From Rhodococcus triatomae (GTDB lineage: Bacteria > Actinomycetota > Actinomycetes > Mycobacteriales > Mycobacteriaceae): a stretch of DNA of 64,000 nt. The notes beneath the pieces were generated by a model, which saw nothing but the letters and a program-made list of their open reading frames with translations, had not been told where the DNA came from and searched no databases. The DNA is taken from assembly GCF_014217785.1 (NCBI RefSeq), contig NZ_CP048814.1, positions 2,914,001 to 2,978,000 on the forward strand, given 5' to 3'. The translations under genes and the position numbers were made by a program. Of the stretch, positions 1-64,000 are shown one piece after another. Positions within the stretch are counted from its first letter, which is position 1. Every line of letters starts with the position of its first letter.

Positions 1-512
1 CCCGGCACTACGACCTCGACGCCATCGTCTTCGCGACCGGATTCGACGCGCTGACCGGTTCGCTGGACCGGATCGACATCCGTGGCCGGGACGGCCGGTT
101 GCTGCGCGAGTCCTGGTCTGCCGGACCGCGAACCTACCTCGGTCTCGGTGTGGACGGGTTCCCGAACCTCTTCCTGGTGACCGGGGCCGGCAGTCCGAGC
201 GTGCTGGCGAACATGATCCTCGGTGCGGAGCAGCACGTCGACTGGATCGCGGACTGCATCCGTCACCTGGACGAGCACGGCTATGCCACGATCGAGCCCA
301 CCGTGGAAGCGGTGGAGGACTGGCTCGCCGAGTGTGCGGAGCGGGCGAGCAAGACGCTCTTCCCCACCGCGAACTCGTGGTACATGGGCGCCAATATCCC
401 GGGGAAGCCGCGCGTGTTCATGCTCTATCTCGGCGGATTCGGCAACTACGGGCGGATCTGTACCGACGTCGCGGAAGCGGGATACAAGGGGTTCACCCTC
501 ACCGCACGGTGA
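1..512 (+). CDS. C-terminal part of a Baeyer-Villiger-type flavin monooxygenase
   Basis: The gene enters from before the window; the reading frame is open from base 3 to a TGA at 510-512, so about 169 C-terminal residues are present. The fragment contains FATGFD, the ATG-containing motif that links the NADPH and FAD domains in class B flavin monooxygenases, followed by a segment (PNLFLVTGAGSPSVLANM) typical of cyclohexanone/phenylacetone monooxygenase-like enzymes. Such enzymes insert oxygen next to a ketone using FAD and NADPH. It precedes a LIV-type importer and two SDR genes in the same direction, consistent with an alcohol to ketone to ester route, which is inference. The N-terminal FAD fingerprint and the BVMO signature lie outside the window, so the subfamily cannot be set. 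Confidence 0.8.
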   Translation, partial: RHYDLDAIVFATGFDALTGSLDRIDIRGRDGRLLRESWSAGPRTYLGLGVDGFPNLFLVTGAGSPSVLANMILGAEQHVDWIADCIRHLDEHGYATIEPTVEAVEDWLAECAERASKTLFPTANSWYMGANIPGKPRVFMLYLGGFGNYGRICTDVAEAGYKGFTLTAR

Positions 513-609
513 GCGACCGCGGCACCTCCCGGTCACCGGGACATCCGGTCGACGTGACCTGTATCACCTACCTAGCGTCGGGATTTCGCCCGCTCATTCA
601 GGAGATTCG

Positions 610-1830
610 ATGTTGACGACACGTACGCGTTCTCTCGCTGCCGCCGTGGCGGTTTCGGCCCTCGCCCTCTCGGCCTGCGGGGGCAGCGACAGCTCCGGTT
701 CGGACGGAGACGGCCCGTTCCGGGTGCTCGTCACCGGAGGGCTGAGTGCGCAGGGCGCCCTCGCCGCCAACGCCCAGACGTCGGTGCTCGCCGCACAGGC
801 AGGCGCCCAGGTGCAGAACGAGGTGGGCGGAATCGGCGGGCGGCAGATCGAGCTGACCGTCGTCGACGACGGCGGTGACGCGACCAAGGCGGTGACGGAA
901 CTGCGCAACGCGATCTCGTCGGGCAACGCGCCGGATCTGTTCCTCAACTCGGGACCCTCGTCGGTCGGTGCCGCGGTGCTGCCCATCCTGAACCAGAACG
1001 ACATCCTGTCGTTCAACATCGCCCCGACGCAGGACTCCACCGATCCGTCGAAGTTTCCCCTGAACTTCGATCTCGCTCCCGGTGCGGGAGACAACGCCGA
1101 CGGCATCGTCGAACACATGCGGGAGCAGGGGTACTCGACCGTCGGCGTGATCCACGGAAGTACGGCCTACGGTGAGGAGTTCGGCCGTGAGATGGAGCGT
1201 GCCGTCGACGATGCGGGACTGCGACTGGCGCGCAACGAGGAGTACGACGTCGCGTCCCTGGACATGACGCCGCAATTGCAGTCGTTGAAGAATGCCGGTG
1301 CCGAGGCTCTCGCGGTCGATGCCTACGGCGCCCCGCTCGGCTACCTGCTGCAGTCGCTGCAGCGCCTCGACTGGGACGTGCCCCTGATCGGCAACACGTC
1401 GGTGGCGGGTACCGCCCTGGTCGCCCACGCACCGCCGAACGGGGTACTGGGAACGCCCGAGGTGGCGAACCTCGTCGTGCAGGTCTTCGCGAGCACCGTG
1501 TACGACCCCGAGGACGAGGCGGTGAACACCATGGTCGAGACGATGGCCTCGCTGGGAACGATCACCTCACCGCTGATCCTGGCCGACAACTACGACGCGT
1601 TCCCCCTGGTGGCCGCCGCCGCGGAGGCAGCGGGTACCACGACGGATGCCGAGAAGCTGGCGCAGGCCCTGGAGACTCCCGAGGTGCTCGAGGCCGCGAA
1701 GACGGCCTTCCTGCCCCGCTACCATTTCAGTGCGGATTCGCACGGTCCGGCCCCGGACGCGGACGCCCTGCGGTTCATCGCGCCCACCGCCCTCGTCGAC
1801 GGTCAGTTCGGGAACCCGGCCGCGTCATGA
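610..1830 (+). CDS. LIV-type ABC importer substrate-binding lipoprotein
   Basis: A 406-residue periplasmic-binding protein of the branched-chain amino acid (LivK-like) type. The chosen ATG follows AGGAG at 600-604. It gives a short cationic signal peptide ending in the lipobox LSAC, so the protein is probably lipid-anchored. The mature part has the two-lobe fold typical of the family, with motifs such as VVDDGGD near the N-terminus and GVIHGSTAYGEE in the middle. The open frame extends upstream to 223, but that stretch overlaps the monooxygenase in another frame and has no signal peptide. Stop and next start overlap (ATGA), placing it first in a four-gene importer operon. The ligand is unknown; proteins of this family also bind aromatic acids and other organic acids, and the catabolic neighbours favour that over amino acids. 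Confidence 0.85.
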   Translation: MLTTRTRSLAAAVAVSALALSACGGSDSSGSDGDGPFRVLVTGGLSAQGALAANAQTSVLAAQAGAQVQNEVGGIGGRQIELTVVDDGGDATKAVTELRNAISSGNAPDLFLNSGPSSVGAAVLPILNQNDILSFNIAPTQDSTDPSKFPLNFDLAPGAGDNADGIVEHMREQGYSTVGVIHGSTAYGEEFGREMERAVDDAGLRLARNEEYDVASLDMTPQLQSLKNAGAEALAVDAYGAPLGYLLQSLQRLDWDVPLIGNTSVAGTALVAHAPPNGVLGTPEVANLVVQVFASTVYDPEDEAVNTMVETMASLGTITSPLILADNYDAFPLVAAAAEAAGTTTDAEKLAQALETPEVLEAAKTAFLPRYHFSADSHGPAPDADALRFIAPTALVDGQFGNPAAS

Positions 1831-2684
1831 CGATCGTCTGGACCGGGCTCGCGCTCGGTGCGGTCTACGCGCTCGTCGCGATCGGCTACAACATCGTCTT
1901 CGTCTCCTCGCACACCTTCAACTTCGCGCAGGCCCAGCTGATGATGGTCGGCACGTTCGTCGCCTACACCGGGCTGGTGACGCTGCGACTTCCCGCCGTG
2001 GTGGTGTTCGTGATGGCCGTCCTGGCGGTGACGGCGCTCGCGGCGATCGAGGAGATCGTCGCGGTGCGGCCGGTCGCGGATCACCAGAGCCAGCTGGTCA
2101 CCACACTGGGGGTGGCGACACTGCTCAACGGCGCCACCCAGTTGATCTGGGGTACCGAACCTCTCAGCGTTCCCTTCTTCGGATCGCAGGACCCGATCAC
2201 GGTGCTCGGCGGCCGGACCTACCCGGTGGAGATCGCGCTGCTGGCGCTCGCCGTCGGCCTGGTGATCGCGTTGGGGTACTTCACTCGCAACACGATGACC
2301 GGGCTCGCCCTGATGGGCATCTCGGAGGACCGCGAGGCCGCGATGCTCCGCGGAGTGAACGTGCGGCGGCTGGCGCTCGGGGCTTTCGCGGCGTCGGGCG
2401 CACTGGCGGGCGCGGCCGGACTGTTCGTGGGTCCCAAGACGTTCGCGGTCGCGACGCTCGGTGCGGCACTGGCCATCAAGGGCTTCGTGGCCCTGGCGAT
2501 CGGCGGCTTCGGATCACTACCGGGCGCGCTCGTCGGCGGGCTCACCGTCGGGCTCGTCGAGTCGTTCACGGCGCTCGAGTTCGGTGCCCAGTACAGCAAC
2601 ATCGCCGTCTTCGTGGTTCTCATCGTGATTCTGATGGTCAAACCGGCCGGGCTCTTCGGTGCGGTTCGAGAACGGGTGGTGTGA
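1827..2684 (+). CDS. LIV-type ABC importer permease (LivH-like)
   Basis: A 285-residue hydrophobic permease with about eight membrane segments. Its N-terminus (GLALGAVYALVAIGYNIVF) is the characteristic LivH opening. The EAA-like cytoplasmic coupling region lies near residues 150-175 (MGISEDREAAMLRGVNVRRL). The ATG overlaps the stop of the binding-protein gene by four bases, indicating coupled translation. It should form the channel together with the membrane half of the next gene. Confidence 0.9.
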   Translation: MTIVWTGLALGAVYALVAIGYNIVFVSSHTFNFAQAQLMMVGTFVAYTGLVTLRLPAVVVFVMAVLAVTALAAIEEIVAVRPVADHQSQLVTTLGVATLLNGATQLIWGTEPLSVPFFGSQDPITVLGGRTYPVEIALLALAVGLVIALGYFTRNTMTGLALMGISEDREAAMLRGVNVRRLALGAFAASGALAGAAGLFVGPKTFAVATLGAALAIKGFVALAIGGFGSLPGALVGGLTVGLVESFTALEFGAQYSNIAVFVVLIVILMVKPAGLFGAVRERVV

Positions 2685-2686
2685 CG

Positions 2687-4507
2687 ATGCAGGTATGGCG
2701 CGCGCTCCGTGCGGTGCCCGGCTGGATCTTCCCGCTGGCGGCGGGTCTGGTCGTGCTGATCCTCCCGGTTCTCGGGGCCGACATGGCGACGACCCGCCAG
2801 ATCCAGCTGGCGTGCATCCTCGCGCTCGTGGTGAGCGGGCTCAATCTCAGCCTCGGCTACGCGGGTGAACTCGCGCTCGGCCAGGCCGCGATGTACGCGG
2901 CCGGCGCCTACACCGCGGGTCTGCTGTCCCAGGCCGGGCACACGGACATCCTGGTCCAGCTCGCCGCGGCAGGAGCGGTCGCGCTGCTCGTCGGAATCGT
3001 CACCGGCATACCGGGACTGAGGCTGGGGAGCTGGTCGCTCGCGATGACCTCGTTCTTCCTGGTCCTGCTGGTTCCGGACGTGCTCGCAGTGTTCGGCGGC
3101 AACACGGGCGGACGCAACGGGCTCACCGGCATGGCGCCTCCCACGCTGTTCGGTGTCGAACTCGAGACCGACGGCTTCTACTACCTCGTCGTGGTGGTCG
3201 TGATCGGCTGGTTCGCGGTGATGCGGAACCTGGTCACCTCGCGCCACGGCATCGCGTTCCGCACGCTCAAACAATCGCCCGTACTGGCCTCGTCCCAGGG
3301 CGTCTCGGTGTTCCGGATGAAGCTGTCCGGATACGCGATCGGCGCGTTCCCGGCGGGATTGGCGGGTGCCCTGTTCGCCAACACGGACCTGTTCATCTCG
3401 CCGGAGGCCTTCGGGTTCACGTTCGCGACAGCGGTACTCGCTGCCTGCATCCTCGGCGGCGCGGCAAGCGTCTACGGCGCACTGATCGGTGCCGCGGTGA
3501 TGCAGTTCGGCCCCAACCAGTCCACCGCTTTCCAGGAGTACGCGCTGTTGGTGTACGGCGGGTTCCTCATCGCCGGAGGTGTACTGCTCGGGGGCGGACT
3601 GACGCGCCTGTTCCGCGCCGGAGGGCGACGTCTGGACCGCGCCGCCGGGCTCGGGTCCGCTCCACCGGCACGGACGGATACCGGCGAAGTCGACGTCCCT
3701 CGGGTCGACGGTGCGCCGCTGGTGGTCGAGGGAGTCCGCAAGGCGTTCGGCGGCAATCAGGCGCTCGACGGCGTCGACCTGCGCGCCGAGCCGGGTTCGG
3801 TGACCGCGCTGATCGGACCGAACGGGTCCGGAAAGACGACGCTGCTGAACATGATCAGCGGCTTCTACCGCTGCGACGCCGGCCGAGTGGTGCTCGGCGA
3901 CACGGAACTTCAGAAGATGACGTCCGGGCGGGTCGCGAGGGCGGGCGTGACGCGCACGTTCCAGACCCCGAACATCCCGGAGCACGTGACGGTGCTGGAA
4001 GCGGTTGCCGCCGGCCGGTACTCGATGGACCGGGCGTCGATGGCCTCCGCGGTGCTGCGTCTTCCGCGGTTCCGCAAGGTCGCGCATGCCGACGTCGTGG
4101 AAGCGGAACGGGCACTCGAGCTGGTGGGGATGGCGCACCTGCGCAACGAGATCGCCACCTCGCTCCCGTTGGGGATGCGACGCATGCTCGAGGTGGCCCG
4201 CTCGGTGGTCGCTGCTCCCCGGATGCTGCTGTTCGACGAGGTGGCCTCCGGCCTCGACGAGGACGAGATCGAGCGGCTCGGTGACGTGATCCGGAGGCTG
4301 CGGAGCGCGGGCGCGACCGTGGTGCTCGTGGAACACAACTTCCGTCTCGTCCTCGATCTCGCCGACGAGATCGTGGTGCTGGCCCAGGGGAAAGTGATCG
4401 CGTCCGGTCCGCCCGAGCAGGTGCAGCGGCATCCGCGGGTGCTCCGTGAGTACCTCGGGGTCGAGGCAGGCGACGAGGATGCGCTACTGGACGAGGTGAA
4501 CGGATGA
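2687..4507 (+). CDS. Fused LIV-type permease and ATPase (LivM-LivG fusion)
   Basis: One 606-residue chain. Residues about 1-325 form a LivM-like permease (LNLSLGYAGELALGQAAMY is the family hallmark). A charged linker follows, and from about residue 345 there is a LivG-like ATPase. Walker A is GPNGSGKTT near residues 376-384, Walker B is MLLFDEVASGLD and the switch region is VLVEHNF. The ABC signature is degenerate: LPLGMRR stands where LSGGQQ or LSYGQQ is expected, and Walker B has DEV rather than DEP. An in-frame GTG at 2681, overlapping the previous stop as GTGA, is an alternative start. Separate livM and livG genes are usual; here the fusion fixes their stoichiometry. No frameshift is needed to read it. 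Confidence 0.88.
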   Translation: MQVWRALRAVPGWIFPLAAGLVVLILPVLGADMATTRQIQLACILALVVSGLNLSLGYAGELALGQAAMYAAGAYTAGLLSQAGHTDILVQLAAAGAVALLVGIVTGIPGLRLGSWSLAMTSFFLVLLVPDVLAVFGGNTGGRNGLTGMAPPTLFGVELETDGFYYLVVVVVIGWFAVMRNLVTSRHGIAFRTLKQSPVLASSQGVSVFRMKLSGYAIGAFPAGLAGALFANTDLFISPEAFGFTFATAVLAACILGGAASVYGALIGAAVMQFGPNQSTAFQEYALLVYGGFLIAGGVLLGGGLTRLFRAGGRRLDRAAGLGSAPPARTDTGEVDVPRVDGAPLVVEGVRKAFGGNQALDGVDLRAEPGSVTALIGPNGSGKTTLLNMISGFYRCDAGRVVLGDTELQKMTSGRVARAGVTRTFQTPNIPEHVTVLEAVAAGRYSMDRASMASAVLRLPRFRKVAHADVVEAERALELVGMAHLRNEIATSLPLGMRRMLEVARSVVAAPRMLLFDEVASGLDEDEIERLGDVIRRLRSAGATVVLVEHNFRLVLDLADEIVVLAQGKVIASGPPEQVQRHPRVLREYLGVEAGDEDALLDEVNG

Positions 4508-5226
4508 ACGCCGTGCTCGAGGTGCGGAACCTGCAGTCCGGATACGGGGACCTGCGGGTGGTGTGGGATGTGTCCTTCGACGTGCACCCGGGGCGGGTGA
4601 CCGCGCTGCTGGGTCGCAACGGTGCCGGGAAGACCAGCACCTTGCGCGCGGTCGCCGGCCTCAACCGGGTGATGCAGGGTTCGGTGCGCTTCGGCGGGGA
4701 GGATCTGGCCGGTGTCCCGCCGCACCAACGGGTACGGCGGGGGATCGCCTATGTCCAGGAGGGCAAACGCGTCTTCCAGCGGCAGACCGTCGAGCAGAAC
4801 CTCCTGCTCGGTGGGTACGTCCGGAAGGGTGGGCGCTCCGCGCTCCGGGCGGCCCTCGATCCCGTGTATGCGATGTTCCCCATACTCGCCGACAAGCGCG
4901 CGATGCCCGCGGGGTCACTCTCCGGTGGGCAGCAACAGATGCTGGCCATCGGATCCGCGCTGATGGCCGAGCCGTCGCTGCTCCTTCTCGACGAGCCGTC
5001 CGGCGGACTGGCGCCGGTCGTCGTGGCCGAGGTGATGGAGCGCGTGCAACTCCTCAAGGAATCCGGCCTCGCGGTGCTCCTCGTCGAGCAGGCGGTCGAG
5101 GCGGCGATGAGCGTGGCCGACCACGTCACCGTGCTCGACATCGGGAAGGTCGTCATGGACTCGCCGGCCGACGAGATCGACGACCTCGCCGTTCTGCGAG
5201 ACGCGTACTTCGGCCGGGTCGACTGA
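4504..5226 (+). CDS. LIV-type ABC importer ATPase (LivF-like)
   Basis: A 240-residue ATPase with all motifs intact: Walker A GRNGAGKT near residue 37, signature LSGGQQQ, Walker B LLLLDEPSGGL and the H-loop region VLLVEQAVEAA. Its ATG overlaps the stop of the fusion gene (ATGA). LivF pairs with LivG to power the importer; because the LivG half has a degenerate signature, this subunit may contribute the fully competent ATP site, which is inference. It ends the transport part of the operon; the following SDR gene begins 116 bases later. Confidence 0.9.
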   Translation: MNAVLEVRNLQSGYGDLRVVWDVSFDVHPGRVTALLGRNGAGKTSTLRAVAGLNRVMQGSVRFGGEDLAGVPPHQRVRRGIAYVQEGKRVFQRQTVEQNLLLGGYVRKGGRSALRAALDPVYAMFPILADKRAMPAGSLSGGQQQMLAIGSALMAEPSLLLLDEPSGGLAPVVVAEVMERVQLLKESGLAVLLVEQAVEAAMSVADHVTVLDIGKVVMDSPADEIDDLAVLRDAYFGRVD

Positions 5227-5342
5227 GGCCGTCCTCGATCCCGGGACCGGACGACCTCCCACTCGCCGGGAGAGCGCCCGTGCGGGCGGTGCATTCCCCG
5301 ATAGTCTCCACCGATACCGACCGTCACACGAAAGGCTCTGTC

Positions 5343-6140
5343 GTGCAACGAATGAAGGACGCTCGTGTGCTGGTGACCGGCGCCGCCGGAGGCATGGGGC
5401 GCAGCCACTGCGTGACCCTGGCCGCGGCAGGAGCGGACATCGTCGCACTCGACCTCGGCGGCGCGCAGGCCGATCTGGACGAAACCGTCGATCTGGTCCG
5501 GGCGTCCGGCCGGACCTGCATCGCGGCCACCGCGGACATCCGGGACATGTCGGCGCTGCGTGCCGCCGTCGAACCGGGAGCCCGAACCCTCGGCGGCCTC
5601 GACGTCGTCGTCGCGAACGCGGGTGTGTACGACACCCCCGGCCCGTCGTGGACCATCGATCCGGGCACCTGGAAGCGGTCGCTGGACGTCAACCTCACCG
5701 GGGCGTGGAACACCGTTCGTGCCGGAGTCGAACACTTCTCGCACGGCGGGTCCGTGGTGCTCGTCAGCTCCACCGCGGGTCTGAAGGGGATCGCCTCGGC
5801 ATCGCACTACTCTGCGGCCAAGCATGCGGTGGTCGGGCTGGCGCGCACGCTGGCCAACGAGCTCGGTCCCCGGTCGATCCGGGTCAACACCGTGCATCCG
5901 GGTTCGGTGCGCACACCGATGATCATCAACGACCGCGTCTTCGCCAACCTGTGCCCGGACGTGGAGCATCCCACCGAGGCCGATGCGGCGGCGGTGCTGG
6001 CGGCGCGCAACCTGCTGCCCGTCCCCTGGGTGGATCCGGTGGACGTGAGCAACGCCGTGCTCTTCCTCGCGTGCGACGACTCCCGATACATGACCGGTGG
6101 ACAACTCGTCGTCGACGCCGGCCTGACCCAGAAGGTATGA
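5343..6140 (+). CDS. Mycofactocin-type short-chain dehydrogenase
   Basis: A 265-residue SDR. The nicotinamide-binding motif TGAAGGMGRSH is near the N-terminus, NAG follows in the middle, and the catalytic set is Ser (VSSTAG), then YSAAK. The GRSH variant, the NTVHPGSVRTPM segment and the C-terminal LPVPWVDPVDVSNAVLFLACDDSRYMTG match, from memory, the mycofactocin-coupled SDR subfamily, in which NAD is held without exchange and electrons pass to the peptide-derived cofactor mycofactocin. The GTG at 5343 is preferred because AAGG sits about nine bases upstream; an ATG at 5352 is also possible. The substrate is unknown, possibly a hydroxyl group on the compound imported by the neighbouring transporter. 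Confidence 0.82.
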   Translation: MQRMKDARVLVTGAAGGMGRSHCVTLAAAGADIVALDLGGAQADLDETVDLVRASGRTCIAATADIRDMSALRAAVEPGARTLGGLDVVVANAGVYDTPGPSWTIDPGTWKRSLDVNLTGAWNTVRAGVEHFSHGGSVVLVSSTAGLKGIASASHYSAAKHAVVGLARTLANELGPRSIRVNTVHPGSVRTPMIINDRVFANLCPDVEHPTEADAAAVLAARNLLPVPWVDPVDVSNAVLFLACDDSRYMTGGQLVVDAGLTQKV

Positions 6141-6141
6141 G

Positions 6142-6972
6142 ATGAGTGGACGACTGGACGGAAAGATCGCGCTGGTCACGGGAGCGGCGCGAGGTATCGG
6201 GCGGGCGCAGGCCGTGCGATTCGCGCAGGAAGGTGCCGACATCGTCGCCGTGGACGTGTGCGGACCGATCGACACCGTCGTCACCCCGCCCTCCGGACGT
6301 GCGGATCTGGACGAGACCGTGTCCGCGATCCGGGCTGCGGGGCGGCGGGTGGAGCCGCACGTGGTGGACGTCCGCGACCTGGAGGCCCTGCGGACCGCGG
6401 TGACACGGAGCGCGCACTCGCTCGGCGGGCTGGACATCGTCTGCGCGACGGCGGGAATCAGTTCCTCGGGCCCGGCGCTGGACCTGGACGAGACCACCTG
6501 GCAGACGATGCTCGACGTGAACCTCACCGGCGTCTGGCACACCTGCACGGCGACGGCCCCACACCTGATCGATCGTGGTGGGGGATCGATGATTCTCACC
6601 AGCTCGATCGCCGGACTGCGCGGGCTGGTCGGGGTCGCGCACTACACGGCGGCCAAGCACGGAGTGGTGGGACTCATGCGCGCGCTGGCGAAGGAACTCG
6701 CGCCGCACCGGGTCCGGGTCAACACCGTCCATCCCACGAACGTGAACACGACGGTGATCCAGAACGATTCGGTGCGGCGGGTGTTCCGCCCGGACCGTGA
6801 GAATCCCACGATCGAGGAGTTCGCCGAGGCAGCCACCTCGATGAACATGCTCCAGGTCCCCTGGATCGAGCCCGAGGACGTGGCGAATGCCAGCCTCTTC
6901 CTCGCCTCCGACGAGGCCAGGTACATCACCTCGGTGGCCCTACCGGTGGATGCGGGCAGTACCCAGCGCTGA
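6142..6972 (+). CDS. Mycofactocin-type short-chain dehydrogenase, second copy
   Basis: A 276-residue SDR starting one base after the stop of the first copy. It has TGAARGIGRAQ for the nucleotide, the insertion between strand 2 and helix C that is characteristic of mycofactocin-coupled SDRs (residues about 33-55, rich in Pro, Asp and Thr), catalytic Ser in LTSSIAG, and YTAAK. The C-terminal half contains NTVHPTNVNT and MLQVPWIEPEDVANASLFLAS, near-exact subfamily features. It shares only moderate identity with its neighbour, so the pair is not a recent duplication. No mycofactocin biosynthesis genes are in the window; they would have to be elsewhere in the genome. Confidence 0.88.
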   Translation: MSGRLDGKIALVTGAARGIGRAQAVRFAQEGADIVAVDVCGPIDTVVTPPSGRADLDETVSAIRAAGRRVEPHVVDVRDLEALRTAVTRSAHSLGGLDIVCATAGISSSGPALDLDETTWQTMLDVNLTGVWHTCTATAPHLIDRGGGSMILTSSIAGLRGLVGVAHYTAAKHGVVGLMRALAKELAPHRVRVNTVHPTNVNTTVIQNDSVRRVFRPDRENPTIEEFAEAATSMNMLQVPWIEPEDVANASLFLASDEARYITSVALPVDAGSTQR

Positions 6973-7029
6973 ATCGCCGAACGGCCGGAACCTCCGTCGA
7001 GGATCGTCCGCCGCCGATACCATCGCGGG

Positions 7030-8166
7030 GTGACGGTTCGACGAGTCCTGTCCGTGGCCACCCTCCTGGTCGCGAGTGCCGCCGTGACCGTTCTTCCCGG
7101 AGTGACGGCTACGGCCGAGCCCGCGGCAGAGCACGGCACGGTCACGGCGTACGAGCCCCGCCCACCGGGCTGGGCGGGCTCGGATCGAGCCTGGTACGTC
7201 GAGTACACGACGGAATCACCCACCGGCGGAACCACTGTCGCCTCGGGCGCCGTGCTCGTTCCCGAGGGGGCGCCGCCGCCCGGCGGCTGGCCCGTGATCG
7301 CCTGGGGACACGGAACCAGCGGGCTCGCGCCGCAGTGCGGATTCACCGCCACGGACGGCCGGTACGACGCGGACATCGTCGCCCGCTTCCAGGACCAGGG
7401 CTATGCCGTGGTGGCGCCGGACTACCTCGGGCTCGGGCCGACGGCCGAGACGCCGCACCCCTACCTCCATTCGCGCACCGAGGCGACCGCCACCGTCGAC
7501 CTGGTCCGCGCAGCGGTGTCGGCGAACCCCGATCTGTCCGACACCTGGGCCGTCGTCGGCGTGTCCCAGGGCGGGCACGCGGCGCTCAACGCCGGGCACC
7601 TCGCCGGATCGCGCGCGCCGGAACTCGACTTCCGGGGAACCGCGGCGCTCGCGCCCGCGACCAACATCGACAAGGCCTTCGCCCTGGTCGGCCCGTACGT
7701 GCCCGAGATCCCCGGGCTGGACGGCGCCACCGCCTACTTCGCAGCCGCCCTGGCCGGCCTGCGGGTCGCCGCACCGGATCTCGACCTGGCCGCGTATCTC
7801 ACCCCCACGGGCGCGGAACTGGTGGACGGTCTGGAGACCCTGTGCGTGCAGGACTGGGGCGACCGCGTCGGCGGAGCATCTCTCGGGTCCCTCATGACCA
7901 GGCCGGCCTTCGACGGCGAACTCGCATCCCGGCTCCAGCAGTACATGGCGGTACCGACCGCCGGCTACGACCGGCCGGTCCTCGTCACCCACGGATACGC
8001 CGACACCACCGTTCCCGTCGTCACCACGCTGGCACTGCTCGGCGAGTTCCAGGTGGCCGGTACGCAGTACGAATTCCATACGTACGACGTGGAGCACGGC
8101 GGGATCGTGGACGCGTCCTGGCCGCAGTTGCTGCCGTACCTCGCCGGGATTCTCGCCCCGGCGTAA
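7030..8166 (+). CDS. Secreted lipase (secretory lipase family)
   Basis: A 378-residue alpha/beta hydrolase with a cleavable signal peptide (about residues 1-28). The nucleophile elbow is GVSQGG near residue 180, the likely acid is Asp in GYADTTVP and the likely base is His in VEHGG near the C-terminus. The oxyanion region is WGHGTSGLAP. The layout matches the fungal and actinobacterial secretory lipase family (LIP). The GTG start has no strong ribosome site. It ends ten bases before the convergent reductase gene, with no obvious hairpin between them. Confidence 0.82.
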   Translation: MTVRRVLSVATLLVASAAVTVLPGVTATAEPAAEHGTVTAYEPRPPGWAGSDRAWYVEYTTESPTGGTTVASGAVLVPEGAPPPGGWPVIAWGHGTSGLAPQCGFTATDGRYDADIVARFQDQGYAVVAPDYLGLGPTAETPHPYLHSRTEATATVDLVRAAVSANPDLSDTWAVVGVSQGGHAALNAGHLAGSRAPELDFRGTAALAPATNIDKAFALVGPYVPEIPGLDGATAYFAAALAGLRVAAPDLDLAAYLTPTGAELVDGLETLCVQDWGDRVGGASLGSLMTRPAFDGELASRLQQYMAVPTAGYDRPVLVTHGYADTTVPVVTTLALLGEFQVAGTQYEFHTYDVEHGGIVDASWPQLLPYLAGILAPA

Positions 8167-8175
8167 GGGGGCCGG

Positions 8176-8823
8176 TCAGTATCCGACGGTGAACCGCTCC
8201 CGATAGTGCGTCGGGCTGGCGATCTCGTCGACGAAGGCCGTGGCGAAATCCGCCCCGGCGATCGAGGAGTTGCCGTCCGGCTCGGTGAGGAGGACGTCGC
8301 CGCCGAGCCGGTACGTGCCGCGTGCGGGCACGTCCTGATCGCGCCCGAACACGGCGGACGGACTGACCGCGAACCAGTTGACGTTCTCCAGCGTGCGTTC
8401 GAGTTCGTCCAGGACCGCCCAGGTGCCGAGCGCCTCGGGCCGATACTCGTCGGGGAAGTCGGGAGTGTCGATCAGTCGCGGCCCGTCCGCACTCACCTGC
8501 AGCGACGCCGCGCCGCTGACGACACCGAGGCGCCTGCGGTACTCGACGACGGCGTCGGTGAGGGCCGGGACCGCGTCGACGGCCTTGCGCCCTCGGATCT
8601 CCCGGCCCGGTACGGCGAGGACCACCACGTCCGCGTCCCGGGCCAGTGCCTCCACGAACAGGGCGTCGAACAGGTCGCCGGGGCGGAGCGTGAGGTGTTC
8701 GCCGGGAGTGAGGCCGTCGGTGTCGCGCGCGACGGCGATGACGTCGTAGCCGCGAGCGAGTGCTTCGGCGGTGATGTGTCCGCCGGCGAATCCGGTGGCC
8801 CCGATGACGGCGATGGTGGTCAT
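8176..8823 (-). CDS. NAD(P)H-binding Rossmann-fold reductase
   Basis: A 215-residue atypical SDR of the NAD(P)-binding, NmrA-like kind. Its N-terminal motif is IGATGFAGGHITAEAL. It lacks a YxxxK motif, as do many members that are reductases of flavins or quinones or are only binding proteins. It starts nine bases after the stop of the upstream OYE-like gene on the same strand and is probably the last gene of that operon. The substrate cannot be inferred. Confidence 0.75.
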   Translation of the reverse strand: MTTIAVIGATGFAGGHITAEALARGYDVIAVARDTDGLTPGEHLTLRPGDLFDALFVEALARDADVVVLAVPGREIRGRKAVDAVPALTDAVVEYRRRLGVVSGAASLQVSADGPRLIDTPDFPDEYRPEALGTWAVLDELERTLENVNWFAVSPSAVFGRDQDVPARGTYRLGGDVLLTEPDGNSSIAGADFATAFVDEIASPTHYRERFTVGY

Positions 8824-8832
8824 TCCCCGATG

Positions 8833-10008
8833 CTAGACCGGATCGACGAGGACACACCGGGCTCCGGTGTAAATCGTCGGCATGCACTTGTTGCAGTGGA
8901 TACACAGCGACCGGGTGTCGGGTTCCTTCGCGATGCGGTTGACGAGATCGGGTTCGCGCAGCAGGGCACGGGCCATCGCGACGAACTCGAAACCCTCCGC
9001 CATCGCGGTGTCCATTCCGGCGCGATCGGTGACGCCACCGAGCAGCACCAGCGGCATCGAGACGGCGGCCCGGATCTGCCGCGCGTCCTCGAGCATGAAC
9101 AGGTCGCGATACGGGTACGCATGCAGGAACTTGCTGCCCACCAGCTTGATTCCCGTCTTGAGCGGCTGCGGCATGACCCCGGCGAACTCGTGGATGGGGG
9201 CGTCGCCCTTGAACAGGTACATCGGATTGAGCAGTGAGCTGCCGATGGTGAGTTCGATCGCGTCGAGGGAGCCGTCCTCCTCGAGCCACTTCGCCACCTG
9301 GATCGCCTCGTCCAGCCAGAACCCGCCGGGCACCCCGTCGTCCATGCTCAGTTTGGCGAGGACGGCGATCCGATCGCCGACGGTGTCGCGGACGGTGCGC
9401 GCCACCTCGCGGACCACCCGGGCCCGATTCGCCAGCGAGCCACCGTAGTCGTCCTTGCGATGGTTGAGTTTGGGGCTCAGGAACGAGCTGGCGAAATAGT
9501 TGTGTCCGAAGTGGATTTCGACGGCGTCGAACCCCGATTCGATCGCCAGCTCGGCGGCCGTGCCGTGCGCGCGCCGGATCCGCTCGATGTCGTCGACCGT
9601 GGCGGCGTGGATCGGCCGCATGCTGAGCGGGCTGAACGACCGTGACGGTGCCAGCGCCCGGTGGCCGGTGAGCCGCTGGTTGCCCACCGGGCCGGCGTGG
9701 CCGAGCTGCGCGGACGCGGCGGCACCCTCGGCGTGCACCGCATCGGTGAGTCGGCGCAGCCCGGGAACGGCCTCGGGCCGCATCCAGATCTGGCCGTCCT
9801 CGGTGCGGCCCTCCGGGGCAACGGCGCAGTAGGCGACCGTCGTCATCCCCACGCCACCGGCCGAAGGCGCCCGGTGGTACTCGATGAGGTCGTCGCTGAC
9901 CAGCGCTCCCGGAGTGCGACCTTCGAAGGTGGCGGCCTTGATGATGCGGTTGCGCAGGGTGATCGGTCCGAGTCGGGCGGGCGCGAGGACGTCGGGCTGG
10001 GCGGTCAC
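8833..10008 (-). CDS. Old Yellow Enzyme-family NADH:flavin oxidoreductase
   Basis: A 391-residue FMN-dependent TIM-barrel enzyme. The first segment is LGPITLRNRIIKAATFEGRT; the barrel includes GFDAVEIHFGHNYF, the usual substrate and flavin site with a His-rich motif. The C-terminus has CIHCNKCM and a later Cys. This cluster resembles the iron-sulfur ligand motif of 2,4-dienoyl-CoA reductase-like members, but the protein lacks the large C-terminal FAD/NAD domains of that enzyme. It starts with GTG after AGGAG, and the stop of the upstream small gene lies within that ribosome site, so the two are coupled. A role in reducing a conjugated enone fits the steroid context but is inferred. Confidence 0.82.
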   Translation of the reverse strand: MTAQPDVLAPARLGPITLRNRIIKAATFEGRTPGALVSDDLIEYHRAPSAGGVGMTTVAYCAVAPEGRTEDGQIWMRPEAVPGLRRLTDAVHAEGAAASAQLGHAGPVGNQRLTGHRALAPSRSFSPLSMRPIHAATVDDIERIRRAHGTAAELAIESGFDAVEIHFGHNYFASSFLSPKLNHRKDDYGGSLANRARVVREVARTVRDTVGDRIAVLAKLSMDDGVPGGFWLDEAIQVAKWLEEDGSLDAIELTIGSSLLNPMYLFKGDAPIHEFAGVMPQPLKTGIKLVGSKFLHAYPYRDLFMLEDARQIRAAVSMPLVLLGGVTDRAGMDTAMAEGFEFVAMARALLREPDLVNRIAKEPDTRSLCIHCNKCMPTIYTGARCVLVDPV

Positions 10009-10016
10009 GAGAACTC

Positions 10017-10271
10017 CTAGTCGAGTCGGCCGGGTGTCGGGTAGCTGCGCAACGACAGGGCCAACGCGCCCTCGTATGCCTGCTCGTCGATCGACTGCCG
10101 CAGCGACGGGCAGGTCGGTATCTCCCTGCTGGATTCACCCAGTGCGGCACGCCGGGAGAACTCGGGGCAGGCGGATTCGGCATCGGAGAGCCACTGCACG
10201 CTGGTGTGCTCGTTGCTGTACTTCTCCACCAGGACGCGGTTTCCGCAGTTGCGGCAGGAGATGGGTTGCAC
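10017..10271 (-). CDS. Small Cys-containing protein of unknown function
   Basis: An 84-residue protein with Cys at 6, 9, 35 and 54, in an arrangement (CRNC, then SACP, then PTCP) that could bind zinc or an iron-sulfur cluster. It starts at a GTG four to five bases after GGAGG and ends in the ribosome site of the OYE-like gene. It lies between the ketosteroid isomerase-like gene and the OYE gene on the same strand, which suggests a partner or electron carrier for one of them. I do not recognise the family. The spacing, ribosome site and position support it as a real gene. Confidence 0.7.
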   Translation of the reverse strand: MQPISCRNCGNRVLVEKYSNEHTSVQWLSDAESACPEFSRRAALGESSREIPTCPSLRQSIDEQAYEGALALSLRSYPTPGRLD

Positions 10272-10322
10272 GGTGCCTCCGAGGTGACAGCGATCGGCGG
10301 TGACACCGATCGGGTGGGGTGG

Positions 10323-10703
10323 TCAGGCCTGGCGCATGTCGGCCGCGGACCAGAACGCGCGCATCGAGGTGATCCGCCCTTCGTCGTCGAACGTCATGAC
10401 GTCGATCGGTTCGATCACGTGTGCGTTGCCGTCGATCTCGGTGCGCACCCGGAAGTGGAACGCAGCCTCGTTCCCGGCGACGCGCAGTGCCAGCAGCTCC
10501 GTCGATCGCCGGAGGTTCTCCAGGGCGGCGTAGAAGGCCGTGACGGCCTCCGTGCCACGGTGCGGGGCGCTGCCGACCGGATCCTCGACCGTCGCGTCGG
10601 GCGCGTAGAGGCCGGCGATCTGTGCGGCCGTGCCGGTCGCGACGGCGTCGAGGTAGCGGCGGACGGTGTCGGTGATCACGTCGGTGGTCTGCGGTGCGGT
10701 CAT
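10323..10703 (-). CDS. Ketosteroid isomerase-like protein (SnoaL/NTF2 fold)
   Basis: A 126-residue protein with clear likeness to delta5-3-ketosteroid isomerase. Tyr17, Asp41 (in VEDPVGSAPHRG) and Asp101 (in EPIDVMTF) line up with the catalytic Tyr16, Asp40 and Asp103 of the Pseudomonas enzyme, numbering recalled from memory. The family moves a double bond from C5-C6 to C4-C5 of a 3-ketosteroid through a dienolate. All three key residues are present, so it should be active, though the steroid substrate is inferred. It is first in a minus-strand operon facing a PadR regulator, with inverted repeats in between. Confidence 0.83.
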   Translation of the reverse strand: MTAPQTTDVITDTVRRYLDAVATGTAAQIAGLYAPDATVEDPVGSAPHRGTEAVTAFYAALENLRRSTELLALRVAGNEAAFHFRVRTEIDGNAHVIEPIDVMTFDDEGRITSMRAFWSAADMRQA

Positions 10704-10728
10704 GGGTGCACGCTAGCCCCGGAGAACC

Positions 10729-10785
10729 GCCTGCACAGGCGCCTGTCCCGCCGAGCGGGACAGGCCTTGCACCGTGAGCGGGGTG
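10729..10785. promoter_or_regulatory. Inverted repeats in the isomerase/PadR divergent region
   Basis: Two adjacent inverted repeats lie between divergent genes. GCCTGCACAGGC occupies 10729-10740. Directly after it, a perfect 11-base repeat has arms at 10741-10751 and 10755-10765 with a 3-base centre. A third, weaker TGCACC/GGTGCA pair follows near 10768-10785. The position suits an operator for the PadR-type regulator at 10823, which would control both the isomerase operon and itself. A hairpin role is possible but there is no T-run on either side. Confidence 0.6.
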
Positions 10786-10822
10786 CACCTCGCCGGGGTG
10801 TTTCGGTTGTAGGCTCGCAAGA

Positions 10823-11515
10823 GTGCACACGCCGACCGACGGTGCGGAACCGACGTATCCGCCGCTGCCCGCCACCAGCTGGGCCGTACTCGGCATGCTC
10901 GCGTTCGGCGAGGAACTGACGGGCAACGATCTCAAGAAATGGGTCGACTGGAGCGTCGGATTCTTCTACTGGAGCCCCTCGGTCAGCCAGGTGTACGGAG
11001 AGCTGAAGAAGCTCGAGACGCTCGGTCTGGTGACCTCGCACGTGGTGTCCGAACCGGGCGTCCGCGGCCGCCGTCTGTATGCGATCACCCCGGCGGGCAC
11101 CGACGCCGTACGGTCCTGGTCACGCGGTGCCCCGGTGGAGATCCCGGTGCTCAAGCACGGTGTGATGCTGCGGCTGTGGCTGGGGCACCTCAGTGATCCC
11201 GAACATCTCAAGTCGTTGGTGCGCGCCCACATCGAGAACATGCGCGAGCTCCGCGCCCGGGCGGCGTTGCACGCCGAGCACTCCACCCGAGAGCCGGCAT
11301 GGGCGTACCCGAGGATGAGTCTGCGCTGGGCGGTGCGCTACTTCGACGCCGAGATCGAGCTGGCGGAGCAGATGTTCGACGAGATCGACGAGGCCGCAGA
11401 GGCGTTCGCCGAAGCCCGGGTCGTCGAGGACAGCGGGCTACCGCAGCCGAACGACCCGGGCAGTTGGAAGACGGTCGAGGACATCGTCGAAGCGCTACAC
11501 ACCACCCGGAGCTGA
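10823..11515 (+). CDS. PadR-family transcriptional regulator
   Basis: A 230-residue regulator. The N-terminal winged helix (ATSWAVLGMLAFGEELTGNDLKKW through YGELKKLETLGLV) is followed by a basic wing (VRGRRLYAITPAG). A long helical C-terminal part, rich in Glu and Arg, should dimerise. PadR proteins usually repress a divergent operon and release on binding an aromatic or other small effector. The start is GTG. The divergent isomerase operon and the inverted repeats at 10729-10765 are its likely target. Its 3-prime end overlaps the convergent hydrolase gene by 21 bases. Confidence 0.88.
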   Translation: MHTPTDGAEPTYPPLPATSWAVLGMLAFGEELTGNDLKKWVDWSVGFFYWSPSVSQVYGELKKLETLGLVTSHVVSEPGVRGRRLYAITPAGTDAVRSWSRGAPVEIPVLKHGVMLRLWLGHLSDPEHLKSLVRAHIENMRELRARAALHAEHSTREPAWAYPRMSLRWAVRYFDAEIELAEQMFDEIDEAAEAFAEARVVEDSGLPQPNDPGSWKTVEDIVEALHTTRS

Positions 11516-12493
11516 TCCCGCTCCCCGGCCGAGCAACGTCCGGGCCAGACTCAGGATCTCCGCACGAGGCGCGAACGTCGTGCCGAGCGCGGGAAACGTG
11601 AGGAATCCGTGGAACAGCCCGTCGTAGCGACGGTGCACCGTGGGCACGCCCTCGCGCGTGAGCCGTTCCGCATAGGCGTCGCCCTCGTCGCGGAGTGGAT
11701 CGAGCCCGGCGGTGACGATCAGCGCCGAGGCGAGGCCGCTCAGGCTCTCCGCCCGGGACACCGACAGGCGCGACGACGTCGCTCCCCCAGGCGCGTACTG
11801 GCGCCAGTACCACTGCATGGCGGCACGCGTGTTGTAGTAGCCGTGGCCGTACCGCCGATACGAGTCGGTGTCGAAGTCGTCGTCGATCACCGGGTAGAGC
11901 AGGATCTGGGCACTCGGCGTCGGCCCGCCCTCGTCCCGGGCGCGCACGGCGGTGACCGCCGCGAGATTCCCCCCGGCACTGTCGCCGGCGAGGGCGATCC
12001 GCGCCGGATCGATCCCCAGCTCCGCGGCACGCTCGTGGACCCACCGGAACGCGGCGTGGACGTCGTCGGCCGCTGCGGGGCCGGGGTGTTCCGGGGCGAG
12101 GCGGTAGTCCACCGAGACGATCGTCGCGTCGGTGCCGTTGCACAACGACCGGCACAGGTCGTCGTGGGTGTCCAGATCGCAGAACACGAATCCGCCGCCG
12201 TGGGCGAAGACCACGGCAGGTGTCGGCTCGGCGGTAGCGGTGGTGGCCGCGATGACGGGACGGTACAGCCGCACACGGAGCGCGCCGCCGGGGCCGTCGA
12301 GGACGTGTTCGCTCACCGATCCGACCGGCTCGGGGTGCGGGTTGGGTACGCGCCTGGACCGGATCAGTTCCCGGGCGGCGGGCCCGGTCATCGTCTCGAG
12401 CTTCGGGAACCCGGCCTCGAGGGTCTCCAGCATCGCCCGGGTCTCCGGGTGCAGTGAGTCGGGGTAGAGGGAGGAATCGGGGTGAGTGGTCAT
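11495..12493 (-). CDS. Alpha/beta hydrolase of the hormone-sensitive lipase family
   Basis: A 332-residue esterase. It has the HGGG oxyanion motif (FAHGGGFVF), the nucleophile elbow GDSAGG, an acid region DPLRDEG and the base in LFHGF, the complete HSL-family signature. No signal peptide is visible, so it should be cytoplasmic. The ATG overlaps the stop of the upstream IclR gene (ATGA), so the two are translated together. The open frame runs far upstream but that part is a shadow of the IclR gene. The substrate is unknown; an ester or lactone made in the surrounding pathway is plausible. Confidence 0.88.
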   Translation of the reverse strand: MTTHPDSSLYPDSLHPETRAMLETLEAGFPKLETMTGPAARELIRSRRVPNPHPEPVGSVSEHVLDGPGGALRVRLYRPVIAATTATAEPTPAVVFAHGGGFVFCDLDTHDDLCRSLCNGTDATIVSVDYRLAPEHPGPAAADDVHAAFRWVHERAAELGIDPARIALAGDSAGGNLAAVTAVRARDEGGPTPSAQILLYPVIDDDFDTDSYRRYGHGYYNTRAAMQWYWRQYAPGGATSSRLSVSRAESLSGLASALIVTAGLDPLRDEGDAYAERLTREGVPTVHRRYDGLFHGFLTFPALGTTFAPRAEILSLARTLLGRGAGSAPGGV

Positions 12494-13275
12494 CGGGCGC
12501 GCCCCGACCACAGTCCGGTGCCGCGGCGTTGCAGCGTCGGTGTCACGTGGACCCGGCTCGCCTCGTAGCCCCGCCAGATGGCACCGGCCGCCATCCGCAC
12601 CGGCGCGGCCAGCTTGTGGTCGAGCTTCATGTGCGTGACCGGGCCACAGATCGAGATCGCTGCGACTGCCTCGCCCTCCGGCCCCACCGGGGCACCGATA
12701 CAGGAGAAACCGCGCAGGGACTCCTCGCGTTCGAAGGCGACCCCGCGCTCGCGAACCTTGGCCAGCTCCGGGTCGCGGGTGTCTCCGTGTATCGCCGAGG
12801 CCAGCAGGGCCTTGCCCACCGCGGTGGCCCGGGCCGGGCGGCGATAGCCGACCCGGGTCGGCACCGAGGCGCTGAGGCGTCCTCCGATCTTCTCCAGGTA
12901 GACGATGTCGGGGCCGTCGAGGACGGCGAGGTGCACGACGAAGCCGGTGACGCGATGCAACTCGTGCAGGGTCGGGATCGCGGCGGCGTGCAGCCGGTCC
13001 TGATGGACTGCCAGGGACCCCAGTTCGATCAGCCGCATGCCGAGTTCGTAGTCGCGGCCCTCCCGGCGCAGCCACCGCATGTGGACGAGTTGGTCGAGCA
13101 TGCGGTGGGCGGAGGAGCGCGGCAGGCCGGTGCGCTTGACCACCTGGGCGAGTGTCAGCCGGCCGGGGCCGTCGAAGGCGTCGAGTACCAGCGACACACG
13201 GTCGAGGATCGCGGTGGGTGCGGCGTTCTCGGTCTTCGCGGGTGTGGGCCGAGGATCGATCATCTGGATCGTCAT
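12490..13275 (-). CDS. IclR-family transcriptional regulator
   Basis: A 261-residue regulator with an N-terminal winged helix (LTLAQVVKRTGLPRSSAHRMLDQL) and a C-terminal effector domain (GRLSASVPTRVGYRRPARATAVGKALLAS is the family core). The ATG at 13275 follows AAGGAGA by six bases and is preferred over an upstream ATG at 13305. IclR proteins of this type sense aromatic or organic acids. It lies directly downstream of the kshA-hsaA-hsaC operon and past its terminator, and is coupled to the hydrolase gene, so it is a good candidate to control either. Confidence 0.88.
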   Translation of the reverse strand: MTIQMIDPRPTPAKTENAAPTAILDRVSLVLDAFDGPGRLTLAQVVKRTGLPRSSAHRMLDQLVHMRWLRREGRDYELGMRLIELGSLAVHQDRLHAAAIPTLHELHRVTGFVVHLAVLDGPDIVYLEKIGGRLSASVPTRVGYRRPARATAVGKALLASAIHGDTRDPELAKVRERGVAFEREESLRGFSCIGAPVGPEGEAVAAISICGPVTHMKLDHKLAAPVRMAAGAIWRGYEASRVHVTPTLQRRGTGLWSGRAR

Positions 13276-13381
13276 GAGATCTCCTTTGCAGGCGCAACGA
13301 TGCAAAACCCTGTGACGTGGCTGTTTCGATTAGGAATAGTCTCACGATACCTGACGATTGTGAAGTGAGTCACGAAGAAAA

Positions 13382-13408
13382 CCCCGCGGTCCGTAGTGGA
13401 CCGCGGGG
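13382..13408 (-). terminator. Terminator of the kshA-hsaA-hsaC operon
   Basis: A perfect 11-base stem (arms 13382-13392 and 13398-13408) with a five-base loop lies 22 bases past the hsaC-like stop. On the minus strand it is followed by TTTTCTTC, a typical intrinsic terminator tail. Confidence 0.85.
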
Positions 13409-13429
13409 CTTTCTCCGAGTGAGGGTGGG

Positions 13430-14335
13430 CTACATCGCCGCGAGGGGTTCACTCCCTGACCAGTCGTGACCCCAGTAGGAGTCGGCGGTGATCTCCTCGG
13501 CCGAGTAGTAGTTCTCGTCGACCTTCATGCCCTCGGTGCCGAACTCGATGTCCCATCCACCGGGAGCACGGACGTAGAACGAGACCATCTTGTCGTTGGT
13601 GTGCCGCCCGAGTGTCGACGACAGCGAGAAGCCGTCCTTCAGGACCCGGTCGAGTGCCTGTCCCACCGCGTCGAGCGTGTCCACCTCGACCATCACGTGG
13701 ATCAGCCCGGGTGCGCCGCCGTGCGGCGCGGGGCACAGCGCCAGGCTGTGATGGCGCTCGTTGATGCCCATGAAACGGATTCGGACGGGGCCGAACTCGG
13801 GCGGAGCCGGGATGCGGAAGGCGCCGCGGGGGAGGAATCCCAGGACGTCGGTGTAGAACTCGAACGAGGCATTCGCGTCCAGCACCGGCAGGACGACGTG
13901 GCCGAGACCCTGGGCGCCGGTCACGAATCGCGCCCCGAACGGGGTGACGACCGGGCTGTGGTCGAGGACCGCGCCGTGGAAGACCTCGAGCGTCGTGCCG
14001 CCGGGATCCTGGAAGGTGATCACTTCCTCGACCCTGCGTGCGTCGGCCTCCTCGAGGGACAGCGGTTTGACGGCGACGCCGGCCCTCTCGACCGACTGGC
14101 GGACCCGCTCGAGCGCGGCGTGGTCGCGAACCTCCCAGCCCACGCTCACCACCTCGTCGCTGTCGCCGGGAACCACGACGATGCGGGCGGCGCGTTCGTC
14201 CATGCGGAGGTACAGCGCATTCTCGTCGGGCCCGTCGCCCTCGGCGAATCCGAGGACGTCGAACGCGAACGTGCGCCAGCGGTCCATGTCGGTGGTCTGG
14301 ATCTTGACGTAGCCCAGAGCTTTCAGATCGGTCAT
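13430..14335 (-). CDS. hsaC: Extradiol ring-cleavage dioxygenase, HsaC-like
   Basis: A 301-residue type I extradiol dioxygenase made of two vicinal-oxygen-chelate modules. The Fe(II) ligands are visible as His146 (GLGHVVL), His213 (IHVMVEVD) and Glu264 (WDIEFG); the acid/base His195, His245 and Tyr254 are also in place. It resembles the steroid catechol dioxygenase HsaC (cleaving 3,4-DHSA) as well as biphenyl BphC; the partner genes favour the HsaC role. It is last in the kshA-hsaA-hsaC operon, 96 bases after the hsaA-like stop, a gap filled mostly by a tandem repeat. The symbol means HsaC-like; it may be one of several paralogues with a different steroid specificity. Confidence 0.85.
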   Translation of the reverse strand: MTDLKALGYVKIQTTDMDRWRTFAFDVLGFAEGDGPDENALYLRMDERAARIVVVPGDSDEVVSVGWEVRDHAALERVRQSVERAGVAVKPLSLEEADARRVEEVITFQDPGGTTLEVFHGAVLDHSPVVTPFGARFVTGAQGLGHVVLPVLDANASFEFYTDVLGFLPRGAFRIPAPPEFGPVRIRFMGINERHHSLALCPAPHGGAPGLIHVMVEVDTLDAVGQALDRVLKDGFSLSSTLGRHTNDKMVSFYVRAPGGWDIEFGTEGMKVDENYYSAEEITADSYWGHDWSGSEPLAAM

Positions 14336-14364
14336 GTGCCTTGTCTTTCGTGTTTCGGTGTACG

Positions 14365-14442
14365 GGTGTGGTGGGTGGGCCAGATCATCGGGTGTGGTGG
14401 GTGGGCTAGATCATCGGGTGTGGTGGGTGGGCTAGATCATCG
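14365..14442. repeat. 26-bp tandem repeat (three copies) over the hsaA-like stop codon
   Basis: Three head-to-tail copies of a 26-base unit at 14365-14390, 14391-14416 and 14417-14442. The copy nearest the gene contains the last codons (Ser-Met-Ile) and the TAG stop of the hsaA-like gene; the other two repeat them in the intergenic space. The outermost copy differs by one base in the stop triplet. Confidence 0.95.
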
Positions 14443-15613
14443 AGCGGAGGGGGCCCTGCGGATCGGCGCCGAGCGAGCTCAGCGTCGTCGCGTGGAACAC
14501 CGTGCCCGGCACGTGGATCGCGTGGTGCAGGCCGGCATGCGCGTCCCGCCAGAACCGTTGCAGCGGCTTGTCCATGCGCAGGGCGTTGCCGCCGCAGCGC
14601 GGGTAGATCTCGTCGATGGCGCGGATCGCCTGCCACGCCGCGGACACCTGGGTGCGACGGCCGACGGCACGCTGCTCGAACGTCGGTGTGCGGCCGGAAT
14701 CCACGAGGTCCCACATCCGGTCGACCTGGGCGAGCAGGGAATCCCGCGCGGCCTGGAGGGAGGAGGTCGCCTCACCGATCGCGAACAAGGTGTAGGGATC
14801 GTCCTTGATCTTGGTGCCCTGGGCGTTGATCCGTTCGGCCTGGTACACGTTGGCCTGGTGCATCATTCCCTCGGCGATGCCGATCGTGGCGGCGGTGATG
14901 CCGAGCGGGAACATGGTGGACCACGGCATCAGGTACAGCGTCTCGGTGCGCCCGTACTCGCGGACCGCGGAGCCGTCGATCACCGCGTCGCAGTCCATCA
15001 CCCGGTATTCGGGAACGAAGGCGTCACGGACCACCAGGTCCTTCGAACCGGTGCCGCGCAGGCCCATCACGTCCCACGAGTCCTCGATGATCTCGTAGTC
15101 GCTGCGCGGGATGATCACGTGCAGCATCCGGGGCGGTTGCTCCATGCTGCCGTCCGGATTGCAGGCGAAGGCGCCCAGGAACGCCCAGTCGCAGTGATCG
15201 GTGCCCGAGGAGAAGGACCACTTACCGGAGAATGTGTATCCGCCGTCGACCGGAACGCACATCCCGCCCGGCATGTACGGCGACGCCATCCACGTGTCGT
15301 TGTCATGCCCCCAGATCTCCTCCTGCACCTTCGGGTCGGCGAACGCCAACTGCCAGGGGTGGACGCCGACGATGCCGTGCACCCACCCCGCCGACGGATT
15401 GAGCGACGCGGTGCGCATCACCGCCTCGGCGAACTCGCGCGGATGTACCTCGTAGCCGCCGTACTCCTTGGGCTGGAGCATCCGGATGCTGCCGGCATCC
15501 TTCATCCGCTTCGCGGTGGCGTCGGCCAGACGTCCGAGCCGTTCGGCTTCCTCACCCTCGACGAACAGGTCGTCGGCGACCTGGTCGAGCCGTTCCAGGA
15601 CTTCGTAACTCAT
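14432..15613 (-). CDS. hsaA: Flavin-dependent steroid hydroxylase, HsaA-like oxygenase subunit
   Basis: A 393-residue acyl-CoA-dehydrogenase-fold monooxygenase (group D). N-terminal helices lead to the flavin and substrate core (GKWSFSSGTDHCDWAFLGA; VMGLRGTGSKDLVV) and a C-terminal helical bundle (IYPRCGGNALRMDKPLQRFWRDAHAG holds the catalytic His region). In the steroid pathway HsaA with the reductase HsaB hydroxylates 3-HSA to a catechol, the substrate of HsaC. It sits between kshA-like and hsaC-like genes, 28 bases after the former. The required reductase gene is not adjacent but lies at 17923. Confidence 0.87.
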   Translation of the reverse strand: MSYEVLERLDQVADDLFVEGEEAERLGRLADATAKRMKDAGSIRMLQPKEYGGYEVHPREFAEAVMRTASLNPSAGWVHGIVGVHPWQLAFADPKVQEEIWGHDNDTWMASPYMPGGMCVPVDGGYTFSGKWSFSSGTDHCDWAFLGAFACNPDGSMEQPPRMLHVIIPRSDYEIIEDSWDVMGLRGTGSKDLVVRDAFVPEYRVMDCDAVIDGSAVREYGRTETLYLMPWSTMFPLGITAATIGIAEGMMHQANVYQAERINAQGTKIKDDPYTLFAIGEATSSLQAARDSLLAQVDRMWDLVDSGRTPTFEQRAVGRRTQVSAAWQAIRAIDEIYPRCGGNALRMDKPLQRFWRDAHAGLHHAIHVPGTVFHATTLSSLGADPQGPLRSMI

Positions 15614-15641
15614 GATCGTGCCTTCTTCTCGATGTGGCGGG

Positions 15642-16823
15642 TCAGCTCATGGGGGAGGCGATGGTGTTGCCGGAGGCGATGTTCTCGGCGACCTCCTGCT
15701 TCCAGCTGTCGACGGCTCGGGTCGTGTCGATCTCGAACTCGAAACGGTTGGTCATGTCGTCGGTGAGGTTCTCGACGTCCGTGTAGAACTGGCTGTACCA
15801 GCGGCGCAACTGGTAGACCGGCCCGTCCTCCTCGGAGAGGAGCGGATTGTCGATGGGCGCCTTGTTCTTCCAGATCTCGACGTCCTGCTCGAAACCCATC
15901 TCGACGCCTTCGGCGAACTGGGCGGCCATGCCGGCCGCCTCCTCCTCGGACAGACCGGGGAGCTTCTTGACGATGGCGCCGTACTGCAGCACGAACTCGT
16001 TGTTGCTCACCGGGTAGTGGCAGTTGATGAGGACGGTGTTGATGGTCTGGCCGTTGGCCTCGGATTCGAGCCAGTCGATCATGTAGGACGGCCCGAAGTA
16101 GGACGCCTCCGACTTCAGCACCGCGTTCGGATCGTCGTAGTTGGTGCCGCTGATGACGTCCTCGCGCCCGGTGGAGTTCATGTACTGGGTGGCGACGTGC
16201 CCCTCGAAGACGTTCTTGAAGTACCGGGGGAACGAGTAGTGGATGTAGAAGAAGTGGGCCATGTCCACGACGTTGTCCACGATCTCGCGGCAGTGGGAGC
16301 CCTTGATCCGAAGGGTCTTCCAGCTCCAGTCCGTCCACTCGTCGGTGCCGTAGCCCTCGATGTGCGGAATCGTGACGCCCTCCGGCGGAGGGTTGCCCTG
16401 CGGGTCGTGCCAGACGAACAGCTGCCCGTTGCGCTCGAGCGTCGTCCAGGCGCGGGTGCGGGCCAGCGGCGGGACACGCCGTGCGTACGGGATGGAACTG
16501 CAGCGTCCCTTGCCGTTCCAGCGCCAGTCGTGGAACGGACACGCGATGTCGTCACCCTTGACGGTGCCGCGGGCCAGGTTGCCACCCATGTGTCGGCAGT
16601 AGGCGTCCAGGACGTTGAGCGTTCCCGCACTGTCCGCGAAGACGACCAGCGAGGTGCCGAAGGCGTCGATCTGATGAGGTTGTCCGTCCGTGAAATCGCG
16701 GACCAGGCCGAGCAGATGCCAGCCCCGCGCGAAGCGGGTGGGCGCGGCAGCGGCCTCGATCATGCGGATCTCTTCGGCATCCGAAGCGGATCCGTGGACG
16801 GTGGTGGAAGTGGTGGGGGCCAT
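15642..16823 (-). CDS. kshA: 3-ketosteroid 9-alpha-hydroxylase oxygenase subunit (KshA-like)
   Basis: A 393-residue Rieske oxygenase. The [2Fe-2S] ligands are Cys76, His78, Cys95 and His98 (YCRHMGG through CPFHDW); the mononuclear iron is held by His190 and His195 (DMAHFFYIH) with a later acid. The N-terminal RFARGWHLLGL and the region after the Rieske site closely resemble KshA, which hydroxylates C9 of 3-ketosteroids and so opens ring B. A GGAGGA ribosome site precedes the ATG. Several KshA paralogues with different steroid ranges are known in one Rhodococcus strain; this may be one of them. The reductase KshB is not in the window. Confidence 0.88.
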   Translation of the reverse strand: MAPTTSTTVHGSASDAEEIRMIEAAAAPTRFARGWHLLGLVRDFTDGQPHQIDAFGTSLVVFADSAGTLNVLDAYCRHMGGNLARGTVKGDDIACPFHDWRWNGKGRCSSIPYARRVPPLARTRAWTTLERNGQLFVWHDPQGNPPPEGVTIPHIEGYGTDEWTDWSWKTLRIKGSHCREIVDNVVDMAHFFYIHYSFPRYFKNVFEGHVATQYMNSTGREDVISGTNYDDPNAVLKSEASYFGPSYMIDWLESEANGQTINTVLINCHYPVSNNEFVLQYGAIVKKLPGLSEEEAAGMAAQFAEGVEMGFEQDVEIWKNKAPIDNPLLSEEDGPVYQLRRWYSQFYTDVENLTDDMTNRFEFEIDTTRAVDSWKQEVAENIASGNTIASPMS

Positions 16824-16919
16824 CGGTGATTCCTCCGTGGTGCATCCGGGACTCGGTACATCCTGGACCCGAGCCTGTGATGTGGCTCATAATTCGCCAG
16901 GGTCGGTGCCGGGAGAAAC

Positions 16920-16956
16920 CCTCCCTCCCGCTGGGTGGAATGCCCGGAGGGAAGCG
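16920..16956 (-). terminator. Probable terminator after the fluoride-channel pair
   Basis: A GC-rich imperfect inverted repeat (CCTCCC near 16920 against CGGAGGGA near 16945) lies just past the stop of the downstream crcB gene. On the minus strand it is followed by TTTCTCC. One bulge is needed to pair the arms, so this is a moderate call. Confidence 0.5.
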
Positions 16957-16962
16957 TGATCG

Positions 16963-17328
16963 TCAGAGGGCCGTGACGGCCAGTCCGAGGGCGGCGGCCG
17001 CGGTGGTGACGAGCATCGTGCCGAGCGTGGCCGCGAGTGCGACGGTGAACTGCCGGTTCGCGATCAGCCGCACCGATTCGAGGCTCGCGGTGCTGAATGT
17101 GGTGTAGCCGCCGCAGAACCCGACCCCCACCACCAGGGTGACCTCCGACGGCGCGCCGTGGAACAGTACGAGGCCGGTGGCGATGCCGAGCAGCAGTGAC
17201 CCGCTGACGTTCACGACGACGGTGCCCCAGGGAAACGCCCCGGCCCACCGGGAACGGACGACGCCGTCGACGACGAAGCGCGCGACGGCACCGAGGCTGC
17301 CGGCCAGCGCGACCCACAGCGCGATCAT
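16963..17328 (-). CDS. crcB: Fluoride channel subunit, CrcB/FluC family
   Basis: A 121-residue protein with four membrane helices and the FluC family signature: GAVARF near the N-terminus, GTVVVNVSGSLLLG in helix 2, and GFCGGYTTFSTASLE in the helix 3 break, where the central sodium and fluoride path lies. Its start overlaps the stop of the first subunit by four bases. Two different short subunits encoded in tandem usually form a heterodimeric channel. Its job is fluoride export down the electrochemical gradient. Confidence 0.92.
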   Translation of the reverse strand: MIALWVALAGSLGAVARFVVDGVVRSRWAGAFPWGTVVVNVSGSLLLGIATGLVLFHGAPSEVTLVVGVGFCGGYTTFSTASLESVRLIANRQFTVALAATLGTMLVTTAAAALGLAVTAL

Positions 17329-17768
17329 CGGCGGGACCTGCGTTCGCGCGCGACGCCGGCGAGGACGATCCCCAGCGTGGCGGTGAGCAGCCCGAGCATC
17401 GCGGACCCTGCGAGATACCCGGCGGCGAGCCCGGTGTGGCCGTCCCGGGCGAGCAGATTCGTCTCCACCGCGAGAGCGCTGTAGGTGGTGAACGCACCGA
17501 GGAAGCCCGTCCCGCCGGCCAGTCGGAGGGTGCGCCGGCGTCCGGTGTCGTCACCCGCCGAGGCGAGCGATTCGAGGAGGATGCCGAGCAGGAACGCGCC
17601 GACGAGGTTGGCGACGAATGTCGCCGTCGGCCAGTGCCCCTCGGCCGGGGGAAGATGGATGCCGAGTTGGTAGCGGCACCACGTACCGAGCAGGCCACCC
17701 ACCGCGACGGCGGCGATCGCCGCCGGGCGCAGATGCAGTGGTCCCGGCGCGGGCGGCAACTCGGACAC
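17325..17768 (-). CDS. crcB: Fluoride channel subunit, CrcB/FluC family (first of pair)
   Basis: A 147-residue subunit with GGLLGTWCRYQLG, TFVANLVGAFLLG and GFLGAFTTYSALAVE matching the FluC helices; it carries a longer Pro-rich N-terminus than its partner. Translation starts at GTG, seven bases after GGAAGGAG. That ribosome site can pair with the end of the fluoride aptamer immediately upstream, so expression should depend on fluoride. The pair sits between the hsaB-like gene and kshA-like operon on the same strand. Confidence 0.92.
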   Translation of the reverse strand: MSELPPAPGPLHLRPAAIAAVAVGGLLGTWCRYQLGIHLPPAEGHWPTATFVANLVGAFLLGILLESLASAGDDTGRRRTLRLAGGTGFLGAFTTYSALAVETNLLARDGHTGLAAGYLAGSAMLGLLTATLGIVLAGVARERRSRR

Positions 17769-17775
17769 GGGCGCA

Positions 17776-17852
17776 CTCCTTCCGGTGGGAAAGGAGCCAT
17801 CAGCCTCGGGTGAGGCGGTTCGGGCAGGTGCCCCGGCGGAGATCCATCGCCG
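17776..17852 (-). ncRNA. Fluoride riboswitch (crcB motif) with ribosome-site switch
   Basis: Read on the minus strand, 17852 to 17790 shows the conserved fluoride aptamer elements in order: GGCGATGG, CTCCGCC closing the first stem, AACCGCC, then GGCTGATGGCTCCT. This agrees with the crcB motif as I recall it from the Thermotoga aptamer. The 3-prime end CTCCTTTCC (17796-17788) can pair with GGAAGGAG (17783-17776), the ribosome site of the first crcB gene, with one bulge and a four-base loop. Fluoride binding would hold part of that strand in the aptamer and free the ribosome site. Confidence 0.88.
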
Positions 17853-17922
17853 TCACGATTGTAGCCCGTGCGGTGTCGCTGCGTGCTGTGTCTCCGTGCG
17901 TGGTGTCGATGCGTGCCGGCGG

Positions 17923-18411
17923 CTATCCCTCGAACCGTCCGTACCCGCCGCGGTAGAACAGGAGTGGGCCGTCCTCGCGCAGGACCTCCAGGTTGCCGAC
18001 CCGGGCGACGACGATGGTGTGGTCGCCGGCGTCGTGCTCGTCCTCGACCGTGACCTCGATCCTGGCGAGTGCTCCGCTCAGCGCGGGCGCACCGTTTCCT
18101 GCTCTCGTCCAGTCGATGCCGGCGAACTTGTCGTCGCCGCTGGTCGCGAACGATGCGCATTCCGGGCGCTGGTCGTGGGCGAGGACGTTGATGCACAGGG
18201 TCCCCACCTCCCGCAGCCTCGGCCAGCTCCGCGACGTGCGTGCCGGGCAGAAGGACACCAGCGGCGGGTCGAGGGACACCGACGTCAGCGATTGGCAGGC
18301 GAAACCGAGCGGCACACTGCCGTCGTGTGCGGTGATCACCGTGACACCCGTGCAGAAGTTGCTCATGACGGAGCGCAGCAGGGTGGTGTCGAGTGCGGGC
18401 TCGAGCGGCAT
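17923..18411 (-). CDS. hsaB: Flavin reductase component, HsaB-like
   Basis: A 162-residue FMN-binding split-barrel flavin reductase. CTGVTVITA, GFACQSLTSVSLDPPLVSFCPARTSRSW and the C-terminal PLLFYRGGY closely match HsaB, the reductase that supplies reduced flavin to HsaA. The ATG at 18411 follows GGGAAGG; a longer frame begins at 18573 but its extra N-terminus looks non-coding. It is separated from the hsaA-like gene by the fluoride-channel pair. The KstR-like box at 18620 lies in the region upstream, shared with the divergent acyl-CoA ligase gene. Confidence 0.85.
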   Translation of the reverse strand: MPLEPALDTTLLRSVMSNFCTGVTVITAHDGSVPLGFACQSLTSVSLDPPLVSFCPARTSRSWPRLREVGTLCINVLAHDQRPECASFATSGDDKFAGIDWTRAGNGAPALSGALARIEVTVEDEHDAGDHTIVVARVGNLEVLREDGPLLFYRGGYGRFEG

Positions 18412-18619
18412 TCTGGTCCTTCCCGGAGGGTGCATCACCTCACCGTCCCCGATCCCCCGGTCCGGGCCAAGGTGGCGTCTCGCTGGTCGGGAGGCTGCCC
18501 CTGCCACGCCCCCTGCCATGGCAGCGCTCTCCGGTTCGTGTCGGCGCACCCCCGACCGAAGGTGCGCCGACACCGACCGGGGAGCGTCCGGAGGGTCTCC
18601 ACGGCAACCCCCGACTGTA

Positions 18620-18633
18620 ATAGAACAGGTTTC
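18620..18633. promoter_or_regulatory. KstR-like operator
   Basis: TAGAACAGGTTTCA fits the published KstR consensus TnnAACnnGTTnnA at every fixed position. It lies between the divergent hsaB-like and acyl-CoA ligase genes, about 95 bases before the ligase start. KstR is the TetR-type repressor of cholesterol genes in Rhodococcus and Mycobacterium. Confidence 0.65.
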
Positions 18634-18728
18634 AGTTTTGGGCAGAAGCGGCTATCGTGTCGGTGACCTGGAACACACGAGGGTGGCGCCCGGTCGGCGC
18701 CGCGCGAGGCACGAAGGATGGCATCGAG

Positions 18729-20318
18729 ATGAGCGTTGACTCCGTCACCGGAAACGACCTGTACAGGCCCGCATATGCGCCGGACCTGCTCATCGCCGCG
18801 CTCGAACGCAACCTCGACCGGCCCGCCCTGTACCTCGGTGACGTGGTGCTCACCGGTGGGCAGATGCGCGACCAGATCAGCTGTTTCGCCCAGGCGCTCG
18901 CCTCGCTCGGCATCACCACCGGGTCGAGCACGGCCATGCTGTCGAAGAACCGTCCGGAGGTGCTCATCAGTATGGGCGCCACCATGATCACCGGCTGCCG
19001 GGCCAGTGCGCTCAACCCGATGGGCTCGCTCGACGACCATCTCTACATCCTCGACGACGCCGGGATCGAGACGTTGATCTTCGACCCCACCGCGTTCGAG
19101 GGCCGGGCGGCCGAGCTGAAAGAGGCCGCCCGCTCGGTGAAGAACGTGTTGTCGTTGGGTCCGTCCGAGGTCGGTGTCGACGTCCTGGCGCTGGCCGCGA
19201 CGTTCACCCCGGCGCCGCTGCGGTCACCGGACGTGTCGGCCGACGACGCCAGCAGCATGGTCTACACGGGTGGAACCACCGGAAAGCCGAAGGGCGTCGT
19301 GCTCACCTACCGCTCCGGGGCGACGCTCAACCAGATCCAGATGGCCGAGTGGCAGTGGCCGGACGAGCCTCGATTCCTCATCTGCACCCCGCTCTCGCAC
19401 GCCGGCGCGGCATTCTTCATCCCGACCCTGCTGCGCGGCGGCTCCCTCTACGTGCTGCCGTCCTTCGAGCCGGGAGCCGTGCTCGAGGCGATCGAGAAGC
19501 ACCGCATCACCGCGACCATGCTCGTTCCGACGATGATCTATCTCCTCATGGACCATCCCGACCTGGCGTCCCGCGACGTGTCGAGCCTGGAGACCCTCTT
19601 CTACGGTGCTTCCGCCATGTCGCCGGCCCGGTTGCGGGAGGGAATCGAGAAGTTCGGCCCGGTCTTCTTCCAGTTCTACGGGCAGAGCGAATGCGGAATG
19701 ACGATCGCCGTGCTGCGTCGGGAGGAACATCTCGCGGACGACCCGGCCCGCCTGGCCACCTGCGGCCGACCGGTGCCGTGGCTGGACGTCCGGCTGCTCG
19801 ACGACGACCTGAACGAGGTGCCGCAGGGCGAACTCGGCGAGATCTGTGTGCGCGGCCCCCTCGTGATGCGCGAGTACTGGAACAAGCCGGACGAGACCGA
19901 GGCCGCTCTGCGCGGGGGCTGGCTGCACACCGGGGACGTCGCCCGCCGGGATCGCGACGGCTTCCTGACCATCGTCGATCGCAAGAAGGACATGATCGTC
20001 ACCGGCGGGTTCAACGTGTTCCCCCGGGAGATCGAGGACGTCATCTCCGCACACCCGGCGGTCGCCTCGGTCGCCGTCGTCGGTGTGCCGGACGAGAAGT
20101 GGGGCGAGGCGGTCAAGGCCTGCGTGGTCCTGCGCGAGGGGGGACAGGTGGCCGCCGAGGAGCTCGTGGAGAAGGTGCGGGCCGCGAAGGGCAGTGTGCA
20201 CGCACCGAAGTCGGTCGATTTCGTGGAAACTCTGCCACTCACGCCGTTGGGCAAACTCGACAAGAAGACCCTGCGCGCCCGCTACTGGGCGGGCGCGCAG
20301 GGTCGACTGGTCGGCTGA
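18729..20318 (+). CDS. Acyl-CoA synthetase (AMP-forming, FadD-like)
   Basis: A 529-residue ANL-family ligase. The P-loop-like motif YTGGTTGKPKG, the A5 motif FYGQSECGM, the adenylate-binding GWLHTGDVARRD, the hinge RKKDMIVTGGFNVFP and the C-terminal catalytic Lys in PLTPLGKLDKKTL are all present. It activates a carboxylic acid as an adenylate and then a CoA thioester. The start is the ATG at 18729, with AAGGATGG upstream; the frame is open from 18657. The KstR-like box suggests a steroid-derived acid, for example a side chain or ring fragment. The last codons form a perfect hairpin. Confidence 0.85.
   Translation: MSVDSVTGNDLYRPAYAPDLLIAALERNLDRPALYLGDVVLTGGQMRDQISCFAQALASLGITTGSSTAMLSKNRPEVLISMGATMITGCRASALNPMGSLDDHLYILDDAGIETLIFDPTAFEGRAAELKEAARSVKNVLSLGPSEVGVDVLALAATFTPAPLRSPDVSADDASSMVYTGGTTGKPKGVVLTYRSGATLNQIQMAEWQWPDEPRFLICTPLSHAGAAFFIPTLLRGGSLYVLPSFEPGAVLEAIEKHRITATMLVPTMIYLLMDHPDLASRDVSSLETLFYGASAMSPARLREGIEKFGPVFFQFYGQSECGMTIAVLRREEHLADDPARLATCGRPVPWLDVRLLDDDLNEVPQGELGEICVRGPLVMREYWNKPDETEAALRGGWLHTGDVARRDRDGFLTIVDRKKDMIVTGGFNVFPREIEDVISAHPAVASVAVVGVPDEKWGEAVKACVVLREGGQVAAEELVEKVRAAKGSVHAPKSVDFVETLPLTPLGKLDKKTLRARYWAGAQGRLVG
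20267..20304. terminator. Hairpin inside the 3-prime end of the acyl-CoA ligase gene
   Basis: A perfect 16-base inverted repeat (20267-20282 and 20289-20304) with a six-base loop. It lies within the last codons of the ligase gene, which ends two bases from the convergent globin gene. It probably serves as terminator for both strands, although no T-run follows. Confidence 0.55.
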
Positions 20319-20320
20319 CG

Positions 20321-21142
20321 TCAGGCCGTCGCGGCGACCCCGTCGGCCGTGACGGGGCCACCGAACGGCAGGGACACCGTCAGCTCGGCGCCCTCGGACA
20401 CGTGATCGATCAGGAAGTTCGAGACCTCTCCGCGCAGTGACGGTGTCCCGTCCTCGAGGGTGCTGTCCGCGACACGTCGGACGGTGAACGCCCAGACTCC
20501 GTCGGTGGTCACCGTGTCGAGCGGGTACTGGCGGATCTGGCGGGCCCCGTCCGGAAGCTGAGCCGCCACCGAGATGTACTGTCCCGGCTGGAAATCCGGG
20601 AGCGGAGAGCCATCGGCCGCGGCCAGGGTGAAGGACACCCGGTCCTCGGAGCCGGAGCGTGCGGACACCACGGCGCCGCGCCAGACGTCGCCGGCGGACA
20701 CGCCCGCTGCCTCGTAGAGACCCGCCTCCGCTGCGATGAGGGTGCGGGCGAACAACCAGTACAGCTCGTCCCAGGCGGCCGCGACCTCGGGCGTGACGGC
20801 CTCGCCGAGAACCTCGACGATCGCCTCGAAGAGGTACTTGTGCACCACGTCGTAGGACTCGGCGGCGACGCCCAGCGACGCATGCTTGTTCGCGATCCGG
20901 CTCACCGTCGCATCGATCTTGTCCTGGTCCGGCTCGACCTGGAGGGTCGCGAACGTGGCGATCGCCCCGGCGAGAGCCTTCTGCTGCTGTCCCTGCTGGT
21001 TGCCGCGATTGAACAGGTTCCGTTCGAGGTCCGGGGCAGCGGCGAACAGCTTCTCGTAGAACAGGGGCGTGATGTCTCCGATCGCTCCGCCCACGGCGGG
21101 CAGGGTGGCGCGGATGACTTCCTTCGACTCAACCGACAACAT
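20321..21142 (-). CDS. Flavohemoglobin-like protein lacking the NAD domain (globin-FAD)
   Basis: A 273-residue protein. Residues about 1-138 are a globin with flavohemoglobin features: Tyr in FYEKLF (B10), Gln-rich E helix, proximal His in NKHASLG followed by Tyr in ESYDVV, and Glu in AAEAGLY. A FAD-binding barrel follows (PGQYISVAAQ, RQIRQYPL). The chain stops where the NAD-binding domain of Hmp would begin; Hmp is near 400 residues. On this strand the next sequence is antisense to the ligase gene, so no domain remnant is left. The ATG at 21142 follows GGAG; an ATG at 21172 directly abuts the previous stop. Without an NAD site it would need an outside reductase. Confidence 0.85.
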   Translation of the reverse strand: MLSVESKEVIRATLPAVGGAIGDITPLFYEKLFAAAPDLERNLFNRGNQQGQQQKALAGAIATFATLQVEPDQDKIDATVSRIANKHASLGVAAESYDVVHKYLFEAIVEVLGEAVTPEVAAAWDELYWLFARTLIAAEAGLYEAAGVSAGDVWRGAVVSARSGSEDRVSFTLAAADGSPLPDFQPGQYISVAAQLPDGARQIRQYPLDTVTTDGVWAFTVRRVADSTLEDGTPSLRGEVSNFLIDHVSEGAELTVSLPFGGPVTADGVAATA

Positions 21143-21172
21143 CGGGCAGTCTCCATTCGGTGAAGGCAACAT

Positions 21173-21919
21173 TTACATTTCGGCACTGGGATGCCGGGAT
21201 TGTGTGGAGACCTCCGGGGGAAGCGTCGCCAGCAGCGCGTGCAGCTGCGCCTGGGCCAGCTGCGCGCAACTCCGCACGTATTCGAGTTCGGTGGTCGTCG
21301 GTCCCGAAGCGCCGGAGGCGAGCCCGTTGCCGGAGACCCTCGACAGCGCCTGCGCCCGCTGGAGAATTTCCTGGAACTGGGCACGCGCATTCATGACGAG
21401 GTCGCGGGCGTACTTGTCGGCGTCGGCGATCGTCTGATCGGCGGTGCGCTGGGCCTGGCTGAGGAGATTGACCGCGCGTGACGAGATGCCCATGAGGTCC
21501 TTCTCGGATTCCTTGCGCAGGCGCTCGTTCTCGCGTTCGAGTTCGTCGAGCCGTTGCAGCAGGTCGTTGCCGGGGGCGGGGCGTGGCTGCGGTGCGGGAG
21601 GCGGCGCTGGTGCAGGTGCAGCCTTGCGTGCTGCGAGTTCGGATTCCAGATCCCGCACCCGCGCACGCAGTTCGCCGACGACCTGGTGCTGGTCGGGTGT
21701 GGGCGGGGCCTCCTGCGGGGGCACCGATTCGCTGCGCGCAGGTCCCGGGCGGGGCGCAGGCGGCTGTGGGGACTGGTGCTGTTGTGCGCGGATCAGATCG
21801 TCCATGGCGAGGGCGACCTCGTCGAGGAAGTCGTCGACCTCGCCCATGTCGTATCCGTGACGAAGGAGGGAGGAACTCTTGAAGACGACGGTACGTACGT
21901 CGTCGGGTGTTATCGCCAC
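21173..21919 (-). CDS. DivIVA-domain coiled-coil protein
   Basis: A 248-residue protein with an N-terminal DivIVA domain (VAITPDDVRTVVF, then HGYDMGEVDDFLDEV). A Pro- and Gln-rich linker spans about residues 50-115, and a long coiled coil (ELERENERLRKESEKDL onward) covers about residues 115-220. DivIVA/Wag31 proteins bind curved membrane at cell poles through this N-terminal domain and recruit partners. This is not in the usual Wag31 context (no sepF or yggT neighbour). The GTG start lies ten bases inside the end of the upstream flavohemoglobin gene, so they are coupled, and the truncated globin gene follows. A scaffold placing the globin-flavin proteins at the pole is a tempting inference. 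Confidence 0.82.
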   Translation of the reverse strand: MAITPDDVRTVVFKSSSLLRHGYDMGEVDDFLDEVALAMDDLIRAQQHQSPQPPAPRPGPARSESVPPQEAPPTPDQHQVVGELRARVRDLESELAARKAAPAPAPPPAPQPRPAPGNDLLQRLDELERENERLRKESEKDLMGISSRAVNLLSQAQRTADQTIADADKYARDLVMNARAQFQEILQRAQALSRVSGNGLASGASGPTTTELEYVRSCAQLAQAQLHALLATLPPEVSTQSRHPSAEM

Positions 21920-23103
21920 GGATGCACCTCGAGTGAATTCGTCGTTCCGGACGGTATGGCGGTTCGCGTCGAATCGGACGGAGCAGCCGGCGCGAAGTCC
22001 TCGTAGCTGATCGATTCGGGGTCGAGGCCGACACGGGTCAATTCGCCTATCGTGTGCTCGACCATCGGGGGCGAGCCGCACACCAATGCGGTATAGCCTT
22101 CCCACCAGTACATTTCGGCGGCGACGGTGCCGACCAGTCCGCGGTGACCGGCAAAGGTCGGATCCTCCGAGACCACGGGAACGTAGGTGAACCACTCCCG
22201 GCTGCTCATGTGGGTCAGATAGTCGTGGTCGTACAAATTGGCACGATTGCGCGCACCGTGGAAGAGCAGCACGTTGGGGGCGCCCCCGGACGTCCCCCAC
22301 CGTTGGTCGAGTTGCTGGATCACCGCGCGTAGCGGCGCCAGTCCGGAGCCGCCCGCGATCAGGAGCAGATCGCCGCACGTGTCCGGATCGATGGTGAGGC
22401 GATTACCGATGGGCGCACCGAGTTTCACGCTGTGACCCGGCACGAGGTCGCGGGCGATCGCGCCGGTGACCTGGCCTCCGGGAATCACCTCGATGTGCAG
22501 TTCGAGCACGCCGTCCGGCCGAGGGGCGGCGGCCGGACTGACATAGCGCCACTGCCGCGGGCGCTGCGGGACCTCGATCGCCATCGACTGACCGGGCCGG
22601 TAGCGGAACGGGATCCGCGGCTGCAGCTCCACGAGGACGAAGTCGAGTCCCTTGCGCTGGACGGACACGACGTCCGCGTCCCACCAGGGAGGAGTGTCCT
22701 TCTCGGCGTCCGCGGCCGCGGCGACCATCAGCCCGGCGACGGCCTCGTACGCCGCTCCCCAGTCGGCGGCGAGCTCGGGCGTCCAGGCGTCGCCGTGGAA
22801 GTGTTCGAGCGTCGCGAGCAGTGAGGCACCTGCGGCGGGGTAGTGCGCTGCCACCACGCCGAACCGGCGGTGGTCCCGGCCGAGGTGCTGGACGAACGAC
22901 GGATCGTCGCCGAGGGACTCGACATTCGTGACGATGTGCCCGAGCGCGGCGAAGAAGCGATCCCGCTGGGTGGACATGGACACCGGGAACATGTCGCGCA
23001 CTTCGGGATGGGCCAGGAACAGGTGGGAGTAGAAGTGCTGGATCGCGTCGTCGCCGATCTCGACGACGGCGCGCCAACTCGCCTGTAGCGCGGAAATGTT
23101 CAT
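21910..23103 (-). CDS. Three-domain flavohemoglobin (type II-like)
   Basis: A 397-residue protein: globin (about 1-135; proximal His in GRDHRRFG), FAD barrel (PGQSMAIEVPQ, RQWRYVSPA) and NAD domain (LLIAGGSGLAPLRA, VCGSPPMVEHT). The order matches Hmp, but the globin and the WRYVS flavin motif resemble the second, mycobacterial type of flavohemoglobin (such as Rv0385, from memory), whose activity differs from classical nitric oxide dioxygenase. The ATG at 23103 is chosen because the globin homology begins there; no good ribosome site is seen. The 218-base gap upstream probably holds a promoter. A C-terminal tail of about 20 residues is unusual. Confidence 0.85.
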   Translation of the reverse strand: MNISALQASWRAVVEIGDDAIQHFYSHLFLAHPEVRDMFPVSMSTQRDRFFAALGHIVTNVESLGDDPSFVQHLGRDHRRFGVVAAHYPAAGASLLATLEHFHGDAWTPELAADWGAAYEAVAGLMVAAAADAEKDTPPWWDADVVSVQRKGLDFVLVELQPRIPFRYRPGQSMAIEVPQRPRQWRYVSPAAAPRPDGVLELHIEVIPGGQVTGAIARDLVPGHSVKLGAPIGNRLTIDPDTCGDLLLIAGGSGLAPLRAVIQQLDQRWGTSGGAPNVLLFHGARNRANLYDHDYLTHMSSREWFTYVPVVSEDPTFAGHRGLVGTVAAEMYWWEGYTALVCGSPPMVEHTIGELTRVGLDPESISYEDFAPAAPSDSTRTAIPSGTTNSLEVHPWR

Positions 23104-23321
23104 CGGCGCCGGATCGACCCGGAGGTGGCATCGGTACGCGCACGACGCTCGCGCGTAGAGAAGCTCCGGGCCATGGCACAACCTTCCGCTCGAAAACCGA
23201 CTGGACGTAAGAACGAGAGTTAATCGGTATCGGTGCCCGATGGCAAGTTGGGAGAACCGATTTCGGGTTGCCCGGTCGTCGCTCGGACACCGGGTCGGTG
23301 ACGCAGCGCGAGCGTGGCGGC

Positions 23322-24065
23322 TCAGTACGGGTCGTACTGGATGTTCTCTGCGGGAGTGCCCGTCGCGTACAGGCGATCCAGGGTGGTGCGCACCATCGCC
23401 GCCGACCCGCACACGAGGACCTGTTGCTCGACGAACGCGCCGTAGGACGTGACGACGTCGGCGAGTGTGCCCTGCACCAGATCCTCGTCGCCGAACCCGA
23501 CATCGACGCGCAACTGTTCGTGCCACTCGTCCGGGGTGTGCGGATCCTCGAGGGACTCGACGACCGGGACGACGGTGAGCCAGGGCAGATGCCGTAGCAG
23601 CAGGCAGAGCATGTCCGCGGCATACAGGTCACGCGGATGGCGGCCACCGATGAAGAGGAACACCTTCGGTGGATCGTCGTGCCTGGCGAGGTCGAGCAGC
23701 ATCGAGCGGAACGGTGCGAGCCCGGTCCCGCCTGCCACCAGGACGACGTCGGGCCCGGCCGGATCGATCGCCATCGTTCCGCGTGGCGGGTGGATCTCCC
23801 AGCGGTCGCCCACCCGGGTGTCCTCCACGATCCCGCTGCTGACCCACCCACCGGGAACGGTCCGCACGTGGAACTCGAGCTTGCCGTCGCGTGACGGGGG
23901 CAGCGCGGGGGACAGCCGGCGCAGCAATTGCGGATGCTGTGGGACGGACACGTCCACGTACTGGCCGGGTCGGAACGGTACGAAGTCCCCGACCAGCCGG
24001 ATCACCGCGAGGTCGCGCCTCAGCCGGTGGTGTTCGACGACGGTCGCGGACCAGGTCTGCTCCAT
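23322..24065 (-). CDS. FAD/NAD-binding oxidoreductase without globin domain
   Basis: A 247-residue protein consisting of only the ferredoxin-reductase-like part of a flavohemoglobin: FAD barrel (PGQYVDVSVPQ, then LRRLSPA) and NAD domain (VLVAGGTGLAPFRSM, IGGRHPRDLY, LVCGSAAMV). The flavin motif RRLS lacks the Tyr found in RxYS of typical members. It is strongly related to the C-terminal two thirds of the adjacent flavohemoglobin at 24154, for instance sharing GGRxPRDLY and the segment about LTVVPVxE, so a partial duplication is likely. It could be the electron donor for the NAD-less globin at 20321. Confidence 0.83.
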   Translation of the reverse strand: MEQTWSATVVEHHRLRRDLAVIRLVGDFVPFRPGQYVDVSVPQHPQLLRRLSPALPPSRDGKLEFHVRTVPGGWVSSGIVEDTRVGDRWEIHPPRGTMAIDPAGPDVVLVAGGTGLAPFRSMLLDLARHDDPPKVFLFIGGRHPRDLYAADMLCLLLRHLPWLTVVPVVESLEDPHTPDEWHEQLRVDVGFGDEDLVQGTLADVVTSYGAFVEQQVLVCGSAAMVRTTLDRLYATGTPAENIQYDPY

Positions 24066-24153
24066 GCCGGGATCATACTGGCGCCACGGAGCGACGCAGC
24101 TCGAGCGCCCGGTCCCGGTGACATCGCACAACGCCGGTGCGGCGGCATTCGTG

Positions 24154-25341
24154 TCAGACGAGGGGGTCGTGCTGGATCAGTTCCGGTGGAGTGCCCCCGT
24201 GTCGCAACGAGTACACGGTGGTCTTGATCATCGAGGGAGACCCGGAGATCTGTACCTGGCGGTCCGCCCAGGAACCGAACTCGGCGACGACGCGGCCCAG
24301 CCGCCCGTGCAGCCGACGATGCATCCCGGGTGGGGGTTCGGGGTCGGGAGTGGTGTGCCACCAGGGGTTCTCGTCTTCCTCGGAGACCGGGACGACGGTG
24401 AGCCACGGATTGCTCAGGGATAGCTCCCAGAGGGCTTCGATGTCGTAGAGATCGCGCGGGTAGCGGCCGCCGACGAACATGTGCACCCGCGGGTTGTTGC
24501 CGTGCTGCGCCATCTCCATCACCTGCGCCCGCAGCGGCGCGATCCCGCTTCCCGACCCGATCATCAGCACGTCGAGCCCGTTGTCCCGATCCACCTCGAG
24601 CCCACCGAGCGGGGAGGCGAGCTGCCAGCGGTCGCCTACCCGGGTCTCGTTCACGATGGCCGGGCTCACCCATCCGCCGGAGACCCGGCGCACGTGGAAC
24701 TCGATCTGGCCGTAGGGGTTCGGTGGGATCGCCACCGACAGGTAGCGCCACTGCCTGGGACGCTGTGGAATCTGGACGCTGAGGTATTGGCCGGCGTGGA
24801 ACGGGATCGGCTGGTCGGACTCGAGGCGCACGATCGCGAGGTCGTCGAGCCGGCGTTCGTGACCGACCACGGTCGCCGTCCAAGCGGCGGGCAGATCGTC
24901 CGCGTCCGCGGCGTCGCGCATGGTGGTGAGGAGCAGGGAGACGAGCCCGCTCCACGCCGAGTCGAGTGTGGGCGTCCACAGCACGTGGCTCAGGGCCGAC
25001 CGCACCGCGGCGATCAGTGCCGATCCGGCCGCTTCGTAGTGCCCGGCGGTGATGCCGTACTTGCGGTGGTCCCGGCCGAGCTGGGCCAGCAGTTCCGTCA
25101 TCGGGCCCGGCTCCTCGAGATTGTCCACGACGAACTCGAGGGCCCGGGTGAACTTGCGAGCCGGTTCCTCCAGGGAGATCGGGAACAGCGCCCGGTACTG
25201 CGGGTGCTCGGAGAACAGCGCCGCGTAGAAGAGCTGGGCCAGGTGGGACGGCCCGTGGGAGCCATGGGTGATCGACGAGAAACTGGCCCGCAGCTGCGCG
25301 ATCTCCATCGCGCTCAATCGTGCGGCCGCACGATCGGTCAC
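24154..25341 (-). CDS. Three-domain flavohemoglobin (type II-like), second copy
   Basis: A 395-residue protein: globin (proximal His in GRDHRKYG, followed by Tyr in GHYEAAG), FAD barrel (AGQYLSVQIPQ, RQWRYLSVA) and NAD domain (LMIGSGSGIAPLRA, VGGRYPRDLY, ISGSPSMIKT). It is the first gene of the globin-flavin group. The GTG at 25341 is preferred for its GGAAGG ribosome site; GTG at 25377 gives a longer form. It resembles the copy at 21910 in all three domains but is clearly diverged. Its likely substrates are oxygen and either NO or an organic electron donor; the type II class is not well assigned. Confidence 0.85.
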   Translation of the reverse strand: MTDRAAARLSAMEIAQLRASFSSITHGSHGPSHLAQLFYAALFSEHPQYRALFPISLEEPARKFTRALEFVVDNLEEPGPMTELLAQLGRDHRKYGITAGHYEAAGSALIAAVRSALSHVLWTPTLDSAWSGLVSLLLTTMRDAADADDLPAAWTATVVGHERRLDDLAIVRLESDQPIPFHAGQYLSVQIPQRPRQWRYLSVAIPPNPYGQIEFHVRRVSGGWVSPAIVNETRVGDRWQLASPLGGLEVDRDNGLDVLMIGSGSGIAPLRAQVMEMAQHGNNPRVHMFVGGRYPRDLYDIEALWELSLSNPWLTVVPVSEEDENPWWHTTPDPEPPPGMHRRLHGRLGRVVAEFGSWADRQVQISGSPSMIKTTVYSLRHGGTPPELIQHDPLV

Positions 25342-25450
25342 TCCGCCTTCCGTGTCCACCGGGCCCCCTGTACTCACCGCCGTCGTTCACCGCGTCCGCT
25401 CGTGAACTCTCACCAACCGTTCCGCTCGCGGACTCGGAGAAAGTCTAGCG

Positions 25451-25483
25451 GGGCCGCCGCGAGCAGAACTCGCGACGGCCCCG
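25451..25483 (-). terminator. Terminator after the beta-propeller lipoprotein gene
   Basis: Arms at 25451-25464 and 25470-25483 (14 bases, one mismatch) with a five-base loop, 46 bases past the stop. On the minus strand the stem is followed by GCTAGACTTTCTC, a short T-rich tail. Confidence 0.7.
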
Positions 25484-25528
25484 GACGGGGTCCCGGCTCC
25501 GGGACGTGTCACTGCATCCGGAAAGGGG

Positions 25529-27883
25529 CTACTGCGCAGGCCCGAGGTCCAGGAAGACCGTCTCGCCGGTCGCGTCGTCGAGCCCGTCGTTGTCGGTGAC
25601 CACGTACAGGTTCCCGTTCCCGGCGACGGCCACGCCCTCGGCCTTCTCCTGCACCCAGCCGCGGGTGGCCCGCAGATCCGGCGCCAGGTCGCGGTACAGC
25701 GTCTTCGGAAGGACCGTCACCTCCTCGTCGGCGCCGGTCACGCCCGATTCGGTGGGGATCTCCACCCGGTGGATCGCCTTGATCCGGGCGGCGGGGCCGT
25801 TCAGCTTGTCGCGTTCGAGGATCAGCAGCGCGCCGTCGTGCACCGTGATCTCGGACAGTCCGATCCAGTCGCCGTCGACGTCGGTCGGGTCGAGCTGGTA
25901 GCCGTACCACTGCCACCCGCCGTCGGCGGGCGTGTACCGGCCGATGCGCGCGACACCCGGCGGGTCGGTGTCCAGTTCGCGCTGCAACACCACCCAGACG
26001 GTCTCGTCGTCGCCGCTGCCCTGCACCGACACGCCTTCGAGGCCCTGGCTGCCGAGCGCGGCGCCGATGTCGTCCGGGAGGCCGATGCGTTCCTCGATCG
26101 CGCCGTCCTCCGCCACTCGGAGCAGCGCGTTCTCCGGTCCCTCGGCTCCTTCGACGGCGAGGTAGAAGCCGCCGTCCCGGCGGGCCGCGACCCCTTCGAT
26201 GTCGAGAGTCAGCGGCTGTCCGTCCTCGGTGACCGCGATTTCCCGGTCGATCAGTGCCGGGGTCTGTGTGAGATCGATGCCGAGGACGCGGGCCGGGCCG
26301 TAGGCGTCGTCGGTGGCGGTGAACAGGCGGTCGGGATCCTCCGGGTCGACGGACAGCGCGCCGAGGGCACCCCACCCGACCGGGAGTCCGTCGACGTCAC
26401 CGGAGACCAGTGACGGGAAGGCCGGGGAGCCCCCGGCTGCCGCATGCTCCTCACCCCAGCCGTAGAGGGTCACCGAGGCGCGGACGCCGGCCTCGGCATC
26501 GTCGACCTCGGAGGAAATCGCCAGCAGGTTCCGCTCCGGGATGGCCAGAATGCCCTCGGGGCCGTTGGTGGCGGGCAGGATCTGCCGGAACTGCGGGTCG
26601 GTGGGATCGCTGACGTCGTAGACGGCGACGAAGTTACTGCGCTCGGATCCGACGAGTGCCACCGGACGCCCGTCGAGTTCGGTGATCGTCAGCCCCTCCG
26701 GTTCCGGCCCCTTCGCCTCGGCGCGGCCCTCGTTGTGCAGACCGGTGCGGACCGCGAGATGGGAGAACTCGTTGCCGCCGTCCCAGACGAGGTCCCCGGT
26801 CGCGGCGTCGAAGATGGACCAGTTGCGAGTGCCGCCCTTCCAGTCGCCCTCGTTGGCGGTTGCGAGGTACCGGTCGCCGATCCACCCGATCGCATCGGGC
26901 TCGCGGGGCAGGTCGGTGATCGAGCCGGTCTGGTCGATCACCCCGTCCTCGACGGTGTCGATGTCCTCGACGCTCGCGGTACCGGCCGAGAAGAGGGACG
27001 TCACCTCGCCGGTGGGTCCGTCGATCACGGCGATGCCGTTGTTCTCCTGGAGGGTCACCGCGATCTCACCACGATCGTTGACGTCGACGTACTCGGGTTC
27101 GAGGTCCTCGGGGGTGTCCAGTCCGGCCGCGCGCGCCTGGTCGACGTCGAAGTCGACGCGCCGGGTGGTCCACGCCTGCGGCTCACCGGTGAGGTCGACG
27201 ATCTGGACGAACCCGGTCGGCGGCTGCGGGAGGTCCCCCTCCTCGCCGCCCTCGGGGGTGAAGTCCTCGTCGCGCTGGTTCTCGATCGCCACCGCGGCGA
27301 ACGTGCCGTCCGGGCTCAGTGCGATCGAGTCGGGCTGGCCACCCAGGTCGATGCTGTGTACCCGCGTGCGGTCCGCGATGCGCACGACGTCTACTCGCCC
27401 CGACGGCGCGGTGAAGTCGCCGCCGGTGGTGTCGACCACCACGAGGACGAAGTCCTGGTGCACGATCACCGACGTGGGCTGATCGTCCGCATTGCCGAGT
27501 TCGGTGAGGGAGAGCGTGCCGAGTCCGCGCGGCGTCGACGGGTCGGAAATGTCGAGGAAGCCGATCCGCTGTGCCGTCGCGTCGGTGTAGATCATCGTGT
27601 TGCCGTCGGGCGTGACCGAGGAGATCTCCGCGACCGTTTCGGTGTCGATCGGCTCACCCTCGGGGCGGTTCTCGAAGATCGGGTAAGTCGCGAGCCGGTG
27701 GTAACGCTGTGGATTCTCCACGTTCCACTCGATCGGCGCGGCCGTCGCGGTGGTGATGTCGTTCGACGAGGCGACCGACTCCTGCTCGCTGCTCGCGCAT
27801 CCTGCCGCGAGCGCGGCAACGGCCCCTGCCGCCACCGCTACCGTGCCCGCGCGTCGTCGCGCCCGGCCTGTCCGTCTCGTCAC
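25529..27883 (-). CDS. Beta-propeller lipoprotein with esterase-like domain
   Basis: A 784-residue secreted protein. A twin-Arg-rich N-terminus and the lipobox LAAGC give a lipoprotein signal. The N-terminal half looks like a seven-bladed propeller with repeats such as SIALSPDGTFAAVA. The C-terminal 350 residues resemble the esterase-like domain of the phytase family (GDVDGLPVGWGALGALSVDPED; DIEGVAARRDGGFYLAVEG; EKAEGVAVAGNGNLYVVTDNDG). The combination is known in secreted actinobacterial proteins, but the substrate is unclear; phosphate release is a family-level guess. The GTG at 27883 follows GGAGGA by eight bases. The open frame continues to 29011, antisense or out of frame to the two-component genes, and is not coding there. 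Confidence 0.75.
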   Translation of the reverse strand: MTRRTGRARRRAGTVAVAAGAVAALAAGCASSEQESVASSNDITTATAAPIEWNVENPQRYHRLATYPIFENRPEGEPIDTETVAEISSVTPDGNTMIYTDATAQRIGFLDISDPSTPRGLGTLSLTELGNADDQPTSVIVHQDFVLVVVDTTGGDFTAPSGRVDVVRIADRTRVHSIDLGGQPDSIALSPDGTFAAVAIENQRDEDFTPEGGEEGDLPQPPTGFVQIVDLTGEPQAWTTRRVDFDVDQARAAGLDTPEDLEPEYVDVNDRGEIAVTLQENNGIAVIDGPTGEVTSLFSAGTASVEDIDTVEDGVIDQTGSITDLPREPDAIGWIGDRYLATANEGDWKGGTRNWSIFDAATGDLVWDGGNEFSHLAVRTGLHNEGRAEAKGPEPEGLTITELDGRPVALVGSERSNFVAVYDVSDPTDPQFRQILPATNGPEGILAIPERNLLAISSEVDDAEAGVRASVTLYGWGEEHAAAGGSPAFPSLVSGDVDGLPVGWGALGALSVDPEDPDRLFTATDDAYGPARVLGIDLTQTPALIDREIAVTEDGQPLTLDIEGVAARRDGGFYLAVEGAEGPENALLRVAEDGAIEERIGLPDDIGAALGSQGLEGVSVQGSGDDETVWVVLQRELDTDPPGVARIGRYTPADGGWQWYGYQLDPTDVDGDWIGLSEITVHDGALLILERDKLNGPAARIKAIHRVEIPTESGVTGADEEVTVLPKTLYRDLAPDLRATRGWVQEKAEGVAVAGNGNLYVVTDNDGLDDATGETVFLDLGPAQ

Positions 27884-27905
27884 GTGTCCGTCCTCCGTCT
27901 CTCGC

Positions 27906-27925
27906 CCGCCCGGGAACCCGGGCGG
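27906..27925. repeat. Short inverted repeat between two-component and lipoprotein genes
   Basis: Nine-base GC-only arms (27906-27914 and 27917-27925) two bases apart, in the 125-base gap between the response-regulator stop and the lipoprotein start. No T-run follows on the minus strand, so either a weak terminator or a protein site. Confidence 0.4.
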
Positions 27926-28008
27926 AGCCGAGGGCAGCGTGATGGAACGGGTTGTCCGGTGTGCGGACTCGCGGTGAACGGACGATGTCCGGGGAGCGTC
28001 GGGTGGGG

Positions 28009-28629
28009 CTAGATCCAGCCGCGCCTGCGCGCTTCGAGGGCCGCCTCGTAGCGGTTGGAGACGCCGAGTTTCGCCATCGCCGCCGAGAGATAGTTGCGGG
28101 TGGTCCCCGGCGACAGATGGGCGTGCCTCGCGATTTCCTCGACGGAGGCGCCGTCGGCGGCGTACTCGAGGACGTCGGCCTCCCGGGCCGTGAGTACCGA
28201 ATCGCCGGCACTGATCGCCTCCGCGGCCAGCTCCGGGTCCACGTACCTGCCGCCCTTGTGGACGGTGCGGATGACCTCGGCGAGCGTCGCCGCCGACGTC
28301 GTCTTCGGCAGGAAGCCGCGAACCCCGGCGGACAGTGCCCGCTTGAGATAGCCGGGGCGGCCGTGGCTGGTGACGATCAGCGTGCCCGCGGTCGGTGTGA
28401 GCGCGAGCAGTTCGGTGGCGGTGTCGATTCCGTCGATGCCCGGCATCTGCAGATCGATGACCGCGACGGCGACGGGCTCGCCGGCGTCCACCCGGCGCCG
28501 CCAGGCGGCGACGAGCTCCTCGCCGGTGCCGACGTGGTCGACGACGTCGATGTCGGCCTCGAGGTCGAGCATCGTCGCCATGGCCGCGCGGATGAGTGTC
28601 TCGTCGTCCGCGAGCAGAACAGGGATCAC
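28009..28629 (-). CDS. NarL/LuxR-family response regulator
   Basis: A 206-residue regulator. The receiver domain has the acidic pair DD at 8-9, the phospho-acceptor Asp59 (VIDLQMPG), Thr in IVTS and Lys in FLPKT. A LuxR-type helix-turn-helix follows (VLTAREADVLEYAADGASVEEIARHAHLSPGTTRNYLSAAMAKLGV). The ATG overlaps the stop of the histidine kinase gene (ATGA). It probably controls the ABC exporter encoded upstream in the same operon. Confidence 0.92.
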   Translation of the reverse strand: MIPVLLADDETLIRAAMATMLDLEADIDVVDHVGTGEELVAAWRRRVDAGEPVAVAVIDLQMPGIDGIDTATELLALTPTAGTLIVTSHGRPGYLKRALSAGVRGFLPKTTSAATLAEVIRTVHKGGRYVDPELAAEAISAGDSVLTAREADVLEYAADGASVEEIARHAHLSPGTTRNYLSAAMAKLGVSNRYEAALEARRRGWI

Positions 28630-29768
28630 GCTTCCTCCCAGAGGACTTCGAGGACGAACTCGTCGCCCGCCGCGGTGGTGTCGAGCCCGGCGCCGACAGC
28701 CGCGAGCCTGTCGGCGAGCCCGCGCAGGCCCGATCCCTCACCCGGCTCGTCCACGACGCCGTTGTTGCGCAGTGACATTCCCGCAAGCCCGAGAGTGAGT
28801 GTCGCCGAGGTCGCGGACGAGTGCCGGACGATGTTCGTGGTGCCCTCGCGGACGACCCAGGCGGCGACCTCGTGGAACCGCGTGGGCACCGCGGCCGGGT
28901 CTCCTTCGACGTCGAGTCGGCAACCTGCGGCCGACAGCAGCGAGCGGGCACCGGCCACTTCACGTTCGAGACCGATGTCGCGGTAACCGCGCACCAGAGT
29001 GCGCATCTCACCCATCGACTCGACGGCCAGTGCCTTGACCTCGTCCATCTCGGCGGCGGCGCGATCGGCCGCCCCGGACCGCGAGAGGGTGGCCGCCAGT
29101 TCGCTCTTGACCGCGATCGCCGAGAAGCCCCGGCCGACGACGTCGTGTAGGTCGCGCGCGAAACGCAGGCGCTCCTCGGCGACCTGGAGTTCGGCCTCGA
29201 CCTCCTTCGCGTGTTCGAGGTCGTCGATGATCCGAAGGCTCCACAGGGTGAGCAGCGTCGTGCCGACGAGGAGGGCGCCCACGGCCACGACGGCCGCCGC
29301 GGTCTGGAGGGCCGCCACCGGGGAGGCGCCGAACGCGAGCCCGGTGGCCACGCCGACTCCGAGAAGGACCGACCACTTGTGTGGAGTGAAGGCGATGACG
29401 GTGAGTGCCGCCAGCAACGTCACGAGGATGCCGGTGACCCGTGCCTCGTCGGCGACCGTCTCCGCCGTCGAGGTGCGGGTCACGACGGCACACGCCAGCC
29501 AGATGGCTGCCAGTGCCGTCGCGGCCGCGGGCAGCGCCCACCGCCGGTAGGTCGCGTTCGGCCACGCGGAGAGTGCCGGCTGGGCCTCCACGGCACCGAT
29601 GGCCGCGAGCCCGGCGCCGACGAGAGTGATCGCCTGCCACACCGAGCCTCCGGCGATCGACATCACCGCTACCACCGAGACGATGCCCACGTGGAGCGTG
29701 ACCCGCGTGTAGTGCCGGAACTTCGCCGGACCCGAGAGCTCACGCCACCACGTGGACCAGTGCCTCAC
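28626..29768 (-). CDS. Sensor histidine kinase of the NarX/DesK type
   Basis: A 380-residue kinase. About five membrane helices in the first 150 residues give way to a HisKA_3 domain with the phospho-accepting His in RFARDLHDVVGRGF and a HATPase domain (VVREGTTNIVRHSSA as N box, GEGSGLRGLADRL as G box). There is no large extracellular sensor loop, so it may sense the membrane or the transporter itself, as in LiaS or DesK systems. The GTG at 29768 overlaps the stop of the permease gene (GTGA) and is preferred to the longer frame from 29825. Confidence 0.88.
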   Translation of the reverse strand: MRHWSTWWRELSGPAKFRHYTRVTLHVGIVSVVAVMSIAGGSVWQAITLVGAGLAAIGAVEAQPALSAWPNATYRRWALPAAATALAAIWLACAVVTRTSTAETVADEARVTGILVTLLAALTVIAFTPHKWSVLLGVGVATGLAFGASPVAALQTAAAVVAVGALLVGTTLLTLWSLRIIDDLEHAKEVEAELQVAEERLRFARDLHDVVGRGFSAIAVKSELAATLSRSGAADRAAAEMDEVKALAVESMGEMRTLVRGYRDIGLEREVAGARSLLSAAGCRLDVEGDPAAVPTRFHEVAAWVVREGTTNIVRHSSATSATLTLGLAGMSLRNNGVVDEPGEGSGLRGLADRLAAVGAGLDTTAAGDEFVLEVLWEEA

Positions 29769-30583
29769 CCGCGGTCGTCCCAGCGGAAGGTCTTGTAGAC
29801 GAGAGCCAGTGCCAGGACGGTCCATAGTGCCAGTGTCGCAAGCGGCCGACCGAACTCGGCGAAGGTACCCGCGAAATCCAGCGCCGTGGCGGACGTGTCG
29901 GTGGTCGCCGGTGTTCCCGCGGCACCGAGCCAGACGAGATCGGAGATCGCCGCGAAGGGGGTCCAGTCGGCGACCGTCGCCAGCCGATCGGGCAGGATGC
30001 CCCGGAGCGAGGCCAGCCCCACCATCGCGACCGTCATCACGGGAATCGAGGTGATCTGCGCGGCCTCCGCATTCTTCGTCACTCCACTGGTCGCGAGGGC
30101 GAGCAGCGAGAAGACGACGAGCCCGCCCGCGAGTGCGAGCAGCGTCGCAACCGGATTGACGGGGGCCGGCGCACCCGTGCCGTACACGATTCCCGCGACG
30201 GCGACGGCACCCGCGAGGGTGAGTACCGAGCCCGGTACGGCGGGGGCGGTCAGGATCTGCCAGTCCGACGCCTCGCCGGTGCGCAGCCGCTTCAACACCC
30301 CCTCGCTGCGGCGCGTGGTGACCATCGACAGCACCGAGTAGTACTGGACGAACAGCAGCGCGAAGAGGACGAACAGTTCGATGGTGGTCGCGGTCAGTGC
30401 CGGTGTCGGTGCGCCGCCGTCGCGACCGACGAAGTAGGTGAACAGCGGGATCCCCACGGGGAACACGGTTCCCATGAACACGAGAGTCTTGTTGCGGCGG
30501 AACTGGAGATACTCGGCCTTGGCGAGCGCGGAGAGCGGCCGCCGGCCGTAGCCGACCGAGGGGGAGGCGAGTGCGGTGGTCAT
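29765..30583 (-). CDS. ABC-2 type exporter permease
   Basis: A 272-residue permease with six membrane helices of the ABC-2 (drug or lipid export) kind; the N-terminal amphipathic segment ALAKAEYLQFRRNKTLVF is typical. Its ATG overlaps the stop of the ATPase gene. The operon partners (ATPase, kinase, regulator) match the BceAB- or LiaFSR-like logic in which transporter and sensor respond to membrane-active compounds; the compound is unknown. Confidence 0.88.
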   Translation of the reverse strand: MTTALASPSVGYGRRPLSALAKAEYLQFRRNKTLVFMGTVFPVGIPLFTYFVGRDGGAPTPALTATTIELFVLFALLFVQYYSVLSMVTTRRSEGVLKRLRTGEASDWQILTAPAVPGSVLTLAGAVAVAGIVYGTGAPAPVNPVATLLALAGGLVVFSLLALATSGVTKNAEAAQITSIPVMTVAMVGLASLRGILPDRLATVADWTPFAAISDLVWLGAAGTPATTDTSATALDFAGTFAEFGRPLATLALWTVLALALVYKTFRWDDRG

Positions 30584-31566
30584 CGTGCGGCTCCGATCGG
30601 GGTGGCGGTGGTCGTGGTGTCGGCGGTCTCGGTGCCCGGCGTATCCCCGATGCCGGAGGAACCGGCGCCGTCGGGGGAGCCGGCGATGTCGAGGAACACC
30701 GATTCGAGGGACGCGGCCCTGGCCTCGAGCCCGGTGAGGGTCACGCGGTGCTCACGCGCCCAGTCGAGCAGGGCGAGCAGGTGGTCTTGCAGCGTGTGGG
30801 TGGCGACGGTGACGCGGGATCGTGCGTCGACCTGCGCGCCGTCCAGCGTCGGCAGACGCAGCCCGGGGTGCTCGAATGCGATCGTCGCCGGATGCTCGTC
30901 GACGATCTCGCGCAGCGTGCCGTGCCGGGCGATCTCGCCCTTGTGCATGATCGCGATCCGGTCGGCAAGGGCTTCCGCCTCGTCCAGGTAGTGCGTCGTG
31001 AGGACCATCGTGACGCCTGATGCCTTGAGATCGGCCAGCAGTTGCCAGGTTCCACGCCGGCTCTCCGGGTCGAGTCCCGTGGTGGGCTCGTCGAGGAACA
31101 GCAACCGCGGCTGACCGAGCAGCGCGCACGCGAGGTCGACCCTCCGCTGCTCGCCTCCGGACAGCGAGCCGACCCGGACGTGGGCGCGGTCGGTGAGATC
31201 GACGCGCGTGAGGACGTCGTCGGCGGTCGTCGGGTTGGTGCAGGTGCCACGCCACATCTCGAGCGTCTCGCTGACCGTCAGGTCGGCGGGCAGGCCGCCG
31301 GACTGCAGCATGATGCCGACCTGTGGCCGGACCTTCTTGCGGTCGCGCCGCGGGTCGAGGCCGAAGATCTCGATGTCGCCGGAGTCGGGGGCGGCGAGGC
31401 CTTCCAGCAGGTCGAGCGTCGAGGTCTTCCCCGCACCGTTGGTGCCGAGCAGGGCGAACACCTCGCCCTCACCGACGTCGAGGTCGATGCCCTTGACCGC
31501 CTCGAAGGCGTCCTTGCCGTGGCCGTAGATCCGGCGCAGGCCACGTGCGGTGATGACGGCGTTCAT
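30580..31566 (-). CDS. ABC exporter ATP-binding protein
   Basis: A 328-residue ATPase of the DrrA/CcmA kind. Walker A is GTNGAGKT, the signature LSGGEQRR, Walker B LLFLDEPTTGLD, and the switch His is in LTTHYLDEAEALAD. A C-terminal region of about 100 residues, ending in a Thr-rich low-complexity tail, extends past the usual domain. The ATG at 31566 overlaps the stop of the small membrane protein gene (ATGA); an ATG four codons upstream is possible. Confidence 0.9.
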   Translation of the reverse strand: MNAVITARGLRRIYGHGKDAFEAVKGIDLDVGEGEVFALLGTNGAGKTSTLDLLEGLAAPDSGDIEIFGLDPRRDRKKVRPQVGIMLQSGGLPADLTVSETLEMWRGTCTNPTTADDVLTRVDLTDRAHVRVGSLSGGEQRRVDLACALLGQPRLLFLDEPTTGLDPESRRGTWQLLADLKASGVTMVLTTHYLDEAEALADRIAIMHKGEIARHGTLREIVDEHPATIAFEHPGLRLPTLDGAQVDARSRVTVATHTLQDHLLALLDWAREHRVTLTGLEARAASLESVFLDIAGSPDGAGSSGIGDTPGTETADTTTTATPIGAAR

Positions 31567-31835
31567 CGCTGCCCCCACTTCCGGGTTCCGACGATCCAGC
31601 GGATCACGAGGTAGGCGGCGATCGCGGTGCCGCCGATGGCGGCGACCACCGGCTCCGGCTGCAGGAGAGCGACGATCAGGCCGACGAGGACCAGAGTGAG
31701 GACGACGACGAAGGCTTCGCGCGACCGGGTCGGTGCGGGGCCGACGCGGAAGGCGTCCATGAGCAGATCGTGGAGACCGGCCTCCCGCAGGCCGGCCTCA
31801 CGGTGGACCCGGGGACGAGTGGATGCGTTGTTCAT
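31563..31835 (-). CDS. Small membrane protein heading the exporter/two-component operon
   Basis: A 90-residue protein with a charged N-terminal half and two membrane helices (FVVVLTLVLVGLIVALL and VAAIGGTAIAAYLVIRWIV) before a basic C-terminus. The ATG at 31835 has GAGG upstream; the frame continues to 31922. It overlaps the ATPase gene and starts the five-gene operon. I do not recognise the family; a role as a small regulator of the transporter or kinase is likely from context only. Confidence 0.7.
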   Translation of the reverse strand: MNNASTRPRVHREAGLREAGLHDLLMDAFRVGPAPTRSREAFVVVLTLVLVGLIVALLQPEPVVAAIGGTAIAAYLVIRWIVGTRKWGQR

Positions 31836-32327
31836 GGTGTCCAGCCTCGCGGTCGCGGGCGTGCACGAGTAGTGCGCGCGATCATCGAAGTCGCGTGGGA
31901 TTTCATGGTTCGGGGATGACAAAAGTCATGTCGGACGCCGCGTTCGGGATGGCGCCGGGCTTCTCGCCTACATGGTGACCTATCTCGTCTCGACGGCGAC
32001 GGCGTTCACTCGCTCTTTGTCCGATCGGTCTCGGCGCTGGCGAGCTAGTCGTTGCGCCCGTCAGCCGCACAGCTCTTCTGGATCCGCGCGCGCAATCGGG
32101 CCCTATTCGGCGCGCGGATACCGAGGCGGTGTGCGGATCGGAATCGTCCGCTGCCGACGGCCCGTGCGACGGTGGTTCAGGGTGGGTACAGAAAATTTCG
32201 ACCGATGTAGAGTTGAGCGGAACAGACTCAACCTTTCGTGCGTTGAGTGATATGACAAGACCGCGCGGTCGGGTCCGACCCGGACTCGCCGCGCGCACAG
32301 ATGTATATCGCGCCAGAGAGGTGACCA
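31836..32327. other. Divergent intergenic region between the exporter operon and clpB
   Basis: These 492 bases carry no convincing gene. They hold the promoters of both flanking units. The only recognisable element is the HspR-type inverted repeat at 32212-32232. An A+T-richer stretch (GAAAATTTCG) at 32191-32200 lies just before it. Confidence 0.6.
32212..32232 (+). promoter_or_regulatory. HAIR-like element (HspR operator) before clpB
   Basis: TTGAGC, seven bases, then ACTCAA: one base off the HspR-associated inverted repeat CTTGAGT-N7-ACTCAAG in its core. A further TTGAGT follows at 32243. It lies about 100 bases before the clpB start, where HspR-regulated actinobacterial clpB genes carry such sites. 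Confidence 0.72.
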
Positions 32328-34880
32328 GTGGATTCGTTCACTCCGACGACCAAGACCCAGGCTGCGATGACGGCTGCGTTGCAGTCCGCATCGCAGGCGG
32401 GCAACCCCGACATCCGTCCCGCCCACCTGTTGGTGGCGCTGATCGACCAGGCAGACGGCATCGCGTCGCCGCTGCTCAAGGCGGTCGGCGTCGATCCCGC
32501 GGCGGTACTCACCGAGGCCAGGGCTCTGGTCGACCGGTTGCCGAAGGCGTCCGGTGCGACCACCACGCCGCAATTGGGGCGCGAGGCCTTGGCCGCTCTG
32601 ACATCCGCGCAGCACCTCGCCACCGAGATGGACGACGAGTACGTCTCCACCGAGCACCTCATGGTCGGCCTCGCCGAAGGAACCTCCGACGTCGCCGAGT
32701 TACTGAAGGGCCACGGCGCGACCCCGCAGGCACTGCGGGACGCGTTCACCACCGTGCGCGGCAGTGCCCGGGTCACCAGTGCGGATCCGGAGGGCAGCTA
32801 CCAGGCGCTCGAGAAGTACTCGACGGACCTCACCGCTCGTGCCCGCGACGGCAAGCTGGATCCGGTCATCGGCCGCGACACGGAGATCCGACGCGTCGTG
32901 CAGGTGCTGTCCCGGCGCACCAAGAACAACCCGGTGCTCATCGGTGAACCCGGCGTCGGCAAGACCGCCATCGTCGAAGGTCTCGCCCAGCGCATCGTCG
33001 CCGGTGACGTGCCGGAGTCGTTGCGCGGAAAGTCCGTCATCTCCCTCGACCTCGGTTCGATGGTCGCGGGCGCGAAGTACCGGGGCGAGTTCGAGGAGCG
33101 GCTCAAGGCCGTCCTCGACGACATCAAGAATTCGGCCGGGCAGGTCATCACCTTCATCGACGAGCTGCACACCATCGTCGGCGCCGGTGCCACCGGCGAG
33201 TCTGCGATGGACGCGGGCAACATGATCAAGCCGATGCTGGCCCGCGGTGAGCTGCGACTGGTCGGCGCGACCACGCTCGAGGAGTACCGCAAGTACATCG
33301 AGAAGGACGCCGCCCTGGAACGGCGCTTCCAGCAGGTGCTCGTCGGGGAGCCGTCGGTGGAGGACACCGTCGGCATCCTGCGCGGCCTCAAGGAGCGGTA
33401 CGAGGTGCACCACGGGGTGCGGATCACCGACTCCGCGCTGGTGGCCGCCGCGGCCCTGTCGGATCGCTACATCACGTCACGGTTCCTGCCGGACAAGGCC
33501 ATCGACTTGGTCGACGAGGCGGCGTCCCGGCTGCGCATGGAGATCGACTCGCGGCCGGTGGAGATCGACGAGGTGGAGCGGATCGTCCGCCGGCTCGAGA
33601 TCGAAGAGGTGGCACTGGAGAAGGAGACCGACGCCGCCTCCCAGGAGCGACTCGTCAAGCTGCGTCAGGAACTCGCCGACGACCGGGAGAAGCTGGCCCA
33701 GTTGACCACTCGGTGGCAGAACGAGAAGCAGGCCATCGACTCGGTGCGCACGCTCAAGGAGCAGCTCGAGAACCTGCGCGGCGAGTCCGAGCGGGCCGAG
33801 CGGGACGGCGATCTGGGCAAGGCCGCCGAACTGCGGTACGGCCGGATTCCCGAGTTGGAGAAGGAACTCGACGCGGCCGCCGCTGCGTCCGGCGCCGCCT
33901 CCGACGGGGACGTCATGCTCAAGGAGGAGGTCGGCCCCGACGACGTCGCGGACGTGGTTGCCGCGTGGACCGGTATCCCGGCCGGCCGCATGATGGAGGG
34001 CGAGACCGCCAAGCTGCTGCGGATGGAGACCGAGCTGGGCAAGCGGGTCGTCGGCCAGGACCAGGCCGTACTCGCCGTGTCCGACGCGGTGCGCCGGGCA
34101 CGGGCCGGTGTCGCCGACCCGAACCGACCCACCGGATCGTTCCTGTTCCTCGGCCCCACCGGTGTGGGCAAGACCGAGCTCGCGAAGGCGTTGGCGGACT
34201 TCCTGTTCGACGACGAGCGTGCGATGGTGCGGATCGACATGTCCGAGTACAGCGAGAAGCACTCGGTGGCGCGGCTCGTCGGTGCCCCTCCCGGTTACGT
34301 CGGCTACGAGTCCGGTGGACAACTCACCGAGGCCGTCCGGCGCCGCCCGTACTCGGTGGTGCTGTTCGACGAGGTCGAGAAGGCCCACCCGGACGTCTTC
34401 GACACGCTGCTCCAGGTGCTCGACGACGGCCGGCTCACTGACGGACAGGGGCGCACGGTGGACTTCAGGAACACGATCCTGATCCTCACCTCGAACCTCG
34501 GTGCCGGCGGCGACAAGGAGCAGGTGATGGCGGCGGTGCGCGTGGCGTTCAAGCCGGAGTTCATCAACCGGCTCGACGACGTCGTCGTCTTCGAACCGCT
34601 GTCGGAGGAGCAGCTCGAGTCGATCGTCGACATCCAGCTCGCGCAGTTGCAGAAGCGGCTCGCGGCACGCCGGCTGACGCTCGACGTGTCGAGTGCGGCG
34701 CGGCTCTGGCTGGCGGTACGCGGCTACGACCCGCAGTACGGTGCGCGGCCGTTGCGCCGACTCATCCAGCAGGCGATCGGTGACCAGCTCGCGAAGCTGC
34801 TGCTCGCCGGCGACGTCAAGGACGGGGACACGGTGCCGGTCAACGTCTCCGCGGACGGGGACACCCTCGTCCTCGGGTGA
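32328..34880 (+). CDS. clpB: Disaggregase ClpB
   Basis: An 850-residue AAA+ chaperone. The N-terminal substrate domain covers about 1-145; the first ATPase has Walker A GEPGVGKT near 206-213 and Walker [10 protein letters not shown]. The coiled-coil middle domain spans about 400-520 ([19 protein letters not shown]) and the second ATPase has GPTGVGKT near 609-616 with [15 protein letters not shown]. The middle domain and the lack of a ClpP-binding loop mark ClpB rather than ClpA or ClpC. It works with DnaK to rescue aggregated proteins. It starts with GTG after AGAGAGG. The HAIR-like site implies HspR control, and a 17-base hairpin follows. Confidence 0.97.
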
Positions 34881-34913
34881 CTTTCCCGCGTCGAACAGGT
34901 CCGCAGGTGAACA

Positions 34914-34953
34914 GGTCTGTGACGAGGTGGTCGGCTCCACCTCGTCACAGACC
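34914..34953 (+). terminator. Terminator after clpB
   Basis: A perfect 17-base stem (34914-34930 and 34937-34953) with a six-base loop, starting 33 bases past the clpB stop and followed by TTTCTC on the plus strand. Confidence 0.9.
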
Positions 34954-35006
34954 TTTCTCATGAACGGCGACTACCCTGGCGACGATCACCGACTCGAGGA
35001 GGCGTC

Positions 35007-35849
35007 GTGAGCGATCCGGAGAACAGGAACAGGCCGGAAGGCGAGCAGCCCACCGAGCAGCCCATCCAGCAGTACGGCGAGCAGCCCACCGAGCAGTACG
35101 GCGAGCAGGTCACCGAGCAGTTCCACACGACGGACCCGAATGCCGCGTACGGCCAGGGTTACCAGCCGACGCAGCAGCTCCCGCCGTACGATCCACGATT
35201 CGATCCGTATGCCCCGCCGCCGAACCCGACCCAGGCCTACCCGGTGCAGGGCGGCCAGCATCCCGGCTACGCGGGCTATCCGGCTGCGGGCTATCCGGCT
35301 GCGGGCTATCCGCCGCCCGGCGGGTATCCGCCCGACGGTGGTTATCCGCCACCGGAGGATCAGGAACCGGACGGTCCCCGCCGCTGGCCGCTGGTGGTCG
35401 CGGGACTCGCCGTCGTCGGCCTGCTCGTGGTCGGCGGTGGAATTCTCCTGGGCTCCGGTGGCGGCTCGGACGAGACGGCAGCGCCCGCGCTTCCGACGCT
35501 CACGACCCGCCCACCGGCGCCGACCACGACTCCGCCCCCCGCGACCACCGACGAGCCGGCCCCGACGGCCCCCGGCGAATCGCCGTTCGCCCCACTGCCC
35601 GGCGGGCTCGGCGAGGCTCTGGGCGATCTCGGTGCGGCGGTGGGCACCCTCACGAGCAACGACGGGTCGACCCTGGTCATCGACACGACCGGAGGTTCTC
35701 AGCTCACCATCGAGACGACGGCGCAGACGCAGGTGATCGGGTTCGGAGCGCAGGAGGTGGCAGACCTCTCGCCCGGCTCCACACTGATCGTGCAGGGCAG
35801 CCCGGTCGAGGGTGGACGCATGACTGCCGACATGATCCTCGCCGGCTGA
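35007..35849 (+). CDS. Proline/glutamine-rich single-pass membrane protein
   Basis: A 280-residue protein in four parts. A Gln/Glu/Pro-rich cytoplasmic N-terminus contains two nearly identical repeats of EQPTEQ-type units (residues about 13-35) and then GYPAAGYPAAGYPPPGGYP. One membrane helix follows near residue 130 (LVVAGLAVVGLLVVGGGILL). A Thr/Pro-rich stalk leads to a C-terminal beta-domain (TLVIDTTGGSQLTIETTAQTQ), which resembles DUF5666 domains. It starts with GTG. The architecture is common in mycolic-acid bacteria but the function is unknown. The repeats are encoded by near-identical DNA at 35041-35120 and 35265-35315. Confidence 0.75.
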   Translation: MSDPENRNRPEGEQPTEQPIQQYGEQPTEQYGEQVTEQFHTTDPNAAYGQGYQPTQQLPPYDPRFDPYAPPPNPTQAYPVQGGQHPGYAGYPAAGYPAAGYPPPGGYPPDGGYPPPEDQEPDGPRRWPLVVAGLAVVGLLVVGGGILLGSGGGSDETAAPALPTLTTRPPAPTTTPPPATTDEPAPTAPGESPFAPLPGGLGEALGDLGAAVGTLTSNDGSTLVIDTTGGSQLTIETTAQTQVIGFGAQEVADLSPGSTLIVQGSPVEGGRMTADMILAG

Positions 35850-35987
35850 CCGAAATCGGCGGCGAGGAGTTCGGTCCACCGGTATTTCCCGGAGAACAGT
35901 CCCGGACAACTACCCCCGGGGTATACGAAGCCTGTCCTCAGTAGCTAGTGTGACGCGCAGTGTCCGATTCGTCCTTTAGGAGAACTC

Positions 35988-37043
35988 ATGTTCACTGTGC
36001 GCAAACTCGCGGTCGCCGTGTCGGCGACCGCGCTGGCCGCCGGCCTGGTGGCCTGTGGGTCCGATGATCAAGACGACTCCGCGGACGGAACGACCACCGC
36101 CGAGGCCCAGTCGTCCACCCTGGTCGTGTACTCGGGGCGTGACGAAGGCCTGATCGATCCCCTGATCGAGCAGCTCTCCGCCGATCTGGACTTCGACGTC
36201 GAGGTCGACTACTCGGGCAACACCAACGCGCAGGCGGCGAAGATTCTCGAGGAGGGGGATCGGTCCCCGGCCGACGTGTTCCTCGGCCAGGACGCCGGTG
36301 CCCTCGGCGCGCTCGAAGCAGCCGGTGCGCTGGCGCCCCTGCCCGACGACATCCTCGAGCTGGTCCCGCCGGAGTACCGCGCCGAGGACGGCACCTGGGT
36401 GGCGACGTCGGCTCGGGCCCGCGTGCTCGCGTACAACCAGGACGAGGTCGCCGAGGCGGATCTGCCGGACAGCATCGACGGGCTCCTGGATCCGCAGTGG
36501 AGTGGCCAGGTCGGCTACGCACCGACCAACGCCTCGTTCCAGGCGTTCGTCACCGCGCTGCGCGTCGAGCGCGGGGACGACGGTGCCCGCGAGTGGCTCG
36601 AGGGATTCCTCGCCAACGATCCGGTGGCGTTCGAGGGTAACGGCGCGCTGATGGAAGCCGTCAACAACGGCGATGTCGCGACCGGGCTCACCAACCACTA
36701 CTACTGGTACCCGTTCGTCGAGGAGCGTGGCGCGGACGCCCCGATCCAGCTGCACTACTTCGCCCCCGGTGACATCGGCAACCTGGTGAACGTCGCGGGT
36801 GTCGGCGTGCTCGCCTCGTCGGACAACCAGGCCGAGGCCCAGGAGTTCGTGCGGGCGCTGCTGTCGGTGGACGCGCAGACCTACTTCGCCGACGAGACCG
36901 CCGAGTACCCGGTGATCGCGGGGGTGACGTCGCAGTTCGATCTGCGCCCGATCGGTGAACTCGGTGGCCCCGACATCGATCTCGGCCAGCTCTCCTCGCT
37001 CGAGCAGACCCAGGCCTTGCTCGCCGAGCTCGGGATCGTATGA
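35988..37043 (+). CDS. Ferric-iron ABC importer binding lipoprotein (FbpA-like)
   Basis: A 351-residue binding protein with lipobox LVACGS. The mature start LVVYSGRDEGLIDPLIEQ and the tyrosine cluster NHYYWYPF, which in FbpA/FutA proteins provides Fe(III)-ligating Tyr pairs, identify the iron-binding class. The ATG follows TAGGAG. It opens a three-gene operon of overlapping genes for binding protein, permease and ATPase. I saw no clear IdeR box in the 138-base upstream gap. Confidence 0.88.
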   Translation: MFTVRKLAVAVSATALAAGLVACGSDDQDDSADGTTTAEAQSSTLVVYSGRDEGLIDPLIEQLSADLDFDVEVDYSGNTNAQAAKILEEGDRSPADVFLGQDAGALGALEAAGALAPLPDDILELVPPEYRAEDGTWVATSARARVLAYNQDEVAEADLPDSIDGLLDPQWSGQVGYAPTNASFQAFVTALRVERGDDGAREWLEGFLANDPVAFEGNGALMEAVNNGDVATGLTNHYYWYPFVEERGADAPIQLHYFAPGDIGNLVNVAGVGVLASSDNQAEAQEFVRALLSVDAQTYFADETAEYPVIAGVTSQFDLRPIGELGGPDIDLGQLSSLEQTQALLAELGIV

Positions 37044-38602
37044 CCTCTCGCTCCGGCGTCGGCGGCCGTCCCGTACTCGGGGCGGCCGCTTTCGTGATCG
37101 CCGCGCTGACCCTGGTGCCTCTGGCGTACCTGGTGATTCGCGCTCTCGACGGCGGAGTGGACAAGGCGATGGCGCTGCTGTGGCGGCAGCGCACCCTCGA
37201 TCTGACGATCAACACCGTCGTACTCACCGTCGGTGTCGCCGGGATCTGCCTGGTGGCGGGCACCGCGCTCGCGTGGCTGACCGTCCGCACCGACCTGCCG
37301 GGGCGCCGGTTGCTGGCGGCCGCGCTCACCGCGCCGCTGGCCATCCCGTCGTATGTGGCCGGATACGTGTGGATCGCCGAGTTCCCCGGTCTGGCCGGGC
37401 TTCCCGGAGCGCTGCTGGTGCTCAGTGTGGCCTGCACACCGCTGGTGATGCTGCCGGTCGCCGCGGCTTTGTCCTCGATGGATCCCGGACCGGCGGAGGT
37501 GGCGCGCACCCTCGGCCGCGGTCCGATACGGACCGTACTCACCGTGGAGCTACGACGGGTCGTGCCGGCGGCGACGGCGGGCGCATTGCTCGCGGCCCTC
37601 TACACCCTCAGCGATTTCGGGGCCGTCGCGTTGATGCGCTACGAGGCGTTCACCTTCGGTATCTACAACGCCTACCGCGGCGCCTTCGACCGCACCGCCG
37701 CCGCGATCCTCGGCGTGGTCCTGGTGCTGCTGGCGCTGGCGTGCACGTTGCTGGAACGGCGCTTCCGCCGCGGGGCGACGGCACGTCTCGGTACCGGTGC
37801 CGCCCGAGATGCCGAACCGTATCGGTTGGGGCACTGGAAGTTCCCCGCCCTCGCCGGGGTCGGCGCCGTTCTCGTGGTCTCGGTCGGTGTCCCGGTGCTG
37901 GGCCTGACCCGGTGGATGGTGAACTCGCTGCGGCTGCACGTCGACTGGGGCGAGGTGCTCGCCACGACCGTCGCGACGCTGCAACTGTCGACGGTCGCCG
38001 CGCTCGTCATCGCGATCGCGGCCTTCCCGGTGGCACTGTTCGCGGCCGGTTCCCGGTCGACGATGAGCCGCGCCACCGAGATCGCCGTCTACGTCGCGCA
38101 CGGTCTGCCGGGTATCACTGTCGGCCTGGCGGTCGTGTTCTTCGGCATCCGTGCCGTGCCGGTGTTCTATCAGACCACCGTGCTGCTGGTGCTCGCCTAT
38201 GTCGTGCTGTTCCTGCCGTTGGCCGTCGGGTCCAGCCGAACCGCCATCGAATCCCAGGCGTCGTCGTTGGGGGACGTCTCGCGCACGCTCGGTAGCGGCC
38301 GGATCCGCACCGACCTGAGGGTCACCATTCCGCTCGCCGCGCCGGGAATCGCGGCCGGCACTGCGCTGGTGTTCCTCACGGTCGCCAAGGAACTTCCGGC
38401 CACTCTCATGCTCCGGCCACGCGGAGTCGACACACTCGCCACCGAGTTGTGGTCCACAGCGCAGGTTTTCAAGTACGGCGAGGCAGCGCCCTACGCGCTG
38501 GTCCTGATCCTGGTCTCGGTGATTCCCACCCTGGTCCTGGGCCGGCTGGCATTCGGGAAGACGGCGGCGCGCCCGCCGTCCTCGGGAAGGGTGAACGCAT
38601 GA
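37040..38602 (+). CDS. Ferric-iron ABC importer permease (FbpB-like, two-domain)
   Basis: A 520-residue permease with about twelve helices. Each half carries a binding-protein-dependent transport motif (SSMDPGPAEVARTLGRGPIRTVLTVELRR and ESQASSLGDVSRTLGSGRIRTDLRVTIPL), as in FbpB. The ATG overlaps the stop of the binding-protein gene and the stop overlaps the ATPase start. Confidence 0.92.
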   Translation: MTSRSGVGGRPVLGAAAFVIAALTLVPLAYLVIRALDGGVDKAMALLWRQRTLDLTINTVVLTVGVAGICLVAGTALAWLTVRTDLPGRRLLAAALTAPLAIPSYVAGYVWIAEFPGLAGLPGALLVLSVACTPLVMLPVAAALSSMDPGPAEVARTLGRGPIRTVLTVELRRVVPAATAGALLAALYTLSDFGAVALMRYEAFTFGIYNAYRGAFDRTAAAILGVVLVLLALACTLLERRFRRGATARLGTGAARDAEPYRLGHWKFPALAGVGAVLVVSVGVPVLGLTRWMVNSLRLHVDWGEVLATTVATLQLSTVAALVIAIAAFPVALFAAGSRSTMSRATEIAVYVAHGLPGITVGLAVVFFGIRAVPVFYQTTVLLVLAYVVLFLPLAVGSSRTAIESQASSLGDVSRTLGSGRIRTDLRVTIPLAAPGIAAGTALVFLTVAKELPATLMLRPRGVDTLATELWSTAQVFKYGEAAPYALVLILVSVIPTLVLGRLAFGKTAARPPSSGRVNA

Positions 38603-39675
38603 GTGAGGTCCTGTCCCTCGAGGCCGTCTCCGCCTCGTACGGCGGCGACCCCGTCCTACACGACGTGTCGGTACGAGTGCCGCCGGGAGAGATGCTGGCG
38701 GTACTCGGCCCGTCCGGGGGTGGTAAGACCACGCTGCTGCGCAGTATCGCGGGACTGCACCGGATCGACGCCGGCACCATCCGGCTCGGTGACCGCGCCC
38801 TCGCCGCGTCCGCCCCGCACGTGCACGTGGCGCCCGAGCGTCGCGGTATCGGACTGATGCCCCAGGACAACGCCCTGTTCCCGCACCTGAGCGTCGGCAA
38901 CAACATCGGGTTCGGGCTGTCCGGACCGTGGAGTGTGCTGCGCGGATCGGAGCGTGCCGCCCGACGCCGCCGCATCGCGGACCTGCTCGAGCTGGTGGGC
39001 CTCGACGGGCTCGGCGACGCGCGGCCACAGGAGTTGTCCGGAGGCCAGCAGCAGCGGGTGGCGCTGGCGCGCGCGTTGGCGCCGGGGCCGGGGGTGATGC
39101 TCATGGACGAGCCGTTCGCGTCGCTGGACGCGGGCTTGCGCGCCGGGGTGGGTGCGGACGTCGCGCGGTTGCTCCGCGATCAGGGTGTCGGCTCGGTGCT
39201 GGTCACGCACGATCGCAAGGAGGCGCTCGGGACCGCCGACCGGGTGGCGGTGATCCTCGACGGCGGCATCCGCCAGGAGGGCACGCCGGAGGAGCTCTAT
39301 CACCGGCCGACGAGCGTGGCGGTGGGCCGGTTCATCGGAGAGGGATCGCTGCTCGACGCGCACCGCAGCGGTGAGCGGGCGCAGACGGCCGTGGGCGTGG
39401 TGCCGGTCACCGGGAACGGCGACGGGGCGGGCTCGGTGCTGATCCGGCCCGAACAGATCCGGCTCACCGTGGCCGCGACAGGTGACTTCGAGGTGGTCCG
39501 GTCCAGCTTCGGTGGTCCGTCCACCATCGTCACGGTGCGGCGTGCGGACACCGAGCTCACGGTGCAGGTCGCCGACGGGGTGGTGTTCGAGCCGGGTGCC
39601 GCCGTGGACGTCGACGTGGTCGGCGCGGTCGTGTTCTTCCCGGCGCACCTGGCTTCGAGCAGCGGGTCTGGATAG
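38599..39675 (+). CDS. Ferric-iron ABC importer ATPase (FbpC-like)
   Basis: A 358-residue ATPase: Walker A GPSGGGKTT, signature LSGGQQQR, Walker B VMLMDEPFASLD, switch His in LVTHDRKEAL, and a C-terminal TOBE domain (SVLIRPEQIRL). The ATG at 38599 overlaps the permease stop; a longer frame from 38449 lies inside the permease gene and is rejected. It completes the Fe(III) importer. Confidence 0.92.
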   Translation: MSEVLSLEAVSASYGGDPVLHDVSVRVPPGEMLAVLGPSGGGKTTLLRSIAGLHRIDAGTIRLGDRALAASAPHVHVAPERRGIGLMPQDNALFPHLSVGNNIGFGLSGPWSVLRGSERAARRRRIADLLELVGLDGLGDARPQELSGGQQQRVALARALAPGPGVMLMDEPFASLDAGLRAGVGADVARLLRDQGVGSVLVTHDRKEALGTADRVAVILDGGIRQEGTPEELYHRPTSVAVGRFIGEGSLLDAHRSGERAQTAVGVVPVTGNGDGAGSVLIRPEQIRLTVAATGDFEVVRSSFGGPSTIVTVRRADTELTVQVADGVVFEPGAAVDVDVVGAVVFFPAHLASSSGSG

Positions 39676-39686
39676 GCTGGCCCCCG

Positions 39687-40550
39687 ATGACAGCCATGTG
39701 GTTCCTTCTCGCCTTGATCATGCTCGCGGGTGCGGGCGCGCTGCTGTACTTCGACAGGTCCCGGCGCGACCAGTCCGGCCGGGTCCGCGAGATCTGGGCG
39801 AAGGCCCAGGGCTACAGCTATTCGGGAGCGGATCCGCGGCTGCCCTCGCAGTTCCACCGGGCCGCGATGGCCAAGCACGAGTACCTCGGCGCCCTCGACG
39901 TCGTCACCGGTGAGCGTCGTGGGGAGAAGTTCATCCTGTTCGACCTCGAGGACACCGCGACGATCGTCGCCGTCGAGCGCGAGGTCGGTTCCGACGTCGA
40001 CATCGACCTGCGGCTCAAGACCACCCCGCCGCCCAAGGACTCCGACCTCGAGTTGCTCGGTGCGATCGGTCCGCGAGTGGTCTTCGCCACGGACCTCGAG
40101 ATCGCCCGCCGCGCATGCGACCAGCGCATGGTGGCGTTCACGGAGTCGATCCCGCCGGTGGTGGGGATGCTGTGGAGCGAGGGCGAGTGGACGCTGGGGT
40201 CCCTGCCGCTCGGCAGCAGCGGCCGTGATTGGGACGCGGCCATCGAGACCGTGGCCCGGCTCTCCGGGATCCTGCACGTGCTGCCCCCGGTGATCGAACC
40301 GAAGGGCATGCGCGACGTCCGTCACGACCCGGGCCGCCCGGGCGATCCGGAGCCGGGCGAGCCGCGTCGCGTCGCGCCCGCCCGCCGAGCACCCGCCGAG
40401 CGGGCCGCCGCACTGCGGGACGGCGGCGAACGCCGTCCGGGGTTGCCGCAACGCTCCGACCGACCGGCCAGGCCGGTGCCGCCACCGGCAGGGGATCGTC
40501 CGTCCGGACCGATCCGGGAGCGACGAAGGCCCGCTGACGACGGTCGGTAG
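39687..40550 (+). CDS. Conserved membrane-anchored protein of unknown function (Rv0383c-like)
   Basis: A 287-residue protein with one N-terminal membrane helix (MWFLLALIMLAGAGALLYF), a globular domain of about 180 residues and a basic, Pro/Arg-rich, probably disordered tail from about residue 215. It lies directly before pyrE, as Rv0383c does beside Rv0382c in M. tuberculosis (from memory). No catalytic motif is evident. It starts 11 bases after the ATPase stop, so it may be read with the iron operon. Confidence 0.75.
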   Translation: MTAMWFLLALIMLAGAGALLYFDRSRRDQSGRVREIWAKAQGYSYSGADPRLPSQFHRAAMAKHEYLGALDVVTGERRGEKFILFDLEDTATIVAVEREVGSDVDIDLRLKTTPPPKDSDLELLGAIGPRVVFATDLEIARRACDQRMVAFTESIPPVVGMLWSEGEWTLGSLPLGSSGRDWDAAIETVARLSGILHVLPPVIEPKGMRDVRHDPGRPGDPEPGEPRRVAPARRAPAERAAALRDGGERRPGLPQRSDRPARPVPPPAGDRPSGPIRERRRPADDGR

Positions 40551-40561
40551 GCTGATCGACC

Positions 40562-41095
40562 ATGAGCGATCGTGAGGACTTGGCCGGGCTGGTGCGCGAG
40601 TTGGCCGTGGTGCACGGCAAGGTGACGCTGTCGTCGGGCAAGGAAGCCGACTACTACGTGGACCTGCGCCGCGCCACGCTGCATCATCGGGCCGGCCCGT
40701 TGATCGGGTCGCTGCTGCGCGAGCTGGTCGCCGACTGGGAGTTCGACGCGGTGGGCGGGCTGACGATGGGAGCGGACCCGGTCGCATTGGCCGTCATGCA
40801 CGCCCCCGGGCGTCCGATCGACGCGTTCGTGGTCCGCAAGGCCGCGAAGGCCCACGGGATGCAGCGGCAGGTGGAAGGTCCCGACGTCGACGGCAAGCGG
40901 GTTCTCGTCGTCGAGGACACCACCACCACCGGCATCTCGCCGCTCACTGCGGTGCGGGCGCTGCGCGAGGCCGGCGCGACCGTCGTCGGCGTGGCGACGG
41001 TGGTGGATCGCGCCACCGGTGCGGACGAGGTCATCGCCGCGGAGGGTGTCGAATACCGTTCCCTGCTGGGTCTGGCCGATCTCGGCCTGAGCTGA
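40562..41095 (+). CDS. pyrE: Orotate phosphoribosyltransferase
   Basis: A 177-residue enzyme with the phosphoribosyl-pyrophosphate motif VLVVEDTTTTGIS and the N-terminal loop VTLSSGKEADYYVDLRR typical of PyrE. It joins orotate to PRPP to make orotidine monophosphate in pyrimidine synthesis. It starts 11 bases after the upstream gene. The short length matches mycobacterial PyrE. Confidence 0.93.
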   Translation: MSDREDLAGLVRELAVVHGKVTLSSGKEADYYVDLRRATLHHRAGPLIGSLLRELVADWEFDAVGGLTMGADPVALAVMHAPGRPIDAFVVRKAAKAHGMQRQVEGPDVDGKRVLVVEDTTTTGISPLTAVRALREAGATVVGVATVVDRATGADEVIAAEGVEYRSLLGLADLGLS

Positions 41096-41171
41096 GCGCG
41101 GGCGGTCCTTTCGGATCAGCGGTGGTGAAACCCTGGGCGGCGACGGTGCTCCCGGGATAGAACTCGTCCTC

Positions 41172-42509
41172 ATGACCGAAGAACCGCGCCGCTTGAGTCT
41201 CAACGCCTTCATCTATCCGACCGGACATCACGAGGCCGCCTGGCGTCACCCCGACAGCCGTCCGGAGAGCGTCTACGACGTCCGGTATTTCCAGGACATC
41301 GGGCGTACCGCGGAGGCGGCGAAGCTCGACGGCGTGTTTCTCGCGGACGGCCCGGCGTTGCGCACCGACGTGCGGCACAACGCCACGTACGGCCTGGAGC
41401 CGATCACACTGCTCACCGCGATCGCCTCGGTCACCACCCACCTGGGCCTCATCGCGACCGCGTCGACGACGTACTACGAGCCGTACAACCTGGCGCGGCT
41501 GTTCTCCTCCCTTGACCACATCTCGGGTGGGCGCGCCGGGTGGAACATCGTGACGACCGGAACGGACAAGGCGGCAGCCAACTTCGGGCTCGACGCCCAC
41601 CCCGATCACGCCCAGCGCTACGAGCGGGCACGGGAGTTCGTCGATGCCGTGGTCAAGCTGTGGGACAGCTGGGAGGACGACGCGCTGGTCGTGGACAAGA
41701 AGACCGGCGTCTATGCGGATGTGGCGAAGATCCACGAGATCAACTATGCCGGTGAGCATGTGAAGGTGCGCGGCCCGTTCGGCGCGGCCCGCTCCCCGCA
41801 GGGATATCCGGTGCTGGTGCAGGCGGGATCGTCGAACGACGGCCGCTCGTTCGCCGGGCAGCACGCGGAGGCGATCTTTACCGCGCACCAGCGTCTGTCG
41901 GACGCGCAGGTGTTCTACAAGGACATCAAGAACCGGGCCGCCGAGTTCGGCCGGAATCCCGATCACGTGAAGATCCTGCCCGGGATCAGCCCGTTCATCG
42001 CGGACACGGAGGAGCAGGCGCACGCGCTCGAGCGCGAGTTCAACGAGCTGACCATCCCGGAATACGGTCTGGCTCAGTTGGAGTCGATCATCGGCAAGAG
42101 TCTGCGTCACGTCGAGCTCGATGCTCCGGTGCCGCAGGATCTGTTCGACGATGCGGGTGATGTCGCGGACAACAAGGCGAGCCGGCTGCAGGTGGTCGCG
42201 GGTATCGTGCAGCGCGAGAAGCCCACGGTGCGTGGGCTGTTGCACCGGCTGGCCGGGGCGCGAGGACATCGCGTGTTCGCGGGCACGCCCGAACAGGTGG
42301 CGGACACGATCGAGGAGTGGTTCACCCAGGGCGCAGCGGACGGCTTCAACGTGATGCCGCCGCAGTATCCGCAGGGGCTCGAGACGTTCACGACGCAGGT
42401 CGTCCCGATCCTGCAGGAGCGTGGACTGTTCCGTACCGAATACGCCGGCACGACGCTGCGAGATCACTTCGGCCTGCCGCGTCCGGCCAGCCAGTACGCC
42501 CGCGCCTGA
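41172..42509 (+). CDS. Flavin-dependent monooxygenase of the NtaA/SnaA/DszA family
   Basis: A 445-residue luciferase-like TIM-barrel monooxygenase. The family features are visible: AFIYPTGHHEAAWRHP near the start, SSLDHISGGRAGWNIVTT in the barrel, and QAGSSNDGRSFAGQHAEAIF. Members use reduced FMN supplied by a separate reductase to oxidise nitrilotriacetate, dibenzothiophene sulfone, alkanesulfonates or other compounds. No flavin reductase gene is adjacent. A large hairpin follows the gene. The substrate is unknown. Confidence 0.88.
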   Translation: MTEEPRRLSLNAFIYPTGHHEAAWRHPDSRPESVYDVRYFQDIGRTAEAAKLDGVFLADGPALRTDVRHNATYGLEPITLLTAIASVTTHLGLIATASTTYYEPYNLARLFSSLDHISGGRAGWNIVTTGTDKAAANFGLDAHPDHAQRYERAREFVDAVVKLWDSWEDDALVVDKKTGVYADVAKIHEINYAGEHVKVRGPFGAARSPQGYPVLVQAGSSNDGRSFAGQHAEAIFTAHQRLSDAQVFYKDIKNRAAEFGRNPDHVKILPGISPFIADTEEQAHALEREFNELTIPEYGLAQLESIIGKSLRHVELDAPVPQDLFDDAGDVADNKASRLQVVAGIVQREKPTVRGLLHRLAGARGHRVFAGTPEQVADTIEEWFTQGAADGFNVMPPQYPQGLETFTTQVVPILQERGLFRTEYAGTTLRDHFGLPRPASQYARA

Positions 42510-42513
42510 AACG

Positions 42514-42554
42514 CCGTGATCGGCGAAGTGGCTGTGCCACTTCGCCGATCACGG
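42514..42554. terminator. Hairpin between convergent monooxygenase and secreted-protein genes
   Basis: A perfect 18-base stem (42514-42531 and 42537-42554) with a five-base loop, starting four bases past the monooxygenase stop. Neither side has a T-run, but position and stem strength fit a shared terminator. Confidence 0.75.
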
Positions 42555-42580
42555 GTTGCGTGCCTGTGTTGTGTTGCGGC

Positions 42581-43093
42581 CTACGGGATGAGGAAGTACC
42601 CGCTCGCAGGGTATGAGTACTGAGGCACGAATCCCCAAGTATCCGTGTCGATGTAGGTGGCACCGGCGGTGAGATAGATGAGTCCCGATCCCGGGTTGAT
42701 CTCGGTAGTCACGGTCTCGCCGGGCTCAACTCCGAACTCGGTAGGAACCTTCACGGTGTGGTGGAAGGGGAAGACGCCGTCGTACCATATGATGGTGAAG
42801 TCCACCTTGCACTTCGGGTTTGCCGACCAATCCGGGTCGGCTCCGTTCATGCCGCGTGAGACGAGTGTGATTGTTCCGTGCGCAGGCCGCGTCGGATCGG
42901 TGTCGAAATACATGTCGACGACTCCGTTGCACCAGGCGTGCTGGCCGACGACCGGGATCTGGCCCCCGTTGAGCCCCCACAGTCCGGCAGCCGGTGCCGG
43001 TGCGGCGGACGCGATCCCGGACGTGCCCACGATGGTGGCCACTGCAATGCTGACGACACCGAATGCGCGCGCAGCAATCTTGCGAAGCTTCAC
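42581..43093 (-). CDS. Small secreted protein of unknown function
   Basis: A 170-residue protein with a signal peptide ending near ASAAP. The mature part of about 140 residues contains two Cys (AWCNGVV and NPKCKVD), which probably form a disulfide, and is rich in aromatic and beta-type residues (TIIWYDGVFPF, GFVPQYSYPASGYF). The size suggests a beta-sandwich or a small envelope protein; I considered MspA-type porins but the characteristic motifs are not evident. The GTG start follows GGAGGGG by eight bases. Family not recognised. Confidence 0.7.
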   Translation of the reverse strand: MKLRKIAARAFGVVSIAVATIVGTSGIASAAPAPAAGLWGLNGGQIPVVGQHAWCNGVVDMYFDTDPTRPAHGTITLVSRGMNGADPDWSANPKCKVDFTIIWYDGVFPFHHTVKVPTEFGVEPGETVTTEINPGSGLIYLTAGATYIDTDTWGFVPQYSYPASGYFLIP

Positions 43094-43227
43094 GTAATTC
43101 CCCTCCGTAATGATATGAGACCCCCGGCTCGATGCCGATACGACGAATCGTCGGGGTCGGCGGAGGGAGAATCTCACATTTTCCCCGGTATCGCCAACTT
43201 GCCGGATCGGTGGAGGCGGTGACGGTC

Positions 43228-44487
43228 CTAGTCGGCATCCCCGGCGGTGACGGCGAGTGCCTCGTCCACGCTGTGTGGCTCGGAGTCGTGGTCGTCCACA
43301 TGGGCGAGGACGCCCCGGCCTGTGGTCAGCACGACGATGGCCGCTGCCGTGCACACCGCGCCCACCCAGAACGGCAGGTTCGCGTTGTGTTCGCCGAGCT
43401 TGCCCGCCACCCACGGGGCTGCGGCGCCGCCCACGAAGCGGACGAAGCTGTAGGACGCCGATGCGGTGGAGCGTTCGACCGGCGCCGCGATCATCACGGT
43501 CTCGGTGATCAGGGTGTTGTTCACGCCCAGGAACAGTCCGGCCAGCACCACGCAGACGACGAGTACGGCTTTCTGGTCGGTGAACAGTGCCATCACCGCC
43601 AGGTCTGCGGCGAACAGGGCCAGTGAGGCCGTCATCATGTTCAACGTGCCGTAGCGGCGTTGCAGGCGCGGAGCGAGGAACACCGACGAAACCGCCAGCG
43701 CCACGCCCCATCCGAAGAAGATGAAGCCGATCGGGTAGGCACCCATGTCGAGCGGGAACGGCGTGTACGCGAGCAGCGTGAAGAAGCCGTAGTTGTAGAG
43801 CAGCGCCGTGATTCCGACGGTGAGCAGTCCGCGATGGCGAAGGGCGAGAATCGGTGCGGCCAGTGAGGTGCGATGCTCCGGCGGCGGAGCTGTCGGCAGC
43901 ATGACGACGATGAAGATGAACGCGACCGCCATGAGGGTGGCGACACCGAAGAACGGAGCGCGCCAGCTGATGTCGCCGAGCACACCGCCGACGAGGGGGC
44001 CGACGGCGATTCCGATACCCAGCGCAGCCTCGTAGAGGATGATCGCGCGAGCGACACCACCGCTCGCCGCACCCACGATCGCGGCGAGTGCGGTCGCGAT
44101 GAACAGCGCGTTGCCCAGGCCCCAGCCGGCGCGGAAGCCCACGATCTGCGAGATGGTGTCGGAGCTGCCGGCCAATGCCGAGAACACCACGATGATGCCG
44201 AGGCCGAGGAGCAGAGTCCGTTTGGCACCGATCCGGCTGGACACGGCTCCGGTGACGAGCATGGCGACACCCGTGACGAGCATGTAGCTGGTGAACAGCA
44301 GCGACACCTGCGAGGGAGTGGCGTCCAGCTCCTCCCCGATCGGTTTGAGGATGGGGTCGACCAGTCCGATCCCCATGAAGGCGATGACGCTGGCGAACGC
44401 CACCGCCCACACGGCGCGCGGTTGTTGCAGGAGGCCGGGTCTCGGCGATTCTGCGTGGTGGTTCTCCGTCGCGGTCGTGGAACTCAC
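43228..44487 (-). CDS. Major facilitator superfamily exporter
   Basis: A 419-residue transporter with about 12 helices. The motif A-like loop is GAVSSRIGAKRTLLLG; helix 5 contains a motif-C-like GIGIAVGPLVGGVLGD, which marks drug/H+ antiporters. The start at 44487 (GTG) fits the GGAGG ribosome site better than a GTG two codons upstream. It is divergent from glutamate decarboxylase over a 233-base gap that contains a TTAG-N5-CTAA site. Confidence 0.85.
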   Translation of the reverse strand: MSSTTATENHHAESPRPGLLQQPRAVWAVAFASVIAFMGIGLVDPILKPIGEELDATPSQVSLLFTSYMLVTGVAMLVTGAVSSRIGAKRTLLLGLGIIVVFSALAGSSDTISQIVGFRAGWGLGNALFIATALAAIVGAASGGVARAIILYEAALGIGIAVGPLVGGVLGDISWRAPFFGVATLMAVAFIFIVVMLPTAPPPEHRTSLAAPILALRHRGLLTVGITALLYNYGFFTLLAYTPFPLDMGAYPIGFIFFGWGVALAVSSVFLAPRLQRRYGTLNMMTASLALFAADLAVMALFTDQKAVLVVCVVLAGLFLGVNNTLITETVMIAAPVERSTASASYSFVRFVGGAAAPWVAGKLGEHNANLPFWVGAVCTAAAIVVLTTGRGVLAHVDDHDSEPHSVDEALAVTAGDAD

Positions 44488-44577
44488 GGCCACCTCCTTC
44501 GGTGCGAAGACGGCAGGGGCGTCGTGGACGCTCCGGGAACTCGGCCGACCCAGCGGCGAGTGGCAACTCGAAAAACG

Positions 44578-44590
44578 TTAGCAAGACTAA
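44578..44590. promoter_or_regulatory. Short inverted repeat in the MFS/decarboxylase divergent region
   Basis: TTAGCAAGACTAA is a 4-base inverted repeat with a 5-base centre, embedded in the only A+T-rich part of the gap (about 44570-44600). It could be an operator of a MarR- or TetR-type regulator or simply part of a promoter. Confidence 0.35.
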
Positions 44591-44720
44591 GGAAATAAAT
44601 CAACGGGCCGTGCTTCCGGGTTTCCCCACCGGGGTCCGGCGCGCGGCGCTACCGTCGATGCGAAGGCGGCTTCACCTGCGCAGACGGGCGGAGGCGCGGG
44701 ACGGGCACCGAGGAGGGCGC

Positions 44721-46133
44721 ATGTCGTTGACCAAGGGCTCCGGCGGGCATCGGGAGAAGGCGAACCTGCGGGACACGGTGGCGCTCAACCCGCTGTTCGT
44801 GCGGCCGGGTGAGTCCAGCGAACTGCCCAAGTTCACGATCCCGGACGGGGAATCCCTGTCCCAGACCGCCTATCAGATCGTCCACGACGAGGCGATGCTC
44901 GACGGCAATGCGCGGCTGAACCTGGCCACCTTCGTGGGCACCTGGATGGACGAGCACGCCTCCCGCCTCTATACCGAGGCCGCCGACAAGAACATGATCG
45001 ACAAGGACGAGTACCCGCAGACCGCGGCTATCGAGACGCGGTGCTGGTCGATTCTCGCCGACCTGTGGCATTCGCCGGATCCGGCGAATGCCATCGGGAC
45101 GTCCACGATCGGCTCCTCCGAGGCGTGCATGCTGGGCGGCCTGGCGCTCAAACGCACCTGGCAGCACGCGCGCCGCGCTGCCGGAAAGTCCACGGATCGG
45201 CCGAATCTGGTGATGTCGAGTGCCGTCCAGGTGTGTTGGGAGAAGTTCTGCAACTACTGGGATGTCGAAGCGCGGCTCGTACCGATCAGCGAGGACCACA
45301 AGGTGCTCGACGGGCACGATCTCGCTGCGTACGTCGACGAGAACACGATCGGCGTCGTGGCGATCCTGGGAGTCACCTACACCGGGATGTACGAGCCGGT
45401 GAAGCAGATCGCGGATGCCCTCGACGAGATCGAAGCAGCTACCGGGCTCGACGTGAAGATTCACGTCGACGGAGCATCCGGGGCGATGATCGCGCCGTTC
45501 TGCCAACCGGACCTCGAGTGGGACTTCAGGGTGGACCGCGTGGTCTCGATCAACACCTCCGGCCACAAGTACGGCCTGGTGTACCCGGGGCTCGGGTGGG
45601 TGGTGTGGCGAACGCGCGATGCGCTGCCCGCGGACCTGATCTTCTCGGTCAGCTACCTCGGCGGTGACATGCCGACCTTCGCCCTCAACTTCTCCCGCCC
45701 GGGCGCTCAGGTGCTGTTGCAGTACTACCTGTTCCTGCGACTCGGGCGGGACGGATACACCAAGGTGCAGCAGGGCTGCCTGGATGTCGCACAGTTCCTG
45801 TCCGGCGAGATCGCGAAGCTCCCCGCGTTCGAGCTGTGGAACGACGGGTCCGACATCCCGGTCTTCGCCTGGCGATTGCGGGCCGGGCACACCGGCAACT
45901 GGAATCTTTACCACCTGTCCGAACGCCTGCGCACCAGGGGCTGGCTGGTTCCCGCCTACCCGATGCCCGACGATCTCGCCGACGTGACGGTCCAGCGCAT
46001 CGTGGTCCGCAACGGTCTGAGCCTGGACCTCGCGACCGCGCTGTTGGCAGACCTCCGGTCGGATGTCGCCTACCTCGACGCGTTGTCCGCGCCGATGCCG
46101 ACGGAGGGGCAACACCCCGGCTTCCACCACTGA
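44721..46133 (+). CDS. gadB: Glutamate decarboxylase
   Basis: A 470-residue PLP enzyme. The PLP lysine is in NTSGHKYGLVYPG; upstream are the family motifs DEYPQTAAIETRCWSI, TIGSSEACMLGGLALK, and KIHVDGASGAM, where Asp pairs with the pyridine nitrogen. It turns glutamate into GABA and consumes a proton. AGGAGGG precedes the ATG. The usual antiporter GadC is not adjacent; a divergent MFS exporter takes that place, which could be coincidental. Confidence 0.94.
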   Translation: MSLTKGSGGHREKANLRDTVALNPLFVRPGESSELPKFTIPDGESLSQTAYQIVHDEAMLDGNARLNLATFVGTWMDEHASRLYTEAADKNMIDKDEYPQTAAIETRCWSILADLWHSPDPANAIGTSTIGSSEACMLGGLALKRTWQHARRAAGKSTDRPNLVMSSAVQVCWEKFCNYWDVEARLVPISEDHKVLDGHDLAAYVDENTIGVVAILGVTYTGMYEPVKQIADALDEIEAATGLDVKIHVDGASGAMIAPFCQPDLEWDFRVDRVVSINTSGHKYGLVYPGLGWVVWRTRDALPADLIFSVSYLGGDMPTFALNFSRPGAQVLLQYYLFLRLGRDGYTKVQQGCLDVAQFLSGEIAKLPAFELWNDGSDIPVFAWRLRAGHTGNWNLYHLSERLRTRGWLVPAYPMPDDLADVTVQRIVVRNGLSLDLATALLADLRSDVAYLDALSAPMPTEGQHPGFHH

Positions 46134-46687
46134 CTATCCGGTCCGCGACCGCTCTGTCCAGGCGCCGCGCCCACCCGGTTCGGCACAGCCCAAACGTGGT
46201 TTGCGTCACATATTGCGGGCGCGTCGATTCCGCCCCGTGGTCCTGTACTGCTCGTTCGTACCGCGCGGTCTCCGATCGGCGGGAACTCGGGTCACGGAAA
46301 TGTTGCGGTGTCCGATTTCGCTACCGTAATCTGCTCGCGCACGACCTGCCAAGGCGGGACGTGACCTGTGGCTCTGTGGATCAGGACCGCTTGTATCGGC
46401 GATTCGGCCCGTCTGTATCGTGCTGAATCGAAGAAAGATCTCAGGGGGCCGATCTCGATGCGGCGGAGGGGGGTTGAACGCCGGATGCACAGTTCATCGG
46501 ACATTCGTCCAGCAGTTCATACCTGTAGTCGTCCGTCCCTGCGGGTTCGTTACGGCGGCTTCTGTCGCCCGAGCGAGTACCCACAGCGACCGCCGAAAGC
46601 GCGTGACGCCGTTCGGATCGCACGCGGTCCACTTCTCGATCTCGACGAATCGACTCGCAACCCGCAGGTAGAAGGAGAAAACCACTG
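46134..46687. other. 554-base gap before the glycine-zipper protein gene
   Basis: No convincing gene. The segment contains short open frames without family likeness or ribosome sites. A weak promoter-like pair (TTGCGG and, about 17 bases later, GTAATC) is seen near 46303-46331. The long distance to the next start suggests a long leader, but I recognise no riboswitch class. Confidence 0.5.
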
Positions 46688-47950
46688 ATGGCGAAACATC
46701 GGAAGGCACGGCGGCCCGTCATCGCCGGCGCTGCCCTGGTTCCCGTGTCCGCGATGGCTGTCATCGCGGGTGCCGGGCACGCCGGAGCGACCCCGACCAC
46801 GAGCCAGCCCGGCGTCACGCCGCCGACCACGTCGCAGCCCGGCGTGACCTCGCCCGGAACGCCCAGCCAGCCCGGTGTCACCACCAAGCCGTCGACCACG
46901 AACGAGTGGAAGTACGTGCCCGGCTTCGATCCCGGCCCGTACCGCAACGTCGAGACCATCCCGGAGCCCGGATCCGTTCCGACGCAGGCTCCCACGCCGG
47001 CCCCGGCCGCTCCCGCGGCCCCGGCCCCGTCCTACCAAGGCGACGGCGGCGGGCAGCAGGCGTACTACTACCAGGCCCCTCAGCCCGAGCAGGCAGCGCC
47101 CGAGGTGGTCGAGGACGCCGAGGCCGACCTCCTCACGGAGGGTGGGCTCGTGAAGCCGATCCAGGCCGAGGACGGCAAGGTCCGTATCGGCATGATCAAG
47201 GGTGACCGGCCGGACTGGCTGCCCGAGGATCAGGCAGACATGATCAACAACACCTCCGCCGTCCTCGAGGCTCAGGGTGCCACCGCATTCAACTCCCTCG
47301 GTATCCCCACCACGCGTTCGCAGCGTGTGGCGGCTGGCACCCTCGCTGGTGCAACGATCGGCGCAGTCACCGGCGCAACGATTGTCGGCGTGCCGTTTGC
47401 GCTGGCAGGTGCGGCGGCGGGTGGGGCTATCGGGTACGCGATTTGGTCTGCGCCTACTCTCGGCCTTCCGAACCCGGCTGTACTTGGTGGCACTGCAGGC
47501 GGTGCGGCACTGGGTGCAGCCATCGCCGGTGTGCCTGCAGCCGCAGTCGGCGGTCTCGTCGGCGGCGCGATCGGTGGTGTCATCGGTGGCGCGTTCGGTG
47601 CCGGTGAGAACATGGGTGAGGCTGCAGAGCCCGCACCTCCGGCTCCGTTCGACAAGGACGCGCTCACCGCGCAGACCCGTCAGGTCGTCGCGCAGATCGA
47701 GTCGGTGCCCGGCGGCACCGTCGTCACGGACGGCTTCCGCGGCGCGAGCGACGCCTTCCAGGCCGCACTCGACAACGGCCGCAACGCGATTGCCGCGCAG
47801 CCGAACGGCGAGGGCATCCTCGCGCAGATCGACGGTGCGGATCAGGCGATCAAGAACGTCCTCAACCCGACGCACGAGGCTGCCGACGCCATCGGTATCG
47901 GCATCCACGTGCCGGTGCCCGAGCCCACCCCGGCTCCGGCCGTCGCCTGA
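46688..47950 (+). CDS. Secreted glycine-zipper envelope protein, Pro-rich
   Basis: A 420-residue protein with a signal peptide (cleavage near AGHAGA). A Pro/Thr-rich segment contains four SQPGVT-type repeats (residues about 37-65). A second Pro/Ala-rich segment is followed, after a short charged region, by two long Gly/Ala zipper helices (residues about 215-310, such as GGLVGGAIGGVIGGAFGAG), then a helical C-terminal domain and a Pro tail. Glycine zippers of this kind insert into or bridge membranes. The zipper part uses more GCT, GCA and GGT codons than its surroundings. AGAAGGAG precedes the ATG. Unknown function; the type has been labelled insoluble domain protein in related genomes, from memory. 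Confidence 0.75.
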   Translation: MAKHRKARRPVIAGAALVPVSAMAVIAGAGHAGATPTTSQPGVTPPTTSQPGVTSPGTPSQPGVTTKPSTTNEWKYVPGFDPGPYRNVETIPEPGSVPTQAPTPAPAAPAAPAPSYQGDGGGQQAYYYQAPQPEQAAPEVVEDAEADLLTEGGLVKPIQAEDGKVRIGMIKGDRPDWLPEDQADMINNTSAVLEAQGATAFNSLGIPTTRSQRVAAGTLAGATIGAVTGATIVGVPFALAGAAAGGAIGYAIWSAPTLGLPNPAVLGGTAGGAALGAAIAGVPAAAVGGLVGGAIGGVIGGAFGAGENMGEAAEPAPPAPFDKDALTAQTRQVVAQIESVPGGTVVTDGFRGASDAFQAALDNGRNAIAAQPNGEGILAQIDGADQAIKNVLNPTHEAADAIGIGIHVPVPEPTPAPAVA

Positions 47951-47962
47951 TCCAGGCCGACG

Positions 47963-48022
47963 CGACACGCAACGCGTGAGCCCCGCCGACCGAGGTCGGC
48001 GGGGCTCACGCGTTGCGTGTCG
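47963..48022. terminator. 29-base perfect hairpin between convergent genes
   Basis: Arms at 47963-47991 and 47994-48022 are perfect complements over 29 bases with a two-base centre. It starts 13 bases past the upstream stop and ends 21 bases before the convergent stop. It should stop transcription from both sides, although T-runs are absent. Confidence 0.85.
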
Positions 48023-48043
48023 GGTATCCGAAAGAGTTGGTGC

Positions 48044-48838
48044 TCAGACGATGTCGATGCCGTCGAGGAGCCGTTCGGCGAGTGCCGTATCTCCGGAGAG
48101 TCGAATATCGCAGTCCCGCCACGATTTTCGCGTGGTCGACCATACCGGTAAGTCGGTCGTGAGCCCGCGGATCGTGGCAGGTGTCGTCAGTCCGGGCTCG
48201 GCCGAGACCCGTAGGCGACCGTCACCGGCCGGCTGTACGGACCACCTGCCTCCTCCTGGCCCCTCGAGGGCGAGGGTCAATCGATCCTCCAGCCATGCCG
48301 TCGAATCGGAGCCCATCTGTTCCAGCGCCTGCAGAATCCACGAGACGACCAGGTTCATCCGCGCGTCGTCGCTGGGAGCGGGCGCTCGCCCGAGCGCCTC
48401 TGCGATGTCGTAGCGCACGTGGGTGTGCCAGTCGAAGGCGAAGACCGCGGGAAACGACTCCACGCGATAGCGGCCGAGTTCACCGAGTGGTACCCGGATC
48501 GCACCGACCCCCGGCACGCGGGAGGCGCGCAACAACGTCACCGTCCGTCCACTCCACGTGGCAAACTCCGCGAGCGTTCGATCGGCCGACCACGACGACC
48601 GGCGACGCACCGGCGCCTCGTTGGTGCTCTCCAGATCGTTCGAGGACAGCAACGCCCACAGGGCGCCGGGGGAGAACATGCCGCGGCACGTCGCACCGAG
48701 ATGGGCCACCACGTCCCGAACCGACCAGCCCGAGGCCAGGCTCGGCGCGTTCCACTCGGCATCGTCGAAGGTCGAGCAGAACGCGAGGAGGTCGCGGCGC
48801 TCCGCGTGGAGGGCCGCGGCGAAGTCGCGTGTGGTCAT
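48044..48838 (-). CDS. Mycothiol-dependent enzyme of the maleylpyruvate isomerase/DinB family
   Basis: A 264-residue protein. Its N-terminal four-helix bundle (SLASGWSVRDVVAHLGATCRGM) and the metal-binding His residues, including VVAHLG and FDWHTHVRYD, match the mycothiol maleylpyruvate isomerase N-terminal domain (DinB superfamily). A C-terminal domain of about 80 residues follows, with beta character. Such proteins transfer or use mycothiol in detoxification; the substrate is unknown. Confidence 0.78.
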   Translation of the reverse strand: MTTRDFAAALHAERRDLLAFCSTFDDAEWNAPSLASGWSVRDVVAHLGATCRGMFSPGALWALLSSNDLESTNEAPVRRRSSWSADRTLAEFATWSGRTVTLLRASRVPGVGAIRVPLGELGRYRVESFPAVFAFDWHTHVRYDIAEALGRAPAPSDDARMNLVVSWILQALEQMGSDSTAWLEDRLTLALEGPGGGRWSVQPAGDGRLRVSAEPGLTTPATIRGLTTDLPVWSTTRKSWRDCDIRLSGDTALAERLLDGIDIV

Positions 48839-48970
48839 GTATGCATCCCCTGTGAGCGGTTTTTCCGTTACGTGAGGTTACGGCAATAGTCGATTCCGTC
48901 CATAGGCGCCCGGCGATGGCTCCGTCGCCGAAATACTGGAAGGGCACCAGCCGCCGGAGGGAGCGATCGA

Positions 48971-49603
48971 ATGAACGACGTCATCGAGCAGATCAGAGCG
49001 GTCAGCCGGTCGGTGGGCTCCGAGCAACTCGAGGTGGGCAGCGCCCGGACGATCACCCTCGCCCAGCACTTCGATGCGCCGGTCGACCGGGTCTGGCAGA
49101 CCTGCACGACGCTCGAGGAGATTCCGCGCTGGTTCCTCCCGATCGCCGGTGATCTGGAACTGGACGGGCGCTATCAGCTCGAGGGCAACGCGGGGGGCCG
49201 AATCCTCACCTGCGATCCGCCGCACGGCTTCACTGCCGGTTGGCAGTACGGCAACGACGACAGCACCATCGAGGTCACGTTCACCGAGGACTCCGGCGGC
49301 ACCCTGGTCCAGCTGGTGCACGCCGCCGAGATCGACGAAGATCTCTGGACGCGGTACGGGCCGGGCGCGGGCGGAATCGGGTGGGACATGACGTTCCTCG
49401 GACTGGCCACCTACCTGCGTACCGGCCGGCCGGTGAGCCCGGCGGAGAGCGCCCGATGGGCACGGTCCAACGACGGCCGCCAATTCGTGGCGGTGAGCAG
49501 CGATGCCTGGCGCGAGGCGAGTGTCGCTTCCGGTACCCCGAAGAAGGCGGCACGCCAGGCCGCCGACCGCGCCACCATTGCCTATACGACGATCGAGGAG
49601 TAG
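48971..49603 (+). CDS. SRPBCC/AHSA1-domain protein
   Basis: A 210-residue protein with one START-like domain of the AHSA1 type (FDAPVDRVWQTCTTLEEIPRWFLPIAGDLELDGRYQL; VTFTEDSGGTLVQLVH), and a C-terminal helical extension. The fold binds hydrophobic ligands or acts as a co-chaperone. The ATG follows GGAGGGAGCG. It is divergent from the DinB-family gene. Confidence 0.82.
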   Translation: MNDVIEQIRAVSRSVGSEQLEVGSARTITLAQHFDAPVDRVWQTCTTLEEIPRWFLPIAGDLELDGRYQLEGNAGGRILTCDPPHGFTAGWQYGNDDSTIEVTFTEDSGGTLVQLVHAAEIDEDLWTRYGPGAGGIGWDMTFLGLATYLRTGRPVSPAESARWARSNDGRQFVAVSSDAWREASVASGTPKKAARQAADRATIAYTTIEE

Positions 49604-49665
49604 CCCGTCACGGGACTCGAAGTGCGGGTCGATCACGAGGAGGACGGAGGTCATGACCGAGCTGG

Positions 49666-50565
49666 GTGGACAGACAGATTCGGATCGCTCAGGAGCGGGG
49701 TGACTTCGACGACCTCCCCGAAGCCGTCCGCGGGCTCACTGCCGAGCGCGACGTCCGGGACGCCGTCACCGAACTCGATCATCAGATCGCCGACTGGATG
49801 TGGGTGCGCGCTACCGTCGTTCCCATGGCACAGGCATGGGCAGTCGAACACGGGGTTTTCGCCGCCGCAACGGTCGCGACGGTCGTCGGGGGCGTCACCG
49901 GCAACGAGCGACTGCAACAGATCGCGAAACCTCTGCTCGCCCCGTCGCTGGCGGTGCGGGTTCTGCGGTGCCGTCGCGACACCGACCCGGCCGACACGGC
50001 TCTGCTGGTCGCCGGCCTGGCCGCCGCGACGGTCGGCGACGTGTTCATGATCGATCCCGACGAGGACGCCCGCCTGGTGGCCGGCGCCTCGTCGTTCGCC
50101 GTCATGCAGGCGAGCTACATCGGGCTGCTCACGCGTCGCGGCGCCCGGCCGACACCAGCTGCCGCTCTGCCCCGGCTGGCGAGTTGGGCCGGCGCGTCCG
50201 CGCTCCTGCGGGCCCGATCCCGGCCGGTGTCGGCGCCACTGACCGGCTACGGGCTGGCCCTCGCGACGACATCGACCCTCGCCGCCGACCCGGCCCTCGC
50301 TCCGGGCGCCACCGAGGTGGCGGGACTGCCGCTCCCGAACCGGGACCGCCGGAGCTGGCTGGGTCTCGGCGGCTTCGCGTTCCTGCTGTCCGACGGCATC
50401 ATCGTCGGCCGTCGGGTGTTGCTGCGCGGCGCACGATCGCGGGCCGCAGCCGAGGGCGCCGTCCTCGCCACCTACGCCGTCGCGCAGCTGCTTCTGGTCG
50501 AGGGGATGCTGGCGCTGAGCCGGCGACGCCGAGGTTCCGGATCCCGAGTCACGGGCACAGCATGA
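49666..50565 (+). CDS. Membrane protein: YhhN-like domain with an N-terminal DUF1992-like piece
   Basis: A 299-residue reading frame. Residues 1-18 (MDRQIRIAQERGDFDDLP) look like the start of DUF1992 (DnaJ-homologue C28) domains, and residues 19-48 like its C-terminal helix; the middle of that domain is absent. From about residue 54 there are seven or eight hydrophobic helices resembling the YhhN/TMEM86 lysoplasmalogenase family (KPLLAPSLAVRVL, AAATVGDVFM, MQASYIGLLTRRG). The best ribosome site (GAGGAGG) belongs to an ATG at 49653 in a different frame. Translation may start at GTG 49666 or ATG 49825. It overlaps the next convergent gene by 17 bases. Confidence 0.65.
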   Translation: MDRQIRIAQERGDFDDLPEAVRGLTAERDVRDAVTELDHQIADWMWVRATVVPMAQAWAVEHGVFAAATVATVVGGVTGNERLQQIAKPLLAPSLAVRVLRCRRDTDPADTALLVAGLAAATVGDVFMIDPDEDARLVAGASSFAVMQASYIGLLTRRGARPTPAAALPRLASWAGASALLRARSRPVSAPLTGYGLALATTSTLAADPALAPGATEVAGLPLPNRDRRSWLGLGGFAFLLSDGIIVGRRVLLRGARSRAAAEGAVLATYAVAQLLLVEGMLALSRRRRGSGSRVTGTA

Positions 50566-50995
50566 TGCGGTCGCGGTCGCCGGGATCGACCAGCACGGTC
50601 ACCACCTGCCCACTGACGAACCGCGCCCGATCCTCGCGCCGCACCTCGTAGACGATCCTGCCGGAGTAGCTCGCGGATCCGGGCACCGTCAGGTCGAGGT
50701 CCAGCTCGGTCAGCTCGCCACCGTCCACGGTGCGGCGCAACGGCGTGGCCCGTGCGATCCGGGCCCACCCCTCGATGCCCCGGCGTTCGAGTCGACGGTC
50801 GGCGCGAGAAGGCCGACCGGAGAGCATCATTCCGATTCCCAGCGCCGAGCCGTAGCCGGCGAGGAGCCCGATGACCTGGTACGGCGTGGTTCCCGGCGGG
50901 GAGTGCGGAAGCAGCCACGACGACCACAGCGCCAGCACGATCACGTATCCGGCCGTGATCGCGGCGACGGTGCGTGCGATACGCCGATGATTCAT
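50549..50995 (-). CDS. Small membrane protein with beta-rich C-terminal domain
   Basis: A 148-residue protein with two membrane helices (residues about 8-65) and a soluble C-terminal domain (RIVYEVRREDRARFVSGQVVTVLVDPGDRDRIMLCP) like the end of DUF3592 or NfeD-type domains. The ATG at 50995 follows AGGAGG by six bases. Function unknown. Convergent overlap with the YhhN-like gene. Confidence 0.68.
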   Translation of the reverse strand: MNHRRIARTVAAITAGYVIVLALWSSWLLPHSPPGTTPYQVIGLLAGYGSALGIGMMLSGRPSRADRRLERRGIEGWARIARATPLRRTVDGGELTELDLDLTVPGSASYSGRIVYEVRREDRARFVSGQVVTVLVDPGDRDRIMLCP

Positions 50996-51094
50996 CGAGG
51001 GCCTCCTCACTCAGGGTAATCCCGGGCGGAGCCCGTGCCCGGGGACGCGGCTAGAGTGCTGGGACGGCTGTCGAGACTGCGGGAGGTATGCCGA

Positions 51095-51691
51095 ATGGCG
51101 TGGCGTCGGAGGACGGGTATGTGTCTGGTCGCGGGTGCGGCGCTGGTGGTGGCCGGTTGCTCCGGCTCCACGGACGAGGCGGCTCCGACCACCGGGACCA
51201 CCGCCGCGACGACCACCACCGCACCGGCCACCACGACGACCACGGTCGATCCGACCACACCGAGCGCCCCACCGACCACCACCACCGAGGCGCCCACGAC
51301 GACGCTCGTGGACCTGGTCTACGAGCGCAACGAGTCGTACTACTTCACCTCGCCGGACGGCGGATTCCAGTGCGGCATCATCAAGTTGCCGAACCGTACC
51401 GAGGCCGGATGCCAGGGGCCGACCGACCCGATCCCGCCGCGCCCGGACGACTGCATGATCGACTGGGGCAGTGGTGTCCGGGTGGAGGATTCCGGGCCGG
51501 GCGCTTTCATGTGCGCCGGTGGGCTCGTGTACACGTCCGGTGATCCCGAACCGGATGCGGTGCTGCCCGCGGGCGCGACGCTGAGCAAACTCGGCTACAC
51601 GTGCAGCACCACGGCCGACGCGGTGACCTGTGTCAACGATGAGACGGCCCACGGCTTCACGGTCGCGGCGGATTCCAACGAGACGTTCTGA
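51095..51691 (+). CDS. Secreted lipoprotein with Thr-rich stalk
   Basis: A 198-residue protein. The lipobox VVAGC is followed by a Thr/Pro/Ala stalk of about 55 residues, then a C-terminal domain of about 110 residues with six Cys (FQCGII, AGCQG, DDCMIDW, FMCAGG, YTCST, VTCVND), which suggests three disulfides. The ATG follows GGGAGG by seven bases. Unknown function; the small Cys-rich surface domain is found attached to similar stalks in related bacteria, from memory. Confidence 0.75.
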   Translation: MAWRRRTGMCLVAGAALVVAGCSGSTDEAAPTTGTTAATTTTAPATTTTTVDPTTPSAPPTTTTEAPTTTLVDLVYERNESYYFTSPDGGFQCGIIKLPNRTEAGCQGPTDPIPPRPDDCMIDWGSGVRVEDSGPGAFMCAGGLVYTSGDPEPDAVLPAGATLSKLGYTCSTTADAVTCVNDETAHGFTVAADSNETF

Positions 51692-51695
51692 CGCG

Positions 51696-52355
51696 GTGAG
51701 CGACGAACCGGGCCCCACCGAGTGGGGCGAGCACCCGCACGGTGTCGGCCCGTGGGCCGACGAGCACGCCGGTCCCGTTCCGGACGATCCGAGGTACGAC
51801 CCGGAGCTCCTCGCTCACGGAGACAGGCGCAACGTCGTCGATGCGTACCGGTACTGGACGAGGGATGCGATCGTCGCGGACATCGATGCCCGCCGGCACC
51901 CCCTGCACGTGGCGATCGAGAACTTCGGGCACGACGCGAACATCGGGACGGTGGTCCGTACGGCCAACGCCTTCGCCGCCGCCGAGGTGCACATCGTCGG
52001 GCGCCGTCGGTGGAACCGCCGGGGTGCGATGGTCACCGACCGATACCAGCACGTCCGTCATCATCCGGACGTCGCCGCGCTCACCGAGTTCGCCCGTGAC
52101 GAGGGTCTGACCGTCGTCGCCGTCGACAACACTCCCGGCTCGGTACCGCTCGAGACTGCCCGGCTGCCTCGCCGGTGCCTCCTGCTGTTCGGTCAGGAGG
52201 GCCCGGGAGTCACCGACGACGCACGAGCGGCCGCGTCCACGACCGTGTCGATCGCACAGTTCGGTTCGACGCGGAGCATCAACGCCGGAGTCGCGGCGGG
52301 CATCGCGATGCACACCTGGATCCGGCAGCACGCGGACCTCGGGCGAGCGTGGTAG
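51696..52355 (+). CDS. SpoU/TrmH-family RNA methyltransferase
   Basis: A 219-residue SPOUT methylase. The three SpoU motifs are visible: ENFGHDANIGTVVRTANAF, LLLFGQEGPGV and SINAGVAAGIAMHTW. Together they form the SAM-binding knot and active site for 2-prime-O-methylation of tRNA or rRNA. GTG starts four bases after the lipoprotein stop. It corresponds to Rv0380c by family and neighbourhood, from memory. Confidence 0.9.
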   Translation: MSDEPGPTEWGEHPHGVGPWADEHAGPVPDDPRYDPELLAHGDRRNVVDAYRYWTRDAIVADIDARRHPLHVAIENFGHDANIGTVVRTANAFAAAEVHIVGRRRWNRRGAMVTDRYQHVRHHPDVAALTEFARDEGLTVVAVDNTPGSVPLETARLPRRCLLLFGQEGPGVTDDARAAASTTVSIAQFGSTRSINAGVAAGIAMHTWIRQHADLGRAW

Positions 52356-52397
52356 ACAACACCTGCGGATTTCCCGTCGAGTAGGCAAGATCGACTC

Positions 52398-53558
52398 ATG
52401 TGTCCTGTGTGGTCCCGCCGTGCCGATGCCGCGGAGGCGGCGATCGTCGGCCGGCATCTTCGTCGGCTGTGGGCGATGCCCGGAACCCGGCTCGGCGTCG
52501 TCGCGTGGCCCGCGGTACGACGTGAACGGGTTTTTCTCAGCTGGCACTACTGGTGGCAGGCGCACCTGCTCGACTGTGCGGTCGACGCGTACCACCGCGA
52601 GCACACTCCCGAACGTCGCCGCCGGATGGCGCATCTGGCGCGGGGGCACCGCATCCGCAACCTGTCCGGCTGGACCAACCGTTACTACGACGACATGGCC
52701 TGGCTGGGACTGGCTCTCGAGCGGGCGCAGCGGGGAGCGCCGTTCGGTCGCAGGCACGCGGTCGACATCCTCGCGAACCAGGTGTTCGACGCCTGGGATC
52801 CGGGTCGCGGCGGTGGCATCCCCTGGCGCAGGGGTTCGGACTTCTTCAACGCGCCGTCCAACGGGCCCGCCGCCATCCTGCTGGCCCGGACCGGCAAGGT
52901 CTGGCGGGCCGAGGCGATGGCGGACTGGATCGACGCGAACCTGCGCGATCGGCGCAGCAACCTCGTTCTCGACGGTGTCCGGCCGAACGGCGACCTCGAC
53001 CGCGCCATCTACACCTACTGTCAGGGCGTGGTGCTCGGCGTGGAGACGGAACTGGCCGTGCGGACGGGCGCGGAGCGACACCGTCACCGGGTCCACCGTC
53101 TTGTCGCGGCCGTCGACCACCACCTGGCCTCGTCCGGGGTGATTCGCGGCGGGGGTGGTGGGGACGGCGGTTTGTTCAGCGGGATCCTGGCCCGCTACCT
53201 CGCCTTCGTCGCCACCGTGTTGCCGGGGGAGTCCGAGGCCGACGTCCGAGCCCGGGGCACGGCCGCGGCGATCGTGCTCGGGTCCGCGGACGCGGCCTGG
53301 CGCCACCGGCTCCAGGTGGAGGAACTGCCGTTGTTCGGCCACGACTGGTCGAAGCAGGCGCGGCTACCGGGTCTGGGCGAGGGCATCGCGAGCTTCACCG
53401 GTGGATCGGTGCGCTCGTCGGACATCCCCGAGCGGGATCTGTCGGTGCAGCTGTCCGGATGGATGCTGATGGAAGCGGCGCACAGCGTGGCGTCCGCGGG
53501 ATTCTCCGCCGGTTCCCGGCGGTCCGACGATTCCGGCCGGTTCTCCGACGCCGACTGA
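52398..53558 (+). CDS. GH76-like protein (putative alpha-1,6-mannanase)
   Basis: A 386-residue protein of the alpha/alpha-barrel type. The adjacent Asp pair in NRYYDDMAWLGLAL matches the catalytic DD of glycoside hydrolase family 76, and SDFFNAPSNGPAAILLA and YTYCQGVVLGVETEL are family-like. No signal peptide is present, so, unlike secreted GH76 enzymes, it appears cytoplasmic. In mycolic-acid bacteria alpha-1,6-mannose chains occur in lipomannan. The gene lies beside a DedA gene, as Rv0365c does beside Rv0364 (from memory). Confidence 0.78.
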   Translation: MCPVWSRRADAAEAAIVGRHLRRLWAMPGTRLGVVAWPAVRRERVFLSWHYWWQAHLLDCAVDAYHREHTPERRRRMAHLARGHRIRNLSGWTNRYYDDMAWLGLALERAQRGAPFGRRHAVDILANQVFDAWDPGRGGGIPWRRGSDFFNAPSNGPAAILLARTGKVWRAEAMADWIDANLRDRRSNLVLDGVRPNGDLDRAIYTYCQGVVLGVETELAVRTGAERHRHRVHRLVAAVDHHLASSGVIRGGGGGDGGLFSGILARYLAFVATVLPGESEADVRARGTAAAIVLGSADAAWRHRLQVEELPLFGHDWSKQARLPGLGEGIASFTGGSVRSSDIPERDLSVQLSGWMLMEAAHSVASAGFSAGSRRSDDSGRFSDAD

Positions 53559-53583
53559 CGCGCCGGGATCACCGCGCCCCGGA

Positions 53584-54246
53584 TCAGGTGGTGGCGACCT
53601 CGTCGACCACGACCTCGTCGATCGGCCTGGCCATCTCCTGCCGGTACTGCCGGACACCGACGACGGTGCCCACCACGAGCATCGCGACGAGCGCGAGCAG
53701 GATCACGGGGAGCAGCCACGGGGCGCGGGACAGGTAGCCGCCGGCGTAGAAGCCGGCCAGCAGCAACACCGGAGCCCACACGATCGCGCCGAGCGTGCTC
53801 GCCACCGTGAACTTGGTGTGGTTCATCCGGGCGGCCCCCGACACGAGGGGGCACAGCGTCCGCACCCACGGGATCCAGCGGGCGACCAGGACGGCCCAGA
53901 AGCCGTGCCGGTCGAGCAGGGTGTTGACCTTGTGCAGGTTCTCGGCCGTGAGGTACTTCCCGCCGCGGCGCGCGAGGATCCTGTCTCCGGCGCGATGACC
54001 GAGCCGGTATCCGACGTGGTTGCCGCAGATCGCGGCGATCATCGCCCCGAAGGAGAGCGCCCAGACGTGCCCCGCGCCCGAGGTATGGGTCGACAGCACG
54101 ATCCCGGCGGTGATCAGCATGGAGTCGCCCGGCAGGAACAATCCGAGGATGACGGCGCATTCGAGGAACACGAAGGTCAGCACGATCGCCCAGACCAGGG
54201 CGGGCCCGGCGGACTCGAACGGTCCCAGGCCGGCGGCAGAGATCAT
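53584..54246 (-). CDS. DedA-family membrane protein, first copy
   Basis: A 220-residue DedA protein with four or five helices. Its motifs are FLPGDSMLITAG, GNHVGYRLGHRAG and FWAVLVARWIPWVRTLCPLVSGAARM. The last contains the membrane-embedded Arg residues thought to be used in lipid carrier flipping. DedA proteins include undecaprenyl-phosphate recyclers. It begins 23 bases after the stop of the second copy. Confidence 0.87.
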   Translation of the reverse strand: MISAAGLGPFESAGPALVWAIVLTFVFLECAVILGLFLPGDSMLITAGIVLSTHTSGAGHVWALSFGAMIAAICGNHVGYRLGHRAGDRILARRGGKYLTAENLHKVNTLLDRHGFWAVLVARWIPWVRTLCPLVSGAARMNHTKFTVASTLGAIVWAPVLLLAGFYAGGYLSRAPWLLPVILLALVAMLVVGTVVGVRQYRQEMARPIDEVVVDEVATT

Positions 54247-54269
54247 CACCGGTGCGTGGTCGCTCCCGC

Positions 54270-54995
54270 TCAGGATGTGGTGTCCGAGGGAGCGGCCGGC
54301 GCCGAGGCATCGACCGTGGCGACCTGTGGCGTCCTGTTGCGGCGCGCGGCGAGGAAGCGTTTGAACACTTCGGACATGATCGGCAGGACCGAGACCAACA
54401 CGATGAGGATGAAGATGACGTCGATGTTGTCGCGGATGAAGGCGATGTTGCCGAGGAAGTAGCCCAGCAGAGTGACACCCGCGCCCCAGAGGACGGCGCC
54501 GATGATGTTGAACGACACGAACACCGGGTAGCGCATCCGGGAGGCACCCGCGACCAGCGGTGCATACGTACGCACGATGGGGACGAACCTGGCCAGGATG
54601 ATGGTGATCGGCCCGTACTTCTCGAAGAACTCGTGCGACTCGTCGATGTACTTCTTCTTGAAGAGCTTGGCGTTGTCGTCCTTGAACAGCTTCGCTCCGC
54701 CCTTCTTGCCGATGAAGTAGCCGCACTGGTCGCCGAGGAACCCGGCGACCGGAATGAGGATCAGCAGCAGCCAGATGGGTGCGAACGGGTTCTCCTGTGC
54801 CGACAGTAACCCGGCGGTGAACAGCAGCGAATCGCCCGGTAGAAGCGGGAACAGCAGGCCGGATTCGATGAAGACGACCAGCAGCAGGCCGCCGAGCATC
54901 CAGTTGCCGAAGGAGTTGAGCAGGTTGACCGGATCGAGGAATCCCGGCAACAGGGCAAGGTTGCTCACAGTGTCGGATGCTGCCTGGATACTCAC
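54270..54995 (-). CDS. DedA-family membrane protein, second copy
   Basis: A 241-residue DedA protein: FPLLPGDSLLFTAGLL, FLGDQCGYFIGKKGG and PITIILARFVPIVRTYAPLVAGASRM. It has a longer basic cytoplasmic segment (KLFKDDNAKLFKKKYID) than the first copy. GTG start without a clear ribosome site. The two copies are only about one third identical by eye, so they are old paralogues. From memory one of them corresponds to Rv0364. Confidence 0.88.
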   Translation of the reverse strand: MSIQAASDTVSNLALLPGFLDPVNLLNSFGNWMLGGLLLVVFIESGLLFPLLPGDSLLFTAGLLSAQENPFAPIWLLLILIPVAGFLGDQCGYFIGKKGGAKLFKDDNAKLFKKKYIDESHEFFEKYGPITIILARFVPIVRTYAPLVAGASRMRYPVFVSFNIIGAVLWGAGVTLLGYFLGNIAFIRDNIDVIFILIVLVSVLPIMSEVFKRFLAARRNRTPQVATVDASAPAAPSDTTS

Positions 54996-55200
54996 GCAGG
55001 ACAGACTACCGGGATCGCGGAGTGGCGGCGGAAAGGTGCAGGTCCGTGCTGCCGAAGCGCTGCGACGGGTCCGAGGAAGGCGCACACTGGGCAGGTGAGG
55101 GGAGACTCCTCGGGGCCGTCTTGACATACTGCAGGGACCAAGCGCCGCGTCTGGTGATCACAGCGCGTGCCGAACCGAATCGTTTTGGAGGATTGCCACC

Positions 55201-56238
55201 GTGCCAATTGCGACTCCCGAGGTCTACGCCGAGATGCTGCAGCGGGCCAAGGAGCACTCGTTCGCGTTCCCTGCCATCAACTGCACCTCCTCGGAGACCA
55301 TCAACGCCGCCATCAAGGGCTTTGCGGATGCCGGCAGTGACGGCATCATCCAGTTCTCGACCGGTGGTGCCGAGTTCGGCTCCGGCCTCGGTGTGAAGGA
55401 CATGGTCACCGGCGCGGTGGCCCTGGCCGAGTTCGCTCACGTCATCGCCGCCAAGTACGACGTGACGATCGCACTGCACACGGACCACTGCCCCAAGGAC
55501 AAGCTGGACGGCTTCGTCCGGCCGCTGCTCGAGATCTCGCAGGAGCGGGTGAAGGCGGGCCGCAACCCGCTGTTCCAGTCGCACATGTGGGACGGCTCGG
55601 CCATCCAGATCGACGAGAACCTCGAGATCGCCCAGGATCTGCTCGCGCGCGCCAAGGCCGCGAACATCGTCCTCGAGGTCGAGATCGGTGTCGTCGGCGG
55701 CGAGGAAGACGGCGTCGAGGCCGAGATCAACGACAAGCTGTACACCTCCCCGGAGGACTTCGAGAAGACGGTCGACGCCCTCGGCGTCGGCGAGAAGGGC
55801 AAGTACCTGCTGGCCGCGACGTTCGGCAACGTCCACGGCGTCTACAAGCCGGGTAACGTCAAGCTCCGCCCCGAGGTGCTCGAGCTGGGCCAGAAGGTGG
55901 CCACCGAGAAGCTGGGGCTGGCGGCGGGCTCCAAGCCGTTCGACTTCGTCTTCCACGGCGGGTCCGGCTCACTGAAGTCCGAAATCGACGATTCGCTGAA
56001 GTTCGGCGTGGTGAAGATGAACGTCGACACCGACACCCAGTACGCGTTCACGCGTCCGGTGGCCGGGCACATGTTCGCCAACTACGACGGCGTCCTCAAG
56101 ATCGACGGCGAGGTAGGCAACAAGAAGGTCTACGACCCGCGTAGCTACCTGAAGAAGGCAGAGGCATCGATGACCGACCGCGTCGTCGAGGCCTGCAACG
56201 ACCTGAAGTCGTCCGGCCGCTCGGTGTCCGCCAGCTGA
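55201..56238 (+). CDS. fba: Class II fructose-bisphosphate aldolase
   Basis: A 345-residue zinc enzyme. IALHTDHCPKDKLDGF contains the catalytic Asp and a zinc His. Further zinc ligands appear in VGVVGGEEDGVE and TFGNVHGVY, and FVFHGGSGS binds phosphate. It splits fructose 1,6-bisphosphate into triose phosphates in glycolysis. GTG follows GGAGG by about nine bases. A TTGACA at 55121-55126 is a possible minus-35 box, without a clear partner. A strong hairpin follows. Confidence 0.97.
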   Translation: MPIATPEVYAEMLQRAKEHSFAFPAINCTSSETINAAIKGFADAGSDGIIQFSTGGAEFGSGLGVKDMVTGAVALAEFAHVIAAKYDVTIALHTDHCPKDKLDGFVRPLLEISQERVKAGRNPLFQSHMWDGSAIQIDENLEIAQDLLARAKAANIVLEVEIGVVGGEEDGVEAEINDKLYTSPEDFEKTVDALGVGEKGKYLLAATFGNVHGVYKPGNVKLRPEVLELGQKVATEKLGLAAGSKPFDFVFHGGSGSLKSEIDDSLKFGVVKMNVDTDTQYAFTRPVAGHMFANYDGVLKIDGEVGNKKVYDPRSYLKKAEASMTDRVVEACNDLKSSGRSVSAS

Positions 56239-56256
56239 TATCGGTCGCAGAAGTGC

Positions 56257-56292
56257 AGGAGGGGCCCGCCGCAACCGCGGCGGGCCCCTCCT
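56257..56292 (+). terminator. Terminator between fba and the Rv0361-like gene
   Basis: A perfect 16-base stem (56257-56272 and 56277-56292) with the loop AACC, 19 bases past the fba stop. It is followed by TCGTTCGT, a weak T-tail. The gene on the other side converges, so it may serve both. Confidence 0.85.
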
Positions 56293-56334
56293 TCGTTCGT
56301 GCGACGCTCCTGCGACGAACACCGGGTCCGGGAA

Positions 56335-57339
56335 CTACTGCGGGTCGCAGACCTTCCACTGATCGTCCACCCGGGCCAGATCGAACGTCCGCCAGGACTG
56401 CTCGCCCGGAGTCGCCGCGGTCTGGGCGGGGACCTGGGCGATCGCGACGTCACCGGTGATCTCGATGGCGTCCACCGGGCCGACCACGGGCACGTTCTGC
56501 TGGGCCACCGCGGCGCGGTGCACCGTGGCGAACTCCTCCTCGGTCAATCCGTTGTAGTACTCCGCGAGGCTGCCACAGGTGGTGGTGCGCAGCGTCTCGA
56601 GGTCGCCGTCGCCGAGCGCAGTGACGAACGTGTCGATGGAGGTCTGCACCTGCGCCTCGGGCGAATTCGCCGTGCGGTGCTGATTCACCAGCACGATGCC
56701 GGTGACGCCGAGTGCGATCAGCACCACCAGCCCGGCGACGGAGGCGGTGATCACCCAGCCACGCTTCCCCCCGGAAGGCCGAGGTTCCACCCGGGTCGGG
56801 GATTCCTGGGTACGCGGAAGTACCCGCTCGGGTGCCGCCTTCTGCGCCGGGAACGGAGCGGGGGCGGGCCGTGCAGGACGGGGTGGCTGCTGGACCGGAC
56901 GCGGCTGTGCCGGTTGCGCCGGCCGGGGAGGCGGCGGTGTGGCGCCGCCGGCGAGTGGAATCGCCGCCGTCTTCTCCTCCGATGGCGGTACCTCGCCTTC
57001 GGGCCCGGCTGCCTTCGCGGCGTCTGCCGGGATACGCGTCGTCGCGTCCACCGGACGCGGGGGTGGCGGTGAGGTGGGCAGCGCCACCGTCTCGGCGTCG
57101 TCGGCGGATGTCGTCGGTGCAGTCGACCCCGCCTCGGGTGCTTTCCGGGTCGGCTTCGCCTCGGGTGACGTCCGGGGGCTCTCGGGAGACTTCGCCTCGC
57201 CCTCCGGCTTCGGCGCCGGCACGGACGAGTCCCCGGTGACGTCGATGGCCTGGGTCTCGGCCTCGCTCGCCTCCGGCTGGGTCTCGCCGGCCGGGCCCGT
57301 GCCGGCCGATTCGGCCGCGGTGTCTTCAGGATCCTGCAA
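56335..57339 (-). CDS. Single-pass membrane protein with disordered cytoplasmic region (Rv0361-like)
   Basis: A 334-residue protein. About 190 residues of Pro/Glu/Ala/Thr-rich disordered sequence precede one membrane helix (WVITASVAGLVVLIALGVTGIVLV). The extracytoplasmic C-terminal domain is about 110 residues, with NTF2-like character (QVQTSIDTFVTALGDGDLETLRTTTCG) and two Cys that may pair. TTG at 57339 is proposed as start because AGAGG lies six bases upstream; the frame is open to 57405. It flanks fba and a DUF3151 gene as in M. tuberculosis (from memory). Function unknown. Confidence 0.75.
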   Translation of the reverse strand: MQDPEDTAAESAGTGPAGETQPEASEAETQAIDVTGDSSVPAPKPEGEAKSPESPRTSPEAKPTRKAPEAGSTAPTTSADDAETVALPTSPPPPRPVDATTRIPADAAKAAGPEGEVPPSEEKTAAIPLAGGATPPPPRPAQPAQPRPVQQPPRPARPAPAPFPAQKAAPERVLPRTQESPTRVEPRPSGGKRGWVITASVAGLVVLIALGVTGIVLVNQHRTANSPEAQVQTSIDTFVTALGDGDLETLRTTTCGSLAEYYNGLTEEEFATVHRAAVAQQNVPVVGPVDAIEITGDVAIAQVPAQTAATPGEQSWRTFDLARVDDQWKVCDPQ

Positions 57340-57488
57340 CGGGCACCTCTCGATGTGCGCAGCGGTCAACTCGAAGGGAAGCCTAGCGGGGTTTCGTGTC
57401 CGCACCCCGTAGGCGTCCGTGTCGTGGCCGGGACGTCCGCAGCCACGGTCGGCATCCGCGGCGAACGGGCACGGGGCACAATAGGCCC

Positions 57489-57905
57489 ATGACGTCTTTC
57501 GGTGACCTGCTCGGACCCCAGCCCGTTCTGCTTCCGGGTGACGACGATGCGGAATCGGCCCTGCTGAACCACGAGGACCCGAAGAAGGTGGCGGCGGACC
57601 ATCCGACGGCGTCCGTCGCGTGGGCGTACCTCGCGGAAGCTGCCTTCGACGGTGGCGAGGTGATCACCGCGTACGCCTATGCCCGTACCGGCTACCACCG
57701 CGGCCTGGACCAGCTCCGCCGCAACGGATGGAAGGGCTTCGGCCCGGTGCCGTACAGCCACGAGCCGAATCGCGGCTTCCTGCGGTGCGTCGCGGTACTG
57801 GCCAGGGCGGCACAGTCCATCGGCGAGACCGACGAGTACAGCCGCTGCCTCGACCTGCTCGAGGACTGCGATCCGCGGGCCGCCGAAGAACTCGGCCTCG
57901 GCTAG
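57489..57905 (+). CDS. DUF3151 protein
   Basis: A 138-residue cytoplasmic protein with the DUF3151 pattern: LLGPQPVLLPGDDDAESALL at the start, HPTASVAWAYLAEAAF, AYAYARTGYHRGLDQLRRNGWKGFGPVPY and YSRCLDLLEDCDP. It is conserved in actinobacteria next to fba; the role is unknown. CACAAT lies about nine bases before the ATG and could be a minus-10 box of a leaderless transcript. Confidence 0.85.
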   Translation: MTSFGDLLGPQPVLLPGDDDAESALLNHEDPKKVAADHPTASVAWAYLAEAAFDGGEVITAYAYARTGYHRGLDQLRRNGWKGFGPVPYSHEPNRGFLRCVAVLARAAQSIGETDEYSRCLDLLEDCDPRAAEELGLG

Positions 57906-57906
57906 C

Positions 57907-59052
57907 TTGAGCTCGGCGGGGAGTTTCGCGGAGGCGAGGGCGCGGGGCCGGCAGCGGCTCCGCTCTTCGGCGCTGCGCCTGCGCATCTCCGCGTTGCCGA
58001 TCCTCCAGTGCGCGCTCGCCGCGGCCGGGGCGTGGTGGGTGGCCACCACGGTCGTCGGTCACGAGCGTCCCTTCTTCGCGCCCATCGCGGCCGTCGTGTC
58101 CCTGGGTCTGTCCCTCGGTGCCCGGACGCGCCGGTCCTTCGAGCTCGTCCTCGGCGTCGCGGTCGGTGTCGGGATCGGCGACCTGCTGATCTCGGTGATC
58201 GGTGGGGGAACCTGGCAGATCGCCGTCGTCGTCGCGCTGGCGATGGCCGCGGCGGTACTCCTCGACAGCGGGCCGATGATCGCGATGCAGGCGGGAAACT
58301 CGGCGGTTCTCGTCGCCACCCTCATTCCGCCGGGTGACAACGCCGGCATCGACCGCATGGTCGATGCCTTGATCGGTGGGCTGGTCGGTATCGCCATCGT
58401 CGCGATCGTCCCCACCCATCCCGTGGGCCGGGCCCGGCGGGATGCCGCCGTGATTCTCGGTTCTGCCGGTGAGGTGCTGCGGCTCGTCCACGAAGGGCTG
58501 CTCGCGAACGACGACAAGCCGATCGTGACGGCATTGCAGAAGGCGCGCGCGACTCAACCGGCCATCGACACGCTGCGCGAACACGTGGCGGGTGGTTGGG
58601 AGATCAGCCGGATCTCGCCGTTCTACTGGAACACCCGCCAGCGGCTCAGCCGGCTCGCCGCCGTCGTCGACCCCATCGACAACGCGATGCGCAACATCCG
58701 GGTGCTCGCGCGGCGGTCGTTGTCGCTGGTCCGCGACGACGAGATCCTCGACCCGCGACTGGTGAACCAGGTGGGCCAGGTGGCGGACTCGATGGAGGTG
58801 CTGCGCCGGATGGCGCTCGCCGATCCCGGCGAGCAACCCGACCAGGCGGAGGCGGCCCGGGTCCTGCGGTCGGTCGCGGCCGAGGTGAAGCCCGAACTTC
58901 TCGAGGGAGCCGGGGTCTCCGCGACTGTGGTGTTCGCCCAGATCAGGTCGATCCTGGTGGACCTGCTCCAGGTGGCGGGGCTCAAGCGGATCTCGGCCAT
59001 CGCGACCCTGCCGCCGACGGTGGACAACCCCGCGTATCCGCCGGAGCGGTAG
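57907..59052 (+). CDS. FUSC/aromatic-acid-exporter-type membrane protein
   Basis: About 381 residues. Six hydrophobic helices in the first 170 residues (VGHERPFFAPIAAVVSLG; VVVALAMAAAVLLD) are followed by a long cytoplasmic helical domain, the layout of FUSC and YgaE-like proteins related to the AaeB aromatic acid exporters. TTG at 57907, two bases after the DUF3151 stop, is the most upstream start in the proper frame; no ATG or GTG exists before the first helix. The start is therefore uncertain. Substrate unknown. Confidence 0.72.
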   Translation: MSSAGSFAEARARGRQRLRSSALRLRISALPILQCALAAAGAWWVATTVVGHERPFFAPIAAVVSLGLSLGARTRRSFELVLGVAVGVGIGDLLISVIGGGTWQIAVVVALAMAAAVLLDSGPMIAMQAGNSAVLVATLIPPGDNAGIDRMVDALIGGLVGIAIVAIVPTHPVGRARRDAAVILGSAGEVLRLVHEGLLANDDKPIVTALQKARATQPAIDTLREHVAGGWEISRISPFYWNTRQRLSRLAAVVDPIDNAMRNIRVLARRSLSLVRDDEILDPRLVNQVGQVADSMEVLRRMALADPGEQPDQAEAARVLRSVAAEVKPELLEGAGVSATVVFAQIRSILVDLLQVAGLKRISAIATLPPTVDNPAYPPER

Positions 59053-59108
59053 CTGCCGGGGTACGGCAGGAATCGGGGGAGACGCTTCCCGGCTCCGAAT
59101 CGACGGTC

Positions 59109-59138
59109 TTGATCATATGCATGGTTGTGCATATGATC
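59109..59138 (+). promoter_or_regulatory. Promoter overlapped by a palindromic operator before the CDF gene
   Basis: TTGATC at 59109-59114 and TATGAT at 59132-59137 are 17 bases apart, a good sigma-A-type promoter. A perfect 11-base inverted repeat (arms 59111-59121 and 59128-59138, six-base centre) covers both boxes. The CATATG core in each arm resembles sites of ArsR/SmtB-type metal sensors. Binding would block the promoter. Confidence 0.75.
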
Positions 59139-59166
59139 GGCGGAGTTCGGAGGGAGCAACGACGCC

Positions 59167-60090
59167 ATGGGTGCAGGACACGGCCATTCGCACGGCCACA
59201 CCGGTGTGACACAGGCAGGGCCGACGAAGGGGCGTATCCGACGGATGTCGATCGCCCTCGGCGTCATCGGGGCATTCCTGGTCCTCGAGGCCACGGTCGC
59301 GATCATGATCAACTCGCTGGCCCTTCTCGCCGACGCGGGGCACATGCTCACCGACTTCGTCGGGCTGTCCATGGGCCTCGTCGCGCTGATCCTCGCGCGG
59401 CGCGGCAGCAGCAAGGCCGCCCGGACCTTCGGTTGGCATCGCGCCGAGGTGCTCACGGCGATGGGGAACGCGCTCCTGCTGTTCGCCGTCGCCGCCTGGG
59501 TGTTCTACGAGGCGATCGAGCGAATCGGCGATCCGCCCGAGATTCCGGGCGCGATCCTCATGGTCACCGCTGCAGCCGGGCTCGCCGCCAACATCGTCGT
59601 CATGGTGATGCTGCGCGCCGATTCCAAGGACAGCCTCGCCGTCCGCGGCGCCTACCTCGAGGTGCTCGCCGACGCGGTCGGCAGCGTCGGTGTCCTCGTC
59701 GCCGGATTCCTGGTGCTGGTGTTCGACTGGTCGTACGCCGACGTGGTGGTCGGTGTGCTCATCTCGCTGTGGGTGGTTCCGCGGGCCGTGCGCCTGGCCG
59801 CGGCATCGCTACGGATCCTCACCCAGGCCTCGCCCGCGACCGTCGACGTCGAGAAGGTGGGCGCCGATCTGGCCGCCGTCCCGGACGTGACCGGGGTGCA
59901 CGATCTGCATGTGTGGACGCTCACCACCGGGATGGACGTCGCCACCGTGCACCTGACCAGTGACGGTGACGCCGCGCCGGTTCTCGAGCGGGCGCGCGCG
60001 GTTCTCGAATCGCACGGGCTCGAACACGCCACGGTGCAGATCGAATCCACCGCGCACGGGCGCCGTTGCGAGCAGGACGTCACGTGGTGA
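59167..60090 (+). CDS. Cation diffusion facilitator, probably zinc exporter
   Basis: A 307-residue CDF protein of the CzcD/ZitB type. The N-terminus has a His-rich HGHSHGH; helix 2 contains LLADAGHMLTD with the transport-site His and Asp; helix 5 has YLEVLADAVGS, where Glu takes the place of a commonly found His but the Asp is kept. The C-terminal cytoplasmic domain (VHDLHVWTLTTGMDVATVHL) binds regulatory metal. GGAGGGAG precedes the ATG. It lies directly under the palindromic promoter. Confidence 0.9.
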   Translation: MGAGHGHSHGHTGVTQAGPTKGRIRRMSIALGVIGAFLVLEATVAIMINSLALLADAGHMLTDFVGLSMGLVALILARRGSSKAARTFGWHRAEVLTAMGNALLLFAVAAWVFYEAIERIGDPPEIPGAILMVTAAAGLAANIVVMVMLRADSKDSLAVRGAYLEVLADAVGSVGVLVAGFLVLVFDWSYADVVVGVLISLWVVPRAVRLAAASLRILTQASPATVDVEKVGADLAAVPDVTGVHDLHVWTLTTGMDVATVHLTSDGDAAPVLERARAVLESHGLEHATVQIESTAHGRRCEQDVTW

Positions 60091-60137
60091 CCGGAAATAC
60101 GTCGCCGCCGCGTGCCCGCGCCGTCTAGCCTCGCTCT

Positions 60138-61049
60138 ATGGCTGAACCCTATTCCCGCGTGTTCTTCGGTGACCGGATCGTCGACGCCGATCAGGCGAAG
60201 CTGGGCGTCGCGACGTCCGCGATGCTCTACGGCCTCAGCGTCTACACGGTCTTTCCGGTGCAGGTCGACGGCGGCACTCGCTCGGTGTTCCGGCTGGCCG
60301 ATCACTTCCAGCGCCTGGTGGAGTCCTGCAAGATCATCGGCATCGACCGGTTCGCGGGTGAGTGGGACTTCGAGCGGTTCGCCGCTGCCACCCGTGAGCT
60401 CGTCGCGGAGAACGACCCGCAGCGGGACGTGTTCGTGCGAGCCAGCGTGCACGTGGACGAGTCGATTCCCGGTACCCGCGTGCGTGGCTGCGGGATCACG
60501 GTCAGCATGTTCGTCTACGACGCCGTGCCGATCGTGCCCCAGGACGGGATGCGCCTCAAGACCAGCCAGTGGCGGCGGATCCCGGACGACGCCATCCCGT
60601 CGCGGGCGAAGGTCAACGGCGCGTACGTGAACTCCGTGCTGGCGAAGCAGGACGCGATCGACGCCGGGTACGACGACGCGATCTTCCTCGACACGCAGGG
60701 CCACGTGTGCGAGCTCAGCGCGGCGAACATCTTCCTCGTCCGGGGCGGCACCGTGGTGACCCCGGACGTCTCCTCCGACATCCTCGACGGCATCAACCGC
60801 CGCACCATCCTGACCCTGGCCGCCGAGGACGGGATCCCGGTGGTCGAGCGGGCCGTCGATCTCACCGAGTTGTACATCGCCGACGAGGTGTTCGTGACCG
60901 GTACGTCGGCCGGAGTGTCGCCGGTGATAGAGGTGGACGGGCGTGCCGTCGGCGACGGACGTCCGGGCCCGATCTCGGGGGCGCTGCGGAAGCGCCACAC
61001 GGCGGCGCTGCGCACCGATGTCGAGCACGGGTGGGTCACCCCGATCTGA
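60138..61049 (+). CDS. Class IV PLP aminotransferase (branched-chain type)
   Basis: A 303-residue fold-type IV enzyme. The PLP lysine is in PSRAKVNGAYVNS; Glu in GHVCELSAANIFLV follows, and the phosphate loop is in GTSAGVSPV. It is similar to branched-chain aminotransferases but shorter than IlvE, so another amino donor, or D-amino acid or aminodeoxychorismate-related work, is possible. The last codons and stop lie in a 23-base unit repeated three times downstream. Confidence 0.85.
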   Translation: MAEPYSRVFFGDRIVDADQAKLGVATSAMLYGLSVYTVFPVQVDGGTRSVFRLADHFQRLVESCKIIGIDRFAGEWDFERFAAATRELVAENDPQRDVFVRASVHVDESIPGTRVRGCGITVSMFVYDAVPIVPQDGMRLKTSQWRRIPDDAIPSRAKVNGAYVNSVLAKQDAIDAGYDDAIFLDTQGHVCELSAANIFLVRGGTVVTPDVSSDILDGINRRTILTLAAEDGIPVVERAVDLTELYIADEVFVTGTSAGVSPVIEVDGRAVGDGRPGPISGALRKRHTAALRTDVEHGWVTPI

Positions 61050-61111
61050 GCTGCTGGGTCACCCCGATCTGAGCTGCTGGGTCACCCCGATCTGAGCTGC
61101 TGGGTCACCCC
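61033..61111. repeat. 23-bp tandem repeat over the aminotransferase stop codon
   Basis: Copies at 61033-61055, 61056-61078 and 61079-61101, then ten further bases at 61102-61111. The full copies are identical. The first contains the last residues (VTPI) and the TGA stop of the aminotransferase gene; the others repeat them downstream. Confidence 0.95.
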
Positions 61112-61257
61112 ACGTCGCTGGGCGAAGGGACCATTCGACCGGACAGATCGGCTGAAGGCCACCTTCACCCAGGAGGAGAGCCCGCGGAGGGAGCCGGCGG
61201 AAGGAGCCGGCGGGAGGTGCTGCGGGTGGGCGCCTGCGGGGAGGAGGGGCGAGTGGG

Positions 61258-61728
61258 TCACCCGGCGCGGAGAGTGCGTGTCACACCCTGGCCGGGTCGC
61301 CACAGTTGCACGCCGATCTTGTCGCCGTCCTCGATGGTGGTGAGGACGGCCTCGTCGAGGTCGAGCACGAAGACGTGGCATTCGCGGATCTCGGGTGGAT
61401 AGTCGGCGACGACGGCCTCCCACTCCGGTCCGTCGAGCTCGCGGGCGCGGCCGGACACCTTCGCGTCGCCGCCCTCCATCGTTCCGTCGCCGGTATGGGC
61501 GTGGACGGCGTAGCGCGGGTCGCGCTGCAGGTCCCGGGCCTTCCTCGCGCCGAGCATCGATCCGAGCATGAGATCGACGTCGCCGAACTGCACCTCGGTG
61601 CCGCTCACTCGTGGCGATCCGTCGCGGCGCAGCGTGGCGAGGACGTGATGTCGATGCGCCTCGAACCGGGCACGGATCGCCGCGGCCAGTTCGGGTGCTT
61701 CGCTGTCGAACTGTTTCCAACTGGTCAT
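61258..61728 (-). CDS. PNPOx-fold FMN/F420-type protein
   Basis: A 156-residue split-barrel protein of the pyridoxamine-phosphate-oxidase-like class: HVLATLRRDGSPRVSGTEVQFGDVDLMLGSM, then RKARDLQRDPRYAVHAH. Members bind FMN, F420 or heme. ATG at 61728 is preferred; the frame continues to 61758 through the operator. It is divergent from a WYL regulator across a perfect inverted repeat and is its probable target. Confidence 0.82.
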   Translation of the reverse strand: MTSWKQFDSEAPELAAAIRARFEAHRHHVLATLRRDGSPRVSGTEVQFGDVDLMLGSMLGARKARDLQRDPRYAVHAHTGDGTMEGGDAKVSGRARELDGPEWEAVVADYPPEIRECHVFVLDLDEAVLTTIEDGDKIGVQLWRPGQGVTRTLRAG

Positions 61729-61748
61729 GGACAAAGTCTGCGCGGCAG

Positions 61749-61771
61749 TCACTGACATCTTCTGTCAGTGA
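61749..61771. promoter_or_regulatory. Perfect inverted repeat in the PNPOx/WYL divergent region
   Basis: TCACTGACA, five bases, TGTCAGTGA: nine-base perfect arms (61749-61757 and 61763-61771). It lies between divergent genes, 20 bases upstream of the PNPOx-like start and 51 bases upstream of the regulator start, which is where an autoregulated repressor would bind. Confidence 0.75.
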
Positions 61772-61821
61772 TTTTCCGGCCTCGGGGACTTCCGGACCGG
61801 AAGGATTTCTAGACTCGGAGG

Positions 61822-62778
61822 ATGCGGTCCAGTCGGCTGGTCGAGATCATGCTGCGCCTCGAGGGCGGGCGGGGCACCACCGCGAGCCGGCTCGCCGATG
61901 CTCTCGGCGTCTCGATACGCACCGTCTACCGGGACGTGGCGGCTCTGTCGGCAGCCGGGGTTCCGCTGTACACCGAGAGCGGGCCCGGCGGCGGGATCCG
62001 GCTGCTCGACGGCTGGCACTCGCGGCTGTCGGGGATGACGGACACCGAGACGTCGGCGCTGATGCTGCTGGGAGTGCCCTCCGTCGCGGAGGATCTGGGA
62101 TTCGGCGACGCGGCGTCCGCGGCGGGCACCAAGCTGCTGGGCGCGCTGCCGGTTCCGTTGCGCGCGGGTGCGCAGGTCTGGCGCGAGCGCGTGTACGTCG
62201 ACGCGCCGGGATGGTTCCGCGGCCGAGAGGACGGCGGGGCGCTCCCGACGGTCGCCTCCGCCGCCCTGGGCGGCCGGCGGTTGCGGATCGAGTACACGCG
62301 CGGCGACGACACGAGCTGCCGTGACCTCGAACCGCTCGGTCTGGTGGTGAAGGCGGGCACCTGGTATCTCGTTGCCCGGAATCGGAGCCGGATCCTGTCC
62401 TATCGGGTGTCGCGGATCGCGTCGGCGACGGTCCTGGACGACGAGGTGGTGCGTCCCACGGATTTCGCGCTCGGCGAGTGGTGGGACGAGCACACCGCAC
62501 GATTCGACCGCTCGCTGCTGCGTTACGACTGCCGGGTCCGCCTGTCGCCGCGAGGGTGGCGTCGGCTGCCCGACGTCGTCGGGATCGAGGCCTCGCGGGT
62601 GCAGCCCGGCGAACCCGATGCCCAGGGCTGGGTGAGCGTGGATCTGCGGCTCGAGAGCGAGGAGGTTGCCGCCGACCAGCTGATCGCACTCGGCGACGGG
62701 GTGGAGGTGCTCGCCCCGGCAGCGTTGCGGGTGGCGCTGAGGGCGGTGGGCGAGGCCGTCGCCCACCGCCACGCGTAG
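61822..62778 (+). CDS. WYL-domain transcriptional regulator (YafY-like)
   Basis: A 318-residue regulator. The N-terminal winged helix (GGRGTTASRLADALGVSIRTVYRDVAALSAAGVPLYTESGPGGG) is the DeoR-type HTH of this class. A WYL domain (GGRRLRIEYTR; GLVVKAGTWYLVARN) and a C-terminal WCX extension follow. WYL domains sense small ligands or nucleic acid. The inverted repeat at 61749-61771 is the likely operator. Confidence 0.9.
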   Translation: MRSSRLVEIMLRLEGGRGTTASRLADALGVSIRTVYRDVAALSAAGVPLYTESGPGGGIRLLDGWHSRLSGMTDTETSALMLLGVPSVAEDLGFGDAASAAGTKLLGALPVPLRAGAQVWRERVYVDAPGWFRGREDGGALPTVASAALGGRRLRIEYTRGDDTSCRDLEPLGLVVKAGTWYLVARNRSRILSYRVSRIASATVLDDEVVRPTDFALGEWWDEHTARFDRSLLRYDCRVRLSPRGWRRLPDVVGIEASRVQPGEPDAQGWVSVDLRLESEEVAADQLIALGDGVEVLAPAALRVALRAVGEAVAHRHA

Positions 62779-62784
62779 CGGGAA

Positions 62785-63951
62785 TCAGATCCTTTCGATG
62801 ATGGTGGCGTTCGCCAGTCCTCCTGCCTCGCACATGGTCTGCAGTCCGTAGCGGGCTCCGCGCTGTTCCAGCGCGTGGACGAGGGTCGTCATGATTCGCG
62901 CGCCGCTGGCGCCGAGGGAGTGCCCCAGTGCGATCGCGCCTCCGTGCACGTTCACCCGGTCGAGGTCCGCGCCGGTCTCGTGTGCCCAGGCGAGGACGAC
63001 GGGCGCGAACGCCTCGTTGACCTCGAACAGGTCGATGTCGGACAGGCTCAGTCCGGATCGTTCGAGCACCTTGCGGGTGGCGGGGATGATTGCGGTGAGC
63101 ATGTAGAGCGGGTCGTCACCGGCGACGGCGAAGCTGTGGAGGCGGGCCCGTGGGGTGAGTCCGAGTTCGGCGGCTTTCTCGCTGGTCGTGAGCAGCAGGG
63201 CGGCGCTGCCGTCGGACAGCGGGCTGCTGTTGCCCGCGGTGATCGACCAGTCGATCTGCGGGAACCGCCGCGCGTATTCGTCGGAGTGGAACGACGGCAG
63301 CAGTGTGGACAGTGTCTCGACCGACGTGCCGGGGCGGACGGTCTCGTCCACGCCGAGCTGCGGCAAGGTCAGTAGTTCCTTGGCGAACAGCCCGTCGTCT
63401 GCGGCTGCGGCCGCCTTGTGGTGGCTGGACGCGGAGAACTCGTCGAGCCGGGCGCGGGGCAGCTGCCAGCGGGCGGCGATCAGTTCGGCGCTGATTCCCT
63501 GGGGGACGAGGCCGTCCGGATACCGCGCCTCGAAGCGTTCGCCCATGCTCTGTCGGCCGACGACGTTGGTGCCCATCGGTACTCGGGACATCGACTCCAC
63601 CCCGGCGACCGCGACGACGTCGTACGCGCCGGCGAGGATTCCCTGGGCGGCGAAGTGCACCGCCTGCTGACTGCTGCCGCACTGGCGGTCGACCGTGGTG
63701 CCGGGAACGGCTTCCGGGAATCCCGCGGCCAGCAGGGCGGCGCGGGTGATGTTCTGGCCCTGTTCCGAGGCCTGGGTGACGCATCCGCCGACGACGTCGT
63801 CGATCACGGTCGGGTCGATCCCGGTGCGTTCGATCAGTGCCGACAGGCTCTCGGCCATCAGGTCGATCGGATGGATGTCGTGCAACGCGCCCGACGGCTT
63901 GCCCTTGCCGACCGGGGTGCGTACTGCCTCGACGACGACTGCGTCCCTCAT
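62785..63951 (-). CDS. Thiolase (acetyl-CoA acyltransferase, FadA-like)
   Basis: A 388-residue thiolase with the nucleophilic Cys in DRQCGSSQQA, the His in NVHGGAIALGHSLGASG and the second Cys in TMCEAGGLANA. It cleaves 3-ketoacyl-CoA with CoA, or condenses acetyl-CoA units. EVNEAFA is intact. The gene ends six bases after the convergent regulator. No other beta-oxidation gene is adjacent. It is complete, with 49 bases left before the window edge. Confidence 0.92.
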   Translation of the reverse strand: MRDAVVVEAVRTPVGKGKPSGALHDIHPIDLMAESLSALIERTGIDPTVIDDVVGGCVTQASEQGQNITRAALLAAGFPEAVPGTTVDRQCGSSQQAVHFAAQGILAGAYDVVAVAGVESMSRVPMGTNVVGRQSMGERFEARYPDGLVPQGISAELIAARWQLPRARLDEFSASSHHKAAAAADDGLFAKELLTLPQLGVDETVRPGTSVETLSTLLPSFHSDEYARRFPQIDWSITAGNSSPLSDGSAALLLTTSEKAAELGLTPRARLHSFAVAGDDPLYMLTAIIPATRKVLERSGLSLSDIDLFEVNEAFAPVVLAWAHETGADLDRVNVHGGAIALGHSLGASGARIMTTLVHALEQRGARYGLQTMCEAGGLANATIIERI

Positions 63952-64000
63952 GGCATGTCCCTTCCGTTCGTCGATGGATGCATCGACAGCTGGCTATGCA

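Follow-up and report, generated by a model that had tools for sequence, protein, structure and literature searches.

A conserved flavohaemoglobin-DivIVA gene pair within a composite globin cluster of Rhodococcus triatomae

Introduction

Type I flavohaemoglobins of the Hmp kind (PDB entries 1gvh and 1cqx) unite globin, FAD, and NAD domains in one protein, and the type II flavohaemoglobin Rv0385 (MtbFHb) is reported to be membrane-associated (PMC8883573). For haemoglobins generally, NO scavenging is described as limited by re-reduction in vivo (PMC2323109). Among proteins of the DivIVA type, actinobacterial Wag31 has a layout given as an N-domain, a weak linker, and long helices (PMC12393619). 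A globin of the same superfamily joined to a nonenzymatic localisation or switch module is represented by HGbRL (PDB entry 3wfw, with a Roadblock/LC7 domain), called a putative globin-coupled sensor in PMC4476040.

This work describes a Rhodococcus triatomae locus in which a flavohaemoglobin gene (FHb2) overlaps the gene of a DivIVA-domain protein (DIV) and is accompanied by a second globin. The component protein families are each known; the FHb2-DIV combination is the new part, and the open-access literature searched yielded no described system in which a DivIVA paralogue is joined to a flavohaemoglobin and a further globin.

Results

Within the window (the whole 64,000-nucleotide stretch of DNA analysed), five ORFs on the minus strand occupy positions 20321 to 25377 and encode, in transcription order, FHb1, RED, FHb2, DIV, and an Hmp-type flavohaemoglobin. 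FHb1 (24154 to 25377, taken from the first start codon, with a later start possible) matches the Pfam Globin, FAD, and NAD domains, and RED (23322 to 24131, with a start probably near 24065) is an FAD-NAD reductase without a globin (Pfam FAD_binding_6 and NAD_binding_1). FHb2 (21910 to 23103; 397 aa), the core of the conserved module, carries Globin, FAD_binding_6, and NAD_binding_1, the scanned protein having been taken from 23109. DIV (21173 to 21919; 248 aa, GTG start) matches Pfam DivIVA at 6.4e-10, and its frame overlaps the end of FHb2 by 10 nt. The last protein (20321 to 21142; 273 aa) ends after its FAD domain and matches Globin and FAD only. All three domains are therefore found in a single chain in FHb1 and FHb2, the Hmp-type protein lacking NAD and RED lacking the globin. 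These ORFs and domains, including the overlap of DIV with a flavohaemoglobin gene, agree with the gene order and make-up given in the initial annotation. Outside the module lie a convergent AMP-binding ligase gene (18657 to 20318, plus strand; Pfam AMP-binding) and clpB (32328 to 34880, plus strand; Pfam Clp_N, AAA, and ClpB_D2-small). An anti-phage defence role was rejected, the five proteins giving no PADLOC match, and plasmid cargo is unsupported, DIV being without any plasmid match.

The cluster is a composite, in which an FHb1-RED pair lies side by side with a module of FHb2, DIV, and a companion globin. FHb1-RED is a family-wide group, often near clpB and of the type II, Rv0385-like kind; for FHb1 this label rests on position, the tree having been built without Rv0385 itself. 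What the pair shares with Rv0385 is the kind of surroundings, Rv0384c being the clpB neighbour of Rv0385. In the tree, FHb1 shares a branch with the clpB-near flavohaemoglobins of the family and groups with flavohaemoglobins of the genus that are not linked to DIV (100/98). Seven of 10 control loci from the same family have RED with FHb1 but no FHb2-DIV, so the five-gene grouping fails as one unit where RED is concerned, contrary to the initial proposal that the reductase belonged to it. Two flavohaemoglobin genes stand together with RED in 4 of these 10 loci; for this family, the premise that bacteria usually carry one or two unlinked flavohaemoglobins fails.

The Hmp-type protein occupies the companion-globin slot of the FHb2-DIV module. 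Its best NCBIfam model is the NO-inducible flavohemoprotein, with which it scores 191.1 bits, short of the 432 cut-off, and it stops just past the FAD domain, leaving 2 bp to the ligase gene. Three other Rhodococcus loci carry the cluster, and in two of them the corresponding Hmp is full length: it has 407 aa at L216, where the gene order is the same and the same ligase gene begins or ends 11 bp away, and 413 aa at L038, where that ligase gene lies at a distance of 2.3 kb. The third locus lies on a MAG contig extending 0.5 kb beyond DIV, and there no Hmp follows DIV directly. The ligase gene marks the edge of the truncation, and the window protein is most simply read as a deletion product of Hmp that has lost its NAD domain. 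A globin-FAD protein is indeed present, as first annotated, but the full-length relatives speak against a specialised NAD-less design. The tempting argument from complementary parts, one protein without NAD and one without a globin, fails for this reason, and a five-part complex built on complementary missing domains was rejected in view of the full-length Hmp proteins and of FHb1-RED pairs that exist without DIV.

The FHb2-DIV pair, in contrast to the five-gene grouping, is widely conserved. Of 69 loci listed, 35 (L044 to L078) were checked for globins, the matches of the other 34 being confined to the first 99 residues of the query. In 40 nonredundant loci the gene immediately after FHb2, on the same strand, is DIV, a set that leaves out L183 (the same locus as L059), L045 (no FHb2), L058 (DIV missed by the gene caller), the later finds L216 and L217, and L038 to L042 (genomes already counted); three of the 40 stem from two Nocardia amamiensis assemblies. 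The two frames overlap by 4 or 10 nt in 36 of the 40 loci, so that translation of FHb2 and DIV may be coupled, and the order is constant across seven families while surrounding genes differ. These results, usually with a second globin alongside, bear out the proposed check that a DivIVA-like gene be conserved beside the globins. Among the best 21 of 394 class genomes by FHb2 score (at least 394 bits), DIV lies beside FHb2 in every one, and all 16 listed class-wide DIV matches that start at profile position 91 or later, covering the C-terminal block only, also adjoin FHb2. Distribution is patchy: the pair occurs in at least 21 of the 394 class genomes, and within the family at least 5 of 151 genomes carry it, within the genus at least 4 of 28. 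A candidate member from a different class of the same phylum (G581) has FHb2 at a contig edge, the position expected for DIV falling off the contig.

All 40 DIV-linked flavohaemoglobins fall into one branch (98/90), together with one further sequence, that of control locus L208; judging from the tree, the linkage has a single origin. Pairwise distances of FHb2 and DIV correlate with an r of 0.92, equalled in 0 of 1,000 permutations, a value that also reflects common descent. No DivIVA-domain neighbour was found in 20 control loci. The DIV profile gave weak matches in two of them: L197, where it hit an HspR-type regulator, a chance coiled-coil match, and L208, where the next gene encodes a coiled-coil protein that lacks a DivIVA domain. 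As the L208 flavohaemoglobin lies inside the FHb2 branch, 19 of the 20 controls are true outsiders. Another FHb2-like locus (L192) has no DIV, and in Antrihabitans DIV stands beside a truncated haemoglobin without FHb2. Upstream of the 40 loci, no common operator was found (DosR-like, 1/40; CRP-like, 1/40; a loose AAC..GTT, 4/40; others, 0).

FHb2 shares with type I Hmp the globin-FAD-NAD architecture and the haem pocket: TyrB10, GlnE7, and HisF8 are present in 40/40 DIV-linked members and TyrG5 in 38/40. The FAD Arg is kept in 40/40, and the haem and FAD/NAD residues tested are retained in the window protein. At the column tried for Glu H23, a residue of the proximal side in flavohaemoglobins, Glu occurs in 16/40, the column placement being uncertain. 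Against the NO-inducible flavohemoprotein equivalog of NCBIfam (cut-off, 432), FHb2 and FHb1 both score below (107.6 and 74.7 bits, respectively). FHb2 differs from type I Hmp in this score, in lying outside the Hmp branch, and in overlapping a DivIVA-type gene; from type II Rv0385 it differs in forming a branch separate from FHb1 and in its linkage to DIV. The C-terminal tails of FHb2 vary in length and sequence among homologues, which lends no support to a role as a DIV-binding peptide; from a reading of the codons, the terminal Trp of some tails would be a product of the frame overlap.

The TIGR03544 DivIVA domain is present in 40/40 DIV homologues. The DIV profile matches the Wag31 N-domain structure 6lfa (E value, 3.4e-10) and aligns at both ends with the genome's own Wag31 (hhalign probability, 99.4), such that the N-terminal domain, the coiled-coil part, and the C-terminal stretch all find counterparts; on these alignments, DIV is a Wag31 paralogue. 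A single-chain model (pTM, 0.33) predicts the Wag31-like layout of N-domain, weak linker, and long helices, the helices making up most of DIV. DIV differs in scoring 54.4 bits, below the curated Wag31 cut-off of 260, and in sitting in a globin operon; a genuine Wag31 (385.6 bits) is encoded separately in the genome. The basic tip of the N-domain is largely kept (Arg20, 35/40; Arg21, 34/40).

Of the 40 loci, 35 have a second globin on the same strand, placed at -1 or +2 (37 if two seen by tblastn only are counted); L043, L044, and L049 show none. In the window this globin is the truncated Hmp; other loci have a full Hmp, a single-domain globin, or a truncated haemoglobin in its stead, with at least six changes of type and place on the tree.

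Discussion

The conserved unit suggests an O2- or NO-handling enzyme fixed at a particular place on the membrane. In the mechanism that we propose, DIV would bind the membrane or septum via its N-terminal DivIVA domain, self-assemble through its coiled coils, and hold FHb2 and the companion globin there in a physical complex. Through its NAD(P)H-FAD domain, FHb2 would keep its own haem reduced, and possibly that of the companion by electron transfer, so that the assembly could work as a membrane-sited NO-dioxygenase or haem-redox unit, with NO as its probable substrate, and protect the zone of wall growth. Our preferred reading, advanced tentatively and as falling a little short of probable, is that the module is a DivIVA-type scaffold holding a two-globin NO-dioxygenase or redox unit at the pole or septum for NO or redox handling. 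A more far-reaching form, which we consider possible though doubtful, has the scaffold building a haem-flavin patch at growing poles or septa that couples local NO/O2 removal and redox to wall growth, with the cell-pole cytoskeleton positioning the globin system and perhaps reading it out. The Wag31-like anatomy of DIV makes a complex at the pole plausible, and the unit may be sited at the membrane or pole. Membrane anchoring is nevertheless not assured, because septal recruitment by the Wag31 N-domain is reported to be independent of membrane binding (PMC12393619). Conserved neighbours may also share regulation without touching one another, which counts against a complex.

The presence of a Wag31 paralogue alongside a genuine Wag31 makes mixed assemblies possible, and the globins might instead act as a gas sensor for growth polarity, reporting O2, NO, or redox while DIV, as output, alters how Wag31 assembles or how the wall is made at the pole and FHb2 resets the haem by reduction. 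HGbRL favours this idea in that a globin fused to another localisation or switch domain exists, although it is one fused chain with no DivIVA domain. We consider a sensor unlikely: FHb2 retains the catalytic-type residues tested, and companion globins of unrelated types are less in keeping with a tuned sensor than with an enzyme or carrier that can be exchanged. A globin-coupled sensor carries globin and output domain in one chain; DIV is a separate gene in the 40 loci counted. Ranked below the gas sensor is a DIV that merely clusters enzymes for electron flow from FHb2 to the companion, cell location being irrelevant. FHb2 has the reductase absent from single globins, a second globin is nearly always at hand, and DIV is predicted to be mostly helical, all in keeping with such a role; the DivIVA N-domain, kept in 40/40, and its basic tip are difficult to account for unless DIV binds the membrane or septum.

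Operon neighbours often act apart, and the genes could form a stress operon of co-regulated but physically separate products, DIV protecting or remodelling the poles and the globins removing NO or oxidants. We place this lower again, given the frame overlap in most loci and an FHb2-DIV order that stays unchanged in seven families amid differing surroundings. That conserved order refutes the idea that flavohaemoglobin genes and an unrelated DivIVA-domain gene came together by accident, to which we give next to no chance for FHb2-DIV; as a description of the five-gene composite, in which FHb1-RED occurs elsewhere without the module, accident holds.

By the tree, the linkage arose once, and it extends over seven families. 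If the scaffold reading is true, single globins, whose reductases are often unknown, would gain a candidate partner in FHb2, and NO and oxygen chemistry would be linked to the growth-placing machinery of polar-growing bacteria.

Conservation of the FHb2-DIV pair

The order and domain make-up of the five minus-strand genes proposed in the initial annotation were borne out by open reading frame inspection and a domain scan. In transcription order, these genes (20321-25377) encode FHb1, RED (a globin-less FAD-NAD reductase), FHb2, DIV (a DivIVA-domain paralogue of Wag31), and Hmp, FHb1 and FHb2 being globin-FAD-NAD flavohaemoglobins. The Rhodococcus triatomae genome is a single contig of 4.77 Mb. 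The closest named relatives with the cluster are Rhodococcus sp. HNM0569 (L057) and a Rhodococcus MAG (L058); in the genus search, FHb2 was found in 4 of 28 genomes and was followed by DIV in all 4.

The proposed check, namely, co-occurrence of a DivIVA-domain gene with flavohaemoglobin genes in other genomes, gave a positive answer for FHb2-DIV, which is conserved at 40 non-redundant loci and, in 21 genomes of the class, spans seven families (f1, f2, f4, f19, f29, f31, and f39). When 394 class genomes were searched with a profile built from six DIV proteins, 16 of the matches listed begin only at profile position 91 or later (the C-terminal block), and FHb2 adjoins all 16. Another 16 listed matches run from position 1 (L125 to L134, L136, and L138 to L142) and look like Wag31; the short flanks of these contain no globin. 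Conversely, among the FHb2 matches listed, the 21 best-scoring genomes (at least 394 bits) all have DIV beside FHb2, and the next (G156; 385 bits) does not. A scan of named genomes, in which 35 of 69 loci were examined, gave 22 broad DIV matches, with FHb2 directly before DIV in 21, and 13 matches to the N-terminal part only (to residue 158), none with a globin. Named carriers were found in Rhodococcus, Nocardia, Antrihabitans, Nocardiopsis, and Actinomadura. Among the matches listed for the family sample, 5 of 151 genomes have the pair, so its distribution is patchy.

The remaining broad match (L045) is a second DIV copy in Antrihabitans cavernicola (L045/L041, L042), directly followed by a truncated haemoglobin and lacking FHb2 beside it; a different contig carries an FHb2 copy that is broken in two. 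Separately, L192 carries an FHb2-like gene (5556-7265; 569 aa) with a long proline-rich C-terminal tail and no DIV neighbour.

In the 69-row flavohaemoglobin tree, the 40 DIV-linked proteins form one branch (98/90) that includes a single other row, L208 (G240), where the next gene (6128-6757), in the place expected of DIV, encodes a coiled-coil protein of 209 aa that lacks a DivIVA domain. The DIV-linked label requires 2 changes on this tree versus a mean of 22.4 in shuffles. Distances between FHb2 proteins are correlated with those between DIV proteins (r = 0.92; 0/1,000 permutations as high), part of which is due to shared descent.

Layout and companion globins

At the 40 non-redundant loci, DIV comes directly after FHb2 in the same orientation, the frames overlapping by 4 nt (24 loci) or 10 nt (12 loci) or standing 2, 3, 5, or 62 nt apart (one locus each). 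A companion globin, a second globin gene on the same strand, directly precedes FHb2 or follows DIV at 35 of these loci; it is a truncated haemoglobin at 20, a single-domain globin at 12, and an Hmp at 3. Upstream same-strand truncated haemoglobins detected by tblastn only at L050 and L051 (0.3 and 1.1 kb off) raise the total to 37; none is in view at L043, L044, or L049. With companion-less rows left out, companion type and place together require at least 6 changes on the FHb2 tree, and type alone requires 4; counting those rows gives 8. Unrelated globins thus seem to have come to fill this slot anew. At three Actinomadura loci (L065, L070, and L073), a GGTTCTC...GAGAACC-type inverted repeat, seen by eye, precedes the first globin gene immediately ahead of the operon start and is possibly an operator or leader hairpin.

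Origin of the other cluster members

The initial annotation placed the reductase in one unit with the globins. RED does lie beside a flavohaemoglobin in 7 of the 10 same-family loci within a control set of 20 flavohaemoglobin loci, and two flavohaemoglobins occur together with RED in 4 of the 10, but the grouping is FHb1-RED, apart from FHb2-DIV. Six of the 10 have an 848- to 858-aa gene within the fetched stretch, which we read as candidate clpB, the start of the L197 copy resembling that of the window's clpB (32328-34880; ClpB by Pfam; 7 kb from the cluster). FHb1 falls in a family-wide flavohaemoglobin branch, with genus members at 100/98. Given RED and clpB-like genes around these control flavohaemoglobins, FHb1-RED is therefore an older group spread across the family and is, by position, like Rv0385, which neighbours Rv0384c (clpB). 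At L197, an HspR-type heat-shock repressor gene (3189-3605; 148 bits, above the cut-off) adjoins RED-FHb1, with the clpB-like gene on the other side; from these surroundings, the group may lie in a heat-shock neighbourhood.

The NAD-less Hmp of the window (273 aa, ending 2 bp from the convergent ligase gene) had been viewed as a complementary part. L216 (G537), however, has the same order, FHb1-RED-FHb2-DIV-Hmp-ligase, with an Hmp of 407 aa that has an NAD domain as well as globin and FAD domains and stops 11 bp short of the ligase gene, and the Hmp of L038 (the HNM0569 locus) has 413 aa. From these sequences, the simplest reading of the window protein is thus a deletion product. In the MAG, the fourth Rhodococcus with FHb2-DIV, no Hmp directly follows DIV on a contig that runs out 0.5 kb further.

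Directly upstream of FHb1, the window has a phytase-like/choice-of-anchor I gene (25529-27835), where L038 and L216 have another gene. A minus-strand run at 11495-18438 (alpha/beta hydrolase, IclR regulator, extradiol dioxygenase, acyl-CoA dehydrogenase-like protein, KshA-type Rieske oxygenase, CrcB, and flavin reductase) looks like a piece of a steroid-degradation cluster.

Proteins and proposed mechanism

The haem-pocket and flavin residues tested in FHb2 are kept, and the protein should therefore function as a haem-flavin enzyme; at the column tentatively assigned to Glu H23, 16 of 40 DIV-linked members have Glu. The DivIVA domain model hits DIV and its homologues in 40 of 40 cases, and these proteins also match the structures solved for the Wag31 and DivIVA N-domains. 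The DIV-family profile can be aligned, at its two ends, with the Wag31 that the genome itself encodes; that Wag31 passes the curated cut-off, whereas DIV falls below it. In the DIV structure model (mean pLDDT, 76; pTM, 0.33), the N-domain is predicted with confidence as far as residue 49 or so and is followed by a weak linker and long helices.

We found no description of a globin or flavohaemoglobin system with DivIVA in the open-licence papers searched, although mention elsewhere is possible; an open-licence paper pairing both terms has "flavohemoglobin" in its reference list only. One paper concludes that any haemoglobin could scavenge NO given re-reduction and that the search should be for cognate reductases (PMC2323109). 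Our best reading is that a DivIVA-type scaffold would tether FHb2 and the companion globin to a site on the membrane or septum, where the FHb2 reductase would supply its own haem and perhaps that of the companion; complex, location, and substrate are all putative.
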